From Phaeotremella fagi (taxonomy: Eukaryota > Basidiomycota > Tremellomycetes > Tremellales > Phaeotremellaceae), in assembly GCA_001599715.1 (NCBI GenBank), contig BCHU01000005.1, positions 558,001-622,000 of the forward strand: DNA of 64,000 bases. Direction: 5' to 3'. Numbering within the stretch: position 1 is the stretch's first letter; each line of letters opens with the position of its first letter. The notes beneath the pieces were generated by a model, which was not told the origin of the DNA, searched no databases, and saw only the letters and a list, made by a program, of their open reading frames with translations. The position numbers and the translations under genes were made by a program. Below are positions 1 to 64,000 of this stretch, in pieces.

Positions 1-368
1 TCCTTCCACTAGGCTAGTCTTCAACACCGATACCTTCCAAACGCCCAAATGATGGAAACAGTTCTAAGTTTGAGAATAAAATGAAAGCATGAAAAAGGGG
101 GGGGGGGGGGGGGAAATGACGGATTGTGACTTTGAGAGGGAAGGAAGAAGACGAACCAATACCTAATTGTGTATGTAATATTGATCAATCTTGTTTGTCT
201 GAACTCGCTTGGACGCGATGAAAGAAGTACAAGAAACTGTTAAAAGAATCTCTAAAAGAAATTAAAGTTGAAAGACGACCGAATTTGAATAAAAAGTAAT
301 AGAAAATTGATCGAAGGTATATCGAAGAAAAGAAAAAGCAGGGGAATTTGAACACGAAATGAACTTGA
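1..368. other. Window edge and HOG1 3' flank; G homopolymer
   Basis: There is no gene I can support here. The stretch lies downstream of the HOG1 stop codon and would hold its 3' UTR and polyadenylation site. A run of 17 consecutive G occurs at about 97-113, directly after an A run. It is a simple homopolymer, and its length in the assembly may be unreliable. Confidence 0.6.
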
Positions 369-2082
<1,714 letters not shown>

Positions 2083-3599
2083 GGTGAGGTTTAGTTTAGC
2101 TGATGGAGTGAGAAATCCGTTTTGATTTTGATGAACCGAATAAGGGGATTTTAGGTTGTTCGGGGTATATCGGATTGGTCAGGTAATGGTGAGAATGTAG
2201 ATGGATATGGAGTGGAGTAGTTGTGGTGTTGGTTGGTTGGTTGGTTGGTTAGGTTTGATAGAGAGAAAGAAAAAATAACGATTAGTACTTGTATAGAATG
2301 ATGGATGATTGGATCATACCTAGTAGAAATGAGTTGTGGGTGGATTTAACGGTGATGAGTTGGTGGAATTGAATGGATGTGAACGCGAAGTTGTATTTGA
2401 GATTGAACGATACCAGTAACGGTAGTGAGCGTTATAGTTGATGTGTTGTCTCAAGCGTGTACGATGGATTGGACAGGAGTGATGAGAATGTCGGTTGGTA
2501 GGATTGGACTGGATTAGATTGAATGTGTGTATTTGATTTTGTGGGAAGGGGTAATGGCCGTGAGGGTGGTTGTTGTTGTGAGATATCGATTCGATACAAG
2601 TTATAAGTTATAGTTATAGTGTATAAGATGGAAGGGAGAAGTTGTATAAGGATGACAATGATATAAATGAGAATAAAGAGATGAAAGCAAAGCAATAAAT
2701 CCAATTACACGGCAATAATACCAATAATACTATAGCAGTTACAGCACTAACTAACTCACTGGAACTGCTCTAATCGGCGTTATCTCATCATTCTTCACAC
2801 TCTATTTACGGTGTTATAATCATATTTGAAATGTGGCACTCATAAGTTTCCGTTGGGTACATACGTAGATTCACACTCCACTCCTTCCTATGTAGGATAT
2901 GACCCTTTCCAATGATAGAGACTCATTCTTATTCTTCAGACCTTACACCCAAGCCGCTTACGTGGAAAAAAAAGAATCAGATTCCTAGGTTTCAAGGTTT
3001 CAATCCTTCTTATCCTGAAGAAAACGAACCTGAACGATAAAGTAACGCATAAGTGGCGTAATCAACCTATCTTTCCTACTTTTCGCTTACGAACTCGTCA
3101 ACTCACGTATAAGTTAACTTTAGCTAAAGAACACCACATGCAAGGGATTAGATCTTCCAATCATTCACCGAAACAACTTATAAAGTAGAGATCTTTGAAC
3201 AGAATATGCATGGAACAAATCAAATGAGATTGAGATCTTTGGGTACAAGCGGCTTTTGCTTTTTGAGGATAAGTTTAACCCCCTAAAGGTCAATCTGGGG
3301 GTAGATCGGGATGTGGCGCTACATCGAACCACTTTCATCCTTAACATCGAGGTAGAACTGATTTGATACATCTTTCATCTTGTATTCATAATGTATTTCT
3401 GCTAGCATCACTTGGTAAGAGCATTAAATTGCGTCTCTACTTGTTACGACCCTGTCGAACACTACTATATAATAGGATTTCAATCAATTACCATTGATTG
3501 GAATATTGAACCTTTTGGTCCAGTGGTACCGTTGCAGCCTATTTATGCATTGTCATCACACTACTGGTTATCTATGATCTCTCCATACTCGTCTATTCT
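2083..3599. other. Intergenic: HOG1 5' region and ABC-transporter 3' flank
   Basis: No gene is supported in this 1.5 kb. The HOG1-proximal part is the probable promoter and 5' UTR and contains a (GGTT)5 microsatellite at 2231-2250. Open frames here (for example 2432-2704 minus, 3165-3371 minus and 3412-3603 plus) have low-complexity or unrecognisable translations and no splice-supported extension. Confidence 0.5.
2231..2250. repeat. (GGTT)5 microsatellite
   Basis: Five consecutive GGTT units lie in the HOG1 upstream region, about 150-170 bp before the start codon. It is a simple tandem repeat with no known role. Confidence 0.85.
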
Positions 3600-6500
3600 C
3601 TAATCGTCCATAACATCTACAAGCTCCTTTCCCTGAGCCCTGCACAACGATCTGAAAGCTGTATCCTGTTTGAGTAACTCTTGAGGATTCCCAAACTCGA
3701 CGACTCTACCTTTTTCGAGGACGATCACACGGTCGCTACTGTTAGCAATGTCTATGTTTCACTTACAATTCCATTATCGTAGCCAAGCGATGAGCGATGA
3801 CGATCATGGTGGTGTTTTTGAAACTCTCTTTCAGTGTGGCTGTTATTTTCGTGTCCATCCTAAACATTAGTAGAGCAAAAACTACCAACTCACTCTAAAT
3901 CAGTCGAAGACGTTGCTGGCATCAGTATTATCCAAGCTTCTACCCACCTTCATCCATTACCAATATCTTGGATTGTTTAAGTAACGCCCTTGCCAAACAG
4001 AGCAATTGCCTCTGGCCTTGACTGAAATTTGATCCCTCGATTGCAACAACCGTGTTGAGGTCAAAATCCAAATGAACCCTCTTCAAAACTTCATAGAGCT
4101 CATAATCGTCTGATGTCAGCGTAGTCTAACCTAAACCCACCTAATTCTCCCGTAACATCCAGAGCGTCTCGAAGAGTACCTGATTGTAAAACGGGATCCT
4201 GAGTGACCATGTTCAAACCACTTCTCAAAGTTTTCAGATTCACATCCTTGATGTCCACTCCATCAATCAAAACCTCCCCACTTCCCTCTACACCTCTGAA
4301 CAATGCCAACGCCAGTGTTGATTTGCCCGATCCTGAAGGTCCAACAATCCCAACCCTCTGCCCAGGTTTGACCACAAACGAAACATCCTTCAAAACAGCA
4401 GGAAGATCATCTGCGTATCGCACATTGAGCCCTTTCACCTCTATTTGCCCTTTTGAGGGCCAATTCTCCAGTTTCAAACCACCCTGATCCTCCTGTTCTA
4501 TCTCAATATACTGATTGACCCTCTCCGCGCTGACCAATGTTTGATCCAATTTCCCATAATGATCCAAGCCATTGAACAAATTTCCAGAGAACGCCTGCAC
4601 AAACGACAACATTAAACCGGCTTGAGCGGCACTAACTTCTTGAGAAACAAGATAGAAAGCAGTGGCAACGACCACAGCCGTTGAAATGAGTCGTATACCA
4701 GTTCTCAGCCAATTCCAAACAATGGCGTCGGCCACAGTGGCTTGTCTTTCTCTGTTTGTAAGAGCAACCATAGCCTGCTTCAGTTGTATACCGCAACCAA
4801 ACGCCCTAGCCATCACCACTCCATCAATTGTATCTTGATATAACGATATCAACGGTGAACCAGCAACAGCAGTAAGACGTCGAAGATCAGCACGAAGTTT
4901 TCGAATATATCTCGAGAACCAAAGAACAGGAATGGCACCTATCACAATCAAACCAAGACGGGGGGCTTCAAATATAACCGCAAACAACGAAGTGATTATT
5001 GTCAAGGCACAATAGAATGATCGACTGAAATCATCCGCCGATTGAGAGTCAAGTCGCCAGAAATCTTGGCTAAATATGTTTATGATTCGTCCTGGAGGTA
5101 TGGTATCGAAGAATCTCAATGGTGCGTTGCAAATGCTGTCCAAGAGTAATTGGTGAATTCGTCTTGAGCCTCGATTGTAGAAACCAACATTACCAACACC
5201 GTATAACCAGATCCAGTTGAATGTCATCAGCACACCTTGTCCTAAAGTAAGAACCGTATACCATGTCAAGTAATAGTCACGATGATCACGTTCGGGGTCG
5301 GATGTCCAACGACGCAACCAGTAGATTCTTGTTACAAGAGAACTCCGTTGAGTAAAAATAATAGTCAAGAGAATACACCAATATATCCATCCACCTGCTG
5401 AGGACAGAATCATTCGATAATGACGTTGATTGACAATACCAGCAGCCATGGCTTCACGTTTGTAGAGTTGTCGAGGAGTTGGCGTCACCACAGGGGTCGA
5501 TACTGCAGAGATCAATGAGGTGGGCATGACTTTATGAACCTTCTCCAGTGAAGCAGTAGTCACCGACCCATCCTTGATGTCCACCACAAAATCAGCTACT
5601 GACAGACACAACTCCCTGTGATGAGTAACCAGTACAACTGTACGACCGGTTAACAAACTTCCACCCAGGCACTCTTTGACTATAAACTTTGCGGTATGAG
5701 CGTCAACAGCGGAAAGTATGTCGTCCAAATAAACCGTTGAAGCTCTGGAATAGATACACCTAGCCAGATTGACACGGGCCTTTTGACCACCGCTAAGATT
5801 GATACCTCTGTCACCAATTTCCGTTAAATCGTAATCATCAAAAGTGGATAGGTCAGGTAGGAGTGATGCTTGTCGTAGCGCTTGTTCATATCTCTCACGC
5901 CACATTGGTTGACCAAACAGTATGTTATCGCGTATAGTCCCATGTTGAATGTAGCTCTGTTGTGGAGCGTACGCAACGGAAGAGTTGTACCACGTCTCCG
6001 GAGTCCATTCAGAAGGTATACTAGCGTCGGGTTTCGAGTTTGGCGCTTGAATTTGTCCAATGACTACAGCCTCGCCTAAAAGTGCACGTAACTGATGTCA
6101 GTCTGTCTCCACTCAAACCTACCATTAGAGTCTTCCCACATCCCAATGGTCCACAGATCAAAGTCAATCTGTGCTTTGGCAGTGTGAGATCCAATTTGAG
6201 CCTGAAGTCACCCCCAAACCATCCAATCTCTGCGTCAATAACCAAGTCTCCATCACTTTCAGAGTTTGGTGACACGTCAGGTTGATCAAGGAAGGAAACA
6301 ATACGTCCCGCCGATACTTTGGCCAAAACAAGAGCCTGGATTGTGTCTGGTATATAATTGAAACTAGCTCTCACACTGTCCCAAAGACTTCGAGCAATGA
6401 ATGCAGTGGCAGGGTCGAGCGGTCGACCCAAGACTTTGGTATGGAAGACGTAGGTGATCAGAATTGCGATATTAGGAAACTGAGAGGCCATGATGTTAAA

Positions 6501-8162
6501 CATTGTTCCAAGTGAATAATTCCATCGTTGCCACCTTTTGTCAGTAAAGTCTTTCATAAGACCTACACCACCTCGTCATTCCTAATCAGCTCAATCTTCC
6601 TCTTCACGTGGTCCTCCAGAGCGTTCAACTGAAGTTTGTGAGTGAGATTCAATCAAAGACCCACTTTTATGACCTTCATCCCAAGTAACATCTCCTTGAT
6701 GGCCGCAATCCTCCTGTCCCTTCTCTTCAGCCATTCTTTATTACATGTATAAAACAACTTGCTGATCATGAGGGAAATGGGGAACCCCAAAGGTATAAAG
6801 GCTAGACCAACAAACGCACTGACACCCAGCATTCGATACATCAAGAAAACACCAATGGCCACTGAATTCAGTTAGAGTCCAAAGTCAGCTACTCACAAGA
6901 GAACATAGCCTTGGGTATCTGTATCAGTCCATGCACGGATGATGTCAATGTAGCAGAGTCGACCGTGATCAAATTCAGCATTCTAGCTCTCCCGTTACCA
7001 CTGGTTTCCATCGATTCGCCGTCAGTTGTGGTCAATATCTTTGAAAACAACAAAGACGCAATTCGGATTCTTGTCGGTGAAGTTAACAAGTAATTTTCAC
7101 GAACTTGAAGATATGCCGAGGAAAGTATACCGACTAGTTCACCAGCTAGCTTCAAAAAACACATGAGGTAGGCGTAGCTTTTGTCCTCGAGGGGCTGAGA
7201 AAAGCCATTGATAATTTCGAAAGCAGCGTAAATGTCCACAAAGAAGAAGATTGCTTTGACAAGTTCCAAAGAACAGGCTGGATATTAGCAGGATCAAGCT
7301 AGGACTTACAGAAAGTAAAGATGCCAATTCTGTCCGACCAGAGAGTCTTTGCCAGCGACCAAGATGTTGAAATTTTACTGTCGTTTATTGCAGCCCATCT
7401 AAGATCTTGCTCCATGTGAAGTAGATCTAGCGTGGACAGTTGGTCAACTTTTGCAGATTGTTGAGCCAGGGGGGCAATCTAGAATTAGTAAGGACTAGAC
7501 ACTTTACTTACAAAGTTTAAAAACACCAAACCAAGTATGGAACAATTTGACCAATCTATGACGTTCTCTTCCTGGTTGTTTGAGTTGTCAATATCAAACG
7601 TTGTATCCAGATTCATTGGGGTGTAATGCAGTTTTGGTCCACGACGAATGGACCCGGAAACAAGCAAGGTGACAACCAGTATAAGGTAACGAATGTAATC
7701 AATCACCTGGAACGGTTGAAATGTTTTGGTGATTAGGGTGTGGAATATCACTGGTAAGAGGTGAAAATGGATGATCAGGAATATGAACCCCGATGAGGTG
7801 TAACAAAGTTGTCGGTGTGATCCAAGGTTTTTGAGATGAACAGGAGTGACCATAGCCACAAAGTGGAAAGCAAGGAGATATCCCTAAGGTCAGTTGGGTA
7901 TACGAGGTGCACTCACTATCAAGAGTATCCCAGCAATATCAGCATATTGATTTGCACTATGTCCCCACTTGGCATTGGCAGAATGCCACTTTAGATCCAT
8001 GACTTCAACTACCAATACTCCAATCAAAAAGAAGGCCAAAAACCGGCGTCGATGGGTGACATCTGATGCAAACGTCTCCACTGAGATAGGGACATCTGGG
8101 TTGTCGAGGGGATGCGAAGGAGCTGATTTCAACATCAGTGATTCACTTTCAGTGTCAGACAT
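3600..8162 (-). CDS. ABC transporter, ABCC (MRP/Yor1-like) subfamily
   Basis: This is an ATP-driven multidrug/organic-anion exporter of a plasma or vacuolar membrane. It has 1401 aa in 12 exons: 7917-8162, 7512-7883, 7310-7478, 6897-7277, 6665-6861, 6567-6628, 6123-6534, 4141-6091, 3948-4109, 3894-3915, 3767-3859 and 3600-3738. Layout: N-terminal membrane region, TMD1, NBD1 (Walker A GPLGCGKT near residue 605, signature LSGGQ near 710, YLDD Walker B), TMD2, NBD2 (Walker [10 protein letters not shown] near 1200, signature FSQGQ near 1290, VMDEATSSTD). NBD1 ends its Walker B in Asp rather than Glu, as is normal for the degenerate ABCC site 1. The start is the ATG at 8160-8162; an in-frame TTG further out is not used. 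All 11 introns are only 28-36 nt, unlike the neighbouring genes. ABCC membership is firm; the substrate and the exact orthologue (Yor1, Bpt1, Ycf1) are not. Confidence 0.93.
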
Positions 8163-8165
8163 GTT

Positions 8166-8275
8166 AGTAGTCTTGTGCAATGATTGATATCAAAGTCAGA
8201 AATTAAATACTAAACGTTCGAGTAGTTTTGTGAAATGATTAATATCAAAGTCAGAAATTGAATACTAAACGTTCC
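8166..8275. repeat. 55-bp tandem duplication upstream of the ABC transporter
   Basis: Two adjacent 55-bp copies, 8166-8220 and 8221-8275, match at about 50 of 55 positions and both end in ACTAAACGTTC. They lie directly upstream of the ABC-transporter start codon (8162), so they are in its 5' UTR or core promoter. Confidence 0.85.
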
Positions 8276-8476
8276 TTTGTATCCATCCACCTTTGTTTCT
8301 GTCTGTTGATTGTGAAACAAGGGAACGTCTCAAGATGAAAATCAAGGAAAACAAGCACCGAATCAAATGCACAGATTCAACCAGTCTATACAAGTTTATA
8401 TTCATAAAGTCAACTTTATAATCGAACCGAAACCACAAACCAATTCCCAATTAATCTATCTAACAGCAGACCACAC

Positions 8477-10366
8477 CTAAAAATCGACTTTTGGTAACTC
8501 GAACAAAACGAAATCGTAATATTCAGCTTCCATGACCGTAGCCCATTCCCCGACCACATCCTCGCCCCCACCAGCACCACCACTTGTCGAACTCTTCTTA
8601 CCAGAAGGTCCACGGGTAGATTTGGAAAGGTATGAATAATGTGATGAGAGTGTTTTAAGAGTTTTCACTGCGGTTTTTGGATCGGGCTGGACGCGTATCA
8701 GATTTTGTCCTTGAAGAAAAACGAAAAACGATAAGTACTCACCTTCACGACCACACCTGCGTAATCTGCTGGTAACCCATACCGCAGAACGCTTTCTACA
8801 AACAAACGAACGGTTTTCAAATGAGCTAGAATTTGATAAGCTTCTGAAAAGTTGATTCGTGATAGTCGTAAAAGTTCAGTCTAATATGGTTGATGATCAG
8901 TCGGTGTTTGATCTCATGGATAAGTCTTCACCTACCCAAAGCTCCTTCTCTTCGATCTCTAACGCTGCCAATTCTTTCTTTTGTTTCTCGAGAGCCGTAT
9001 CGTCCCATTTGAAATCTCTGACGATGAATCTAAGGTTGGGTGTTAGTGAGGTGCTGGCGGGGAAGAGATGACCCAGATAAAATCACGGAGCAATTTCACG
9101 GGTTGAACAAGGGATAGGAATGAAAATAGGAGTTTAACGATAACGTTACAGCTCGAACGAGATGACGTTGAAATGGGAGCAACAGAAAGCCAGACCACGG
9201 AAACCGTCACCCACTTGTTTTCTCTACATTTATGCACAAATTCCTCCTTGACCTTTTTAAACAAAGTAACAGTTTGTAGTACGAATTCTTCATCCGCAGC
9301 GAGTTGTCTAAACCAGATGACTCAGTATGACTCGTATCTTGTGAATAAAAAGACATACTGTGTACTACGAGGAACGACCATACTAGTCAAACGTTCGTAT
9401 TTGTCTAACCAATCTTTAGCTAGATTCCTAAAGAAGAATTTCAGTATGATCTACATCCGTATGGAGAATGAGGTGTGGAGACAAACTTTGGGACAGCGAC
9501 AACTAAAGTTTCCATGAATTCACTATCGGCGACTAAATCTCCTTTTTTAACTATATCCAAAAGTGATTTCGTTGAGAGGTTACCGCTAGAATATATATAT
9601 TTCCATCAGCAACAACCTCACGATTGAGATGATCCCGACTTACGTCTTTTTACGTTGAATATTGGTAAGACCACCTTTAGCTAAGTTGTAAGATTGAACT
9701 TTCTGTTTCTGAGTTTGATCTATAGAGTTCATTTCCTATAAATATAATGAGTACGATCCATCATAAATCCTAAATCTGGTATCGAGGCCCAAAAAACAAC
9801 ATGGAAGGATGACCCATCCAAAAGCAAAAAAAACAAGATATCTCACTTTAGTCAAAGCCTCCAAAACCTCTCCAACCTTTCCATCACTGCCCCATCTTCC
9901 CTTATCCCATTTCCAATAAGACATACTGGGAACCACGTATTCCTCAGCTGGCCTATCGTTAACTCGAGCATGTTGAGTTAGTTTATCAGGTTCATCCGAA
10001 AGTAGTGATCGTAAGGTGTCGAGGATTTTTGATACGGTTGCGGTGAAATTGGCGTCTAGTTTGGGAAGATTGTCGGAGAGTGTTAAGAGGGATGAGAGGG
10101 TTCCTGCCTATTAGGTGCGTTAGTTAAACTGAGATATATGATATAGTTGATTGACTATAGGAGGGAGTCTTTCTAGTCTATTCTCTAGTATGTATCTCCA
10201 TTCATCCGTTCAATCCCAACTGTTCTGGACTTACCTTCAATTCAGGTATTTCCCATCCACCAACATCGACCCCAGGTAGATTTTGTTTAACTTCATCAAG
10301 CATTCTGTTGGGATCACCATCTTGGAGTGGTGATGAGATTAACCAATAGGCTAAGTCTGATGGCAT
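8477..10366 (-). CDS. VMA5: V-type proton ATPase subunit C
   Basis: Subunit C of the peripheral V1 sector clamps the stator of the vacuolar H+-ATPase and is released on reversible disassembly. The model is 395 aa in nine exons: 10235-10366, 9847-10107, 9644-9735, 9487-9585, 9359-9427, 9215-9307, 8936-9029, 8743-8880 and 8477-8686. Diagnostic segments are the N-terminal YWLISSPLQD, KARENKFIVRDF-like KCRENKFIVRDF, INFSEAY and VESVLRYGLPADY near the C terminus. The length equals that of yeast and human C subunits. The KCRENK/FIVRDF junction is supplied by a 185-nt intron (9030-9214) whose GTGGGT donor restores the conserved lysine. One donor is the weak GTTTGT (9481-9486). The last residues carry a Gly/Ser-rich insert just before the conserved end, which is unusual but in frame. 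Confidence 0.95.
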
Positions 10367-10619
10367 TGTGCTGTGTTGTAAGGTGTTGTGTTGAATTTGA
10401 TTTATATAGAGGTCAAGATGAAGCTCAGTGGTCCAAGATAGCGTTAGCAGTGGTGACACTTAAATGGGGGGAATGCTTAAATATTAAGTCGATGCCGAGT
10501 ATCTTCATGAACGTCACCAGCTACAACATGAATTTGGCCAGCAATTCAGCAACATCTATCAAAGACAAGGAGGCAGAGACGATACTCAAGAACACTCCAC
10601 TGATCACGAATAACTAACC

Positions 10620-12226
10620 ATGTCAAGATCCACACTCCTAAAACAAATCCCTCGCTTAGGTCAATCCTCAAAACCCAGACCAACAAACTTCAATCTCAAT
10701 CTCAAACTTCGTCCAAACCCACCCTCCAGACCATTCCAAACCTCAACAAAAAGATCAGCACGTTATGAAAGATTCCCTACTGGGTTTGAGCCACCTTCCA
10801 ACTCCGGAGGATCCGGGGGTGGACCAGCTAACGATGGTCGTCCTGATATTATGAGTTTTCTGAAACGGAGATTAGGTGGTGAGAGGTATATTTGGGGGTA
10901 TGCTGTTGTTGGACTTGGTGGAGGAGCTTATTATGTTGCTCAGTGGGTTTAAGTGATTAAAATTGAATTGATTGCTGAATATGAATTTAGTTTGGAAAGA
11001 GTTCCCGAAACTGGTAGATTGAGATTTATGGATGTGAGTGAATCGCAAGAGAAGGAGGTAAGTGTGGAAAATCCATCAAACCCGATTACCTGCTGAAAAA
11101 ATTTGTTAGCTCGGTATCCAAACCCAACTCCAAACTCTACAGCAGTACAACGGTAAACTCCTACCTCCAAATTCAACCATCTCCAGAAGAGTTCAAAAAG
11201 TCTGCGAAAGAATAATAGAAGGATCCAATCTCGGCCACATGAAATCCTCAGGTGATCTCTCGGCGATCGAGAAATCAGTTCCATCCTGGGGAGGTGGTCA
11301 GAACGTTAACATGGACGCTGGAGAAATTCTTTTTGGTGGGAACGAATCTAATCAACCGATTTCAGAGGGGAAGGATACTGAATGGGAGGTTTTTGTGATT
11401 GATGATAAGAAAACTAAGAATGCCTTTGTTTTGCCGGGCGGGAAGATTTTTGTTTTCACTGGAATCTTACCTGTTAGTAAGAACGATGACGGTTTAGCGA
11501 CAGTGCTTGGACATGAGATAGCACATCAGGTCGCTAGGCATGGGGCGGAAAGAATGAGTTCGATGAAGGTCTTATTCGGTGTTAGTCTGATTTTGGAATC
11601 TTTGGGGTTGGACGTGGGGTTGACAAGATTACTGGTGACTTTTATGCTGCAGTGAGTTCATTTCGGTTTCAGTTCTTTTGTCTATGGCTGGCTAATGTGT
11701 CGTAGACTACCCAACTCTCGTCAAAACGAAAGTGAAGCTGACTATATTGGACTACGTCTGATGTCGTAAGTACTCTGATAATCGTCTTATGATTGTATCA
11801 ACACATTAATTCTGTAGCAAGGCGTGTTTTAACCCAGAAGAGTCAACCCAGTGAGCTGAGCTCCTCTTTGTTTGAAACGTTCAATTAGCTGACAAAATCG
11901 ACAGCATGTGGGAAAGAATGTCAGAATCAGAACAAAGTGGCGGTCTAAGTAACATCGATTTCCTCTCTACCCATCCAGCAAACAAAAAACGAATACAGGT
12001 GAGTCAACCAAGTTTGATACTGATCTTAACTGACAACCCCTGACAGCAATTAACTAAATGGATGCCAGAGGTGCGTTCAACACGTTGTCGTGGTACTGAT
12101 CCACTTGTGTAGGCACAACAGATTAGAGCGGCTAGTCCATGTGGACCTGTTTCCAGTCAATTCGGTGGTTTCTTGGATTCATTGAATAGTAGTGGATATG
12201 GACAGGGGAATAGTCTATGGAATTGA
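10620..12226 (+). CDS. OMA1: Mitochondrial inner-membrane metallopeptidase OMA1
   Basis: This is a zinc M48-family peptidase of the mitochondrial inner membrane that cleaves stress substrates (OPA1/Mgm1-type, Cox1 quality control). It is 418 aa in eight exons: 10620-10942, 10991-11057, 11110-11651, 11706-11765, 11818-11850, 11905-11998, 12047-12070 and 12113-12226. The N terminus is rich in Arg, Ser and Pro and free of acidic residues, as in a presequence. A hydrophobic segment at about residues 90-107 is followed by the family motif ETGRLRF. The zinc-binding HEIAH lies in LGHEIAHQVARHG near residue 300, with a downstream ESEADYIGLRLM third-ligand region. The 24-nt exon 7 (QLTKWMPE) is very short but needed for frame. 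The start is the first ATG after the divergent VMA5 promoter, about 250 bp away. Confidence 0.94.
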
Positions 12227-12481
12227 GGGGGGAAGTGAGGAATGCTGTTGCGGTGGTTGTCACTACTCTTTCTGTCAAAACCAGTATATAATAAAACACC
12301 ATGCCTCATCAACGTGCTTCGTTCTAAGGCACCATCAAACAGCATCCCATTCGGCGAACTCCCGACGACTCGTTTCTCAATTTCTGTTAAAGTAAGAGTA
12401 AAATAATTAAGATCTTGTTATCATTTCACTTTTCACTCTCACTCTCATTTTCATACTATATCATAGTCTCTCATCCATACA

Positions 12482-13879
12482 ATGACAATAGTCAAAGATG
12501 ATCCCCCAGTAGCATCAATGGAAAACGGTGGACCCCCAATCCCACCTAAAGTAATCGATCGACCCCACGATTTCATCTACGAAGTAAGCGAATCCATCTC
12601 AATGATCAATTACAGACGAACTAAACTAAAAATATTCAATAGGTAGTAGAAGGATTCTTCATCCAAACTGGACCTAAATCCAGACACATGGAATTCCATG
12701 ATGACATGGTAAGGTTTTACACTCGTTTAGATGTGTGGTTGTTGAATATAGAGCTTTTGTAGTTGGAACGTTCATTCGGTTTGATTGATAATTCACCTGA
12801 GAGATGGTCAAATCTCCAAACGGATGTCAAAGAATTACAGGATAAAGCGGAGAGTGGTGTTAAATATAAAGTTCTTTTTTTGGGTATGTTAACGGACACT
12901 ATAAGTTATTTTGATTTGATGTCACTTTATTGACATTTGATTCGTTTGATTATAGGTCGTCACGGTCAAGGGTGAGTCCTAATCAAAAAATTCAAAGGGT
13001 AAGATCTAACAAAATATATCAGATGGCATAACTTCGGTGCAACGCAATACGGAGCAGAGGTAAACCCCTTCCATTCCCATCCCATCAAGCACAAAACACT
13101 GACCCACACACGCTTTTCTAGGAATGGGAAGCGAAATGGGCGATGAAAACGACCGACGGCAAAATAACCTGGGGACCAGATCCAGAATTAACACCATTAG
13201 GTGAATCTCAAGCACGAGCTATCCAAGCTACCTGGAAGAAAGAATTGGAAGCTGGTGCACCGATCACCAAAGATGTTATGCGATGGTATCTGAGTCCTTT
13301 CACTCGGACTGGACAGACTATGGAATTGAGTTGGGGAGATTTGTTAGTTGGTACACCTGAGACTTGGGAGGTGGGTCCTAACTCTTTTCTTCTCTGGTGT
13401 GGAAATCACTGATTCTTGGGAAATAGGATTTTAGAGAGATTTACGGTGTTCATACATGCGATAAACGATCTTCCAAAGTAAGTCCCCAATCCCTTTCGAT
13501 CGAAGCATCCCTAAACCTTGTGATCCAGACAGATTTCCATAAACGTTTCCCCCAAGTGATCTTCGAAGAATCATTCACCGAAACCGATGAACTCTGGACA
13601 ACCGATCATCGAGAGACCGACGCTCACATGCAATTCAGAGCTCGAAGGGCGATGGACAGATTATTCGGTGATGGGCCAGACGGTGCCAAGGAGACTTGTA
13701 CGTTTTAGTTTTTGCTGTTGATTATGTGTTGATTGTTGATGGGAAATTCATAAGATATCTCTATTACGGGACATTCGGCTATTTTCAGAAATCTTTTGGC
13801 TGTTCTTGGACATCAGGTTTATCCTTTGGCTACGGGGGAGATGATCCCTGTCGTCGTCAAGGCTACAAGACGATCGTAA
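12482..13879 (+). CDS. Histidine-phosphatase superfamily protein (phosphoglycerate-mutase-like, Pmu1 type)
   Basis: This is a predicted phosphomonoesterase using a phospho-histidine intermediate. It has 311 aa in nine exons: 12482-12583, 12643-12708, 12763-12883, 12956-12971, 13023-13059, 13122-13370, 13427-13477, 13529-13697 and 13755-13879. The catalytic RHGQG begins at the 16-nt exon 4. LTPLGESQA and SPFTRTGQT carry the second-arginine region. Near the end, SITGHSAIFRNLL supplies the second catalytic His, followed by a family-typical PVVVKATRR ending. Length and motif order match the yeast PMU1-like branch rather than glycolytic mutase. The physiological substrate is not predictable from sequence. 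The 12,764-12,883 exon has a Trp/Ser-rich segment with no known role. Confidence 0.88.
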
Positions 13880-14102
13880 TGTGTAAAGCATCGCTTATCA
13901 CGTTGATGATCCTTATATAGAACATTACATGAATGATTTCTGCTCTTGAATACGGAAAACCCGAACCCTCGTTCCATTCCATTGCATTTACATAGACTAA
14001 ATTATACATACGCAGCATGACAATTGAATTATAAACAGAAACATCACATCGTAACTTGGAATCAAACTACCTTCCCCATCTAAATCAACCACCACCACAA
14101 CG

Positions 14103-17100
14103 CTACATTCTCTGTTTGATAGCTCTAGTGATCTGTCTCGCGTAAAGTAAACAGAACCCAGTAGCGATAGGTAAAGCGGTGACCATCAACCAAAACCCAA
14201 CAAACAGTAGAACAGGTAACCAGAACATATAAAGCATTCGGTCCTCTAAAAAACCAACAAAATTCAGTTCCAACTTCAAAAGAACAGTAAGGAGTGACGA
14301 CTTACGTTTAACATGTTTCAAAGTTTGTTCAGAGTTCACCGCCAATTCAGTGTTCTTATTCCCGTTCATCGATTTCCTACGTTTCTTATCTGACCGTGAA
14401 GACGACAGGGATTTCCTATGACCACCAAGACCAGTACCGGTACCATTACCATTACCGTTACCGATCGAAGTGTTATTATCAAGAATCAAAATTCCATTTG
14501 AATCCTCCCCTTCCTCCCCTTCAAGACTGTTACTATCGCTACCCCGTCTAACCCTAGAATCAAGAGTTTCTCTCGTAACGGTCGAAGCTCGTCTTTGGTT
14601 GGTGATAACATGAGTCGTCGTCGTTGTAGTAGCTCCAGATTGAACGACGGCGTTGAAAGCAGCAGCCGCCATTGCTTGGGTGAATAAACGGACTTCATCC
14701 GGACTAGTCATTTTCGATAGGATCTCCCAAGAGGGTGCCGGGAAAGCTACCCATCCATGAGGTTCGTTGTCAACCCCAACTCCACTTTCAGTCGTGGTTC
14801 CATGATCTGTTCCTGTCTTTGCTACCTTTTCAGGTCCGAAGATAGATGGGATAGGTAATCTACCCCATACGGCTTCAGGTAACGGGAATCGGAAATTTGG
14901 ATGAAGCAAGGTCGAATTCGATAACGTTCTTGACATCCATGAAGAGCTTTCGGCGTCTCCTTCTATGATTCTATTCTCGGCAGGGGCGTAAGGCGGTGGA
15001 TCATCGTGTGGTGTGACCAAAGCTGAAATCCCTTCATCCATTGTCGAAACCTCTCTCTTTCTCGGACTTTTCGATCGATCAACACTCTTCCCCTTTTTGA
15101 TCCTCATTTTACGATGCGACAGCAATACCCTGCTGACTTCTGAATCTGATCCTGAATCAGAGGGGTTATCGTTATCGATCTCGGAACTTGATTCGATAGA
15201 TTTCGAAGTTGACACCGAAGCTAATTCATCCTCTACATCATCTTCAGGTTGAGTCGACCAAACGGCTGACAACAACAACGATTCAACTTGAGAATGTTGA
15301 CTTGTTCCTGATTTCGATAAATCCAATGGCATCTCACCGAAAGCCGTTGGTTGATCATAAGACGCTCCTGCCTCAAGCAACACTCTCGCACAAGTGACTT
15401 GACCACAGAGAGCTGCAAACGCCAACGGTGTGAAACCGTTACTATCTTGTAGATCCAAATGAGCACCAACGACGATTAAACGACGAACCAGTCGATGGAA
15501 TCCCATGACTGTCGCTATATGAAGTAAAGTCTGTTGAGCTTTGTTTCGATGATTGATAGCTCCTGAACGTCGAAGTGAACCTGGAGCGTTTTCATCCAAA
15601 GCCGCCAAGAAAGTTATGATTGTAGTTTGTAAATCCTCTTTGACCACCGGTGGATCCATATCATAATTCATATTATTCATTCCTTGTCCATCGGCAGGTG
15701 ATGGATTGCTATTGGGTGGACTGAGACTTGAACGTTCGCTCCATTCCGAATTTGAATGGCTTCGAGCGACATGTTGAGCTAATCGATAAGCGGCGTCACT
15801 GGATGAATTTTGATACTGATCTCTAACTTCTAAAGCCAATCTCATGATTTCTTTATCAGTGTTGGTGTATTTGAACGTCATGGGTTGACCACCGTTTAAT
15901 CGTGGATTAGCAGCACCTTGAACAGTCACTTCGACATCACCAGCGAATGATGAAGGTGGCAGAACGCATTCGACGAATCCCTCACTGACAACTTTGGTGA
16001 CAGCTGGTCTTTGACCAAAGATGACAACTGCACCAGGTGAGAATAATCTTCCAGCAATGGCAACTTGGATACCGCCTGCCATAGTTCCTTCTCCAGGAAT
16101 GACATGAGTGATAACAGGGGAAGGTTGCACTGGTTGGTTCTGCTGTTGAATCGTAGCAAGTAGATTTCGAAGTTGAGCGTCTTGTTCTAATTGAGATTGA
16201 GGTGAAAGAGGAGCTTGGTCCAATGAAGGATCAACGAAATTGTTAGGGAAGTCGAATGGTAGAGGTGCCAAAGCTCCTCCGGGTGGTGATTGATTGTTAA
16301 GCATGTTGGAGAAAGGACTGGTCAAACCTTGGTCATCTCCACCTGAGAAGTCTAAGAAACCTTCCATTCCCGTGTCAGGTACCAAACCACTATCGCTATA
16401 TAAAGATGTATCGCCAAAGCCAGAAGAGAAAACTGATGCACCGTCGTTATAACTAGAGACAGATGTGTTGGAGTTGAACAATCCGTCAAATCCTGAAGTC
16501 ATAGGATCGGAACTCATGTCGATATCGTTGTGATTAGGATTGAAAAGCATCGGTGCAATGGGTTGTTGCATTTCTGGCATGGAATTGAATCCAAGAGCCG
16601 ACATCAGCGCGACTGGAGATTGAGTTGGATCTGAAAGGTAAAGAAGATCGTCTTGCATAGTCGGATGAGATCCGTTTAATGGACTGGGTAAATTAGATGT
16701 CGAGCGACCAGTGTTGTGATTGTAATCCATCGGTGTAAGATTGTGGAATTGTGGACGTCGTAAAGCACCTGGACTGACTGTTCCAATGATTTGGCGATCA
16801 TCGACTGAGCCGTAATCGATCGAACTAGATCTTGACCATCTGTCAACCTGTCCATTTGTCTGAGGCATTGAATGGGTAGAGGAAGCGGAAAGTTGTCTAT
16901 TGAAAACAGGTCGTTCCGGAGCATGGTTCATGAAAGCGTCTGCTGGCAATTGCCCAACATTCACAGCAGGTGATTGACTTGGGGGGCGTTCGTATGGTTT
17001 TCCAGCTCTAACTTGAGGCGTTTGCTTTTGTAAAATAGCACCAGCTCCAGAGAATGAGTGAACACTGATATCGTCTTCAGATGGAGCCGGGGATTGTCGT

Positions 17101-18616
17101 CGTGATGAAGCAGCACTCTGTCTACCTTTTCGACTTCTAGCAACTGGTTGATTGGATGATAAAGTGTCGATCCTAGGTTTCACCTTTGTATCGGTCTTGT
17201 GATCATCAGTGATTCGAATTGGTGGTGTCATTTCAGTAGCGATAATTTGTCCATCCCATGTTCGTAAAGTGAATTTGATTCTGACTGTTAGTCATGTCTT
17301 TGAGTAACCGAACTCACCTAAACCCGACCTTTTCACCATGGCATTTACCATAACAAACTACACGGAATGGTAGCCAAACACAACTACCGTCTTTAACAGG
17401 TACCTCAGGTGGCGAGTTGAACAAAACAATTTCATGTCTCCAATCAGGTCTTGAAGGATCCCAAGGAGGTTCTTCAACAATCTGCCCAACTTTATGCGTA
17501 TCGTACTGATCTGGATTTTCTGATGTGATGTAATCTGAAGAAGGTGGAGCGAGTGAAGGACGTGGTTTAGGATTCGAAGACGAAGTGTCGGATTCAGAAT
17601 TAGAATGCTTCTTTCGACTTGCGTCTTTACTCTGACGTCGACGAGCTTCACGTAAGCGACACCTTCGACAAACGAATACACGTTTTCCGTTCTCCCCAGA
17701 CATGTAGACTGCAGTTTCGACATAGGCGATTTGATGTTTAGGTGTCACTCCAGCAGATAACTGTTTTTTCGAACTTGTCTTGGTAGTTGTTCCAGCTTGA
17801 AGACGGAGAGCATGGAACGTCGCTATCCTCTCGAATGATGCTGTTAGATTTCCATTGACATCTCGAGGTAGGAGAATCGAAAGTGATTGGTCGACAGGTG
17901 GATTGGATGGTGAAGGTGGTATTAAACGTAATATGTCTAGAATAACTCTAATGGCAGTTTCCACTCTTTGCTTTTGGATTATTTGTGGGTCACCTTGCAG
18001 TACGAGTTTGTTACGACTGGATGTCAGCGTTGAACTGAAAGGAGGACCTACTTTAACGTGCTAACCACCTCTTCCACTGATGGATTGACAACGCTCAATC
18101 CCTCTATTTCCATTAATCTTTTCGGTGGTTCCGACCTCGATATGCTAGGAGCTGCAGATGTGTTACTTTGACCAATAGAGGAAGATGTCATGTCAGTTGA
18201 TGTAGTGGGGCGTGAAGAGGTTGAAGAAGCTGTCGGTTGAGGTATGATAGGTTTCAAATCCATAACAGGTTTTACATCAGGTTTAGACTCGATAGATTGT
18301 TGAAATCTTCCGTTCCCTTGAGGAAAAGATTGATAGCCCGAGCTAAAATGTATTTAGAAAATGAAAATGGATGAGTAATAGAGATAAAGACCTACCCGCC
18401 ATTGAAGGATCCAACGAAATTCTGAAGACCTTGAACTAGATGATCACCACTCCTAGGAACGGATGGGTTCTGATAACCATTCCTAGACACACCTTCACCG
18501 TTGAGATGAGAACTAGAAATCGAGGTGGAAGTAGATGCTTCAGGTGAAGAGGCTGTTGCTGATCTGTTCGAGAAGGGAGAAGAGGAAGATGCGATCGACG
18601 ACTCCGTTGCAAACAT
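14103..18616 (-). CDS. IPT/TIG-ankyrin, membrane-anchored transcription factor (SPT23/MGA2 type)
   Basis: By homology this is an ER-tethered p120-type precursor that is clipped by the ubiquitin-proteasome system to release a transcription factor controlling fatty-acid desaturase (OLE1) and hypoxia genes. It is 1442 aa in five exons: 18396-18616, 18052-18342, 17318-18016, 14306-17280 and 14103-14245. Order: a long Ser/Pro/Asn-rich N terminus, a conserved MGA2-family block with CRRCRLREARRR near residues 240-260, an IPT/TIG fold near 795-880, two ankyrin repeats near 985-1070 (TLLHIATVMGFHRLV and TPLAFAALCGQVTCA), a basic low-complexity stretch, then a C-terminal hydrophobic helix followed by RQITRAIKQRM. 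The last intron (14246-14305) is exactly 60 nt and has no stop, so retention would also give an open protein. Two introns are only 35 and 37 nt. The specific paralogue (SPT23 versus MGA2) is not resolvable. Confidence 0.92.
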
Positions 18617-19932
18617 TTGAAAGGGTTTTTTGATGTAGCAAGTGAGATAGTTGATCCTTCCTTTGAGATATGTGAGATAGATGAGAGGGCGTAGAAAGGA
18701 GGTATGATCGATAAAGTCGTTTCGAGTTAATTAAAAATCTTTGATCAGAAGCTCCAGATTGATGAAGTGAACTAGACTAGACTGGATGTATCAGCACTGA
18801 CTCGCCTGGAGCGAAGTGCAGATCGCTCTTGCACAGTTACGCAAGGAGTAGACGATGATCCAAGCTGATGAAGTTTTTTTTGTTCAATGTCGTATTGTGA
18901 ATGATGATTAAATAACAATGAATAATAGAGAAGAAAAATGTTGCGTGGAAGGTCGAATCGGAGTCTAAATGAATTTAAATTCTGTTTGAATTTCCAGGGA
19001 TATTATTCGACCTGAGAAATGAGAGTGAGTATGTATGCAATATGAGAATGAAGAAGATGTTAAAAGTGAAGTCAGTCTTCAAGACACGTCGTTAAGGTGT
19101 TGGAGTGACACAGACAGAGCCAGAGCCAGACAACACGCTCTATGACGACCAGACCAGGTGGTAGCTGTACTCACTCGTTTGAATGTATTGTATGCTCACT
19201 CAGCCAACCAAGCTCAGGTGATCTTCTCTTCCTCTCCTATATTAGATTTAATGGCAATAAATAAACTAAAATCTCCTATTTAGGATTACGCGACTAAATC
19301 TAAATTTTGCTCGAGGCAGGTTGTTAAGTAAGAAATATAGATGTAAGTTTGTTCACTCTACAAGAACGTTTACAAAATATCAATATCTTGGATGTTAGTG
19401 GAAAGAAAGACAGTGACGATATGTCCACTCATAGGACATTTCCATTCCATGCATGCGATATACGTACATGACATGTGCTAATCTGCATGAGAAAAATTGG
19501 TCCTATTTTCCTATGATTCCTGAAAGTACGATACTTAAATTTCCTTTGTGGCGCAAAACTGCGATAACCTTATCATATGCCTTTGAATAAAGGTAAGGAA
19601 GACTGATTCCGCAAACGTTTACAGTTAACGTATCTCAAGTTCACATCTTAAGGTCATCGATATGCGATTCCCACACTGCTAAGCATAGTGCACAGCTTGA
19701 ATCAGGTAACCAAGCTTATCTTATATATCTACAAGGGGGCCATCGAGGGGCTTGAATTGAATCTGAGTTTTGAATTTGATGGGTGGGTACCTGGATTCAC
19801 ATCGTGGGAACGATCTTGAAAGATATCGGTACTTGGTGTAATTGCGATCTCTCCAAACAAATAAATGTCACCATCATTAGAAATGTGATATGCATGAAAA
19901 GCTAAAACGGCAACCACTCCTAATCCTCCCTC
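18617..19932. other. Intergenic: promoter region of the MGA2-type gene
   Basis: This is 1.3 kb without a supportable gene, upstream of the MGA2-type start and downstream of the PheRS stop. It holds AT-rich sequence and palindromic patches such as CATGCATG near 19,450. An open frame at 19729-19917 on the minus strand has no recognisable product. Long leader regions are plausible for a regulated transcription-factor gene. Confidence 0.5.
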
Positions 19933-21639
19933 TTATCTCATTTCAATACCCATCTCATCTACTACCCGCTTCTGAACTTGATCCTGTAGTGAATTAACTT
20001 CCTCATTGGCTAATGATCTAAAGATGGTTGGTTTATCAGTTTCAGCTTATCACCGATTTGGTCCGTTGCGAGAGATTGCGGGGATATCTTGGCGTAGAGC
20101 CGCTTACGGAAGGATAGATAATCTTTCAACGGTGCCGGTACTCACCTATCCATACTGCGGTAATTCAATCTATAGCATTTACTCTGTCTCCCCGATTTTG
20201 GATGTTTGAAATCGTCAATCTAGAACGAAACATGAAAAAATTAATAATCGGTAATAAAACCGAAAAAAAAAACAATGAATCACATAACTTACCAATGTAA
20301 CGTTTTCCACTAAATCGCCAGCAACGTCACGTACGATTTCGCAGAAATCGTTTTCATGGAATGACTTATCGCCTGATCCAGGGACTTCATCAGGTAACCA
20401 AAAACTCATGTCTTTGTAGCAAGGTGGATATTTTGAATAAGGTTTGAAAGTCGTTATTTTTCCTGGAGCGAATTGATTCAAGAATCTCGCATCTTCTGAC
20501 CAGAAAAGACGGATATCAGGAATTTGGAAGAGAACCATTGCTATCCGTTCTAATCCTAAACCGAATGCCCAACCTGATTTTTGTGGTACTGCTGTTATCG
20601 AAAGTTGGGAGTCAGTATAACATTTTCGTATGATATCTTCTTGTTTACCCACCTGCCATCTCCAACGTCTTCTGCATGACTACTCCACTACCCAAAATTT
20701 CCAACCATTCGTTATTCCACCAAACTTCAACTTCATAACTTGGAGTAGTAAAAGGGAAGAAAGCTTCTATCCATCTAACACGTAAAGGTTCACCATCTCT
20801 TGTAGCCTGCCCACCGAAAAGTTTGAATATCAAAGAATTCAGAGAATGTTTTAAATGTTGAGCGATCTGTTCTGCGTGTTTGGGATCATGGGATGATTGA
20901 TATGGATTCGATTCTGAGATTTTCGTAGTGTCTTCAATGATGATTGGACATTCAGCTAATTGTTTAGCTAGAATCGCGTTTAATTCAGGTAAATCGTTTA
21001 ATTGATTTGGTTCGAAAATATGAGTTCCTTCCATCTGATGGAAAACCGGATAATGAGATGAATCAATTTCATCTCTTCGATAAACGTCAGCTGTCAATAA
21101 CCATTTATTTTCTCCAGTCGCATAGGTTTCAACTTCATGAGCCGAGGTGTGAGTCCTCAACATGAATTCCTTATTCAAGTAATACGAATCCGTCAGTGAT
21201 CTTCCAGGATGATCAGATGCGAAACCCAATTCATCGAAATTCTGGAATATCGAAACGATGGGTGTTGAAGGTGTTATAGATTTATGCGATGAGAAATGGG
21301 ATTCGATGATTTGACGAAGAATAGCTATAGGATGTGAAGGTTGAAGATGAAGATTTCTATCTATTTTAGATAAGATTGAAGGTGGTGTGTTGGAATGAGA
21401 ATCTGAAGTGTATGTTTTCCCATTGACGATGGTAGATTTTGGAGCTGATGGTGAGTATGTTTCAGTATGTTAGACTTACAGAGTGTTGATTGATTTCGAA
21501 CAATGACTCGAGGAAATTGTCGTTCTGTCCTGTAAGGTATTTTTGAAGAACTAGCAGTACATGTCGGAAGGATTGTAGTTGCTGCATATCGACATTGTCG
21601 CGTCAAAAGTCGAGGTAGAGGTAAACCTAGACCTACCAT
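19933..21639 (-). CDS. MSF1: Phenylalanyl-tRNA synthetase, mitochondrial (monomeric)
   Basis: This enzyme charges mitochondrial tRNA-Phe. It has 469 aa in five exons: 21480-21639, 20653-21444, 20293-20591, 20146-20219 and 19933-20017. The N terminus [15 protein letters not shown] continues with Arg/Ser/Thr-rich sequence as in a matrix-targeting presequence. An in-frame codon at 21684 is TTG, so I take the ATG at 21637-21639. Class II motifs: [20 protein letters not shown] (motif 2 region), [15 protein letters not shown], and motif 3 [12 protein letters not shown]. The C-terminal part has [13 protein letters not shown] and ends in a ferredoxin-like anticodon-binding domain (FYDISFW-type [32 protein letters not shown]). 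Length fits FARS2/Msf1. A nuclear tRNA-Phe gene lies about 480 bp upstream on the same strand. Confidence 0.95.
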
Positions 21640-22122
21640 CGTTGCTGAACTTGAATTTGAACTTGGATTTGTATTTGGACCCAAAAAATCGACCGTCTTT
21701 GAAGCAGGTCATCCTCATTCCATTTTGATCCCGCTATGCCGCAAAGCAACCGAATATTTTGTATATTTTGCGTTGAGGTTTAGTTGATATATCAAAACTT
21801 ATCATGTGCATGCATAAAAATGACTGAGAAGGTGGAGTAGAAGTTATCACCAAGATTTATACACTGGAATACTGAACGCTCTATAATATTGATGACCAAA
21901 GGACATAGCGACGTAAAACAAAGAATAGCTAAGATATAAAAGCCTCGGAAAGCGCTTCACGGTCTAGGATCCTCAATCTTTTCTCAAGGCAGTTGAACTG
22001 GTTAGGAAAGGGGTTAAACATTTTTGCATTCCCATTGCGATTTAAACGAGGTCTGATGTCAAATTTGTATCCACATCGCTTTGCGAGAGTGAACGCACAA
22101 AATACGCAAAAAAAAACAAAGC
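21640..22122. other. Intergenic: between tRNA-Phe and mitochondrial PheRS
   Basis: No coding gene is seen here. It includes the PheRS upstream region and the downstream side of the tRNA gene. A T run on the minus strand (A run at about 22108-22116 on plus) just past the tRNA 3' end is a probable RNA polymerase III terminator. Confidence 0.5.
22107..22117 (-). terminator. Pol III oligo-T terminator of tRNA-Phe
   Basis: An uninterrupted run of about nine T on the minus strand lies 6-15 nt beyond the tRNA 3' end, the standard polymerase III stop signal. Confidence 0.75.
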
Positions 22123-22220
22123 TGCTTCGAACCTGGATTGAACAGGTGACCTTACGCTATGAGTTAACCACGTGATGTGAAACTTCAGGCGTACGCTACT
22201 CCCAGCTGAGCTACCGAAGC
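22123..22220 (-). tRNA. tRNA-Phe (anticodon GAA) with 24-nt intron
   Basis: The 98-nt gene folds as a tRNA. The acceptor GCTTCGG pairs with TCGAAGC (one G-U) plus discriminator A. The D arm starts TAGCTCAGCTGGGAG, the anticodon stem TACGC pairs with GCGTA around the loop CT-GAA-G, the variable loop is AGGTC, and the T arm is ACCTG-TTCAATC-CAGGT. The 24-nt intron sits one base 3' of the anticodon, the canonical eukaryotic position. The D arm carries one extra base relative to yeast tRNA-Phe (GTAGC where GAGC is usual), leaving a three-pair D stem. Internal A and B boxes are present in the D and T arms. Confidence 0.93.
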
Positions 22221-22542
22221 TGTATCTAAGATTCAGGCACTCTTGCTGCTTTATATACCCATTCATATTTCTACCTGTTTGTAGTGGCCCTAATTTGATG
22301 AAATAGGTTGCATACAAGCATAGAACATTCATAACCTATAACTTAGCTAGATTTCTGCTCAATTCTTGATCTCTAAGAGTTCAAGCTTCTATCTCTCACT
22401 AGGTCAGTTTGTAGGAACTACTACACTTGTAGCTGGCCGCTGGCGTCATCCGGCTGGATACAAAGTTGAGCTTGCCGGCATATCCAATTATAGCGTTCAT
22501 TCCATTATTTACTTTTACAAATAACTTGAACCCAAGGTCATC
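22221..22542. other. Intergenic: tRNA-Phe / OPA3-like promoter region
   Basis: About 320 bp lie between the 5' end of the minus-strand tRNA gene and the start of the plus-strand OPA3-like gene. I see no feature beyond presumed promoters. Confidence 0.5.
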
Positions 22543-23429
22543 ATGGCTTCAGTCAAGATCTTCAGTTTGGCTGTAAAGGTATGTCCAAACAGTACCCTCA
22601 AAAGGAGGAAGCAATACTCATTAAAATAATCTTTTATTCAGACGTTAGCTAAACCTATATCGAATTCAATCAAACAACAAGCTCAACAGTGAGTTTTGAA
22701 TTTCTTTTGTTTTGGATTGAAGACATACTGAGGTAAGTGTAGACATGAGACGTTTAGGAATATATGTATCGGACTAGCGCAGGTAGGTCAAAGATCTTTT
22801 CGATTTCCTTTCAAACATGACTGAAACGATTTGGTAGACGATGCATCGTGCAGAAGCCAGAATGAGAATGGGATTATTGAATGAAGAAGCGAAAAACATC
22901 AAACCACTAAACGACACGAGGTGAGCAAAAAACCACTTCATCCAGATCTTCACCAAAACCCTATATCCTAATCCTGATAAAACCCCAATTTAAAGAGCAG
23001 TACAAAACGGAGCAACAACCTTAGCAGAGTCGTTTCTATTTCTAGTGGGAGCCGGTTTAGTCCTTGGAGAAACCTACAGATCGTCACTGAAAGAAACTAA
23101 ACGGAGGGACGACGTTCGTGAGCGAATAGAGAGTCTTGAGGGTGAGATTGAGAGGTTGAGGTTAGTCGAAGAAGGGAAACCTTGGGAAATTGATTTAAAA
23201 GAGGTTGTAGAGCGGTACGTCTTTCCTTCCTTTCGTTTTGGTGGATTGTTGATAAATGGATGGTAGGAATCAACAACTGGAAAAAACTTTGGCTACGGTT
23301 GTTAATAATGGTTTGAGAGCTGGTTGGTTATCTCTAGGTCATGGGGATGGGTTGGGGGAGATTATGCCTTTGATAAAAGCACAGGAGGCTAGGAATACGT
23401 CGACAACGACGTCCATGGAGAGTTCATGA
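22543..23429 (+). CDS. OPA3-like mitochondrial protein
   Basis: OPA3-family proteins are small mitochondrial-membrane-associated proteins linked to optic atrophy type 3 in humans; the molecular role is unclear. The model is 195 aa in six exons: 22543-22578, 22642-22688, 22743-22782, 22838-22920, 22996-23214 and 23267-23429. The N terminus MASVKIFSLAVKTLAKPIS is the family hallmark. A hydrophobic stretch, ESFLFLVGAGLVLGE, near residues 75-95 is followed by a charged coiled coil (RERIESLEGEIERLR), also typical. The start is the only upstream in-frame ATG and gives the conserved N terminus. Confidence 0.93.
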
Positions 23430-23679
23430 CATCGACTCAATAATTAGAATTTTAAATGCATCTGCATCTGTTCGTCTATTATGGTGCATTTTAACATTCT
23501 GTATTTGGACGGTATTTGATCTATCGTTGAGGTATATCTCAAGTACAACATCTTTTCTGTTCGGTAGTAGAAGATCGATACGCCAAGGAATAGAGATATT
23601 TTACATTCGGTATAGGAATACAAGAAAACAACTCAAGACCAATTCGTAAAAGTGCACATCATCATCATCCATCAAATCC

Positions 23680-25580
23680 TCAAACGTCAACCCTGATCCT
23701 CTGAAGTTGTGGGATAATCTGCGGAAAACAAAAACGTTAGATCATAAACAACAGCAAAACAAAAGTTACACATACTCGATCCCAATCATCCACAGCTTTC
23801 TGTAACATCTCAATCTGACCATCTGCATAGGTACCCAGTAAATCTTTCATTTCTTCTTTCTTTGAAAGTTCAAAGATGTGATGTTCTTTCATCACCTCGT
23901 CAGAGAACGCTGTTGAAGTTTCATGAGCTGTCGTTACCGCCTCTTGCAACTAAGATATATGTTAATAACATTTTGGAGTTTTCAGAGAAAAGACGACGAA
24001 CCTCTTTAATTCTTCCATCAAGTTTCCTCATTCTCTCCCTTCTAGTATGAATATCATCGGTACCTCTCAATCTATCAACCTGATCTCGTAGATAAGTACC
24101 CAATCCAACTGGGGTACCAGCATGACCAGAACTCAGCGCAGCCAATCGATCCCTTTCAGAAACGATAGCTGAAAGGTACGCAGACAGTTCTTCGAAATCT
24201 AGTTGTTTCTGATCACGGAGTTTGATGACTGAACGATGGGCGTTGGCGTAGGCCAGTAAACTGTGAGATTGGATTAAGAAGGGTTCGACTGATGTTTGAT
24301 TCTATGGATTGGAGGTTTTAGTTAGCGTTTGGTTAGTTTTATTTGAATGACTGACCATGTGTTTCAGTAGCGCAGAGAAATCAAGCATCTTTTCAGCGAA
24401 TCTGTTGAGTGGATCTGTGATGCCTGATTCAAGGTAACCTAATCCTTGGAAAGCAGCCGCTAAATCTTGATAATCCGATGAGAGATCTAGAAAGAAATCC
24501 AATAAGTACTGCGATAACGTTAGAAAGCTGAATCCTACCCTCAACCCTTTGTTTCCCTCTACCAACTAATCTTTCAATAGCACCCAAACCTTCCTCAAAT
24601 CTTTCAATCCCATCCGACATCTCAACAAATCTTGCATCTGGTTTACGAACTCTTGAAAACGCGTTGACCAGTGTATCAGAGACTGAATCTATTATTGATG
24701 AATGTGAATCCGGTGGTGGATTAGAAAGATGCGAATGCTTCGTAACGGTCTGCAAAGGGTTAGCAAGGTATCCTCATGATTTATTGTATTCCTTACCCAT
24801 TCAGAACTCGTTAGGAAGTCTTTAAATAGTTGACTACGTTGTAAGGTCGGATGTCTTGCTATTCTATCTGTAAATCTTTGCAGACTAAGGAAATTTGTCA
24901 GCTATATCCATCAAAGGGATACATCGTCAACATACTCTGCTCGTCTTCTTTCGATGAATTCTGGCGAGAAACGATCTCCTTTTAGATACTCTAAAGTAAA
25001 TGAGTCAGTATGAAAAGCACATACGTTTGCCTGACCCACCTAGACGATGTTTATCGGGTATGGGAGGAACTACGCAAGCTGGAAAAGTCTTGACTAGGTG
25101 ATCATGAATAAAAGCGAAATCTTGAAAACGTCTTCGAACGATAATTCCAGGTTGAGGATAGCCAGGGAGATTAGTCTATCAAATGATCAACATCAACGAG
25201 ATCCATGACACAAAGCAACACCCAAGTCATTCACTGACCTTGGTCTTAACAGCATAAGTCACATAAACATCTTTCGAACCCTCATTCTGTTTAGTCGGAT
25301 CTCTAATCTCGACACTCATCCAACGACCCCCCCAATCAAGTTCACTGATCTCACCGGTACCTTCACGAGTAGCATTTTTCAGTTTACTTCTTTCATCAGA
25401 GGGTTTGATGGTTGACGCAGAAGCTTCACCGGACGGTGGGGTTATGGGTGAAATCTTGTCGAAACCTTCATCATCGTCTTCTGCGAGTGGGGATGAGATG
25501 TCCTTGAATGCACTTCTTGGAGGGGCGTCGTCCCATGCTATTGATTGGAATCCATCTTCGTCTGGTAGTGGTGTTGACAT
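23680..25580 (-). CDS. SNX4: Sorting nexin-4 (Atg24/Snx4), PX-BAR protein
   Basis: This PI3P-binding sorting nexin acts in retrieval from endosomes to Golgi and in selective autophagy. It is 491 aa in nine exons: 25239-25580, 25040-25175, 24936-24990, 24797-24884, 24539-24749, 24356-24486, 24002-24301, 23776-23949 and 23680-23718. An acidic, disordered N terminus is followed by a PX domain at about residues 80-210 with RRRFQDF (PI3P-contacting arginine), PPIPDKHR and GDRFSPEFIERRR, then a BAR-type helical region with DFEELSAYLSAI and EVMKEHHIFE. The ATG at 25578-25580 is chosen because it opens directly into MSTPLPDEDGF; upstream in-frame sequence has no ATG start that fits. The final exon is only 13 codons including stop. 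Confidence 0.93.
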
Positions 25581-26242
25581 TTGGTTCGTGAGATGTTGTT
25601 GTACGATTATGTGTTGGTAGAAGTGAATTAATGTATTGCTGTGTGTAGGTTGTGATTTACGTAGCATCGGATTGTTTAAGTGGTAGGATGAATTAAAGTT
25701 TACGCTTATCGTCCTAAAGTGTGTTGTCCGAAGTGAGTCTGATGACGAGTAAGACAATTCAGATGACATTATCGACCTTTTCTTGTCATCTAATTCAATC
25801 TCATTACATCTTCTACTAAACATTCCAACACATCCCAACGGCAACAACAAAGAGATACTTAAACCCATCCACTAACGTCCTCAGCAATCAATCTTTTACA
25901 TTCTACTTAACACTTCTTCTTTTCATCACCTCCTCACTACATTTCATCGACTACCACCTCACCAAAGACGAGCGATACCAAAGATTCAAAGCAACAATTC
26001 CAAATCCTCATTTGATACAGTGAATCCCCTCTCACTGTCCATACATTTGTAATCATTTCGCCACCCAATCAGCCCGGACCACCAAATCAGGTGAGTTTCT
26101 CTGGTTCCGTCAAATACATAAAGTACCACTAGTCAGATCCAATTTCAATCTTGTACAAATTACATTGTTACTTTTCTTCTTTATCAACTTTATCAAAACT
26201 TCAAATGATAAGATAGATTGTGTATTCGTTAGCTGACACTAC
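25581..26242. other. Divergent promoter region SNX4 / GID7-like gene
   Basis: This 660-bp head-to-head spacer between two divergent genes has no coding content I can support. It contains a strong splice donor (CAG|GTGAGT at 26,091) that would start a 5'-leader intron of the downstream gene. Confidence 0.55.
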
Positions 26243-29120
26243 ATGCAGAGAGGTTTAATAAGACCAAGATCACCTGGTGACGAAGGTGACGAATTCAGAT
26301 CAAGGGATCATTCAATCCAAAGACAAAGGTTATCAATATCGACGTTTAACAATAATCAATCTCAATCACCCAAACAAACTCTTTCACCTTCCCTTCATCG
26401 TTCCCCCCTCTCCCCTTTCCATTCCCTCGATATCCCAAATTCTCGTGAAAATCCTGTTCCTTCACCAATTGTACATAAAATGGGTCTCCCTCTTCAAGGT
26501 AACGGTAGTGGTAATGGTAACAACACCAACGGATCCATTCCCATGTCAAGTGAACCAGGACCATCTAATTCTAACGGTCACTCAAGTCATAAATCTACAG
26601 ACAATAGAGCCTTATCACCCACCGTCCTTAATCATATCAGATATATAGAACCAGAGGGGTCGTTGATGTATCTCGATGACGCCGATTGGACCGAACACGA
26701 TTCCGAGGTTTGGTCAAATGGTCCCAGACATCTCGAAATTGATGAAAATGTTGTTAGTGAGGTTAAACGACAAGATAATCGATATTCGACAGGGAAGCGG
26801 ATGCCTGTTGAAAGAGAGGAAGTTGCTAGGTTGATGATGCAAGGTTTAAGGGATCTAGGATATCAGTAGGTTGTTAATGACCTGTTGGTAAAGCACCTAC
26901 TAACTTCTTAGTCAATCTGCCGACGTCCTCGAAAAAGAGTCAGGTTTCACCCTAGCCTCTCGTTCAGCTATTGAATTTGAAGCTGCAATACTCGGTGGGA
27001 GATGGTCAGAAGCATTAGGTTTATTACAAGAACTTGGCATTCCCATATCCACCCCATCAGAACCAATCGCCTCATCCTCTAGCAGCGTAGCCTCTGGTAA
27101 AACCAGAGCTAGTGGTAAAGGAACTGTCGCTGAACAAGTTAAATTCTTGATTAGTCAACAGAAATATCTAGAATTATTGGAGAGTGATCAGCAGAAGAGA
27201 GCTTTGGGGGTTTTACGTGGTGAACTAGGACCTGTCACGAAAGAACCTGCTGTTTTACATGGTTTATCTGGGTGGGTTTATAATATTACTTAAGCTGACG
27301 ATGTTAGGTATATGATGTGCTTAGATAGTGATGATTTATATGACAAAGCGTCTTGGGATGGGGCTGCTGGAACGTCTAGACGACGCCTTCTAGAGGCTTT
27401 GCAAGGTAGGTGCTTGTTGAATAATGTGTCTGATAGACAGCGTACATCTCTCCTACCATCATGGTTCCTTCACGTAGACTAGCTACTCTTTTCGATCAAG
27501 CTAGACGCCATCAACAACAGTCGTGCATGTATCACGAGGAAAGCGGACCAACGACTCTATACGTTGATCATGAATGTGCAAGTGGTCATTTCCCAAGTGT
27601 GACCACCCATATTCTTGCCGACCATAACGATGAGATATGGAGAATAGAATGGAGTCCTGATGGAATGATGTTGGCATCTGCTGGAAAGGATAGGACAGTT
27701 GTGGTTTGGCAACTAAAAGTGAGTTTCGAAATCTTTATCTTGCGACTAATACGATTCAGACCCCGAAAGAAAATGGAAGCACACAATACGGGGTGGTTCC
27801 TTTACATCATCTTCGAGAACATCGTGATGCCGTCGATTCGTTGGCGTGGTCACCAGATGGACAACGTTTGGTGACAGGGGCACATAAGACTTTGTATCTT
27901 TGGAATACCAAGGTGGGTCTGGTGTTTGATCAACTCGCTGATCACTTTTAGACTGGTTTACAAATTCCAATGCAAACATCTTCTCTACATGAGGATACTA
28001 TTAGTACGATACACTGGATGCCTAACGGTTTGGAGTTCGTGGTAGCCAGTATGGACAACAGAATGGTATTCTATGTAAGTTGGTTACACTACTTCATCTT
28101 ATCGATATTGACTGCAATCTATTTAGACCGCGGATGGAGCTGTAAACAGGTCATTCTCGTTTAATCAACTCTTAGTCAATGATTTTGTTATCACCCCGGA
28201 TGGAGAACGTATCATCGCAGCTACGACTTCGACGAAAAGACCTTCGATAGAAAATAGATTACAACCTGCCATGTCAGCTCGACCGGCTTTGGATAATGGA
28301 TCCCCTGAGGATGCAGTGTTTAAATTCAAGACGATGGAACATAATTTGATGGTCATCAGGATTTCTGATAAAGAGATATTAGAGTTAGTGCAAAAATTCA
28401 AACATGGTTTACATGACTGATTTTGATGTTCAGCTGCTCGCCTGATCTGTGCTCTGAAATTTCGAGTGTTAAAGTTTCTCATGATGGTCAAAGAGTTCTT
28501 ATCAGTACAGCAGCTCATGTAAGTCTAGTTGTGCTGTCTGGAAATAGCATTCACTTACAGCTCAACGCGATAGGAGGTTCAACTTTGGTCAATCAATCAA
28601 TTGAGATTGATCAGAAGATATAACGGACATGTGCAATCTCAATTCTTGATCAGAAGTTGTTTTGGATCTTCGAAAGATCGATTCGTATTAAGTGGGAGTG
28701 AAGGTCAGTCGAGACATAGCCGGTCGTCGCGATCAATCGGCTGAAATGTGATTAGATGGCCAAGTATACGTCTGGCAACAAAGCTCATCCAACACCGTCG
28801 AAGTACTTTACGGGCATAGTGAAACTGTCAACGCTGTAGCATGGAATCCAATTACTACAAGAAGGTTATTCGCCTCATGCAGTGATGATGCTACGATGTG
28901 AGTTGATAGCTAATTCACTTTTTTGGCAGGAATTGATCATGACTATAGTCGTATTTGGCAACCACCGATTACAGATGAACCTATGGATTTGGGTTTGAAC
29001 GAAAAGGAGAATGGTGATGATGATGATGAGTTGGAGGAAGAAGAGGAGATTGAAGAGAAGGGTGTAGTTGAGGATAATGAAGGTGAAGGTGAGGGTGAAG
29101 ATATGGGGATGGTGTTGTAG
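26243..29120 (+). CDS. GID7: CTLH-WD40 protein of the GID/CTLH E3 ligase (Gid7/WDR26-like)
   Basis: Gid7/WDR26 proteins are scaffold/adaptor subunits of the GID/CTLH ubiquitin ligase that controls gluconeogenic enzymes. It is 806 aa in 11 exons: 26243-26865, 26912-27271, 27308-27405, 27441-27718, 27760-27912, 27952-28074, 28127-28383, 28434-28518, 28574-28703, 28756-28897 and 28949-29120. Order: Ser/Asn-rich N terminus, LisH/CTLH region (VARLMMQGLRDLGYQ, SGFTLASRSAIEFEAAILGG), then WD40 repeats (IEWSPDGMMLASAGKDRTVVVW, AWSPDGQRLVTGAHKTLYLW, YNGHVQSQ, YGHSETVNAVAWNP) and a Glu-rich tail of about 45 residues. The start is uncertain: the ATG at 26243 overlaps a good splice acceptor, and the next in-frame ATG is near 26480. 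Fold assignment is firm; the N terminus is not. Confidence 0.9.
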
Positions 29121-29469
29121 ATGTATGTATAATGCTGTTGTTGTAGTTGTAATTTATCGTATCACTTGTGCCACTCTCACCGCTTTTAATTTGCTCGGTT
29201 AACTCGGACCGTCATAGTGTGATAGTATGAGATATTGAGGGTGCTTGGCATGGAACGACGAGGTTCAGGACAGGAAAAGAAGGTGAAGATGAACAAGGTG
29301 CATAGCATTCATTCATTCATTCATTCCATCTACTTCATATACTGTTTATACCATACACACATCGTTGATCGTTGATCGATCCTGTACCAAGTATACAGTA
29401 CCTGTAAAACTAGAATACTTGTAGAACAACGTCTAACTCCGAAACTTATCCTTGTACCAATCCATCAAA
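29121..29469. other. Intergenic with (CATT)5 repeat
   Basis: The 3' flank of the GID7-like gene and the leader of the next gene lie here. The simple repeat (CATT)5 is at 29306-29325, about 145 bp before the next ATG. Confidence 0.55.
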
Positions 29470-30450
29470 ATGTCTTCAAACCCAGCAACCCCAACCTCCT
29501 CAACACCAAGTATAGCGACAACATCCACCAACCCCTTCACAGTGACTTCCGGAGCACCGTAAGTCCATCCCCCTACCCTCCTCTTCTGAACTCAAAACTA
29601 ATTACAAAAACCCGATCCAGCTCCTCATCCCTCTACCTCTTCACCTTCCTAATAACCATCCTAGTCCTCGGTCTAATCTCCGCCGCCCTTTTGTTCAGGG
29701 GATACATCGTTCGAAGAAGATTCCAACGTCGAGTAGCGGAAGCTATAGCCAGGGGTGAACCCCTACCCACGGAGAGTTATGGGATTTTCGGAATGATGAA
29801 TGGGAATGGTGGTCCTGGTGGTGTCGGTGGTGCAGCTGCTGCGGCTAGAGCTAAGAAGAATACGGTGTTGGGTCCGAGACCTGAAGTTTATTCTGTTGAG
29901 ATGTTGAAGGACGGTTATGGATGGGATGAAGAGAAGGGTTTGATGGATGATTGGGAAGGGATTAATGTGGGTTTCACAAAGTCCACTTTCCTTCTTTACT
30001 AACCCAAACGTCTAGCCGGTCGCATTACATTCAATCAAAGATTTCGAAATCCCCGTAACCCAAACACCGCTCGCTTTCCCAATCATCCCAGAACTAACTC
30101 CATTACAATATATCCGTTCACTCCTCTCCATGCGTGGTTATCCAGCTATCCCAGCCGCATCCCAACCACAACCAGCGGCTGCGGCAGCGGCAGCGACAGC
30201 GACGACTGAGGTAGAACCTAAAGAAATGGAGGTTCCATCCGTGGGAGAGGAGATTGTAGTTGGGGTGATTATAGCTTTACCGTCTGAGGATCAATTTAGT
30301 TGGGAGAAAGAGGATGAAGAGGATGATAATGAGGTTCCATTGGTTTGTTTGGGTTTGGTTAATTATACCGTTGGAAGGGGGAGTTTGGACAGTATCACCG
30401 GAGGTACAACTCCAAGTCGTGCTTCGACCTCTGGTATTGAAGGGGTTTAA
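29470..30450 (+). CDS. Unrecognised single-pass membrane protein
   Basis: I do not recognise this 289-aa protein. Exons: 29470-29558, 29621-29966 and 30016-30450. A Ser/Thr/Pro-rich N terminus of about 30 residues is followed by one strong transmembrane helix near 33-58 (LYLFTFLITILVLGLISAAL) and then by positively charged RGYIVRRRFQRR. The rest is soluble: a Gly/Ala-rich loop, a segment ending LTPLQYIRSLLSMRGYPAIPA, an Ala/Gln low-complexity run and a Glu-rich C terminus. The positive-inside charge pattern predicts an extracytosolic N terminus and cytosolic C terminus. All three exons join in frame at consensus splice sites, so the gene model is good even without a function. Confidence 0.8.
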
Positions 30451-31045
30451 AATCTAGATGATTAGAGGGGAGATTCTATCAGAAGACGGGTTTTGTTGGG
30501 AAGTCATGGGTTGGGTCTGTTAGTTGGATTTATATTAGATGATTAAATTGACTGGTTTGATTTTTCGTCTTGTCATACGTTTATTTGTAACAATCGGTCT
30601 GATTGGAAATTGTATTAGAGTTTGAGAATAGGAATCAGAATTTTGATACTGTGTCGTATTCATTGGTAAAATAGAGATCTTACATGAATGGAAGTAATCG
30701 CAACTGCAACCGCATCTGCAAATGGTGATGTCGTTACAATGTTTTCAATGCATTTATTCAACAATAACAATAAAGAAGTAAAAGCTTTTTTGTAATTATG
30801 AGATAATTTGTATTTTTGTTTTGATTTGGATTTGATTCATTTAGATGAAACATGTTCGTGAGATGAGTTATATGATGATATTTAATTTTTTGTGTATGAG
30901 ATAGAAATGAGAAAAGGGAAAGGGAAAAACAGGAAAAGGGTTGATGTGACGAGACTCGTTTATGAAATTCTAGTTTTATATTTTACTTTTAGATAAAGAA
31001 AACCAATCCTAAGACTCCCACAACACCACCATCCCCTCTCTAAAC
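30451..31045. other. Convergent 3' intergenic region
   Basis: This 595-bp AT-rich spacer lies between two genes that converge. I see only presumed polyadenylation regions. Confidence 0.5.
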
Positions 31046-32831
31046 TTAAGCAGCAACACCAAACATTTGATCAAGAGTTTGACTGGCTTTTTTGATTTGA
31101 TCCATTCGTTTCTGTTTTTCAATTTCTGCTGAATCCGCACCGTGACCATTAGAATTCTTCACTCCATTAGTTAAAATCCCATTGGTAGCTCCGTTGTTCA
31201 ATTTTATCGGTGAGATCTGACCATTCCCATTGATCTGTTTAGGGTTCTTGATCCACGAAGGAGTGATCGTGGCGTTCTCGATTATTCTTGGTGAAAGAGA
31301 TTTTTTTTCTTCGCGTGAACGTTCACGTTCACGTTGATGGATTAATTGACCTTCATCAGATCTTCTTCTTTCAGATCTACCCTCTCTGTTTTCACGGATA
31401 TCACGTCGATTCCTACTTCGACTTGGACCTTCTTCTCTACGAGTCGAACCTGATCGAGATCTATCTCCAGAGATCAAATGTCCGTTACCACCTTGTAAGA
31501 TGAATCCTGATCCTGAATGATTACCAGAAGTGGTTCTAGACATTTCAACAGATGTTTGTCCAGCACCGTTGATCTCTCCATGTCGATCTCTTGATCTACC
31601 TCTTCCTCTTCTTTCTAGATTTAGATTAGAATTTTGATTGATGGTGTTAGGCGAAGGTGGTAGAGGTGCGATGATTGTTGATGCACCTCTGGATATTGAT
31701 TGGGGTGCACCACCCGTTGGTCCTGATCCTATATCAGAAAATCTGATTTGTTGTCTTTCGTGAATACCTTGACCAGCTGACGCTCTTCTAGAAGAAGACG
31801 CTATAGAAGTAGGTACCCTACTTTCTGTTGGTGGTAAAGCTGAAAACAATGGGTTATGTCTATCTTTAGGTGAAGGCGGTATCGGGTCCGAACGTGATCT
31901 CGATAACAACGATGTCCCACCACCGATGATACTTGATATTGTTTTATATTGATCTTGAGGTATAGGAGTTCCGTTTCCAGAGATTGATTTATGGTTGTGA
32001 TTGTTGGAATTGTTTATGGTAGGGATGGCGGATTCAGAGACGATTCGATGAGCTCTATCGTCAAGAGGTTTCATTGATGGTGAATCTAGAGCTAATCTTG
32101 AGAATCCTGAATCTAATTCACGTTCTCTTGATGAAGGTCTACCACGATGATTCGCTGGTTTACCACAAGCACATCTTGGAAGGAGAGCGTTTGGTGAAGT
32201 AACACTGTTAACCGCACTTGGTTTACGTCCGAAACGAAGTGTATCTATCGAAGTACCAGTTGGATAAACCGTCGAACCATGAGACGGGATTGGTTGTGAG
32301 ACTATAGGTTGTTGTTTGTTTTGATGAAGTGAAGGTATTTTAACAGGTACACTACCTGGGAAAGCTAGATGATGAACGTTTGAACTCGAATGAGGATAAG
32401 CAGGTGGTGGTAAATTGAAAACCTCTTTCTGAGGTGAATCAGATGCAGACGGATTCGTACGTGGCGATTGAAGAGGTGAAGATGTTATCGAAGATGAACT
32501 TGATGAATCGCCGTTTGAAAGATGAGCAGGTAGATTTGGTGAGGGCGATATTTGATGGACAGGTCTGACTAATGGGGAGAGTGATATTGGTAGTTGTGAA
32601 GTAAGTTTGATGGGGGCTGGTGATGCTTTGACTGCTGGTGAAGCAGAACCTTTATCTTGGAGTCGACATTCGGATGAACAGTAGAGTCTATGAATAAGTT
32701 TTAGCTTTTATTCGACGATCATACAATGGGAATCGAACTCACCCTCGACAAGGTTGTTGACACATGAAGCATCTTTCAAAATCCTCTTCAAACATTTTAC
32801 GAAAAGCAATAGGTGAAGGCTGTAGATTCAT
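31046..32831 (-). CDS. ECL1-like (life-span regulatory factor) zinc protein
   Basis: The Ecl1 family comprises small fungal proteins linked to extension of chronological life span and to zinc/sulfur stress responses. The model is 576 aa in two exons: 32743-32831 and 31046-32687. The conserved module is N-terminal: ERCFMCQQPC, then LYCSSECRLQD across the intron, the CxxC...CxxxC zinc pattern of the family. A second Cys pair, RCACGKP, lies near residue 220. The remainder is Ser/Pro-rich disorder with an Arg/Ser/Glu-rich (RS-like) stretch near residues 390-470. The start MNLQPSPIAF at 32831 is in frame with a second Met 12 codons later. It is much longer than the yeast members (about 80-200 aa), so only the N-terminal domain supports the name. 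Confidence 0.8.
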
Positions 32832-34774
32832 GATTAGAAAAAAGGTTTGAATTGAAGTTTTTGAGCGTTTTTTTTTTTGGGTGCGAGTAGAAAATTTTGT
32901 AATGGAATGAAGAGAGAAAATGGTTAATCCAACTCACAGATATTTAAGTACCACGATATGAACCCAATTTCTAGTCCCGATAGGTTACACTCCGCAAGTC
33001 CGTTCAAAGAAATGACGACCGAAACTCAGCAAGCTATCTAACTATCCCCTTGATATGAAAATTAAGAATTCAATTCCAGCTCCGTCCCAACAGCCAAATA
33101 CTGACTAAACGAGTTGATTTTCACCAAACGACGGAGATTGAATCTATTCTGTGATGAATATGAACAATGGGTAACAGTGAATTGAATGAGGTTCTGAGGA
33201 TTTTTTTTGGCTGAATGAGTTTGAAAAACGTGTTTCGATATTCTATTTTCAAAGGATTGACAATTTAGTCGAATCTCCGATGTTTTCGTTTCGAGTCAAA
33301 CGTTGGATCCAAAGATGACGTTCTAAAGGCGGCGAGTGAAATTGAAACCTTTCGGGTCGAATATGATAATCCTTTCTAATCTGATAAAAAAACGATGATG
33401 ATAGAACTAAAGATGGTTTTGTTGCTTTGAGTCGGCCGAAGAAAACTGAATGCGAATGCGATGAAACTTGGCGAAATTTGTCGGAGATGATGATGATGTT
33501 GTTGTTGTTGTCTATGCTAATGAGTATGAGTTACAAAATAAAAATGAAGAAAATAAAATAAAATAAATAAAGCAGCCCAGTTGAGTTTAAATTAAATAAA
33601 AATGAAAAGTAAAGAAATAAAAAAAGGTAAATGAGGATTGATTGCGTTGACCGGTCAGTGTCGAAAAGTTAAAAAATGACGTGCAAAGGGGGTTTGGGCG
33701 TTGTAAGGGGGTAAAAAGTCGTAGGGGGGTGTTTGAATTTGGTTGTTATATTATTGTTGAAGTTGAATAAGATCTCGCACCAACGTATGCACGACCCCGT
33801 TTCAACTCCTTCAAAGCAATGCAAAAGCAACACGTTCCCCCCCCAAAAGCAGTATCCATATAAACCAACACGTCGTTAAGGATTTTTTTGATTTTCCTTT
33901 CGTTTATTGATTTGCCACGGAATAAAAAAAAAAATTGTTCTCGAGCACGTTCCTCGGGTATCAAGACTTTTTAACTTACCTTAACTTTATATTGTTGGAT
34001 GTTGATGTTTGAGTAGATGAATGCATTACATTTCTTTTTTTTTTCTCTAAGATTACATAGCAATCACTGTACGTTATCTATGAGTTATTTTAAAATTTCC
34101 TTCTTCTTTTGAATAAAACAAAGATAGCGCAATCTGGAGGGCGTAGCTGGTTGGTTAATTGACCTTGCATTTGCCGATCTGCGCCCTAGCTGTAGAAAAT
34201 CGACTCGCTCAGAGTAAATTTGCCACTTTGGTTATATTTATGACGTCGTACGTAGCTACGCGTCTTGGTAAGTTCCAAGTGATACAAGTGATTGCGTATT
34301 CTGCTGTAACCCCATTGCAACTGGGTCTGGCTTCCTTCTTAAAAGAGTCTGTACCCGCGGTACCTTTTAAGTCTCTTTGGTATTCCTATTCAGTCGATTC
34401 CAAGTACATACTCTCGGTTGTACCACGATTTCGAATCAAACTTACTTATCTCAGTATTCTCTTAGCAGCATAACCGAGGGTTTCCCACTTGCTACGTTCA
34501 TAAAGATTCATGACATCTGCGTGTCTGGGTAACTGACTGTGGGTTTGACATGTGAATTCTCACATGCATTAACTTAGCTGTCCTTCTGTCTGTCTTGGAG
34601 ATTGTAATTCTGTAGTTGCGATAAGGGATTAATTATGACTCATTTTATTAGACGGAAGTATTTTTATCAGTCAAGTCGAGTATTTCGAGATAAAGACGAG
34701 TTTGAGTTGAATTGCATCGTAGAAGCAGAAAAGAAAAGGTTGATCGACTCACTTATCACTCACACCACTGGTAC
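32832..34774. other. Divergent intergenic region ECL1-like / HTS1
   Basis: This stretch of 1.9 kb has no supportable gene. It holds AT-rich and A-rich patches (about 33,530-33,630) and a CCCCCC/GGGG-rich patch near 33,700-33,850. The open frame at 34159-34473 (plus) lacks recognisable features and flanking splice sites. Confidence 0.5.
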
Positions 34775-36884
34775 ATGATTAGAAAGTACAACACTTTATA
34801 CAGAAGTATATACCCAGCAACATCATTATATAAATCTATTCATCCAAATCAACCCATACACTTTCGTACAATGTCTTCATCAACCTCAACCCCATCTGCA
34901 ACCTCAATAGCAGACAGAATATCAGCTCTTCAATCCGAAATCAAAGCCTTAAAAATAGCCAAACAAGATGCCTCCTCCCAAGTAGAAGAGATGAAACAAC
35001 TCAAAGAATCCTTAACAAAATTAAACAAAGACGATCCCAAAAATTCATCGTCGTCAGGGTTAACTCTGAAAACTCCAAAGGGTACAATAGATCATAAACC
35101 AGCTGCAACTTTGTTACGCAAAAAAATCTTCAACACTTTGGAAGGGATCTTTGTTAAACATGGTGGAAGTACTATCGATACACCTGTTTTTGAACTTAAA
35201 GAGATTTTGGCTGGGAAATATGGTGAAGATTCTAAATTGATTTATGATCTTCAGGATCAAGGTGGTGAACTTTGTTCTTTGAGATATGATTTGACTGTAG
35301 GTTTTCAGTTATGATTCCGATCGTCGAGATACATGAAATAACTGAGTCTTCTTTTTAGGTCCCCTTCGCTCGTTATCTTGCTATGAACGGTGTGGTTTCA
35401 ATGAAAAGATTCCACATAGGTAAAGTTTACAGAAGAGATCAACCTGTCATGAGTAAAGGTAGAATGAGAGAATTTTATCAATGCGTAGGTGGACGTTTTA
35501 CAAGACCATTTATCTAGGGATTTAACATTTTGCTGTAGGACTTTGATATCGCTGGAAGTTACGATCCAATGGTTCCAGACGCCGAAATCCTTTCCATCCT
35601 TTGTGAAGCTTTGACTGCACTTGAAATCGGTGATTTCACCGTGAAGGTAGGTTTAGCTAAGGCATACAGAATCAAAATTAGCTAACAGTACCTCAGATCA
35701 ATCACCGTAAGATTCTTGATGGAATCTTCGAACTTGCCGGTGTACCAGCCGACAAAACACGAGCGATTTCTTCTGCTGTTGATAAATTAGATAAAGCTCC
35801 TTGGGCTGAGGTCAAAAAGGAAATGGTCGCTGAGAAAGGATTAGATGAAAGTATCGCTGATAAGATTGGAGAGTATGTTGGGCTGAAAGGTGAGTTCCGA
35901 AAATGTTATCTTTCAAAGGCAGATTGAACTGATCTGGATCCAGGTCCCGCTCTGGAGGTTCTTGCAAAATTACAATCAGATGATAACCTCATGGGAATCG
36001 TTTCTGCTAAAGCTGGTTTGGCTGATATGGAATTGTTATTCTCTTATCTTGAGGTTTATGGAGTTCTCAATAAGGTAGGTATCTCTTACGCCCGTGTATG
36101 CGCTCTACCTAACCGTTTTTAGATGAGTTTCGACATGTCCTTGGCTCGTGGATTAGACTACTACACGGGAATTATCTATGAAGCTATCCACGATGCATCA
36201 GCTCCTACATCTGTTTCCCCAAATCCACCAGTCCCATCAACCGACTCAACCTCAACCTCTACCTCCGCCAAACCCAAAAAATCAGCTAAACCCTCAGCAT
36301 CAACGACCAACGAAGATGGAATCGACGAATCCGCAATCGGAGTAGGTTCAATAGCAGCTGGCGGAAGATACGATAATCTCGTTGGAATGTTCTCCGAAGC
36401 AGCTGGAAACAAACGTGATCAAGTTCCTTGTGTTGGAGTTTCCGTCGGTGTGGAACGTGTTTACAGTATCATGGAAATGAGAAGACGGGGAACGAACGAT
36501 AAAGCTCGGGGGAAGGAGACTGAAGTTTTCGTTTTGAGTTTAGGTGATGGATTGCTGAAAGAACGTATGGGATTCGCTAAAATGCTTTGGGACGCTGGGA
36601 TCAAGGTGAGTCCATTTGATGTCTCATTTCCAATGTCGAATTGAGATGTATACTCATTGGGTGGTTAGGCCGAATTCACGTACAAAGTCAAACCTAAAAC
36701 TCCTGCTCAATGGAAAGCGGCTGATGACGATCAAGTTCCGTTTGTCGCTATTCTGGCTCCTACCGAGTTGGCTAATGGGATTGTTAGGATTAAGGCTCAG
36801 GTTGGGAAGGATAGTGCTGGGGATGATAAGGGGGAAGAAGTTGCTTTGGGGGATGTTGTTAGTTGGTTGAAAGAGAGGTTGTAG
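34775..36884 (+). CDS. HTS1: Histidyl-tRNA synthetase (cytosolic and probable mitochondrial forms)
   Basis: This class II synthetase charges tRNA-His. Exons: 34775-35296, 35359-35484, 35539-35646, 35697-35889, 35944-36074, 36123-36605 and 36669-36884. From the ATG at 34871 it is 560 aa (MSSSTSTPS...); from the upstream in-frame ATG at 34775 it is 592 aa and gains a Lys/Arg/Tyr/Ser-rich, acid-free leader that looks like a mitochondrial presequence. An N-terminal WHEP-like coiled helix (about residues 12-50 of the short form) is followed by motif 1/2 blocks ([39 protein letters not shown]), the His-specific [12 protein letters not shown], and motif 3 around [11 protein letters not shown] and [12 protein letters not shown], then the anticodon-binding domain. 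A Ser/Thr/Lys-rich insert of about 40 residues sits between the His-specific motif and motif 3. Yeast HTS1 uses the same two-start logic. Confidence 0.95.
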
Positions 36885-37048
36885 AGTGTGTAGATGGTCT
36901 ATGCATGAGATGATGATTGGAGTTGAGTCAACCGCCACTTGGATCTTGATCAACGTTGAATGATTCTCTCTTTTCTTTCTGTTCTTCTCTTTCAACTAAA
37001 TTTGATATAATATACTTCTACGTGATACACCCTCATTCCCCTCTCAAG

Positions 37049-38638
37049 ATGCTATCATCAGAGATCAATCCCCTGGTTGAAGTGAGTTGACAGGTCTTGA
37101 TAAGAAGCTGACACTATCAGAGTTGGATCGCGACTGCGGATGGAAGAAGATTTAGTAAGTTGAATGATCCCTTTGAGACTCGTTTAGTGATTTTGACATT
37201 CGTTTTTTTTAAGTTGAACATAGTATCGAGTATAAGGGAGTTGATGAGGAAGGTTATCCTGTTGTTGAATGTTGGTTGGAATGCGAAGAGGGGACGGTGG
37301 GTGTTTGCTTTTGATAATTTTTCAGTTCAATTGGTAAACTTGAATCAGAATTTTGTCATTCAATCGAAGAGACTCACCAAACGTCGATACCCTCCAGGAA
37401 TTCAGATGAGATTCCGCTTTGATAATTCAGTAGAAGTCAGACGAGCGTGGACGAAAGAAGATTCAACTCAACCACTCCGTACTGTTTCAGAGCAACGTGG
37501 TAATGAAGTTTTTTCCTGTCCCTTGAGATTTCAACCATTGGTAAGTTTGAATACATCAATAAACAACGGGGGTTTAACCATTGATGCTGAGTGCCGATAG
37601 ACTCAAGAGGACATTACCGAAAATGGAGTAAAAGATGCAAACTTTGGGACCATCTCTTTGTGTTTGACTGAAGGTAAATATAAGAAGAGTGGGGTTTCTA
37701 TCAAAAGTGAGATGAATGAGAGAAAGAATGAGAAGAAGTCAGAGACATTGTTAAAGCAAGTAATATTTGATTTTGGTCACTTGCACTGATCTGAGACAAC
37801 ACAGGATTGGTTCCACCGTTCAGTAAGTCAGTCATTAATTACTTTCCTGCAGAGTGTCTGACTGATTATATGATGATCTGTAGTTTGGGAGAGGGGATTC
37901 TCCGAACTCCTAATCAATCGTTCCAATTCACGGAGGCTAATTCCAACAGTGAGGTCTGTCGTTTCGTTTGGAAAGTGAGTCCAGTCGATACTGGTAAAGT
38001 CATCGACTCATTCAATACTGTTTATAGTATCGTACTAGAGAAAAACTCATGGCGCTTAATATCATCCGTACGATATTGATGCAATGTGTTCAGACTAAAC
38101 TAGTTCTAATAGCCCGTACTGAGGAATACGACCGACTCATACAATCGCAACGCTCTCGAAATCGAAACCCCACTAGCCATGCTGATTCAAGTGAAGACGA
38201 TGACGATGAAGTTGATGATGGTGAAGATGTTAAACTGATTGAAAAATCTAACATTTCCGAAAATGAAGAAGAGGAATCATCACCAGACGAAGAAGAAGAA
38301 GATCTAGAAAAACAAAAGAAAGCTGTCGAAGAGGAAATCAGGACCCAAGCTAGATTGGAAGAATTGAGAAAAGAAGCCCTGGAGATGGAGGTGAGTCAGC
38401 TTCCTCTTGATGGTGTGAGGTTGTTAATTGAATTCTACAGAACCGATTAGCCGATCAAAAGGAAAAACGAAAGGCCGAAGACGAAAACCGAAGAAATAAG
38501 AAAATCAAGAAATCTGGGAAATTCGGGAGATCAATCAAGAATCCTGTTGATTTGACTATTTCAGATGATGAGGAGGCTGGAGGTAATGGTGTCGCGGGAC
38601 CTGGACCTAGAACTATGGTTAAGAAGGAGTTGATGTAG
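37049..38638 (+). CDS. Array paralogue 1 of 10 (DUF7918-like, SIM/SUMO-tail)
   Basis: 373 aa in ten exons: 37049-37081, 37121-37154, 37214-37296, 37349-37540, 37601-37755, 37805-37822, 37884-37974, 38028-38067, 38113-38390 and 38441-38638. Function is unknown. Residues 1-215 form the shared domain (ESWIATADGRRF, ECWLECEEGT, NFGTISLCL, EVCRFVWK). An acidic linker with SSEDDDDEVDDG and a Glu/Lys-rich coiled-coil-like stretch follow. The tail reads NPVDLTISDDE, then GPGPRTMVKKEL: a VDLT-type SUMO-interaction motif with acidic flank, then a psi-K-x-E acceptor. Intron 5 starts with GC (37756, gcaagt) instead of GT. It begins only 165 bp after the HTS1 stop codon, so it marks the left edge of the array. 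The ATG at 37049 gives the N terminus MLSSE shared with copy 2. Confidence 0.87.
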
Positions 38639-38716
38639 ATGCATGTACGACTGATGAAGTGTATGTACTGTGCGTTGTACTGTAGTTTTCAGTCTGGATT
38701 TGTGGCCCGAGCGCGA

Positions 38717-38726
38717 GTGTTTCAAG
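38717..38726 (+). promoter_or_regulatory. Shared upstream motif GTGTTTCAAG (before copy 2)
   Basis: GTGTTTCAAG lies 87 bp before the copy 2 ATG, preceded by GGCCCGAGCG. The same decamer recurs before copies 3 and 4 and in degenerate form before copy 5 at similar distances, which suggests a duplicated promoter or upstream-terminator element. Its role is inferred from position only. Confidence 0.5.
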
Positions 38727-38803
38727 CCAAAGTGGCCATTTAATAATTTAGGCATGTTCGCATTTCTACTTCCATTTTAACAATCTGATTCATTCATGGT
38801 ACG

Positions 38804-40314
38804 ATGTTATCATCAGATATGAATCCCCTAGTCGAGGTAGGTGAAGATGTTTATCTACCTCCTGAACAAATGTTAAACTTGAATTATAGGGTTGGATCTC
38901 TACGGTTGATGGAAGAAGGTTTAGTGAGTAAATCTGAACTCATCGAAGAAAGTTTTCTAAGTCGTCGTCAACCTCAGTGGAACACGATATCAAATACACC
39001 GGGGTCGATGAAGACGGTTATCCTGTGGTTGAAAGTTGGCTTGAATGTGAAGAGGGGATGGTGAGTATTTGCTCGACTAAACTTATTGAGTTGAAACGCA
39101 GACATTCGTCATCATGTTGAAGAGAATCACCACTCCACGACATCGTCGAGCAATGTTGATATATTTCCAACTTGACGATTGTGAAAAGATTGGCCGAGCT
39201 TGGATGGAAACTGAACAGCTGATCTCTTGCGGTGAGGTATATCAACAACTTGATGGTCATACCTCCACCAGTCAAATGAAATTCGTTCCCTTGGTAAGTT
39301 CTCTAGATTAGTTGTCAATGCTGACTGAATTGGTAGTCGACAGATGATATTGATGTTTCGGATTCGATGATTTCCAAAAATGGAACTATAAGTTTAACTT
39401 TGATGCCGGGAAAATATCAGAAGGAGGGATCTCAGAGCACGAATGATCTGCAACCCATGGTTGGGAAGGTGTCGGAAACGGCTATCAAGTGAGTGACAGA
39501 TTGTTTTCGGTTGCATTGAGCTAAATTTTGGACTAGACAAGGATCTACTATCAAGTACGTTGTGTGCATATCAGGTGTCTGATCGCATACGTATGTAGAT
39601 TCGAGAAGAGCAATCTCAGCGATCCTGTTCAGAATTATACGTTTACTCAGTTAGATCATGATAACAAGATCTGTCGTTTTGTTTGGAAGGTGAGAAGGAA
39701 GCGGAAATTTTTTTACATTTGAGATCGAATTAATTCTGAGAATAGTACCGCACAAGAGAGAAACTCATGCTCCTCAATATCATACGTAAGATGCGGAACG
39801 TATTCTGATCAAGATACTAAAATGATTTTAGCTCAAACCGATGATTTCCTTCGTTCATTGGGTCAACGCAAACGAAAAGAGATCTTAACCAAAGCTAAGA
39901 AGAGTACTGAAGATGGAGAGGATAACTTCGAGATAATTGATAACCCCAAAGAGGACGACTCCTCGGACGAAGAGGAAGATCTGGAACATCAGGAAAAGAT
40001 AATTGAAGAGGAAGCAAAGAAGGAAGCTGAATGGGAAGAATGTTTGAAACGAGCCGAATCGATAAAGGTGATCTAAACACTTTTCTGATTGGTAGAACCT
40101 TTCGCTGACAGTAGTTGTTTGTTACAAGACTGAATTGGACGAAGGAAAGGAAAAAAGAAAATTGGAAGACGAACGCCGAGAAACCAAGAAACGCCTGAAA
40201 CCTGGGAAATCTATCAAATATGCTATTGATTTGACTGATTTAGATGATGACGATGGATACGAGGTTGCTGGTCCTGGACCTACAACGATGATGATCAAGC
40301 AGGAGAAAGAATAG
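38804..40314 (+). CDS. Array paralogue 2 of 10 (DUF7918-like, SIM/SUMO-tail)
   Basis: 354 aa in ten exons: 38804-38836, 38890-38923, 38978-39060, 39102-39293, 39337-39488, 39537-39554, 39599-39689, 39746-39785, 39832-40067 and 40129-40314. It is closest in plan to copy 1 but has ESWLECEEG, so the first conserved Cys of that block is Ser. The exon-4 segment is more basic (MLKRITTPRHRRAML). The linker holds NFEIIDNPKEDD, a second SIM-like hydrophobic-acidic patch, followed by SSDEEEDLE. The tail has YAIDLTDLDDDD and then MIKQEKE, keeping both the SIM-like and acceptor-like motifs though the sequence between them has diverged. All introns are GT-AG. Confidence 0.87.
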
Positions 40315-40379
40315 ATGCATATATGTACTGTACGTGTACTGTCAAAACGTGATTCTGCTCTATATGGCCAGTGCGCCAT

Positions 40380-40389
40380 GTGTTTCAAG
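40380..40389 (+). promoter_or_regulatory. Shared upstream motif GTGTTTCAAG (before copy 3)
   Basis: An exact copy of the decamer seen before copies 2 and 4, here 114 bp before the copy 3 ATG. Confidence 0.5.
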
Positions 40390-40493
40390 TCAAGTACTAG
40401 TCAAATAGAAACGACACGGGCTTGAAAGCTATTTTAAATCTTGTCATCTTCCATCATTTACTTTTCCTTATCAGCAAATTAACACACTGCAAC

Positions 40494-42083
40494 ATGTTAT
40501 CTACACCAACTGAACCTCTCATTGAGGTCAGTACATCATAAAAATCAATATCGCCTCTGCCAAGTCCAAAAGAAGTGAGACTGACAAAGCTGTAGTGCTG
40601 GATTGCGACCCCTGATGGGAAACGATTCAGTGAGTTGATTATTTGTTTGATGGATGAAAAATGGATGATTTGATTAACTCATAACACCTAGATGAGCATC
40701 AAATTGAGTACAAGGGCACTGATGAAAACGGTTATCCCGTCATAGAGTGTTGGCTTGAATGCGAGAATGGTGTCGTGAGTGTACATCCATGGTCGGTGAT
40801 GATGACGTGCGACTCATTGTTTCCGTTAGAACTTCGTTATCAATTCTAAGCGAAATGATCTCCATCGTATCCAGTACGATATTCAGCAAAAGATTTGTTT
40901 AGATGCCTATGTCAATTACAGGGCTTGGATGAGGGATTTGTTAACGCCAAAACAAGTCAGAGTTGCTGTAGAAAAGCGCGGTGATCAGATTTTTGTTTGT
41001 CCTTTGAGATTCGCTGTCCTCGTGAGTATATCTATCTCGCAAAAGCTTGGGAGTCTTTACAGATGTATTTCAGACCAACAATGATGTCGATGAGAGTGTT
41101 CTGTGTGACGAAAGGCAGGGAAAGATTTCTATGATTCTCAACTGTGGATATTACGAAAAGGGTCGTATTGGACTTGAGGAGGATTTGCTCTCTCGAGATG
41201 AGAAAAAATCGGAGAAAACAATGAAGTAAGGATGGTTATCAGTGTGACTAAGTGAGAAATATGAACTCATTTCGAGAAAGGATGGGCTCGACTATCAAGT
41301 GAGTTCGTCACGGTCACACAGGGGTACCTAAAATTGATGATGTCTTCATTTAATGCATTATAGATTCGAAGCTGGAGATCCGGCTGAACCTAAGCAGCTA
41401 TATCAATTCACTCCCAAAAAAGACTCCAAACAGCTCTTTCATTTCATCTGGAAGGTATGTTACAGTATATTCCTAACCCTCAGTAATAACAAAAACTGAG
41501 CATTATTGCAGTATCGCACCCGTGAAAAGCTTCAAATGTTAGGTATTATACGTGTGTCGGTGAAAATAGGAAGTAGAAACAACGCTGACTAAAAGACATT
41601 AGCCTATGAAGATGACGAGACGGAAGGGACTTCGACTGCTAACATAGGTCAAAAGAAACCCTCCACAACCAAAGCCAGTTTCCTAGTGGAGGCCGACGAT
41701 GATGATTCGTTCGAGATAGTTGATGAACCACCTCCTGTCTTCAATCAACCTGTTGTCATTGTCGAAGAGGCTGATGGAGATGTTGAAGAAGGGGATACGG
41801 GTGCAGACGAAGAGGAACTGGAAAGAATGGAGAGAATTGCTGCCTTGAAAAAAGAGACGGCTGAGCTTGAGGTATGTTGCTTTCGAGTGATCATTAACAG
41901 GTTTCGATAAATGATGTTTCTGATGGTTGACAGGCGGAACTCGCGGCAGGGCAGCTCGAGAAAATCAAGAGAAAGTTAGAAGAGACTCGGGCAAAGGCGA
42001 AACGAGCCAAACCTAATTCAATTGAAGGCGCTGCAGGACCAGGACCAAGAACTATGGCGATCAAGAAAGAAAAGGAAAAGTAG
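40494..42083 (+). CDS. Array paralogue 3 of 10 (DUF7918-like; VDLT tail motif absent)
   Basis: 353 aa in ten exons: 40494-40526, 40596-40629, 40692-40774, 40830-41021, 41074-41225, 41281-41298, 41364-41454, 41512-41551, 41603-41871 and 41934-42083. N-terminal landmarks are CWIATPDGKRF, ECWLECENG, NFVINSKR, FVCPLRFAVL, GKISMIL and FHFIWK. The linker has SFEIVDEPPP and PVVIVEEADGD, both SIM-like. The last exon is short: the tail goes straight from basic KAKRAKPNS to AGPGPRTMAIKKEKEK, so the VDLT box of copies 1, 2 and 5-10 is missing while the psi-K-x-E consensus (IKKE) is kept. The deletion is in frame, so the gene looks functional. Confidence 0.87.
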
Positions 42084-42200
42084 GGTTCGATGGTGATGGT
42101 CATTTAGAGAAGGATTTACTTTTGTTAGAATTTTTTCAGAGTAGATATAGTTTCCCATGACTTTGTAGTTAAATTCCGATGTAGAAATCTGATTGGGCGA

Positions 42201-42210
42201 GTGTTTCAAG
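42201..42210 (+). promoter_or_regulatory. Shared upstream motif GTGTTTCAAG (before copy 4)
   Basis: An exact copy of the decamer, 94 bp before the copy 4 ATG and preceded by GGGCGA as a weaker version of the flank before copy 2. Confidence 0.5.
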
Positions 42211-42294
42211 CGATCAAAGTGTTCAAGTGGCAATAATTGTTCCGCTGTGCTTCTAAACATTTTGTCGTTTTACTTTCACTTTAACATTTGTGCA

Positions 42295-43812
42295 ATGTTC
42301 TCGTCTGAGAATAACCCTCTGATTGAGTTAAGTAGCTTATCTGGTACACATCAATGATACAGCTAACAACGGTGTAGTGCTGGATTGCCACCAGTGATGG
42401 GAGAAGATTCAGTGAGTGGCTTACGTTATCGCGTAATAAGTCATCATTTTGACTAACGCTCGGTGATCAGAGGAACATGCGACTAGGTATCAGGGAATTG
42501 ATGGCGAAGGATATCCTGTTGTTGAGTGTTGGCTGGAATGCGAGGAGAATGTCGTAAGTAAACTAACTTGTATTGTTCAAAAAACTGCTGATTCCTTCTT
42601 TCAGAAATTTGAGATACATCTGAGTACGATCAACCAATCTCCTATGCGCCATGATATCGAGCAGAAACTGCGATTAGATAATCAGAATTATGTTTCAATG
42701 GCTTGGCTGAAAGATCGAAACTCAATCAAGTGGACAGATATCAACAAGAAACGTTATGGAGGATATTTTCAATGTCCTCTCAGTTTTGCAACCCTCGTGA
42801 GTTCACCTGACGAGAATTCACTGAGCAACCCTGGGGAGTCGAATGAAGATGTGAGTGAGGTAGGATCTGAAGATGCGAGGATTGGAAAGATCTCTTTGAT
42901 CCTTACCTGGGGAACTTGGAGTGAGGCAACGGTTGATGTGAATACACAACACTTGATCGCGCCGAAGGCAAAGAGATCAGAGAAGAAAATGAAGTAGGTG
43001 AACATTTTGTGGCTGATGAGGATCTTGGAAACTCATTTGCTATAAGGTTGAGCTCGAAGGTCAAGTGAGTGTTTCAGCAATCGTTTTCAATATCAAACTA
43101 ACTGGTATTCCACTTTACTGACGGTATTGAAGATTAGGTTACGGAATACCAGCTAAGGCTGTACAACTGTATTCTTTCACACCTAAGGACGGTTCCAGAA
43201 AGGTCTGTCGCTTTGTTTGGAAAGTAAGTTGGGTGTGACAATCAACGAAAACAGCGGTTTGACCTTCACAGTACCGTACTCGAGAAAAACTCCGGATCCT
43301 AGGTGTCCTCAGTAAGGTAACGTTGAAAATAGTGAGCTAAAATCTCCTTAGGGACTGCCACTATCTATGCAAAGAGACGTCCGAGGAAGAATTCCAGCCC
43401 CTTGAGCGATGACCAAGAAGAAGATGAGAGTGACGAAGACGATTTTGAAATAATCGAAAAACCTCCTATAACCCATCAAGGAGCCATAGTCATCGTAGAG
43501 GATTCTGAGAATGAGTCTGAAGAAGACGAGGATGCTGATGTGGAAGAACTTGAGAAACTGGAGAGAGTTGCCATGCTGAGAAAGGAGGCTGCTGAATTAG
43601 AGGTAAGCATTCAATCGCTCCCGAAAATCATATCATAATTCTGCACCTTTCCTGACGATAAAACATAGGCAGAACTTGCGATCACTAGAATTAAAAGCAT
43701 CAAGAAGAAACTAGACGAAGTGCGAGAAGATGGGAGAAAGAGATCGAGATTTAGTTCTTTCGTTGAGGGTGTTGGGAGTCCGGGACCACAAACGAAGAAG
43801 AGAAAGATGTAA
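42295..43812 (+). CDS. Array paralogue 4 of 10 (first-intron donor lost; possibly defective)
   Basis: The exons inferred by comparison are 42295-42327, 42378-42411, 42471-42553, 42605-42796, 42839-42993, 43047-43064, 43133-43223, 43272-43311, 43352-43602 and 43669-43812 (346 aa if joined this way). After MFSSENNPLIE, where every other copy has GT, this one reads TTAAGT at 42328. The alternative GTTAAG one base earlier would shift the frame. Everything downstream is intact (CWIATSDGRRF, ECWLECEEN, GKISLIL, CRFVWK). The linker has DFEIIEKPP and AIVIVEDSENESEED. The tail ends SPGPQTKKRKM, with neither VDLT nor psi-K-x-E. It may be a young pseudogene, use another start or splice site, or reflect a base error. 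Confidence 0.7.
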
Positions 43813-43955
43813 GGTGGGGAAGAATGTTAGGAAGACGAGGTGTATCGAGTACATTGATGAATACAAGTATGCAGTTCCATGCCTGTAGCTGAAGGTCCGA
43901 GTACTCGTACTGCATTGGACTGAGTTTGCCACATACTAGCTTTTTGCCGATCAAA

Positions 43956-43965
43956 GTGTTTCAGC
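43956..43965 (+). promoter_or_regulatory. Degenerate upstream motif (before copy 5)
   Basis: GTGTTTCAGC, a one- or two-base variant of the decamer before copies 2-4, 90 bp before the copy 5 ATG. Confidence 0.4.
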
Positions 43966-44045
43966 TTTGAACAACGAGTAAACAACTTTGATAATCAACA
44001 TATTCCCTTTTGATCTTCTGTTTCTGCATTCATACGGCTTATTAC

Positions 44046-45543
44046 ATGTTCTCAGCTGAGAGAGAGTCTGATTTAGAGGTTAGTGGAATTCTAAGTGTTG
44101 ATATAATACCAATTGGCTAATACGAGTTTCAGAGTTGGGTTGAAACTACTGATGGAAGAAGATTCGGTATAATCAAACTCTGATGAACTGATCTGCAAAA
44201 TGAATACTGATGAAACTCATTCAGTTGAACATCAAATTGAATATAACGGGGTCGATGAGGATGGCTACAAAGTGATTGAATGCTGGTTAGAATGCGAAGA
44301 GGGTATAGTGAGTGCTTCTGAGGATTTCTGCCGAGTTCAATTGATGGAAGATCTGATTCATGTGATAGGGTTTTGTTATCAAGTCAAGAAAGCCTTCGAC
44401 GGATAAACGAAACCTGCAAGGCCTCCAGGGGAAGCTCAGAGTTGATGGGAGTGATCCTTTCAGAGGATATCCCTGGTTTTCGTACGAAGAAACAGCTTCC
44501 TATACATCAATTCCACAAGAGCGTGATGGAATCATCATGGATTGCTCTCTCTTATTTGCTCCCATAGTGAGGAACAGTGGTGAAAGTTTTGCTGATCATG
44601 CTTCTTATAGCCCCAAGAAGACCTTTCCGAAGATGGCTCAACAAGTTCTGCTCTCGGAAACATATCGCTCACACTGAGAAATGGTACTTATGAAAAAGTC
44701 GATATGCCTTTTGATCCATATTCTGTGAACCTTCGAAAGGGTAAGAAATCGGAAAAGATGATGAAGTAAGTAGACTGAGATAATAAAGTTATTGATATCT
44801 TTCAGGTTTTGCTCGACGATCAAGTAAGTTAGATCTCCCAAATGATGAGGGTGTAGCCAATTGCTATTGAAGTACGGGAAATGGCACCCCTGCTGCCTCT
44901 CATCCATATTCTTATACGTTTCACCCAGCGAAAATCAATAGTAACCTATGTCGTTTTGTTTGGAAGGTAAGTAGTTAGGGCATACAAGAAGAAAAAGCTT
45001 ATCTACTTAGTATCGTACTCGTGACAAGCTCATGGCTCTCGGTATCATTCGTGAGTTGACCTTCAGTGCATTAACCCCAGCTTATCCTATTGCAGCACGT
45101 TCGGACGCCGAAGTAGCACCTCCTCGAGCCGATCCGACAGATGGTGTTGATGATGACAACGAAGACGATATCGAGATAATCGACCAGAAACCGGAAATTG
45201 ATGTCGTTAGTTCCGATGAAGAAGAGGACGTCGATGAGGAAGTTGATGAAGAAGAGCAAGAGACGTTGAAGAGAGTTGAGGAGCTCGAAAGAGAAACTGC
45301 TGCAGCTAAGGTACGCTACTTACAGGAGCCGTCTCGATTCTGATACCTAAATAGGCCATTCTTGCAGCTAAACGAGAAAGAAGGGAATCCGGTAATCGTC
45401 AAAGAAGTGCGAAAAGATTCAAGAAGGGTAGAACATCATGGAATCCAGTTGATTTGACTGTTTCAGACGACGAGAACATGGTTGGCGTTGCTGGACCTGG
45501 ACCAGGAACAAGAAGTCACATCAAGACGGAGAATTGTAATTAG
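44046..45543 (+). CDS. Array paralogue 5 of 10 (DUF7918-like, SIM/SUMO-tail)
   Basis: 352 aa in ten exons: 44046-44078, 44133-44166, 44225-44307, 44369-44566, 44611-44765, 44806-44823, 44873-44966, 45011-45050, 45096-45310 and 45355-45543. The first exon is the most divergent of copies 1-6 (MFSAERESDLE). The domain retains SWVETTDGRRF, ECWLECEEGI, GFVIKSRK, NISLTLRNGTYEK, KFCSTIK and CRFVWK. The linker carries DIEIIDQKPEIDVVSSDEEED, shown here in parts: IEIIDQ and IDVVSSDEEE are both SIM-like. The tail is WNPVDLTVSDDEN followed by GPGPGTRSHIKTEN. Exons 4 and 7 are two and one codons longer than in copies 1-4. Confidence 0.86.
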
Positions 45544-45853
45544 GTCAACTCCTTTGAGATCGATTTAGTGTTGTATGCTGAGAAGAACTATGAATGTAAC
45601 CACAGTATCGAGTAAGACTGTGTTGTTCTGAGAGGATCACTTCTTATCTATCCCGCCCCTTTAAATTATACGGCTTGTTAAGGTTGAGATCACATGAAAA
45701 GAGCATTTGAAGATACCGTACCGATATTTGATGTTTCTATGTTGTGCGATGGCCCGAGCGTCGTCAATGAAGTAAAATAGAGTAGATTTTGACATGAAAC
45801 AAATACAATTCCATCTGCAACTTTTGACAAACTAGACAACGAAGGAGATTACA
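45544..45853. other. Intergenic spacer between array copies 5 and 6
   Basis: No gene is seen. The block GGCCCGAGCG at about 45,751 also occurs before copy 2 next to GTGTTTCAAG; here the decamer itself is not recognisable. Confidence 0.5.
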
Positions 45854-47380
45854 ATGTTCTCTTCTGAACATAACCCATTACTCGAAGTAGGTTTGACTGC
45901 TGGTTACTACCTCGTACTGAAGCATTCATTAAGTCTTGGATTGAAACCTCGGACGGAAGGAGATTCAGTAGGTCCTTTGAACTTCAATTTGCCTTTCAAT
46001 TGGTATCCTTACAGTGTCTTCCTCAGACGAACATCAAATCGAATGCAAAGGTATTGCTGAAGATGGGTTCCCAATTGTAGAATGCTGGCTTGAGTGTGAA
46101 GAAGGTGTTGTAAGTACAATCATCTGTTTGCGTTGACTTTACTCACATCAAGTCTTAGAATTTTGTCGTTGTCACGAAGAAGATCCCCCCTTACGACCAG
46201 CAAAATCGAGATATCCAATATTTCTATCGCTTGAATGGGGATTCTGCTTCCTTTCCATGGTTGAAACCGGGACACGCAGAATATCCAGGAAAAGCACCAT
46301 TTCATCTCCATCAAGTACTAGAAGAGCGAGACGGGGAGCGGGTGTATTCTCGATTGAAATTTGGATCATTAGTGAGTGAACCCGTAACGTCGTCTTTTTC
46401 AAAAGTAAAAAAAAAAACAAGAAAAATCAGGAAGCTAACAGGATCCAGTCACAGGAGGAAGTCAGCGAAGCAGGAAAAGATAATCCCCATCACGGGACAA
46501 TCTCTATCATACTGCGTCAAGGAAAATATTGTGAGAGCGGTTTTGGTATGGGCACGGGGCTTGTCGTAAACAAAGAGAAGTTGTCTGAAAGAAAGTTGAA
46601 GTGAGTCAGACCTTTTGCATGCTATTGAACACGTTAGCTCAAGTTTGATCAGGATACAATCAACTATCAAGTGAGTGCAGTAGTGTATTCTGTAGGTTCA
46701 AGATCATGGTTGACAATCTCCGTCTTTAGATTGGATGACGCTCAACCCGCTACCCCTAAACGAAGTTTTACGTTTGCTCCGGGAAATCTTCCAAACGATA
46801 AACTGTGCCATTTCAGGTGGAAGGTATGTAGATAGAAGATATGACGAAAATTAACCAACGCCTCCTAGTATCGAAGTAAAGATATGCTCGTTTTGGCCGG
46901 TATCATAAGTAAGTCCAGCAAAACACTTGAAGAACTAACCTCAATCTCTCAGCTGAAGAACCAAAACAGGAAAGGAAAAGAGAGAAGAGTGAGGATGATT
47001 TCAGAATCATCGACAAAAAGCCAGTTATCCAAGGTGTGATTGTCATTGATTCTGACGACGAGAATGAAGATGATGAAGAAGCAGATGTCAATGTAAAAGA
47101 AGCTCGAAAGAAATTGAAGGAAGCTAAGAAAGCTGCGGCGGAGGCTGAAGTGAGTGCTGACGAAGCTCCTCTGATATTCATGACCAGCACTGACAAGAAT
47201 ACGTAGATGCGTCTTTCAGATACCAAGAGACAGAATGAAGAGAAGAGATTCAAGAAGAGGATCAACCAATTTGGGGGATCCAGTATGAATCCAGTTGATT
47301 TCACGACCTCGGATGATGAAGGGGAAGCGTCGAGCTCTGTGAGGAGGAAGAAAGCGAAGGTCGAGGATGATGCGTTATAA
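45854..47380 (+). CDS. Array paralogue 6 of 10 (DUF7918-like; double SIM-like linker)
   Basis: 345 aa in ten exons: 45854-45886, 45934-45967, 46027-46109, 46159-46371, 46449-46600, 46653-46670, 46730-46823, 46869-46908, 46953-47149 and 47207-47380. Landmarks are SWIETSDGRRF, ECWLECEEGV, NFVVVTKK, GTISIILRQGKY and LCHFRWK. Exon 4 is seven codons longer than in copies 1-4. The acceptor of exon 5 is ambiguous between 46448 and a few codons later (both in frame); an A-rich tract precedes it. The linker has DFRIIDKK and VIVIDSDDE, the strongest-looking internal SIM of the array. The tail has NPVDFTTSDDEGE and basic RRKKAKVEDD, with no good psi-K-x-E at the end. Confidence 0.84.
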
Positions 47381-47632
47381 CTTTGGTATTTATTGGAATT
47401 GTATACATTTGTATAGGTCTTTATGTAGAGTATGTTACACATGTATAGTACGATTGTGTGATAACATAATAACACCAGTGGCATGCTGTGACGTGTGCAG
47501 TACAGAATGTACTGTATATTGCTGCAATTCACGAGGTTGGAGTTCTGAGAAAGGGGCGTTGTAGTTTACTGTAACATTTCAACCTTTTAGTTATTTCTTT
47601 CGTATTCCTCAATTTCAAGCTTTTACATTACG

Positions 47633-49279
47633 ATGCCTCTGTATTCATCAGAAATGGATCCACTGGTGGAGGTATGACCTGAAGACAGGACTGGAAACGC
47701 TGACAACACATAGGCATGGATTGATACGAGTGACGGGACACTTCTTAGTAAGTTCATGACAAACCTTTCCGGTTGGATTCGTGACGTCGATAAACCCATT
47801 GTGATTACAGGAGAATACAACATTGAGTACACTCCAAGAACAAAAGATCATCCACCGCAGGTAGCATGCTGGTTGGAATGCGAGGAAGGGAAAGTAAGTT
47901 GAGTCATACCCTTAGCGTATTGAACCATTGACAAGTGATCTCCCTGGTAGGAATTCCAAATCTGTATGGAGAGAGTTGGAAAAAAGGGAGATTCAGACCT
48001 CGATGTTACTGTGCTGCTAGATGGACGTGACCTTAGCAGATACGTTTGGTTCAAGGGGTCTAAGAACTTTGAATTGGGAGGGGTAGAGGAAGAGAAAGAA
48101 GATAAGGTTTACATTCGGTCTATGACCTTTGCTCCTATCGTAAGCGTCAATCTGCCATTCATCACACTGCACGAGTACATTATTGATACTCAGTACTAAT
48201 ACTGTACCCATGTGCACCTACCGTCCCAGTATACTGACCCTCAACAGCCCACCACAGACGAAGAAGAAGACCATCCTGGGACGAACGATGATGATGAAAT
48301 TGGTCAGATCATATTGCAGCTGTGGAGAGGCTCTATAATTGAGACAGGATTACCAATGGTCGTCGCCGATGTTCCGAGTGAGGTTAATCCTGTCTCAGAG
48401 AAAAGGAAAAAGCGAGTTGGCCACTAGACGAGAACGTGTTTGATTACTGACGATGGTTTAAAACTACTACCTCAGATTGTGCTCGTCGATCAAGTAACAT
48501 ATCTTGTGTTGAGTTGATCACACAGGCTGACTCCTTCCCCGAAACACAGGCTTGGTCGTAGCAAGTTGTTCGACGCATCATCAGAGTTTAGGTATAAATT
48601 TCGAGCAAAGGAAAAGGACCCTGTTCTATGTGAATTCATATGGAATGTGAGTACCCCAGAATGTTAAGCAGACCATCTGAGACCTCATTACCAGTATCGC
48701 ACACGGGCTAAACTCATGATAGACGGAATCATTGGTAGGTGATCATAAAACTTCATTCGAGAAAATCAAAGTCCGCTCATCTGTTTTCCGTAAAAAGATG
48801 AACATGATACTGAAGTTGATGATATTGCTAGTGCAGAACGACTACCTGTTCCTGACGTCGATGACGAGGATAATGAAGAAAACGACGTCGAAATACTGGA
48901 ACAACAACCGCCTGGTAGAAGTGTCAAGTCCGATACAGAGTCAATCGACGATGACACCGAAGAAGATGGTTCGGAATCGGGAGAAGACGATATTCTAGCC
49001 CAAATGGCAGTCCTGAAAAACACCCTGGCGAATCTCGAGGCGAGTTTCTTACATTTCCTAGAAACAGTATACTGACTTGTGTTGTCACAATATATGTAGA
49101 ATAAACACAGAGAAAAGAATCAAACTAAACAGAAGAGAATCCAAGACCGACGTGAACTTAAGAAACGTCGTAGATTAGGGAGATCCATCGATAATCCTGT
49201 TGATTTGACCAATTCAGACGACGAATTTGGTCAATCAACGTTTAGAGCTAGACGTAGTAGGGTCAAAGAAGAAGATTAA
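47633..49279 (+). CDS. Array paralogue 7 of 10 (DUF7918-like, SIM/SUMO-tail)
   Basis: 361 aa in ten exons: 47633-47671, 47714-47747, 47811-47893, 47951-48139, 48248-48411, 48476-48493, 48550-48646, 48695-48734, 48798-49039 and 49100-49279. Exon 1 is 39 nt (MPLYSSEMDPLVE) as in copy 8, defining a sub-group. Landmarks: AWIDTSDGT, ACWLECEEGK, VTVLLDGRDLSRYVWF (a clear LDG strand pair of the domain), LCEFIWN. Two introns use GC donors: intron 5 (48412, gcgagt) and intron 9 (49040, gcgagt). The linker has DVEILEQQPPG. The tail has DNPVDLTNSDDEFG and RSRVKEED. Confidence 0.84.
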
Positions 49280-49523
49280 GACACAGAGTCGAGTTGAGAA
49301 GCAGTATCTGATATTATAAATCAATCGAGTATGAAATCCATGTAATAATATCGTAGCACTCTAACTTGGAAGTGGCATTTTGGAGATCCTTCTTTCTCCT
49401 GATGTTTGAGATTTTCGCCACAAATCCAAAATATACCCAAAGAAGAAACGAAACTTTCTTGTGTGTTCTTCATATTTTCTATAGAGAGATTTCTTCCATC
49501 ATTCAAGTTGAACTTACTCAACA

Positions 49524-51605
49524 ATGCCTCTGCATTCTTCAGAGAATGATCCTTTGATAGAGGTAAATTGACTGATCTTTTTGAAAGTAAACATGTAAGC
49601 TGACACAGGTGGCTAGGTCTCAATCGTAGCACTCAAAGACGGCACACCCGCGTTTAGTAAAGTCACCTTTCACTTTTATGGTTCATTATTGATTTTAACT
49701 TAGAGGAACACGGTATTGAAATCACACCACGCACTCTCGAAGATCCACGTACTGTGGAATGCTGGCTTGAATGCATAGAAGGATGGGTAAGTTATTCCAT
49801 CCACAGAAGAGTTATGATCCTTACTTCTGATTGAAAGAAATTTGGTATATGTCTCGCAAGAAATGACAAGGAGAAAGATGACAAAGATATATATGATGGT
49901 GGTTCAGATGACGATTACTCTGACCAAGAGAAATCAGACCAAAAAGTCGATGTTCCCCAAAAAAAACACGAGCCGAAAATCAAAAGCGCCTTCGATAAAA
50001 CTAAGAAACCAACACCCCAAGCCGAAAGTGTTGAAGACGATTATTATGATTCATATGAAGAGGAGTACTCAGACGATTATTCAGACGAATCTTCAGATGA
50101 ATCTGAACTAGATGAAGGAGGAAGTTATACAATCAGCTCTGGAAGATGCGATTTTGATTTCCGAATTTCTCTGTTTTTAGATGGACGAGGACCGTATGAG
50201 TTTTTGTGGGACAGAAAGGATCCAAACTTTGCAATTGACAAGTTGGAAGATGAAAGAGAAGGACAGACATATAGGTGTGGGTTAAAGTTTGCTCCTACTG
50301 TAAGTGGAGTTCTTGGACCGATTTTCTGTCGTTCGCTAAAATCTATCAAACGTTATACTGTACTGATGAAGTTCATTTACGCAGCGACAAACAGATGATG
50401 CCAACAGGGTTCAGATCTCTAGATCTCAATTGAAACACCTTGGTCAAATAAAGTTAGTGTTGGAGAAAGGAGTCATCTACGAAACCTCTTCGCAATATTT
50501 AGAAGAGGAAGAATTGGAGCGTGAGATTGGTCCACTTTTAGAAAAACATTCAAAGTAAGTATTTCGAACCCCAAGTCTTCAAGTTTCAATTCTAGTTATA
50601 TTCCGTTAATGACTATTTCTATAGATTGGGGTCAACAATCGTGTAAGACCAGCTAGAGTTGACCGATGTGACTGTGATTTTGACCTGTTGTTCAGTTTTG
50701 ATGAGGAAGAGCTTATTGAAGCCCAATCAGAATCAGGAGATCGTCAGGAATTCCAACGGAAGGGAAGATTTGGTTGCTTCATTTGGAACGTATGTCTTTT
50801 GGCAAACCCTTATTGCTATGTGCTGACAAGTATTGTCAGTATCGCAACCGAGAACGACTCATGTTAGATGGCAAACTAAGTGTGTTCAAACAATACCATA
50901 TTCAGATGAAGTCTTGACGACATTAGACAAACCCGAACCAAAACGAAAACGACGCTACATGAGAGGAGAGTCTCCTACTGAAAGCAATGGTGATGATGAA
51001 GAGGATGACCAGGACGACGACGATATAGAGTTTTTAAGGATGACGAAAGATACAGTCGATGGAGAAGCAGGACTAAAAACAGCTGGAGATGACATTGACG
51101 AGCTAAAAGAAGAAGAAGATGCTCTAGAAGAAAAGAGTAAGATACAATCGAAACTCATCATGGGGGATACTGTAAGTGACTCTCAATCTACTGTTAACTT
51201 TTAGGAAAGAATGGGGATGCATCTAATGTCAACTACTCTGGTATATACGAGATTTACTAACTACGCATTCTCTTAAGAGAACAATAAGAAATTCTAACAA
51301 TTACTACTGACCCTGAAGAAACAATGAGCTCATTCTCTAATTCTAAGCCGTATACGCCACATTACCATATTCTAACATCTACCGGTACAGTACAAACAAG
51401 GAATACACGTTTGATGACTTGTTCTATATAGGCTGCTCTCGCTACCAGCCGAAAACAAAATCGATCCAACAGAGACAGACTAGGCGGGAACAAAAGATCA
51501 AAAAAGAACGAGGACACTGAGAATGCAGTTGATTTGACAATTTCAGATGGAGAATGGGAAGTCGTCATCAAGAAAGAGGTCAAAACGAAGGATGAGCCGA
51601 TATAA
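49524..51605 (+). CDS. Array paralogue 8 of 10 (with acidic insertion inside the domain)
   Basis: 461 aa, the longest copy, in ten exons: 49524-49562, 49617-49656, 49704-49786, 49838-50299, 50385-50554, 50625-50642, 50696-50789, 50840-50879, 50906-51171 and 51432-51605. Exon 4 is 462 nt against 189-213 nt elsewhere: after KFGICLARN it inserts about 90 residues rich in Asp, Glu, Ser, Lys and Tyr (DDDYSDQEKSD, DDYYDSYEEEYSDD) before resuming at CDFDFRISLFLDGRGPYEFLW. Exon 2 is 40 rather than 34 nt. Intron 9 is about 260 nt, long for this array. The tail has NAVDLTISDGEWE directly followed by VVIKKEVK, so the SIM-like and acceptor motifs abut. Confidence 0.82.
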
Positions 51606-52056
51606 GCGAGTGATAGTAGAAATCAGAAGGAATTGCGAGAGATCATCATACATATATATATATATATTCACCACATGCAACATTTATTCTACCAATCCAT
51701 CCTGATTTCAACCATATACCTTCATGTACTATCGGAACAAGGGAAGTCCTTAAGAGAAAGAAGAAAGGTTGAGATGTCCCAGGGAAGGACTCCCACTATT
51801 TACCAGAGAGTATATTGACTTTGTTTATCTCATTATTCCAGTACACTGCACTGTAGGAAATCAACCAAAAGATTGGCGTTGGTAGTGTTTGAATAAACTG
51901 CCACATTCTCTTGAGGTGTAAGATGAAACATCATGTTTTTTCAATCAATCTTATACATTTCTCATCTTTAGATTCATTTACAAATCCAATAATAAGACTT
52001 CACTACGAGTGACAATACACAACACTTGAAGTGGCCACCCAGAAAAGAACCAATAC
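51606..52056. other. Intergenic spacer between array copies 8 and 9
   Basis: A 450-bp spacer, the largest within the array, includes an (AT)n stretch at about 51,653-51,665. No gene is seen. It separates the copy 7-8 sub-group from the copy 9-10 sub-group. Confidence 0.5.
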
Positions 52057-53691
52057 ATGTTTTCCTCTGCACTCAATCCACATCTAGAGGTAAGTTTCAA
52101 CGTACTGTATGTCCTTCGAAAATCACTCAATCATTTTTCAGGGGTGGATTGAAAATACAGACGGTGTCAGATATGGTAAGTCATCGTCTGCGTGTTTTCA
52201 TATCTCGATATGTTCATGTCGACTTGATTGGACTAATCGGCTTGTCTTTTAGAAGAATATAAAGTCTCTCATACATTTGATGATGGTTGGGATATCACTG
52301 AATCTTGGATAGCTTGTGAAGAGGGTAAAGTGAGTTTATCCGGATCAGAAAGTGTATGATGCAACTATCTTGCGCTAATCTTTCACAGGAGTTCGGCATT
52401 GGGTTCGATAGAATATCTCACCTTACTCAAACCATGGACCTCAGAAGTATTGTTAGTGTAGATGGTAGAGAGTTTTGGGGGGACATTTGGTCCCCTGATC
52501 TCACGATGAGGATCCACTCAGCTTGGGAGATCATAGGTGGAAGTCATTATAGCCGGTCCTTTAACTTTGCACCGTTGGTATGTTTGTGGTGTGAAAAATA
52601 AGTTCTAACTCCGTAGCCAAAGACGGATAAAGAGGAGCTAATTGAAATCAGAGATGAAGGTTTACACGAACTTTGCAAGATAATCGTTGAGGTCGAGATT
52701 GGGGTTGCTACGCTCCTAGAATATCAGTCGGTCTCGGATTATTCAATGAAACCAACAGTCGGTTTAATATCAGAGAAGGAATTGAAGTTAGTGTTTCGGG
52801 CTATCTCAAAGCTAACAACATCCGTCTTCAGGTTATGCTCTACGGTAACGTTAGTCGGCAGCAATATCCTGTAACGTCCTTGCTTACTGATCTGATCGTT
52901 TCGATGCTCGTTTAGATTTGGGGAGAGAAAACCCGCAGAACCAACATCCTATTACGACTTTAAACCTGGGTGTTTCTCCAAACTCCGTTTCATTTTCAAT
53001 GCAAGTATCCAGAGGGTGTCCATAATCCCCTTACTTATGTGGTCCGCATAGTATCGTACATTGGACAAGCTGATCCTGATGAAGATTGTTGGTAAGTCAG
53101 GATCCAAGACGGGGCAAAGATACTGAAAAGTCTCTCAGCGGATCCCACCCAACCCGATGGAAACAATAGAGATTATCATCCCGATGATGATTCCGAAGAC
53201 GATGATATCCATTTTGTCAAAAGAAGTGAATCCCAAAGAAAAAGTATGTTTTCAACAGATTAAATCATGAAACCAACGATCAACGGATCTAGTTTGTTCG
53301 GGTAAAGCCTCAAACAACACTCAAAAGTCAGAACCGAAGAAGAAGAGAAGATTTGCAAAAACAAATCAAGAAGACGAAGAGAAGGCTGAAAATGAAGAAG
53401 AAAAAGAAGAAGGTTCCGAAAATACCTCAAAACTAAAGAAATTCATCAGTAAAAAGCAAATAGAACTGGTAAGCACTTTGAATGTGACCCAAATATATTA
53501 AGAGTCAAAAGCTGATTTGGCATTAGCTCAAACTCGAAATCGAGGTCGCCAAAGAAGAGCTTAAAGAGCATGAAGAGAACGATAGAAAATCGAAGAAAAT
53601 GAAACCGTCAGGAAGTAGAAAGAATCCTTGTGATCTTACTGGCAATGATCCTGAACTTGAGAAGATTCGAGTCAAGAAGGAGGTCGATTGA
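52057..53691 (+). CDS. Array paralogue 9 of 10 (DUF7918-like, 11 exons)
   Basis: 358 aa in eleven exons: 52057-52089, 52142-52175, 52253-52329, 52389-52577, 52617-52786, 52832-52849, 52916-53000, 53052-53091, 53139-53243, 53308-53468 and 53527-53691. Exon 3 is 77 nt (83 in copies 1-8) and reads ESWIACEEGK in place of ECWLECEEG. The linker is split by an additional intron and contains KKKRRFAKT, an NLS-like cluster. Intron 7 has a GC donor (53001, gcaagt). The tail is KPSGSRKNPCDLTGNDPELEK (in parts: GSRKNP, CDLTGND) and RVKKEVD. It pairs clearly with copy 10. Confidence 0.84.
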
Positions 53692-54070
53692 TAGATCTGT
53701 AACGGTATAGTTGTTGAAATAGCTATTGTCCAGAATGGTATGAGTCTGTATGAGTATAGTATGAACGATTGTATGTTAGTCAAGCTACTATTATCAAAGG
53801 AAAGATCAATCAGAGTCCAAAGAAAGTCTGTCAATAAGGATATACTAGATGGAATATGCTGTAAGTACTGCACAGACTCGACATGCCACATTTTAAGCAT
53901 GGACTTATCTGAAACATCTTCTGCAGAACTGTATCCATCAAAAATAATTGCTTAATTTTAACGACCATCTTTTGTTTATATCGAGAAATCAAAATAAGTC
54001 TCATAACACTTGGATAAACATTTTCAACCCAAGGAAATAGCAAGACGACAAAGAAGAAATCTGAACGGAC
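53692..54070. other. Intergenic spacer between array copies 9 and 10
   Basis: This 379-bp spacer contains no supportable gene. An open frame at 53740-53955 (plus) has no recognisable product. Confidence 0.5.
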
Positions 54071-55679
54071 ATGTACTCCTCCGAGAACAGACCATATTTG
54101 GAGGTAAATTTCATCACAGACACTATCGATCACTGATCGCTCCATAGGGATGGATTGAAAACATAGATGGGACTAGATACGGTTTGTTCCACTGTGTTTT
54201 GAAGTACTACAGTATCACTGAATTCGATCTTGATCAGAGGATCATAAAGTATCCTACACTGATGAGGACGGTTGGAAGATCGCTGAATCCTGGATAGCGT
54301 GTGCAGAGGGTAAAGTGAGTAAGGAATTGTGATACACTATAATATACATCATTCTCACAGAGACATAATCGTCAGACATTCCGTATTCGGGTCAACAGAA
54401 TCGGTGTTAACTTCAGCGGCAACGATACCCGCCTCACTCTCATGTTGGATGGTCGACGAGCTGGAAACTTCTGCTTTCATAAAGAACAACCTTTGATCAT
54501 CCATTCAATCTCAGAGGTTACAGGTGGACGTAGATACAACCGTCCTCTGTTGTTCGCACCTTTGGTGTGTTGTTTGATTCCATTGAGAACGTAGCTAACA
54601 CCATACTGTACCTGTACAGCCAAAAACAGACAACGAGGCTTTGGTCGACATAAAACACGAAGAAGAGTTGAACAAACTTTGTAAAATAATCGTTGATGTG
54701 GAATTTGGAAAGATTTTCGATTCCTATGCTCAACCTAGAAACGTTGCGACGACACCGGCAGTTGGTTTGGTGTTAGAAACGAAGTTCAAGTGAGTGCTCA
54801 GTGTGTACAATCTACTGATAAGACATGCAGGTTGTGCTCCACAGTAATGTTGGTTTGCTTCGGAGGATTATATGGTATAGTATTTTCACTGATCATGCTG
54901 GCTTGCATAGATTTGGGGAGAGGAAACCGTCATATGGCCAAAGCTGCAGTTTTGTACCTAGCTTTCCTACTCCCGGACAATCTAAATATCGATTCATTTT
55001 CAATGTAAGTGCTTAATTTCGCGATCAATTTCTTTGTACCATATTCACTTTATCAGTATCGAACCTTAGACAAACTCATGTTTATGAACATAGTCCGTGA
55101 GTTGACTCAAGGGGTGACAGAAACAATCGAACGAAGTATAAGCTGATTCTCAGGATAGCGGATCCGAATAAACCAATTGGCGAGGAAGACAATGATACCG
55201 ATGATGATGGGCAAGATGCTATCGAATTCACAAGGCGTGACAGAGAGAAAAAAGGTTTGTCGTCAACTACTCCATCAATGCGTCTTGTCAATCAACACGT
55301 TCTGATACATTTTCAGATACGAACACTAAGATGAAGAAGACCTTAGGGAAACGGAAAAAGATTTCTCCAAAAGAAGGTGGTGAGGATTCGGAAAAAGAGA
55401 AACAAGATTCAGATGATGGAGAAGATTTAGAAGATTTCATTGAGAGAAAAGAGATGAGACTTGTGAGTGCATCCAGCTGACCAACGGAAAAGCTGATTTC
55501 CCTTTTTCTTTCAGCTACAACTTCAGATCAAGAATGCTAAGCGAAAACTCAAGGGCAAAGCAAACGATTCTTATAAATCGAAGAAACTGAAACCGTCTGG
55601 AAGTAGGAAGAACCCTGTTGATATCACTGGTGATGATCCTGAACTGGAGAAGGTTCGTGTTAAGAAGGAGATTGGTTGA
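54071..55679 (+). CDS. Array paralogue 10 of 10 (DUF7918-like, 11 exons, SIM/SUMO-tail)
   Basis: 353 aa in eleven exons: 54071-54103, 54148-54181, 54238-54314, 54376-54564, 54620-54789, 54831-54848, 54911-55004, 55057-55096, 55159-55254, 55317-55462 and 55515-55679. It has the same exon plan and ESWIAC signature as copy 9, with strong identity in GWIENxDG, TLMLDGRR, LCKIIVDVEFG, IFGERKP and YRTLDKLM. Weak donors occur: GTTTGT at 54182 and 55255, GTTGGT at 54849. The linker is basic (KKTLGKRKKISPK) then acidic (SDDGEDLED). The tail has NPVDITGDDPELE and RVKKEIG. It is the right edge of the array, 223 bp before a convergent unrelated gene. Confidence 0.85.
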
Positions 55680-55901
55680 GAGAAAAGCACTGGTAGTAGT
55701 TTGAAGACGAGTTGTTGGACAATAGGAGAATGGGTTTGGGTTTGTAGTAGTCCAGTAGAGTTGTACTCAGTGGATCCGGTGGAGAGTTGATGATGAACAT
55801 GAAAGAGATGTTTCATGTGTATCACTAAATATTGGACCCGCCAACTTTCAAATAAGGAATTGCCGGTCAAAGACGATAGAGATACAGTGTTCATACAGGG
55901 T

Positions 55902-57731
55902 CTACGATGCCATGCTCTCTTTAGGCCCATCCACTCCCAGTCCATCAATAATATCTTGCCCACCGACCCCTTCCGCGTCCCCCTCCAAAACCGCTCTCAA
56001 CCTCTTAATCCTCTTATCCTCCCTCCACCCAACCCAACCCTCCAAATTCCCCTCCCCAAATTTCCCCTCCAACCGCCGAAAAACGTTCTCAACAGCTCTA
56101 AAATCCCCATTAGTAGTTCTAGCAACTGCGATCAAGATCGTATATACCTGTCGTGGGGTTGGAGCTTGCGAATAACTAGTCGGAGTGATCAACAGGAACG
56201 GTTCCAATAATTCAATTAAATTTTCATGAGTCCATGGAGAATTTTTATCATCGTTTGAATTTTTATCCCATAACTTTGAGAAATCTCGTCCAGTCGTCGA
56301 GGTCCAGACCATGGATCTATCATCGAATCTTGGGAATTCATCTATCAACCCCCCAGATCTCACATTGGGTATGACACCGTATTTCGAGAACCCCCGGAAG
56401 AAAGATAGATAATCAGGTAAACTGGGTGAATGATCTTTGTTTATCATGTCTTGAAGTATTTTCAGGGCTGGGACGAATTTTTGATCGTATGTTAGGGATT
56501 GGATTAGGAGGGTGTAGGTTGGTCTGGTTGGTTTTAGGGTTGGATTGGTTGGGAGATTGATTTTGGGGATGTATGGTTGGGATGGGGATGGGGTTTCTGG
56601 TTTGGTTGATGAGAAGAAATTGTTTGATTGGGAGTGGTGTTGGGGTTGGGGGTCGTATAACGATTTAAGCGGTGAGGTCGTTGATGAATCTGGATTCAGT
56701 TTGTCGAAAACTGGACCGATTATTTCCCAATGTCCTTGCTTCGCGAATACCCACAAAGCATAGTTGATAAGTACCATCGCGTCGTTTTCATTGATACCAC
56801 TATCCACATCCGGGATTTCACTCGACAACCTTTCCAAAGTCTGATTCAATAGTAAAGTCATAGCAGTCAATCGATTTGATCTGACATAAATCATCATCCT
56901 AGTTAGGACAGCGTATGAATCAGGTTTTTTGAATTGACGATTACTGATGTTCCACCAATGATCGAAACGACGTTCGTTCCCAACCATAGCTGAAAGATAT
57001 AATAAGTGGTTAAGGTCTCTTCTGTAATATCGTAGTTCCCTAGTTGATTTCCCAGGTAATGTAAACTTGTAACAATCCATAAATTCATTTTCGGCGATTT
57101 TCAAATCATCCCCACTCAAACCCTCTTTCGATCCTCCGATCACCGTCATCAATCTTTTCTCAAACACCGTCTCGTCCCCAGACCCAGATCCAGACCCAGC
57201 AAGTTCAGAAAGTTCATCAGTGATAGATTTCAATCGATCTTTGATTTTATAGTTATAAGGATCTTTCTTCAAAGCGTTGAAAAATGTTCGAGAGATCGAA
57301 TGGAGTTCTTGTTGAGTGAAGACGTGGGAATTTGGGGAGGCTAGATAGAGTTGGTTATATTTTTCATTGATTTGTTCGGTGGTTTGGAAATCTGGATTGG
57401 GGAGGTCGATTAGTTGTTTGATGGAGGATAAGACTGATGATCGGTTCGTTGGTGATATTGTATGTTTACTGAGACTTGGTGGTGTGGTTAGTTTTTGGGT
57501 TGGTTCAGGTGGTTTAGGAGGTAGAGGTAGACCTGGTGGGATCCATGATAGTTCTGAAGGTAGGGTTGGAGTGTCTTCGTCCCCGAATTCATCGCTGGGT
57601 GTTAGATATTTGGTCGTTTGTGAAGACGATGACCTGATATTTATACCTAACCGAGTGATGGAGGGATGATAACAAGGTCTAAGATGTGATAAAAGACATA
57701 GATAAGTATCTAAATGGAGACGTAGAGGCAT
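55902..57731 (-). CDS. PPR-like, probable mitochondrial protein (single exon)
   Basis: 609 aa in one uninterrupted frame, unusual in this intron-rich window. The first residues (MPLRLHLDTYLCLLSHLRP, then RSSSSQTTKYL) are basic and Ser-rich with no early acidic residues apart from one Asp, compatible with a mitochondrial presequence. The body is alpha-helical with pentatricopeptide-like units, for example PTYTLLIQSLTYDQKFVPAL with ILQDMINKDHSPSLPDY, SYAVLTRMMIYVRSNRLTAM, and PRQVYTILIAVART with VENVFRRLE. I therefore call it a PPR-like organellar RNA-metabolism candidate; the specific family member is not recognised. Pro-rich stretches at residues 60-90 and about 345-385 are linkers. The end converges on array copy 10. 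Confidence 0.75.
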   Translation of the reverse strand: MPLRLHLDTYLCLLSHLRPCYHPSITRLGINIRSSSSQTTKYLTPSDEFGDEDTPTLPSELSWIPPGLPLPPKPPEPTQKLTTPPSLSKHTISPTNRSSVLSSIKQLIDLPNPDFQTTEQINEKYNQLYLASPNSHVFTQQELHSISRTFFNALKKDPYNYKIKDRLKSITDELSELAGSGSGSGDETVFEKRLMTVIGGSKEGLSGDDLKIAENEFMDCYKFTLPGKSTRELRYYRRDLNHLLYLSAMVGNERRFDHWWNISNRQFKKPDSYAVLTRMMIYVRSNRLTAMTLLLNQTLERLSSEIPDVDSGINENDAMVLINYALWVFAKQGHWEIIGPVFDKLNPDSSTTSPLKSLYDPQPQHHSQSNNFFSSTKPETPSPSQPYIPKINLPTNPTLKPTRPTYTLLIQSLTYDQKFVPALKILQDMINKDHSPSLPDYLSFFRGFSKYGVIPNVRSGGLIDEFPRFDDRSMVWTSTTGRDFSKLWDKNSNDDKNSPWTHENLIELLEPFLLITPTSYSQAPTPRQVYTILIAVARTTNGDFRAVENVFRRLEGKFGEGNLEGWVGWREDKRIKRLRAVLEGDAEGVGGQDIIDGLGVDGPKESMAS

Positions 57732-58104
57732 CTACCTCATAGCAGGGTCGCAGCTGTGTACTATACTATAAAATGCTATGGTTCTCAGTTAGAGCGTCGT
57801 AAGTAACATTTCAAAGTTCAAAACAGACTTCTGAACATGAAATTAAATCCACGTCATAATGACAATGAGCGGAGCCCCATGTATGATCCATTATGTGCGT
57901 AAACGTTTGTTGTTGCCATAAATGATCATATGAGATTGATGTCATCATAGGCTACACGGTATGTTCAGAGTCCAGAGCGTAAACGTGAGAAGGAAGCAGA
58001 GAAACGGAGGGAGGATGAACGTTTATTGAATTCATCATTCATCATCCATCTTCACTTTGATCCTCTATCACTAACATACTACAACAATACAACTACATCC
58101 AACA
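57732..58104. other. Divergent promoter region
   Basis: This 373-bp spacer lies between the divergent PPR-like gene and the small membrane-protein gene. No coding content is supported. Confidence 0.5.
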
Positions 58105-58632
58105 ATGAACTTCCAACGTCTCGCCACTCGTTCAAGAATTGCCATCAAGCAAGTAAACCTCTCAGTGAGTCACCCATCCATCCACCCATCCGATCCCGAC
58201 TAACCCTACCCTCAGAGAACCTACGCAACAGCCCCCGCTCCAGGTGGTATCCCACCAACAGCCCCACCACCAAAGAAAGCAGATAGTAAGTCACAGTCCC
58301 AGTCTCCCCACCCATCATCGCATTACCCAACTCACGAACCACCTACCAGACACCCTCCTCTACGTAGGCGGAGCAGTCGCAGTTGCCGGACTCGGTTATT
58401 ACTACTACTACGGCGATTCTTCTGCTGAAGCTAAAGCTAAAGGTAAAATCAATGAGGTTGAAGGTAAAGCCAAAGGATTGATTTCACAAGCTGAAGGCAA
58501 GGTGGGTTTTTTGATCTTTTCTCTGCTTTGCAAACACTGGATAACACTTTTGAGTAGGCCCATGAACTCTCTGGAAAGGCTCAAGGTAAATATGAACAAG
58601 CTAAGGGTGAGGTTAAGAGTGCGATGAAGTAA
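58105..58632 (+). CDS. Small mitochondrial-type membrane protein with amphipathic repeats
   Basis: 118 aa in four exons: 58105-58164, 58216-58285, 58350-58501 and 58558-58632. I do not recognise the family. The N terminus MNFQRLATRSRIAIKQ is a textbook matrix-targeting helix (basic, no acidic residues), followed by a Pro/Ala-rich linker and one TM helix (TLLYVGGAVAVAGLGYYYYY). The C-terminal half repeats a Lys/Ala/Glu/Gly pattern (AEAKAKGKINEVEGKAKGL in part, ISQAEGKAHELSGKAQGKYEQ in part) that would form an amphipathic helix like those of LEA/CsbD-type or ATP-synthase-associated small proteins. The first donor could also be 58153 (four residues shorter, same frame). Confidence 0.8.
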
Positions 58633-58856
58633 TTGGGCGGGGTTGTTTCGGTTTGATGTCATCGATGTTCTGCAGAGTATATTAATTAAGTTAGGAAGTG
58701 AGATGTATACGAGTATCTTATTAACACCCGATGTTCCTCAAAATCATCCTTTTGAGTGTCTAGATAATATAAATGTTCCATGCGATGACTGTTACTAATG
58801 ACTAAAACCTAATGTAAAGATGCAATTTTCTATCCCAAAGAATCTATACTTCCTGA

Positions 58857-60638
58857 TTATACAACATGACCCCTATGCTCCTCTTCATACGCAGCCAAGA
58901 AATCGCGAACAGTTTCGAAAGTGTAAAAAGATACAGCGATACTAGGTGCTACCTTGATGATATTCGGTGTAAGCCCACGACTACGATCGTCAGTTATACG
59001 GTTGGAGACAACTAGGTTGGTAAACTTACTACATCCCCTTCCAGAACCCTTCCGCTTTGATTATTTTCGTCATCGCATCGATAGCTCCAGTGTACTGAGG
59101 TGTCAATCCAGGAACTCCTGCGACCCTGTGAATTCAATCTTCAGTACCCTTCTTATCAAGTCCATTAGGATACGTACTGTAATTTTCGACGGAGGACGTC
59201 AAAAGGATGGGTGAAGAGTAAAGATGTTCCACCCGCTAAACCACCACATGCGAGTTTTCTAGGGAGTTGGGTCAGCTGGGGATCATCTGAAGATTTTTGC
59301 TTTATTGCTAACCTTAGAACTAATTCTCCACCTTCATACGTCTTAGCTCCTGCTGTATCAGGGAGGATGAATGCTTTCACTGGGTTTCGTTAGCATCCAT
59401 TTTTTTTCAACATCAAAAGTTAACATACAAGTTTCGTAGATATAGAAATTGAGCGAAACTAATACTTCGTCAGAAATTCCCATCCCCAATCCAAAAAAAT
59501 CACTCACCATAAGGAGCAACGCCAACAGCTGTAGCCCAACAACCCCGACTAAAAACAGTGATATATCAATAACCAAAGTCCAAAACCAAAACCAAGACCA
59601 GATAAACTCACTACAATCCCCTAATCCCACCTTCGTTCCTATAAACTTTTTTGGTCATCCCAACAATACCCAATCTAGCGTCTTCCTTGGTAAAAGCCTG
59701 AACACCAACAGAAGAAGAGGTAACGTTCGCGGTTGCTATTGATAATCTCGCGCGAACCAAGTCCAAGGGATATGTTAGACATACACTGGCGATACCTGCT
59801 CCGGCACCTGCTGTCAGACGTGAAAAGGTTGAAAGATCTTCTGTCCCCGTCCATTTTTTCAGAATCTGGTTGGTTAGTCCTTTAATCATGGTTTTGGGAT
59901 TTACATTTTTGAATGCTCCGTATGACTAAGATTATTTCTGTCAGTTTTGAGAATTGTAGAAAGAGATCGAGAGATTGACCTACCACGAATTGACATGCTG
60001 AATATGGGATGATCTGTAGGTCATCAAGTCAACAAATTTTGTCATCCGCAAAAAAAAAAGAATTCGTTTGACTTACACGAACAACGTTGATCCCGTTACC
60101 TTTCATGAAACCTCTAAAACCTTCTTCCTTCCACATCCGACCTAAAGATGACCAAACTCCACCATAATTCTGTCCATTCACGACTTTCGACGAAGAAGCT
60201 TGAACTTGTCTAGCTAATCAGCGGTATGATAGGTCATTGACGTACAAAATGATTTTCAATCTTTCTAAAGGTGAAACGACGGTTCTACTAGCTGCACCAG
60301 CCAATCCACCTGCAAAGAAAGGTATTAGGAGGATTACAGAATAGATGACTTGACCTACCCGCGATAAAAGTGTTGATAACAACTTGATTGCCCATGATGA
60401 AATCTTTGAATCTCTCTTCAACAGTTAGATCCTCTACTGAGAAGGTATCTTGATCCCCCTCGGTCTGATTTTCAAGTATAGGTATAGATATGGGTGTGGT
60501 AACAAGAGGTATCACGGGTATGTTACCACTTGGTGGATAATGGATTATAGATTCTGGCGGGTTTGAAGAGCGGAGATATGTTGTTTGTGAACTGGAACTG
60601 GGACTGGAGCTGGATTGGGGAATGGTGAAATTTGGCAT
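58857..60638 (-). CDS. Mitochondrial carrier family (SLC25) transporter, Ypr011c/SLC25A16-like
   Basis: An inner-membrane solute carrier of 437 aa in ten exons: 60359-60638, 60246-60309, 60077-60209, 59984-60013, 59612-59925, 59508-59548, 59429-59458, 59178-59379, 59030-59125 and 58857-58980. All three Px[DE]xx[KR] signatures are present: SPLERLK near residue 108, YPLDLVRAR near 230 and HPFDVLRRK near 350. Paired motifs such as GFRGFMKGNGINVVR, GIRGLYRGC and GFWKGMYRGLTPNIIKVAPS follow. The N-terminal about 90 residues are Ser/Pro-rich and extra to the six-helix core. Two exons are 30 nt. The repeat sequences fit the adenine-nucleotide/APS-PAPS or CoA carrier branch, but the substrate is not assignable by eye. 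Confidence 0.92.
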
Positions 60639-61942
60639 GGGGGTGTCATCCCTTCCTTGTTTTAGGTGATGGAGGTTAGTATATACAGATTGTGGATATG
60701 GTGTTGTATGTGTTTATCTTTATCTACAACCTACCACTCAACTGCAACTGAAACCAACCCCAACAAATCCTCTTTCCCCCTTCGGGGTAGATCGGTTTAC
60801 ATCCGATGACCCGGTTTGAACCGTGGCCAAGACAAGTCAAGACACTGGCAGATCGTTGGGTAGAGTATCAAATTCAATGGATATCTCGAGCAAAAAGAGA
60901 TGGACTCCCTCGATTGTATCAGGAGGCCAGGGAGTCGTAGTTTATCTCATTAACCTTGTGCAAGTGAAAGACACTTCTGCAATACTTGTCGCCATTTCGT
61001 TGAGATCACTGGGCATTAGCGCGCGCTCCAGGTAGATGATTGACATGCATTGTATGCTTCTCTTGAATCATCAATGATAACTAGCATTATTATGGTTTCA
61101 ACAATTACAACGATTTCAATGGATGGACTATCAATGGATATGCAGATATCCAAACGAGTGCTGTAGAAGCTATGTGATGTCGATGTCTTCCCTTGAACAA
61201 CTGTCCCACGTATCAAAATTCCTGATAAGAAATATTATCCACTCGTTCAAGTCTTTGATCGCGTAAAGAGGTTTCTTGCTACAATGTCAGTCATGAATTA
61301 CGAGACAGTAAAAGATGACATGTCATTGTATAGGGATGTAGTAAGCCACGAGTAATCACCAGGCACTTGGAGCGAGTGCTCTTACCAAATGACCACACGG
61401 AGAATTGCGGCAATAGATTATTTTCTGTCCTCCACTTTTTCTCGGCCGTTCGCTTTGGGACCAAGAATAATTGGGATTGGGTTCCCGAATTTAACGGATC
61501 TCAAAAAGTGCCTGTACATCTCCATCCCATCATTTGATCGAAACTTTTGGATCAAAGAGCTTAACTCTCGAGCAATGGAATGTAATCATTTTCTATGGAC
61601 GTTTGCAATGTTAATTGAGATAGAGATTGATGTAAGGATTTCATTACCCGTTGGGAGAAAAAAAATTCTGTTCGGATTTCTCGTCCGTGAGCTGCTATCT
61701 AGGTAATTTGAACGCTTGGTGGAGGTTCGCCTAATCTTTGGAAAATACTTTTTCGTCGTTAAGAGGAGTGGAGGCTTGCTCATTTCAAGATGACGTTCGA
61801 TCGTTCCGTGTGGAGGTTGGGAGGTATAAATGGAGGTGTACAATGTTGTTTCATTCTCTTCTTCATCATCGTTTTCAATACTAAAACATAAACATCGACC
61901 TAATCCAACCACACAAATAAACACTTAAATTATCTTTTCACA
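60639..61942. other. Divergent intergenic region carrier / alcohol dehydrogenase
   Basis: 1.3 kb without a supportable gene; promoter regions of two divergent genes. The open frames at 60823-61035 and 61389-61706 (plus) and 61016-61216 (minus) have no recognisable product. TATAAATG at about 61,826 is a TATA-like box some 115 bp before the dehydrogenase ATG. Confidence 0.5.
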
Positions 61943-63300
61943 ATGACAGCCGATATCGTTCCATCTCAATTCACTGGTCAAGCAGCTATGACCCAACAAG
62001 ATTCAACTAAATTCAATCTTGAGAAACATTCTTACACACCTCGTGAATTCACTGAGAACGACGTTATCATCAAGATTGAATGTTGTGGTATCTGTGGTAG
62101 TGATCTCCATACCAGTGAGTCTCTACTCTTCCTTGCATTCAATCGATGATTGACTAAACCTATCCGCAGTAACTTGTGGTTGGAGGAAACACGATCAATT
62201 CCCAGCTATTGTTGGTCATGAAATTATTGGTCAGGTTGTTAGAGCCGGTAAAAACACTGAACATTCTGTTGGTGACCGTGTTGGTTTCGGTGCTCAATGT
62301 GGTTCATGTAAGGAATGTGAGCCATGTAAAGCCGGTTTGGAACAATAGTGAGTGAATTTATTTCGAGATTAGAATTCGTACTGATAGAGTCATCATTTAA
62401 TTTAGCTGCGCTAGAGGTATGAGTGGTACTTATCAAGGTAAAAATGGTAGTACCATCCAACCATTCAACCAAGGTGGTTATGCAGATTACTGTAAGTTTA
62501 TAAGCTTGGCCTTTGTACTGCTTGATACTGATAGATATAACTATAGTCCAAGGTGATGGTCATTTCGCCGTTAAGATTCCAGATGAATTGGAAAGTACCG
62601 TCGCAGCTCCAATGTTGTGTGCCGGTGGTATGTTACCTCCTATCAAAGGTCGAAAGACGTTCACTTACAGTACTACCCACAGTCACCGTTTTCGCTCCTC
62701 TCAAACACTACAACGCTGGACCCGGTAAAAAAGTCGGTATAGTCGGTATCGGTGGTCTAGGACATCTTGCAGTGGTAAGTGAATCAAGAATTCCTACCAT
62801 GTATTGGCCCAAAAACTCATATCTTGTCTGGATAGCAATTCGCCGCAGCCCTAGGAGCCGACGTCTACGCCATCTCACATTCCGCCTCCAAAAAATCCGA
62901 CGCTGAGAAACTAGGTGCCAAAGGATTCTTAACTACCAAAGATCCCTCCGAAGCCCTAAAAACCCATAAAGGATTCTTCGATATAATCTTATCAACAACT
63001 TTCCAACCTGACATGCCACTTGAATCTCTTTACATGCAACTACTAGCTCCAAGGGGTAACATGATCGTTGTTGGTTTACCTGATGAAGGTTTCCCTCATC
63101 TTTCACCTTGGACTCTTTTGGGTAAGAGTTTGACTGGAAGTTTGATTGGTAGTCCGGTGGAGATTAAGGAGATGTTTGCAGTTGCTGCTAAACATGGTGT
63201 TAAGTCTTGGGTTGAAACTAGACCTATGGAGGAGGCTACTCGGGCTGTTCAGGATATGCATGAGGGAAAGGCTAGATTCAGATATGTCTTGGTTAATTAG
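61943..63300 (+). CDS. Zinc-dependent NADP(H) alcohol dehydrogenase (ADH6/cinnamyl-alcohol type)
   Basis: A cytosolic medium-chain dehydrogenase that reduces aldehydes to alcohols with NADPH. It is 361 aa in six exons: 61943-62114, 62170-62347, 62406-62491, 62547-62627, 62671-62774 and 62836-63300. The catalytic-zinc ligands are the Cys in CGICGSDLH and the His of GHE. The structural-zinc cysteines are in CGSCKECEPC plus the later YC. The GxGGxG Rossmann motif is GIGGLGHLAV near residue 190, and FDIILSTT-type and PRGNMIVVGLP core segments follow. The ending RFRYVLVN is characteristic of the CAD/ADH6 group. The start ATG lies after a TATA-like box at about 61,826. Cofactor preference is from family knowledge. 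Confidence 0.94.
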
Positions 63301-63505
63301 ACAAGGTCGGGTGGTGTTGTTTGGTGAACGTTATAGAGTAATATACATATAGAGTGATAGAATTATAGAGTTATAGAATCAGTTGTGCTTGAAATGTATC
63401 GAGTTTGTCCAATCATCTTAATGAAGCACATCTTTATTAGAATTTCATTGTAATCATCTACTGCATCACATTACATTGCATTACAACCCCGCCACTCGCG
63501 AGACA

Positions 63506-64000
63506 TCATTTGAACCTCGCTTCAGCAGCCCTAGCCCTCCTTTCCCTCTCAATCTTAGCTCTCATCTCAGCACTCAACCCAGCTAACCCAGTCTCCCCAC
63601 CGATCCTACCACCAAGTTTCTGTGGTCCACCAACTGGTCCAGCTACATTCGTAACACTCCCAACAGGAACGGTTTCAACCTCCCCCTCCCCATCCACCTC
63701 CGCACGAGCTTTCTCCCGTTCCTTCAATTTCTCCTTCAACCCTTTCCGTCTCTCCAACTTCTTCTTCTCCTGCTCAGCCTCAGCCTCTTCACTAAGTCCA
63801 CTAGGTACCCTCGCATCTTTCACCCAATCATACCAATCAGGATGATCAAACGCGCACCGTCTATAAACGTTACGAACGTTTTTACTGGTTGCCATCTCGT
63901 AGATTTTTTTACCGTTCTCCAACGTCGTCGTTGGATCGAATTTGATTTCTTCGATTAACCATTTAACGATTTCTCCTTGATTCGACGTTGTTGCTATTAA
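63506..64000 (-). CDS. VMS1: VMS1/ANKZF1-type protein, C-terminal part (runs off window)
   Basis: The open frame extends through the window edge, so only the C-terminal about 164 residues are seen. Vms1/ANKZF1 releases stalled peptidyl-tRNA on 60S ribosomes in ribosome quality control and binds Cdc48/p97. Visible: an ankyrin-type segment (EIVKWLIEEIKFDPT, KKIYEMATSKNVRNVYRRC), HPDWYDWVKDARVPSGLSEEAEAEQ (family-like block), a highly charged Lys/Glu coiled stretch and the last residues RERRARAAEARF, a VCP-interacting motif (VIM) of the R-x-x-R-A-x-A-A-x-x-R type. The N-terminal catalytic eRF1-like domain would lie beyond the window. Confidence 0.82.
   Translation of the reverse strand, partial: LIATTSNQGEIVKWLIEEIKFDPTTTLENGKKIYEMATSKNVRNVYRRCAFDHPDWYDWVKDARVPSGLSEEAEAEQEKKKLERRKGLKEKLKEREKARAEVDGEGEVETVPVGSVTNVAGPVGGPQKLGGRIGGETGLAGLSAEMRAKIERERRARAAEARFK

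Follow-up and report, generated by a model that had tools for sequence, protein, structure and literature searches.

Ten tandem DUF7918 genes of Phaeotremella fagi with SUMO-type motifs in their predicted tails: candidate nuclear adaptors

The locus analyzed here raises the question of what physiological role could be shared by ten neighboring genes of a single family whose defining domain, DUF7918, is listed by Pfam as a domain of unknown function. The genes lie in a 64,000-nucleotide window of the Phaeotremella fagi assembly (contig BCHU01000005.1), and positions given without a contig refer to this window.

Array layout and gene models

The array extends from position 37049 to 55679 and consists of ten plus-strand genes arranged head-to-tail with one common exon plan, as noticed in the initial annotation. 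The ten gene models are hand-fitted splice models, that is, predictions from the sequence, and the span is exact because the models of copies 1 to 10 begin and end there. The common plan comprises exons of about 33, 34, 83, 190, 155, 18, 91 and 40 nt followed by two or three tail exons, with one extra tail intron in copies 9 and 10, and the predicted genes start 1690–2533 nt apart. A repeat search detected a 40-nt block ten times on the plus strand (spacing 1714–2543 nt, each at least 62% identical to the reference copy), which corresponds to the exon end encoding ..[EA][CS]W[LI].C.EG.. in most copies. Nine of the ten predicted genes form a single open frame with one terminal stop, in agreement with the earlier view that all copies but one are intact; the damaged one is copy 4, where exon 1 lacks the conserved splice donor position used in the other nine and intron 4 is read as coding. 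GC-AG introns account for 4 of the 83 introns in the nine intact genes (marked in Table 1), an excess over the 1.009% given for fungi at large in one source (PMC7072748; binomial P = 0.010).

Upstream of the array, the proposed HTS1 gene is recognizable as histidyl-tRNA synthetase in two fragments above the Pfam cut-off. The downstream neighbor had been described as PPR-like, which the profile search does not bear out: this minus-strand ORF of 609 aa matches no Pfam family at E ≤ 0.001. The heptamer TGAAACA is found as a single occurrence in 7 of 10 intergenic gaps, and a stretch of 85 bases lying upstream of copy 2 matches only itself across the assembly.

Table 1. Predicted genes of the array and the candidate SUMO-type motifs in their tails
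Feature	Position	Strand	Description
Copy 1	37049..38638	+	10 exons, 373 aa, DUF7918; intron 5 GC-AG
Copy 2	38804..40314	+	10 exons, 354 aa, DUF7918
Copy 3	40494..42083	+	10 exons, 353 aa, DUF7918; C-terminal VDLT island absent; tail-internal PVVIVEEADG
Copy 4	42295..43812	+	damaged; DUF7918 from exon 2 onward; tail-internal AIVIVEDSEN; neither VDLT island nor terminal [VI]KxE
Copy 5	44046..45543	+	10 exons, 352 aa, DUF7918
Copy 6	45854..47380	+	10 exons, 345 aa, DUF7918; tail VIVIDSDDE and PVDFT; no terminal [VI]KxE
Copy 7	47633..49279	+	10 exons, 361 aa; strongest DUF7918 match of the ten (1e-14); introns 5 and 9 GC-AG
Copy 8	49524..51605	+	10 exons, 454 aa; exon 4 carries a long acidic insertion; DUF7918 match weak (28.6 bits); uncertain last intron of 260 nt
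Copy 9	52057..53691	+	11 exons, 363 aa; unmatched in Pfam at E ≤ 1; intron 7 GC-AG
Copy 10	54071..55679	+	11 exons, 358 aa; DUF7918 (32.1 bits)
Copy 1 island PVDLTISDDE	38543..38572	+	SUMO-interacting type, predicted
Copy 2 island AIDLTDLDDD	40222..40251	+	predicted
Copy 5 island PVDLTVSDDE	45445..45474	+	predicted
Copy 6 island PVDFTTSDDE	47291..47320	+	predicted
Copy 7 island PVDLTNSDDE	49196..49225	+	predicted
Copy 8 island AVDLTISDGE	51525..51554	+	predicted
Copy 9 island PCDLTGNDPE	53626..53655	+	predicted
Copy 10 island PVDITGDDPE	55614..55643	+	predicted
Copy 1 terminal VKKE	38618..38629	+	SUMO-acceptor consensus
Copy 2 terminal IKQE	40294..40305	+	SUMO-acceptor consensus
Copy 3 terminal IKKE	42060..42071	+	SUMO-acceptor consensus
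Copy 5 terminal IKTE	45520..45531	+	SUMO-acceptor consensus
Copy 7 terminal VKEE	49262..49273	+	SUMO-acceptor consensus
Copy 8 terminal IKKE	51567..51578	+	SUMO-acceptor consensus
Copy 9 terminal VKKE	53671..53682	+	SUMO-acceptor consensus
Copy 10 terminal VKKE	55659..55670	+	SUMO-acceptor consensus

Family membership, age and constraint

The suggestion that the proteins belong to DUF7918 was confirmed by profile search: nine of the ten copies match PF25534 with 28.6–55.6 bits, above the curated cut-off of 27 bits, and seven of these nine span nearly the whole 228-position profile. Copy 9, the one without a match in the Pfam scan, is placed with the family because it is the sister of copy 10 with 100/100 support. 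The domain is approximately 200 residues long and its C-terminal end is the conserved block YRTREKLM.LGII. Conservation is uneven along the genes, with exons 2, 3, 6 and 8 being conserved (mean pair identity 0.54, 0.49, 0.60 and 0.56) and exons 4, 5 and 7 variable (0.23, 0.25 and 0.27). A PDB profile search with the domain gave no convincing relative (one hit, E 6.7), and a single-sequence AlphaFold2 model of the 176-aa contiguous copy 4 ORF (exons 3–5, with intron 3 read through) has a mean pLDDT of 35.9. The name DUF7918 was not found in a collection of 5.39 million open-licence papers, which lacks most subscription papers.

When the 22.6 Mb assembly was searched frame by frame, no further member of the array family turned up outside the array, and PF25534 searched in the same manner, without introns, found nothing in the assembly and nothing in the control genomes either. 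A composite tail query gave five matches in the assembly, none of them outside the array at E ≤ 10. A separate frame-by-frame search gave one weak outside hit at C13:819297 (E 0.217), which was rejected by eye as an Arg/Gly-rich frame. None of the candidates was returned in protein-database searches with all ten copies aligned (E ≤ 0.001, 7995 candidates), with copy 7 (E ≤ 0.01, 2174 candidates) or with eight aligned domains (E ≤ 0.01, 827 candidates); spliced fungal proteins are probably scarce in the database searched. Viral contigs were also scanned and yielded no relative.

Three physically contiguous sub-groups had been proposed. The phylogeny supports copies 1–6 (UFBoot/SH-aLRT 98/98) and 9–10 (100/100), as well as the pairs (1,2) with 97/93 and (3,4) with 96/95, and leaves the pair 7–8 without resolution. 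Neighbors in the tree are mostly also physical neighbors, as the proposed origin by tandem duplication predicts. NG86 estimates of dN/dS were made for ten pairs, domain and tail separately; 13 of the resulting 20 values are defined and range from 0.12 to 0.44, and the other 7 are saturated. Selection for diversity, as initially suggested, is therefore not supported by the defined values; synonymous sites are near saturation, and given this saturation there may have been diversifying bursts in the past. Introns of five paralogue pairs are 74–78% identical at aligned positions compared to 74–78% for unmatched introns (2–4 points above the unmatched value in four of the five pairs, and below it in copies 7/8), and consequently there is no sign of recent gene conversion in the intron comparison. 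Judging by these sequence comparisons, the copies look old, kept and under purifying constraint.

Conserved islands in the tail

DUF7918 is followed in the array proteins by a low-complexity tail of 123–158 residues, 25–31% acidic and 15–26% basic, from whose composition we infer disorder. The SUMO-type motifs described below belong to this tail and fall outside the PF25534 profile. When the tail alignment was ranked in windows of 6 columns with no motif presupposed, the top window was NPVDLT followed by acidic residues (mean pair identity 0.46, compared to a tail mean of 0.22). The second window is a K/R patch (0.44), which could serve as a nuclear localization signal, and the third is an acidic-hydrophobic island (0.43) with the consensus [DE]D-x-[FIV]-E-[IF]-[IVL], which resembles a SUMO-interacting motif and is matched in full in just 5 of the 10 copies.

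The first island in the form [VIC]D[LIF]T is present in eight of the ten tails (shuffle mean 0.09) and [VI]KxE stands within the last 15 residues of eight of the ten proteins (shuffle mean 0.21), counts reached in 0 of 5000 shuffles in both cases, where the shuffles ignore ancestry and the ten copies, being related, are not independent. Seven copies have both, and the strict form [VI]DLT is found in five of ten tails. Across the array the island occurs naturally as PVDLT, AIDLT, AVDLT, PCDLT, PVDIT and PVDFT, or is lost. The sequence psi-K-x-E occurs anywhere in the tail in 8 of 10 copies versus 3.7 expected. String patterns for known SUMO-interacting motifs match exactly in three (SIMb), two (SIMa, a count reached in 158 of 5000 shuffles) and three (SIMr) of the ten copies. 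The VDLT island is missing from copies 3 and 4, whose tails contain VVIVEEAD and IVIVEDSE, the latter an exact SIMa match, and a candidate under a relaxed motif rule is therefore present in every copy; this 10/10 result (shuffle mean 4.0; 0 of 2000 shuffles) refers to a rule written after the sequences had been seen. Searched against PDB sequences, the tail of copy 1 returned no SUMO complex and no convincing relative (one hit, E 0.75).

SUMO adaptors and alternative readings

A SUMO gene is present in the genome at C14:775794-775390 on the minus strand, where a fragment spliced by hand matches PF11976 with 82.5 bits, compared to 54.4 bits for the ubiquitin family, and has SUMO2 as its best PDB match. 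It was reached via PF11976 hits; yeast SUMO used as a query against the genome found nothing. Of three other PF11976 hits inspected by eye, one is a frame of Rad60 type and two are of ubiquitin type. Peptides with an (I/V)DLT core are reported to bind SUMO2/3 preferentially (PMC4907222), the SIMb of PIAS1 is described as having a VIDLT core that, like its C-terminal flank, is optimized for high affinity, with flanking acids being important (PMC3901395), and the SUMO acceptor consensus is given as psi-K-x-E/D (PMC12630355).

We propose that the array, an old tandem set of ten DUF7918 genes of which nine are intact, may encode nuclear adaptors working through SUMO, a reading to which we give about an even chance. 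The tail would dock onto SUMO-modified nuclear proteins and would itself be SUMO-modified, and a tail capable of both would let the proteins assemble via SUMO-to-motif contacts; the variable parts of DUF7918 encoded by exons 4, 5 and 7 might, by conjecture, decide what each copy brings in. SUMO binding, SUMO conjugation, nuclear location and the choice of partner by DUF7918 are what we infer from sequence, and the nuclear role suggested in the initial annotation is plausible in view of the basic patches and SUMO-type motifs.

Known systems offer partial likenesses. PIAS/Siz SUMO ligases share the (I/V)DLT core and the acidic residues that follow it, but the array proteins have no SP-RING (zf-MIZ), SAP or PINIT domain in Pfam scans at E ≤ 1. 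PML and other nuclear-body scaffolds are comparable in their way of working, with a SUMO-interacting motif and an acceptor site on one protein (both predicted here), and differ in that no RING, B-box or other TRIM-type domain was found in the Pfam scans of the array proteins; the search for a RING, at E ≤ 1, equally gave no indication of a SUMO-targeted ubiquitin ligase. In GCNA, Wss1 and Spartan a changeable disordered region is reported to retain SUMO-interacting islands (PMC5098910), a feature that the array tails would share; the array proteins show no protease or zinc-finger domain in Pfam scans.

SUMO-interacting motifs are short and readily matched in acidic tails, an observation that speaks against the proposal. 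A rival reading is that of an old tandem family of the ordinary kind, encoding nuclear or chromatin proteins whose charged tail contacts histones or nucleic acid, the SUMO-like islands being a by-product of acidic low complexity. The content of acidic and basic residues fits it, as do weak Pfam hits below the cut-off, among them YL1 nuclear protein for copy 5 (E 0.013), the approximately four of ten shuffled tails that satisfy the relaxed rule, and the near-chance frequency of SIMa-type hits. Composition alone, however, gives neither the first rank of NPVDLT in tail conservation nor [VI]KxE at the very end, and we regard this reading as possible, with the balance against it.

Two further readings appear far less probable. 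The PVDLT island could dock a CtBP-like corepressor, making the proteins transcription co-regulators without SUMO; PVDLT, PCDLT and similar forms resemble the CtBP consensus PXDLS (PMC6303947), and the proline is kept in six of eight islands (PxD[LIF]T). Yet the residue at this position is alanine in copies 2 and 8, which keep I/V-DLT and the acids, the last residue is threonine in all eight islands with no serine form, and the same source places CtBPs in vertebrates and arthropods; we consider docking of this kind highly improbable. The initial annotation had suggested diversity for purposes such as self/non-self; read this way, the array would be a diversifying family for self/non-self recognition or defence that uses its variable domain exons as the recognition region. 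Families of this kind often occur as tandem arrays, and exons 4, 5 and 7 vary much more than exons 2, 3, 6 and 8, but the low dN/dS in the 13 defined values argues against this idea, as does the lack of HET and NACHT/NB-ARC domains in Pfam scans at E ≤ 1, and it seems very unlikely.

An extension of the SUMO-adaptor proposal, which we consider unlikely, is a basidiomycete nuclear-body-like system of paralogous scaffolds that would read SUMO and be SUMO-modified, with a shared tail and divergent client-binding faces of DUF7918, co-expressed via the shared upstream TGAAACA and possibly belonging to the mating programme. If true, it would assign a SUMO-pathway function to DUF7918, an uncharacterised fungal family. 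The conserved island of SUMO-interacting type together with the terminal acceptor site provides the first concrete, testable hypothesis for this family, for which the island variants within the array constitute a natural comparison set.

The DUF7918 gene array

The segment 37049–55679 holds ten genes of the same family, head to tail and on the + strand throughout. A repeat search blind to genes, in which a 40-nt block recurs ten times at a spacing of 1714–2543 nt, and splice models built on the exon pattern that the genes share both give ten, as the initial annotation had claimed. Its near-identical exon plans, intact bar one copy, are likewise borne out: the early exons are constant in length and phase across copies, copy 4 departing (see the table), and a single open frame is found in 9/10 copies. 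Copies 9 and 10 have one additional tail intron. A long acidic Asp/Ser-rich insertion, absent from the other copies, occupies exon 4 of copy 8 (49838–50299). In the damaged copy 4, exon 1 ends without the donor position common to the other nine, and splicing at the nearest GT leaves the remainder out of frame with 22 stops. Its remaining 349 codons still read through in the phase of the family, which suggests either a young lesion or the use of an alternative start. GC donors occur in 4/83 introns of the nine intact genes, exceeding the GC-AG share of 1.009% stated for fungi in a passage of PMC7072748 (P = 0.010).

Exon plan and located sequence elements of the array
Feature	Length or position	Strand	Source
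Exon 1	33 nt; 39 in copies 7, 8; copy 4 departs		fitted models
Exon 2	34 nt; 40 in copy 8		fitted models
Exon 3	83 nt; 77 in copies 9, 10		fitted models
Exon 4	189–213 nt; 462 in copy 8; joined to exon 5 in copy 4		fitted models
Exon 5	152–170 nt; joined to exon 4 in copy 4		fitted models
Exon 6	18 nt		fitted models
Exon 7	85–97 nt		fitted models
Exon 8	40 nt		fitted models
GC-AG intron donors	37756, 48412, 49040, 53001	+	fitted splice models
TGAAACA	38718, 40381, 42202, 43957, 45795, 51924, 53910	either	intergenic gaps

The Pfam family DUF7918, which the initial annotation had named correctly, scores above its cut-off in eight of the nine intact proteins (28.6–55.6 bits), as it does in copy 4 when translation begins at exon 2 (49.2 bits). 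Copy 9 has no Pfam match at E <= 1 and pairs with copy 10 at full support in the protein tree; no other Pfam family reached its own cut-off in the copies in these scans. Protein searches of the 22.6 Mb assembly with the domain pieces of copies 1, 7, 8 and 9 and a composite tail had all their matches at E <= 10 inside the array, except for one chance frame on contig C13, in a search that ran exon by exon, scored the best candidates only and could miss a very divergent member. The copy 9 query recovered copies 9 and 10 alone. The neighbour described as PPR-like is a 609-aa ORF (55902–57731, −) with no Pfam match at E <= 0.001. Another ORF, of 1062 aa (14103–17291, −), looks Spt23/Mga2-like by eye.

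Age, constraint and upstream sequence

The protein tree groups physical neighbours, namely copies 1 and 2 (97/93), 3 and 4 (96/95) and 9 and 10 (100/100), with deeper support for 1–4 (82/87) and 1–6 (98/98). The sub-groups 1–6 and 9–10 proposed earlier thus stand; copies 7 and 8 do not come out as a supported pair, and copy 8 has the longest branch. NG86 estimates for ten pairs, domain and tail separately, gave 20 values, of which 13 were defined (dN/dS 0.12–0.44, dS 1.27–4.60) and seven saturated. Intron identity is 74–78% for matched and unmatched introns alike, the matched being 2–4 points higher in four of five pairs and lower in the fifth. Since synonymous divergence is high or saturated, dN/dS is low and matched introns are hardly closer, the duplications are old and the copies under constraint, within the limits that saturation sets. 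The five pairs show no sign of recent conversion, and the selection for diversity suggested earlier finds no sign in the 13 defined values, saturation limiting their reach.

The heptamer TGAAACA occurs once each, on either strand, in 7/10 intergenic gaps upstream of the copies, i.e., seven times in 2588 bp, where the window outside the gaps has 0.23 per kb (Poisson P = 3e-6). In 100 shuffles of the last 220 bases per gap, the best 7-mer hit six gaps once and otherwise fewer. The heptamer was chosen post hoc, after inspection of the gaps, and the surrounding letters common to copies 2–4 are probably due to descent; for these reasons it is a lead only as a regulatory element of the array. We take it to resemble the yeast Ste12 pheromone-response sequence.

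Conserved islands in the C-terminal tails

Beyond the domain, each protein carries a low-complexity tail of 123–158 residues (25–31% acidic, 15–26% basic) with a mean pair identity of 0.22, gaps scored as mismatches. When all 6-column windows were ranked with no prior motif, the top window was NPVDLT (mean pair identity 0.46; missing from copies 3 and 4), followed by a K/R patch (0.44) and an acidic-hydrophobic island (0.43) with the consensus [DE]D-x-[FIV]-E-[IF]-[IVL], fully matched in 5/10. By its residues, the NPVDLT island is the predicted core of a PIAS-type SUMO-interacting motif: the PIAS1 motif is VIDLT and (I/V)DLT peptides preferentially bind SUMO2/3, according to the relevant part of PMC4907222, and the section of PMC3901395 on these motifs counts the VIDLT core, together with the residues C-terminal to it, among the tightest SUMO contacts and considers acidic flanks important. 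In the array proteins, SDDE or other acid-containing residues follow the core. The tails of copies 3 and 4, which lack this core, contain VVIVEEAD and IVIVEDSE, respectively, and copy 6 has VIVIDSDDE in addition to PVDFT. A terminal [VI]KxE, within the last 15 residues, is present in 8/10 proteins, and together with a VDLT-type island in 7/10; it fits the SUMO-acceptor consensus, given as psi-K-x-E/D in an excerpt of PMC12630355 and [IVL]KxE in one of PMC3395311.

Shuffling each tail gave means of 0.09/10 for [VIC]D[LIF]T and 0.21/10 for the terminal [VI]KxE, the observed 8/10 being reached in 0/5000 in both cases. Because the copies are relatives, the contrast of the islands with an otherwise diverged tail is the better argument. 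Several counts speak against the SUMO reading: exact strings that we set for the motif types named in part of PMC3901395 are found in only 3/10 (SIMb), 2/10 (SIMa) and 3/10 (SIMr), the SIMa count is reached in 158/5000 shuffles, and by chance 3.7/10 tails should contain psi-K-x-E at some position.

A yeast SUMO query had no match in the assembly at E <= 0.01. Rad60-SLD matches led to a multi-exon SUMO-type gene on contig C14, whose hand-spliced fragment, traced short of the C-terminal glycines, scores 82.5 bits (E 2e-23) with PF11976 and 54.4 bits with the ubiquitin family; its best PDB match is SUMO2, within a two-unit chain. From this score and match, a SUMO partner is very probably present in the genome. 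Elsewhere, at C13:992964–993632, a single open frame contains three ubiquitin-type units of equal score, spaced 228 nt apart, and additional partial units lie nearby; this is probably polyubiquitin.

Proposed role of the proteins

We propose that DUF7918 forms a folded head, while the tail would bind SUMO on other nuclear proteins and itself bear a SUMO, so that the copies could form assemblies among themselves and with partners that carry SUMO. The least conserved domain parts, exons 4, 5 and 7 (pair identity 0.23, 0.25 and 0.27, compared with 0.49–0.60 in exons 2, 3, 6 and 8), may set partner choice. Such assembly would be like that of nuclear-body proteins, the case here being made from sequence features, and we give this mechanism as a whole an even chance. 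The main text of a Kwoniella study (PMC11185503) contains 0 words beginning "duf" or "tandem". The array is a real, old, ten-copy DUF7918 cluster, ordinary as a tandem family; its tail gives an uncharacterised fungal family a specific hypothesis, centred on SUMO, that is cheap to test.
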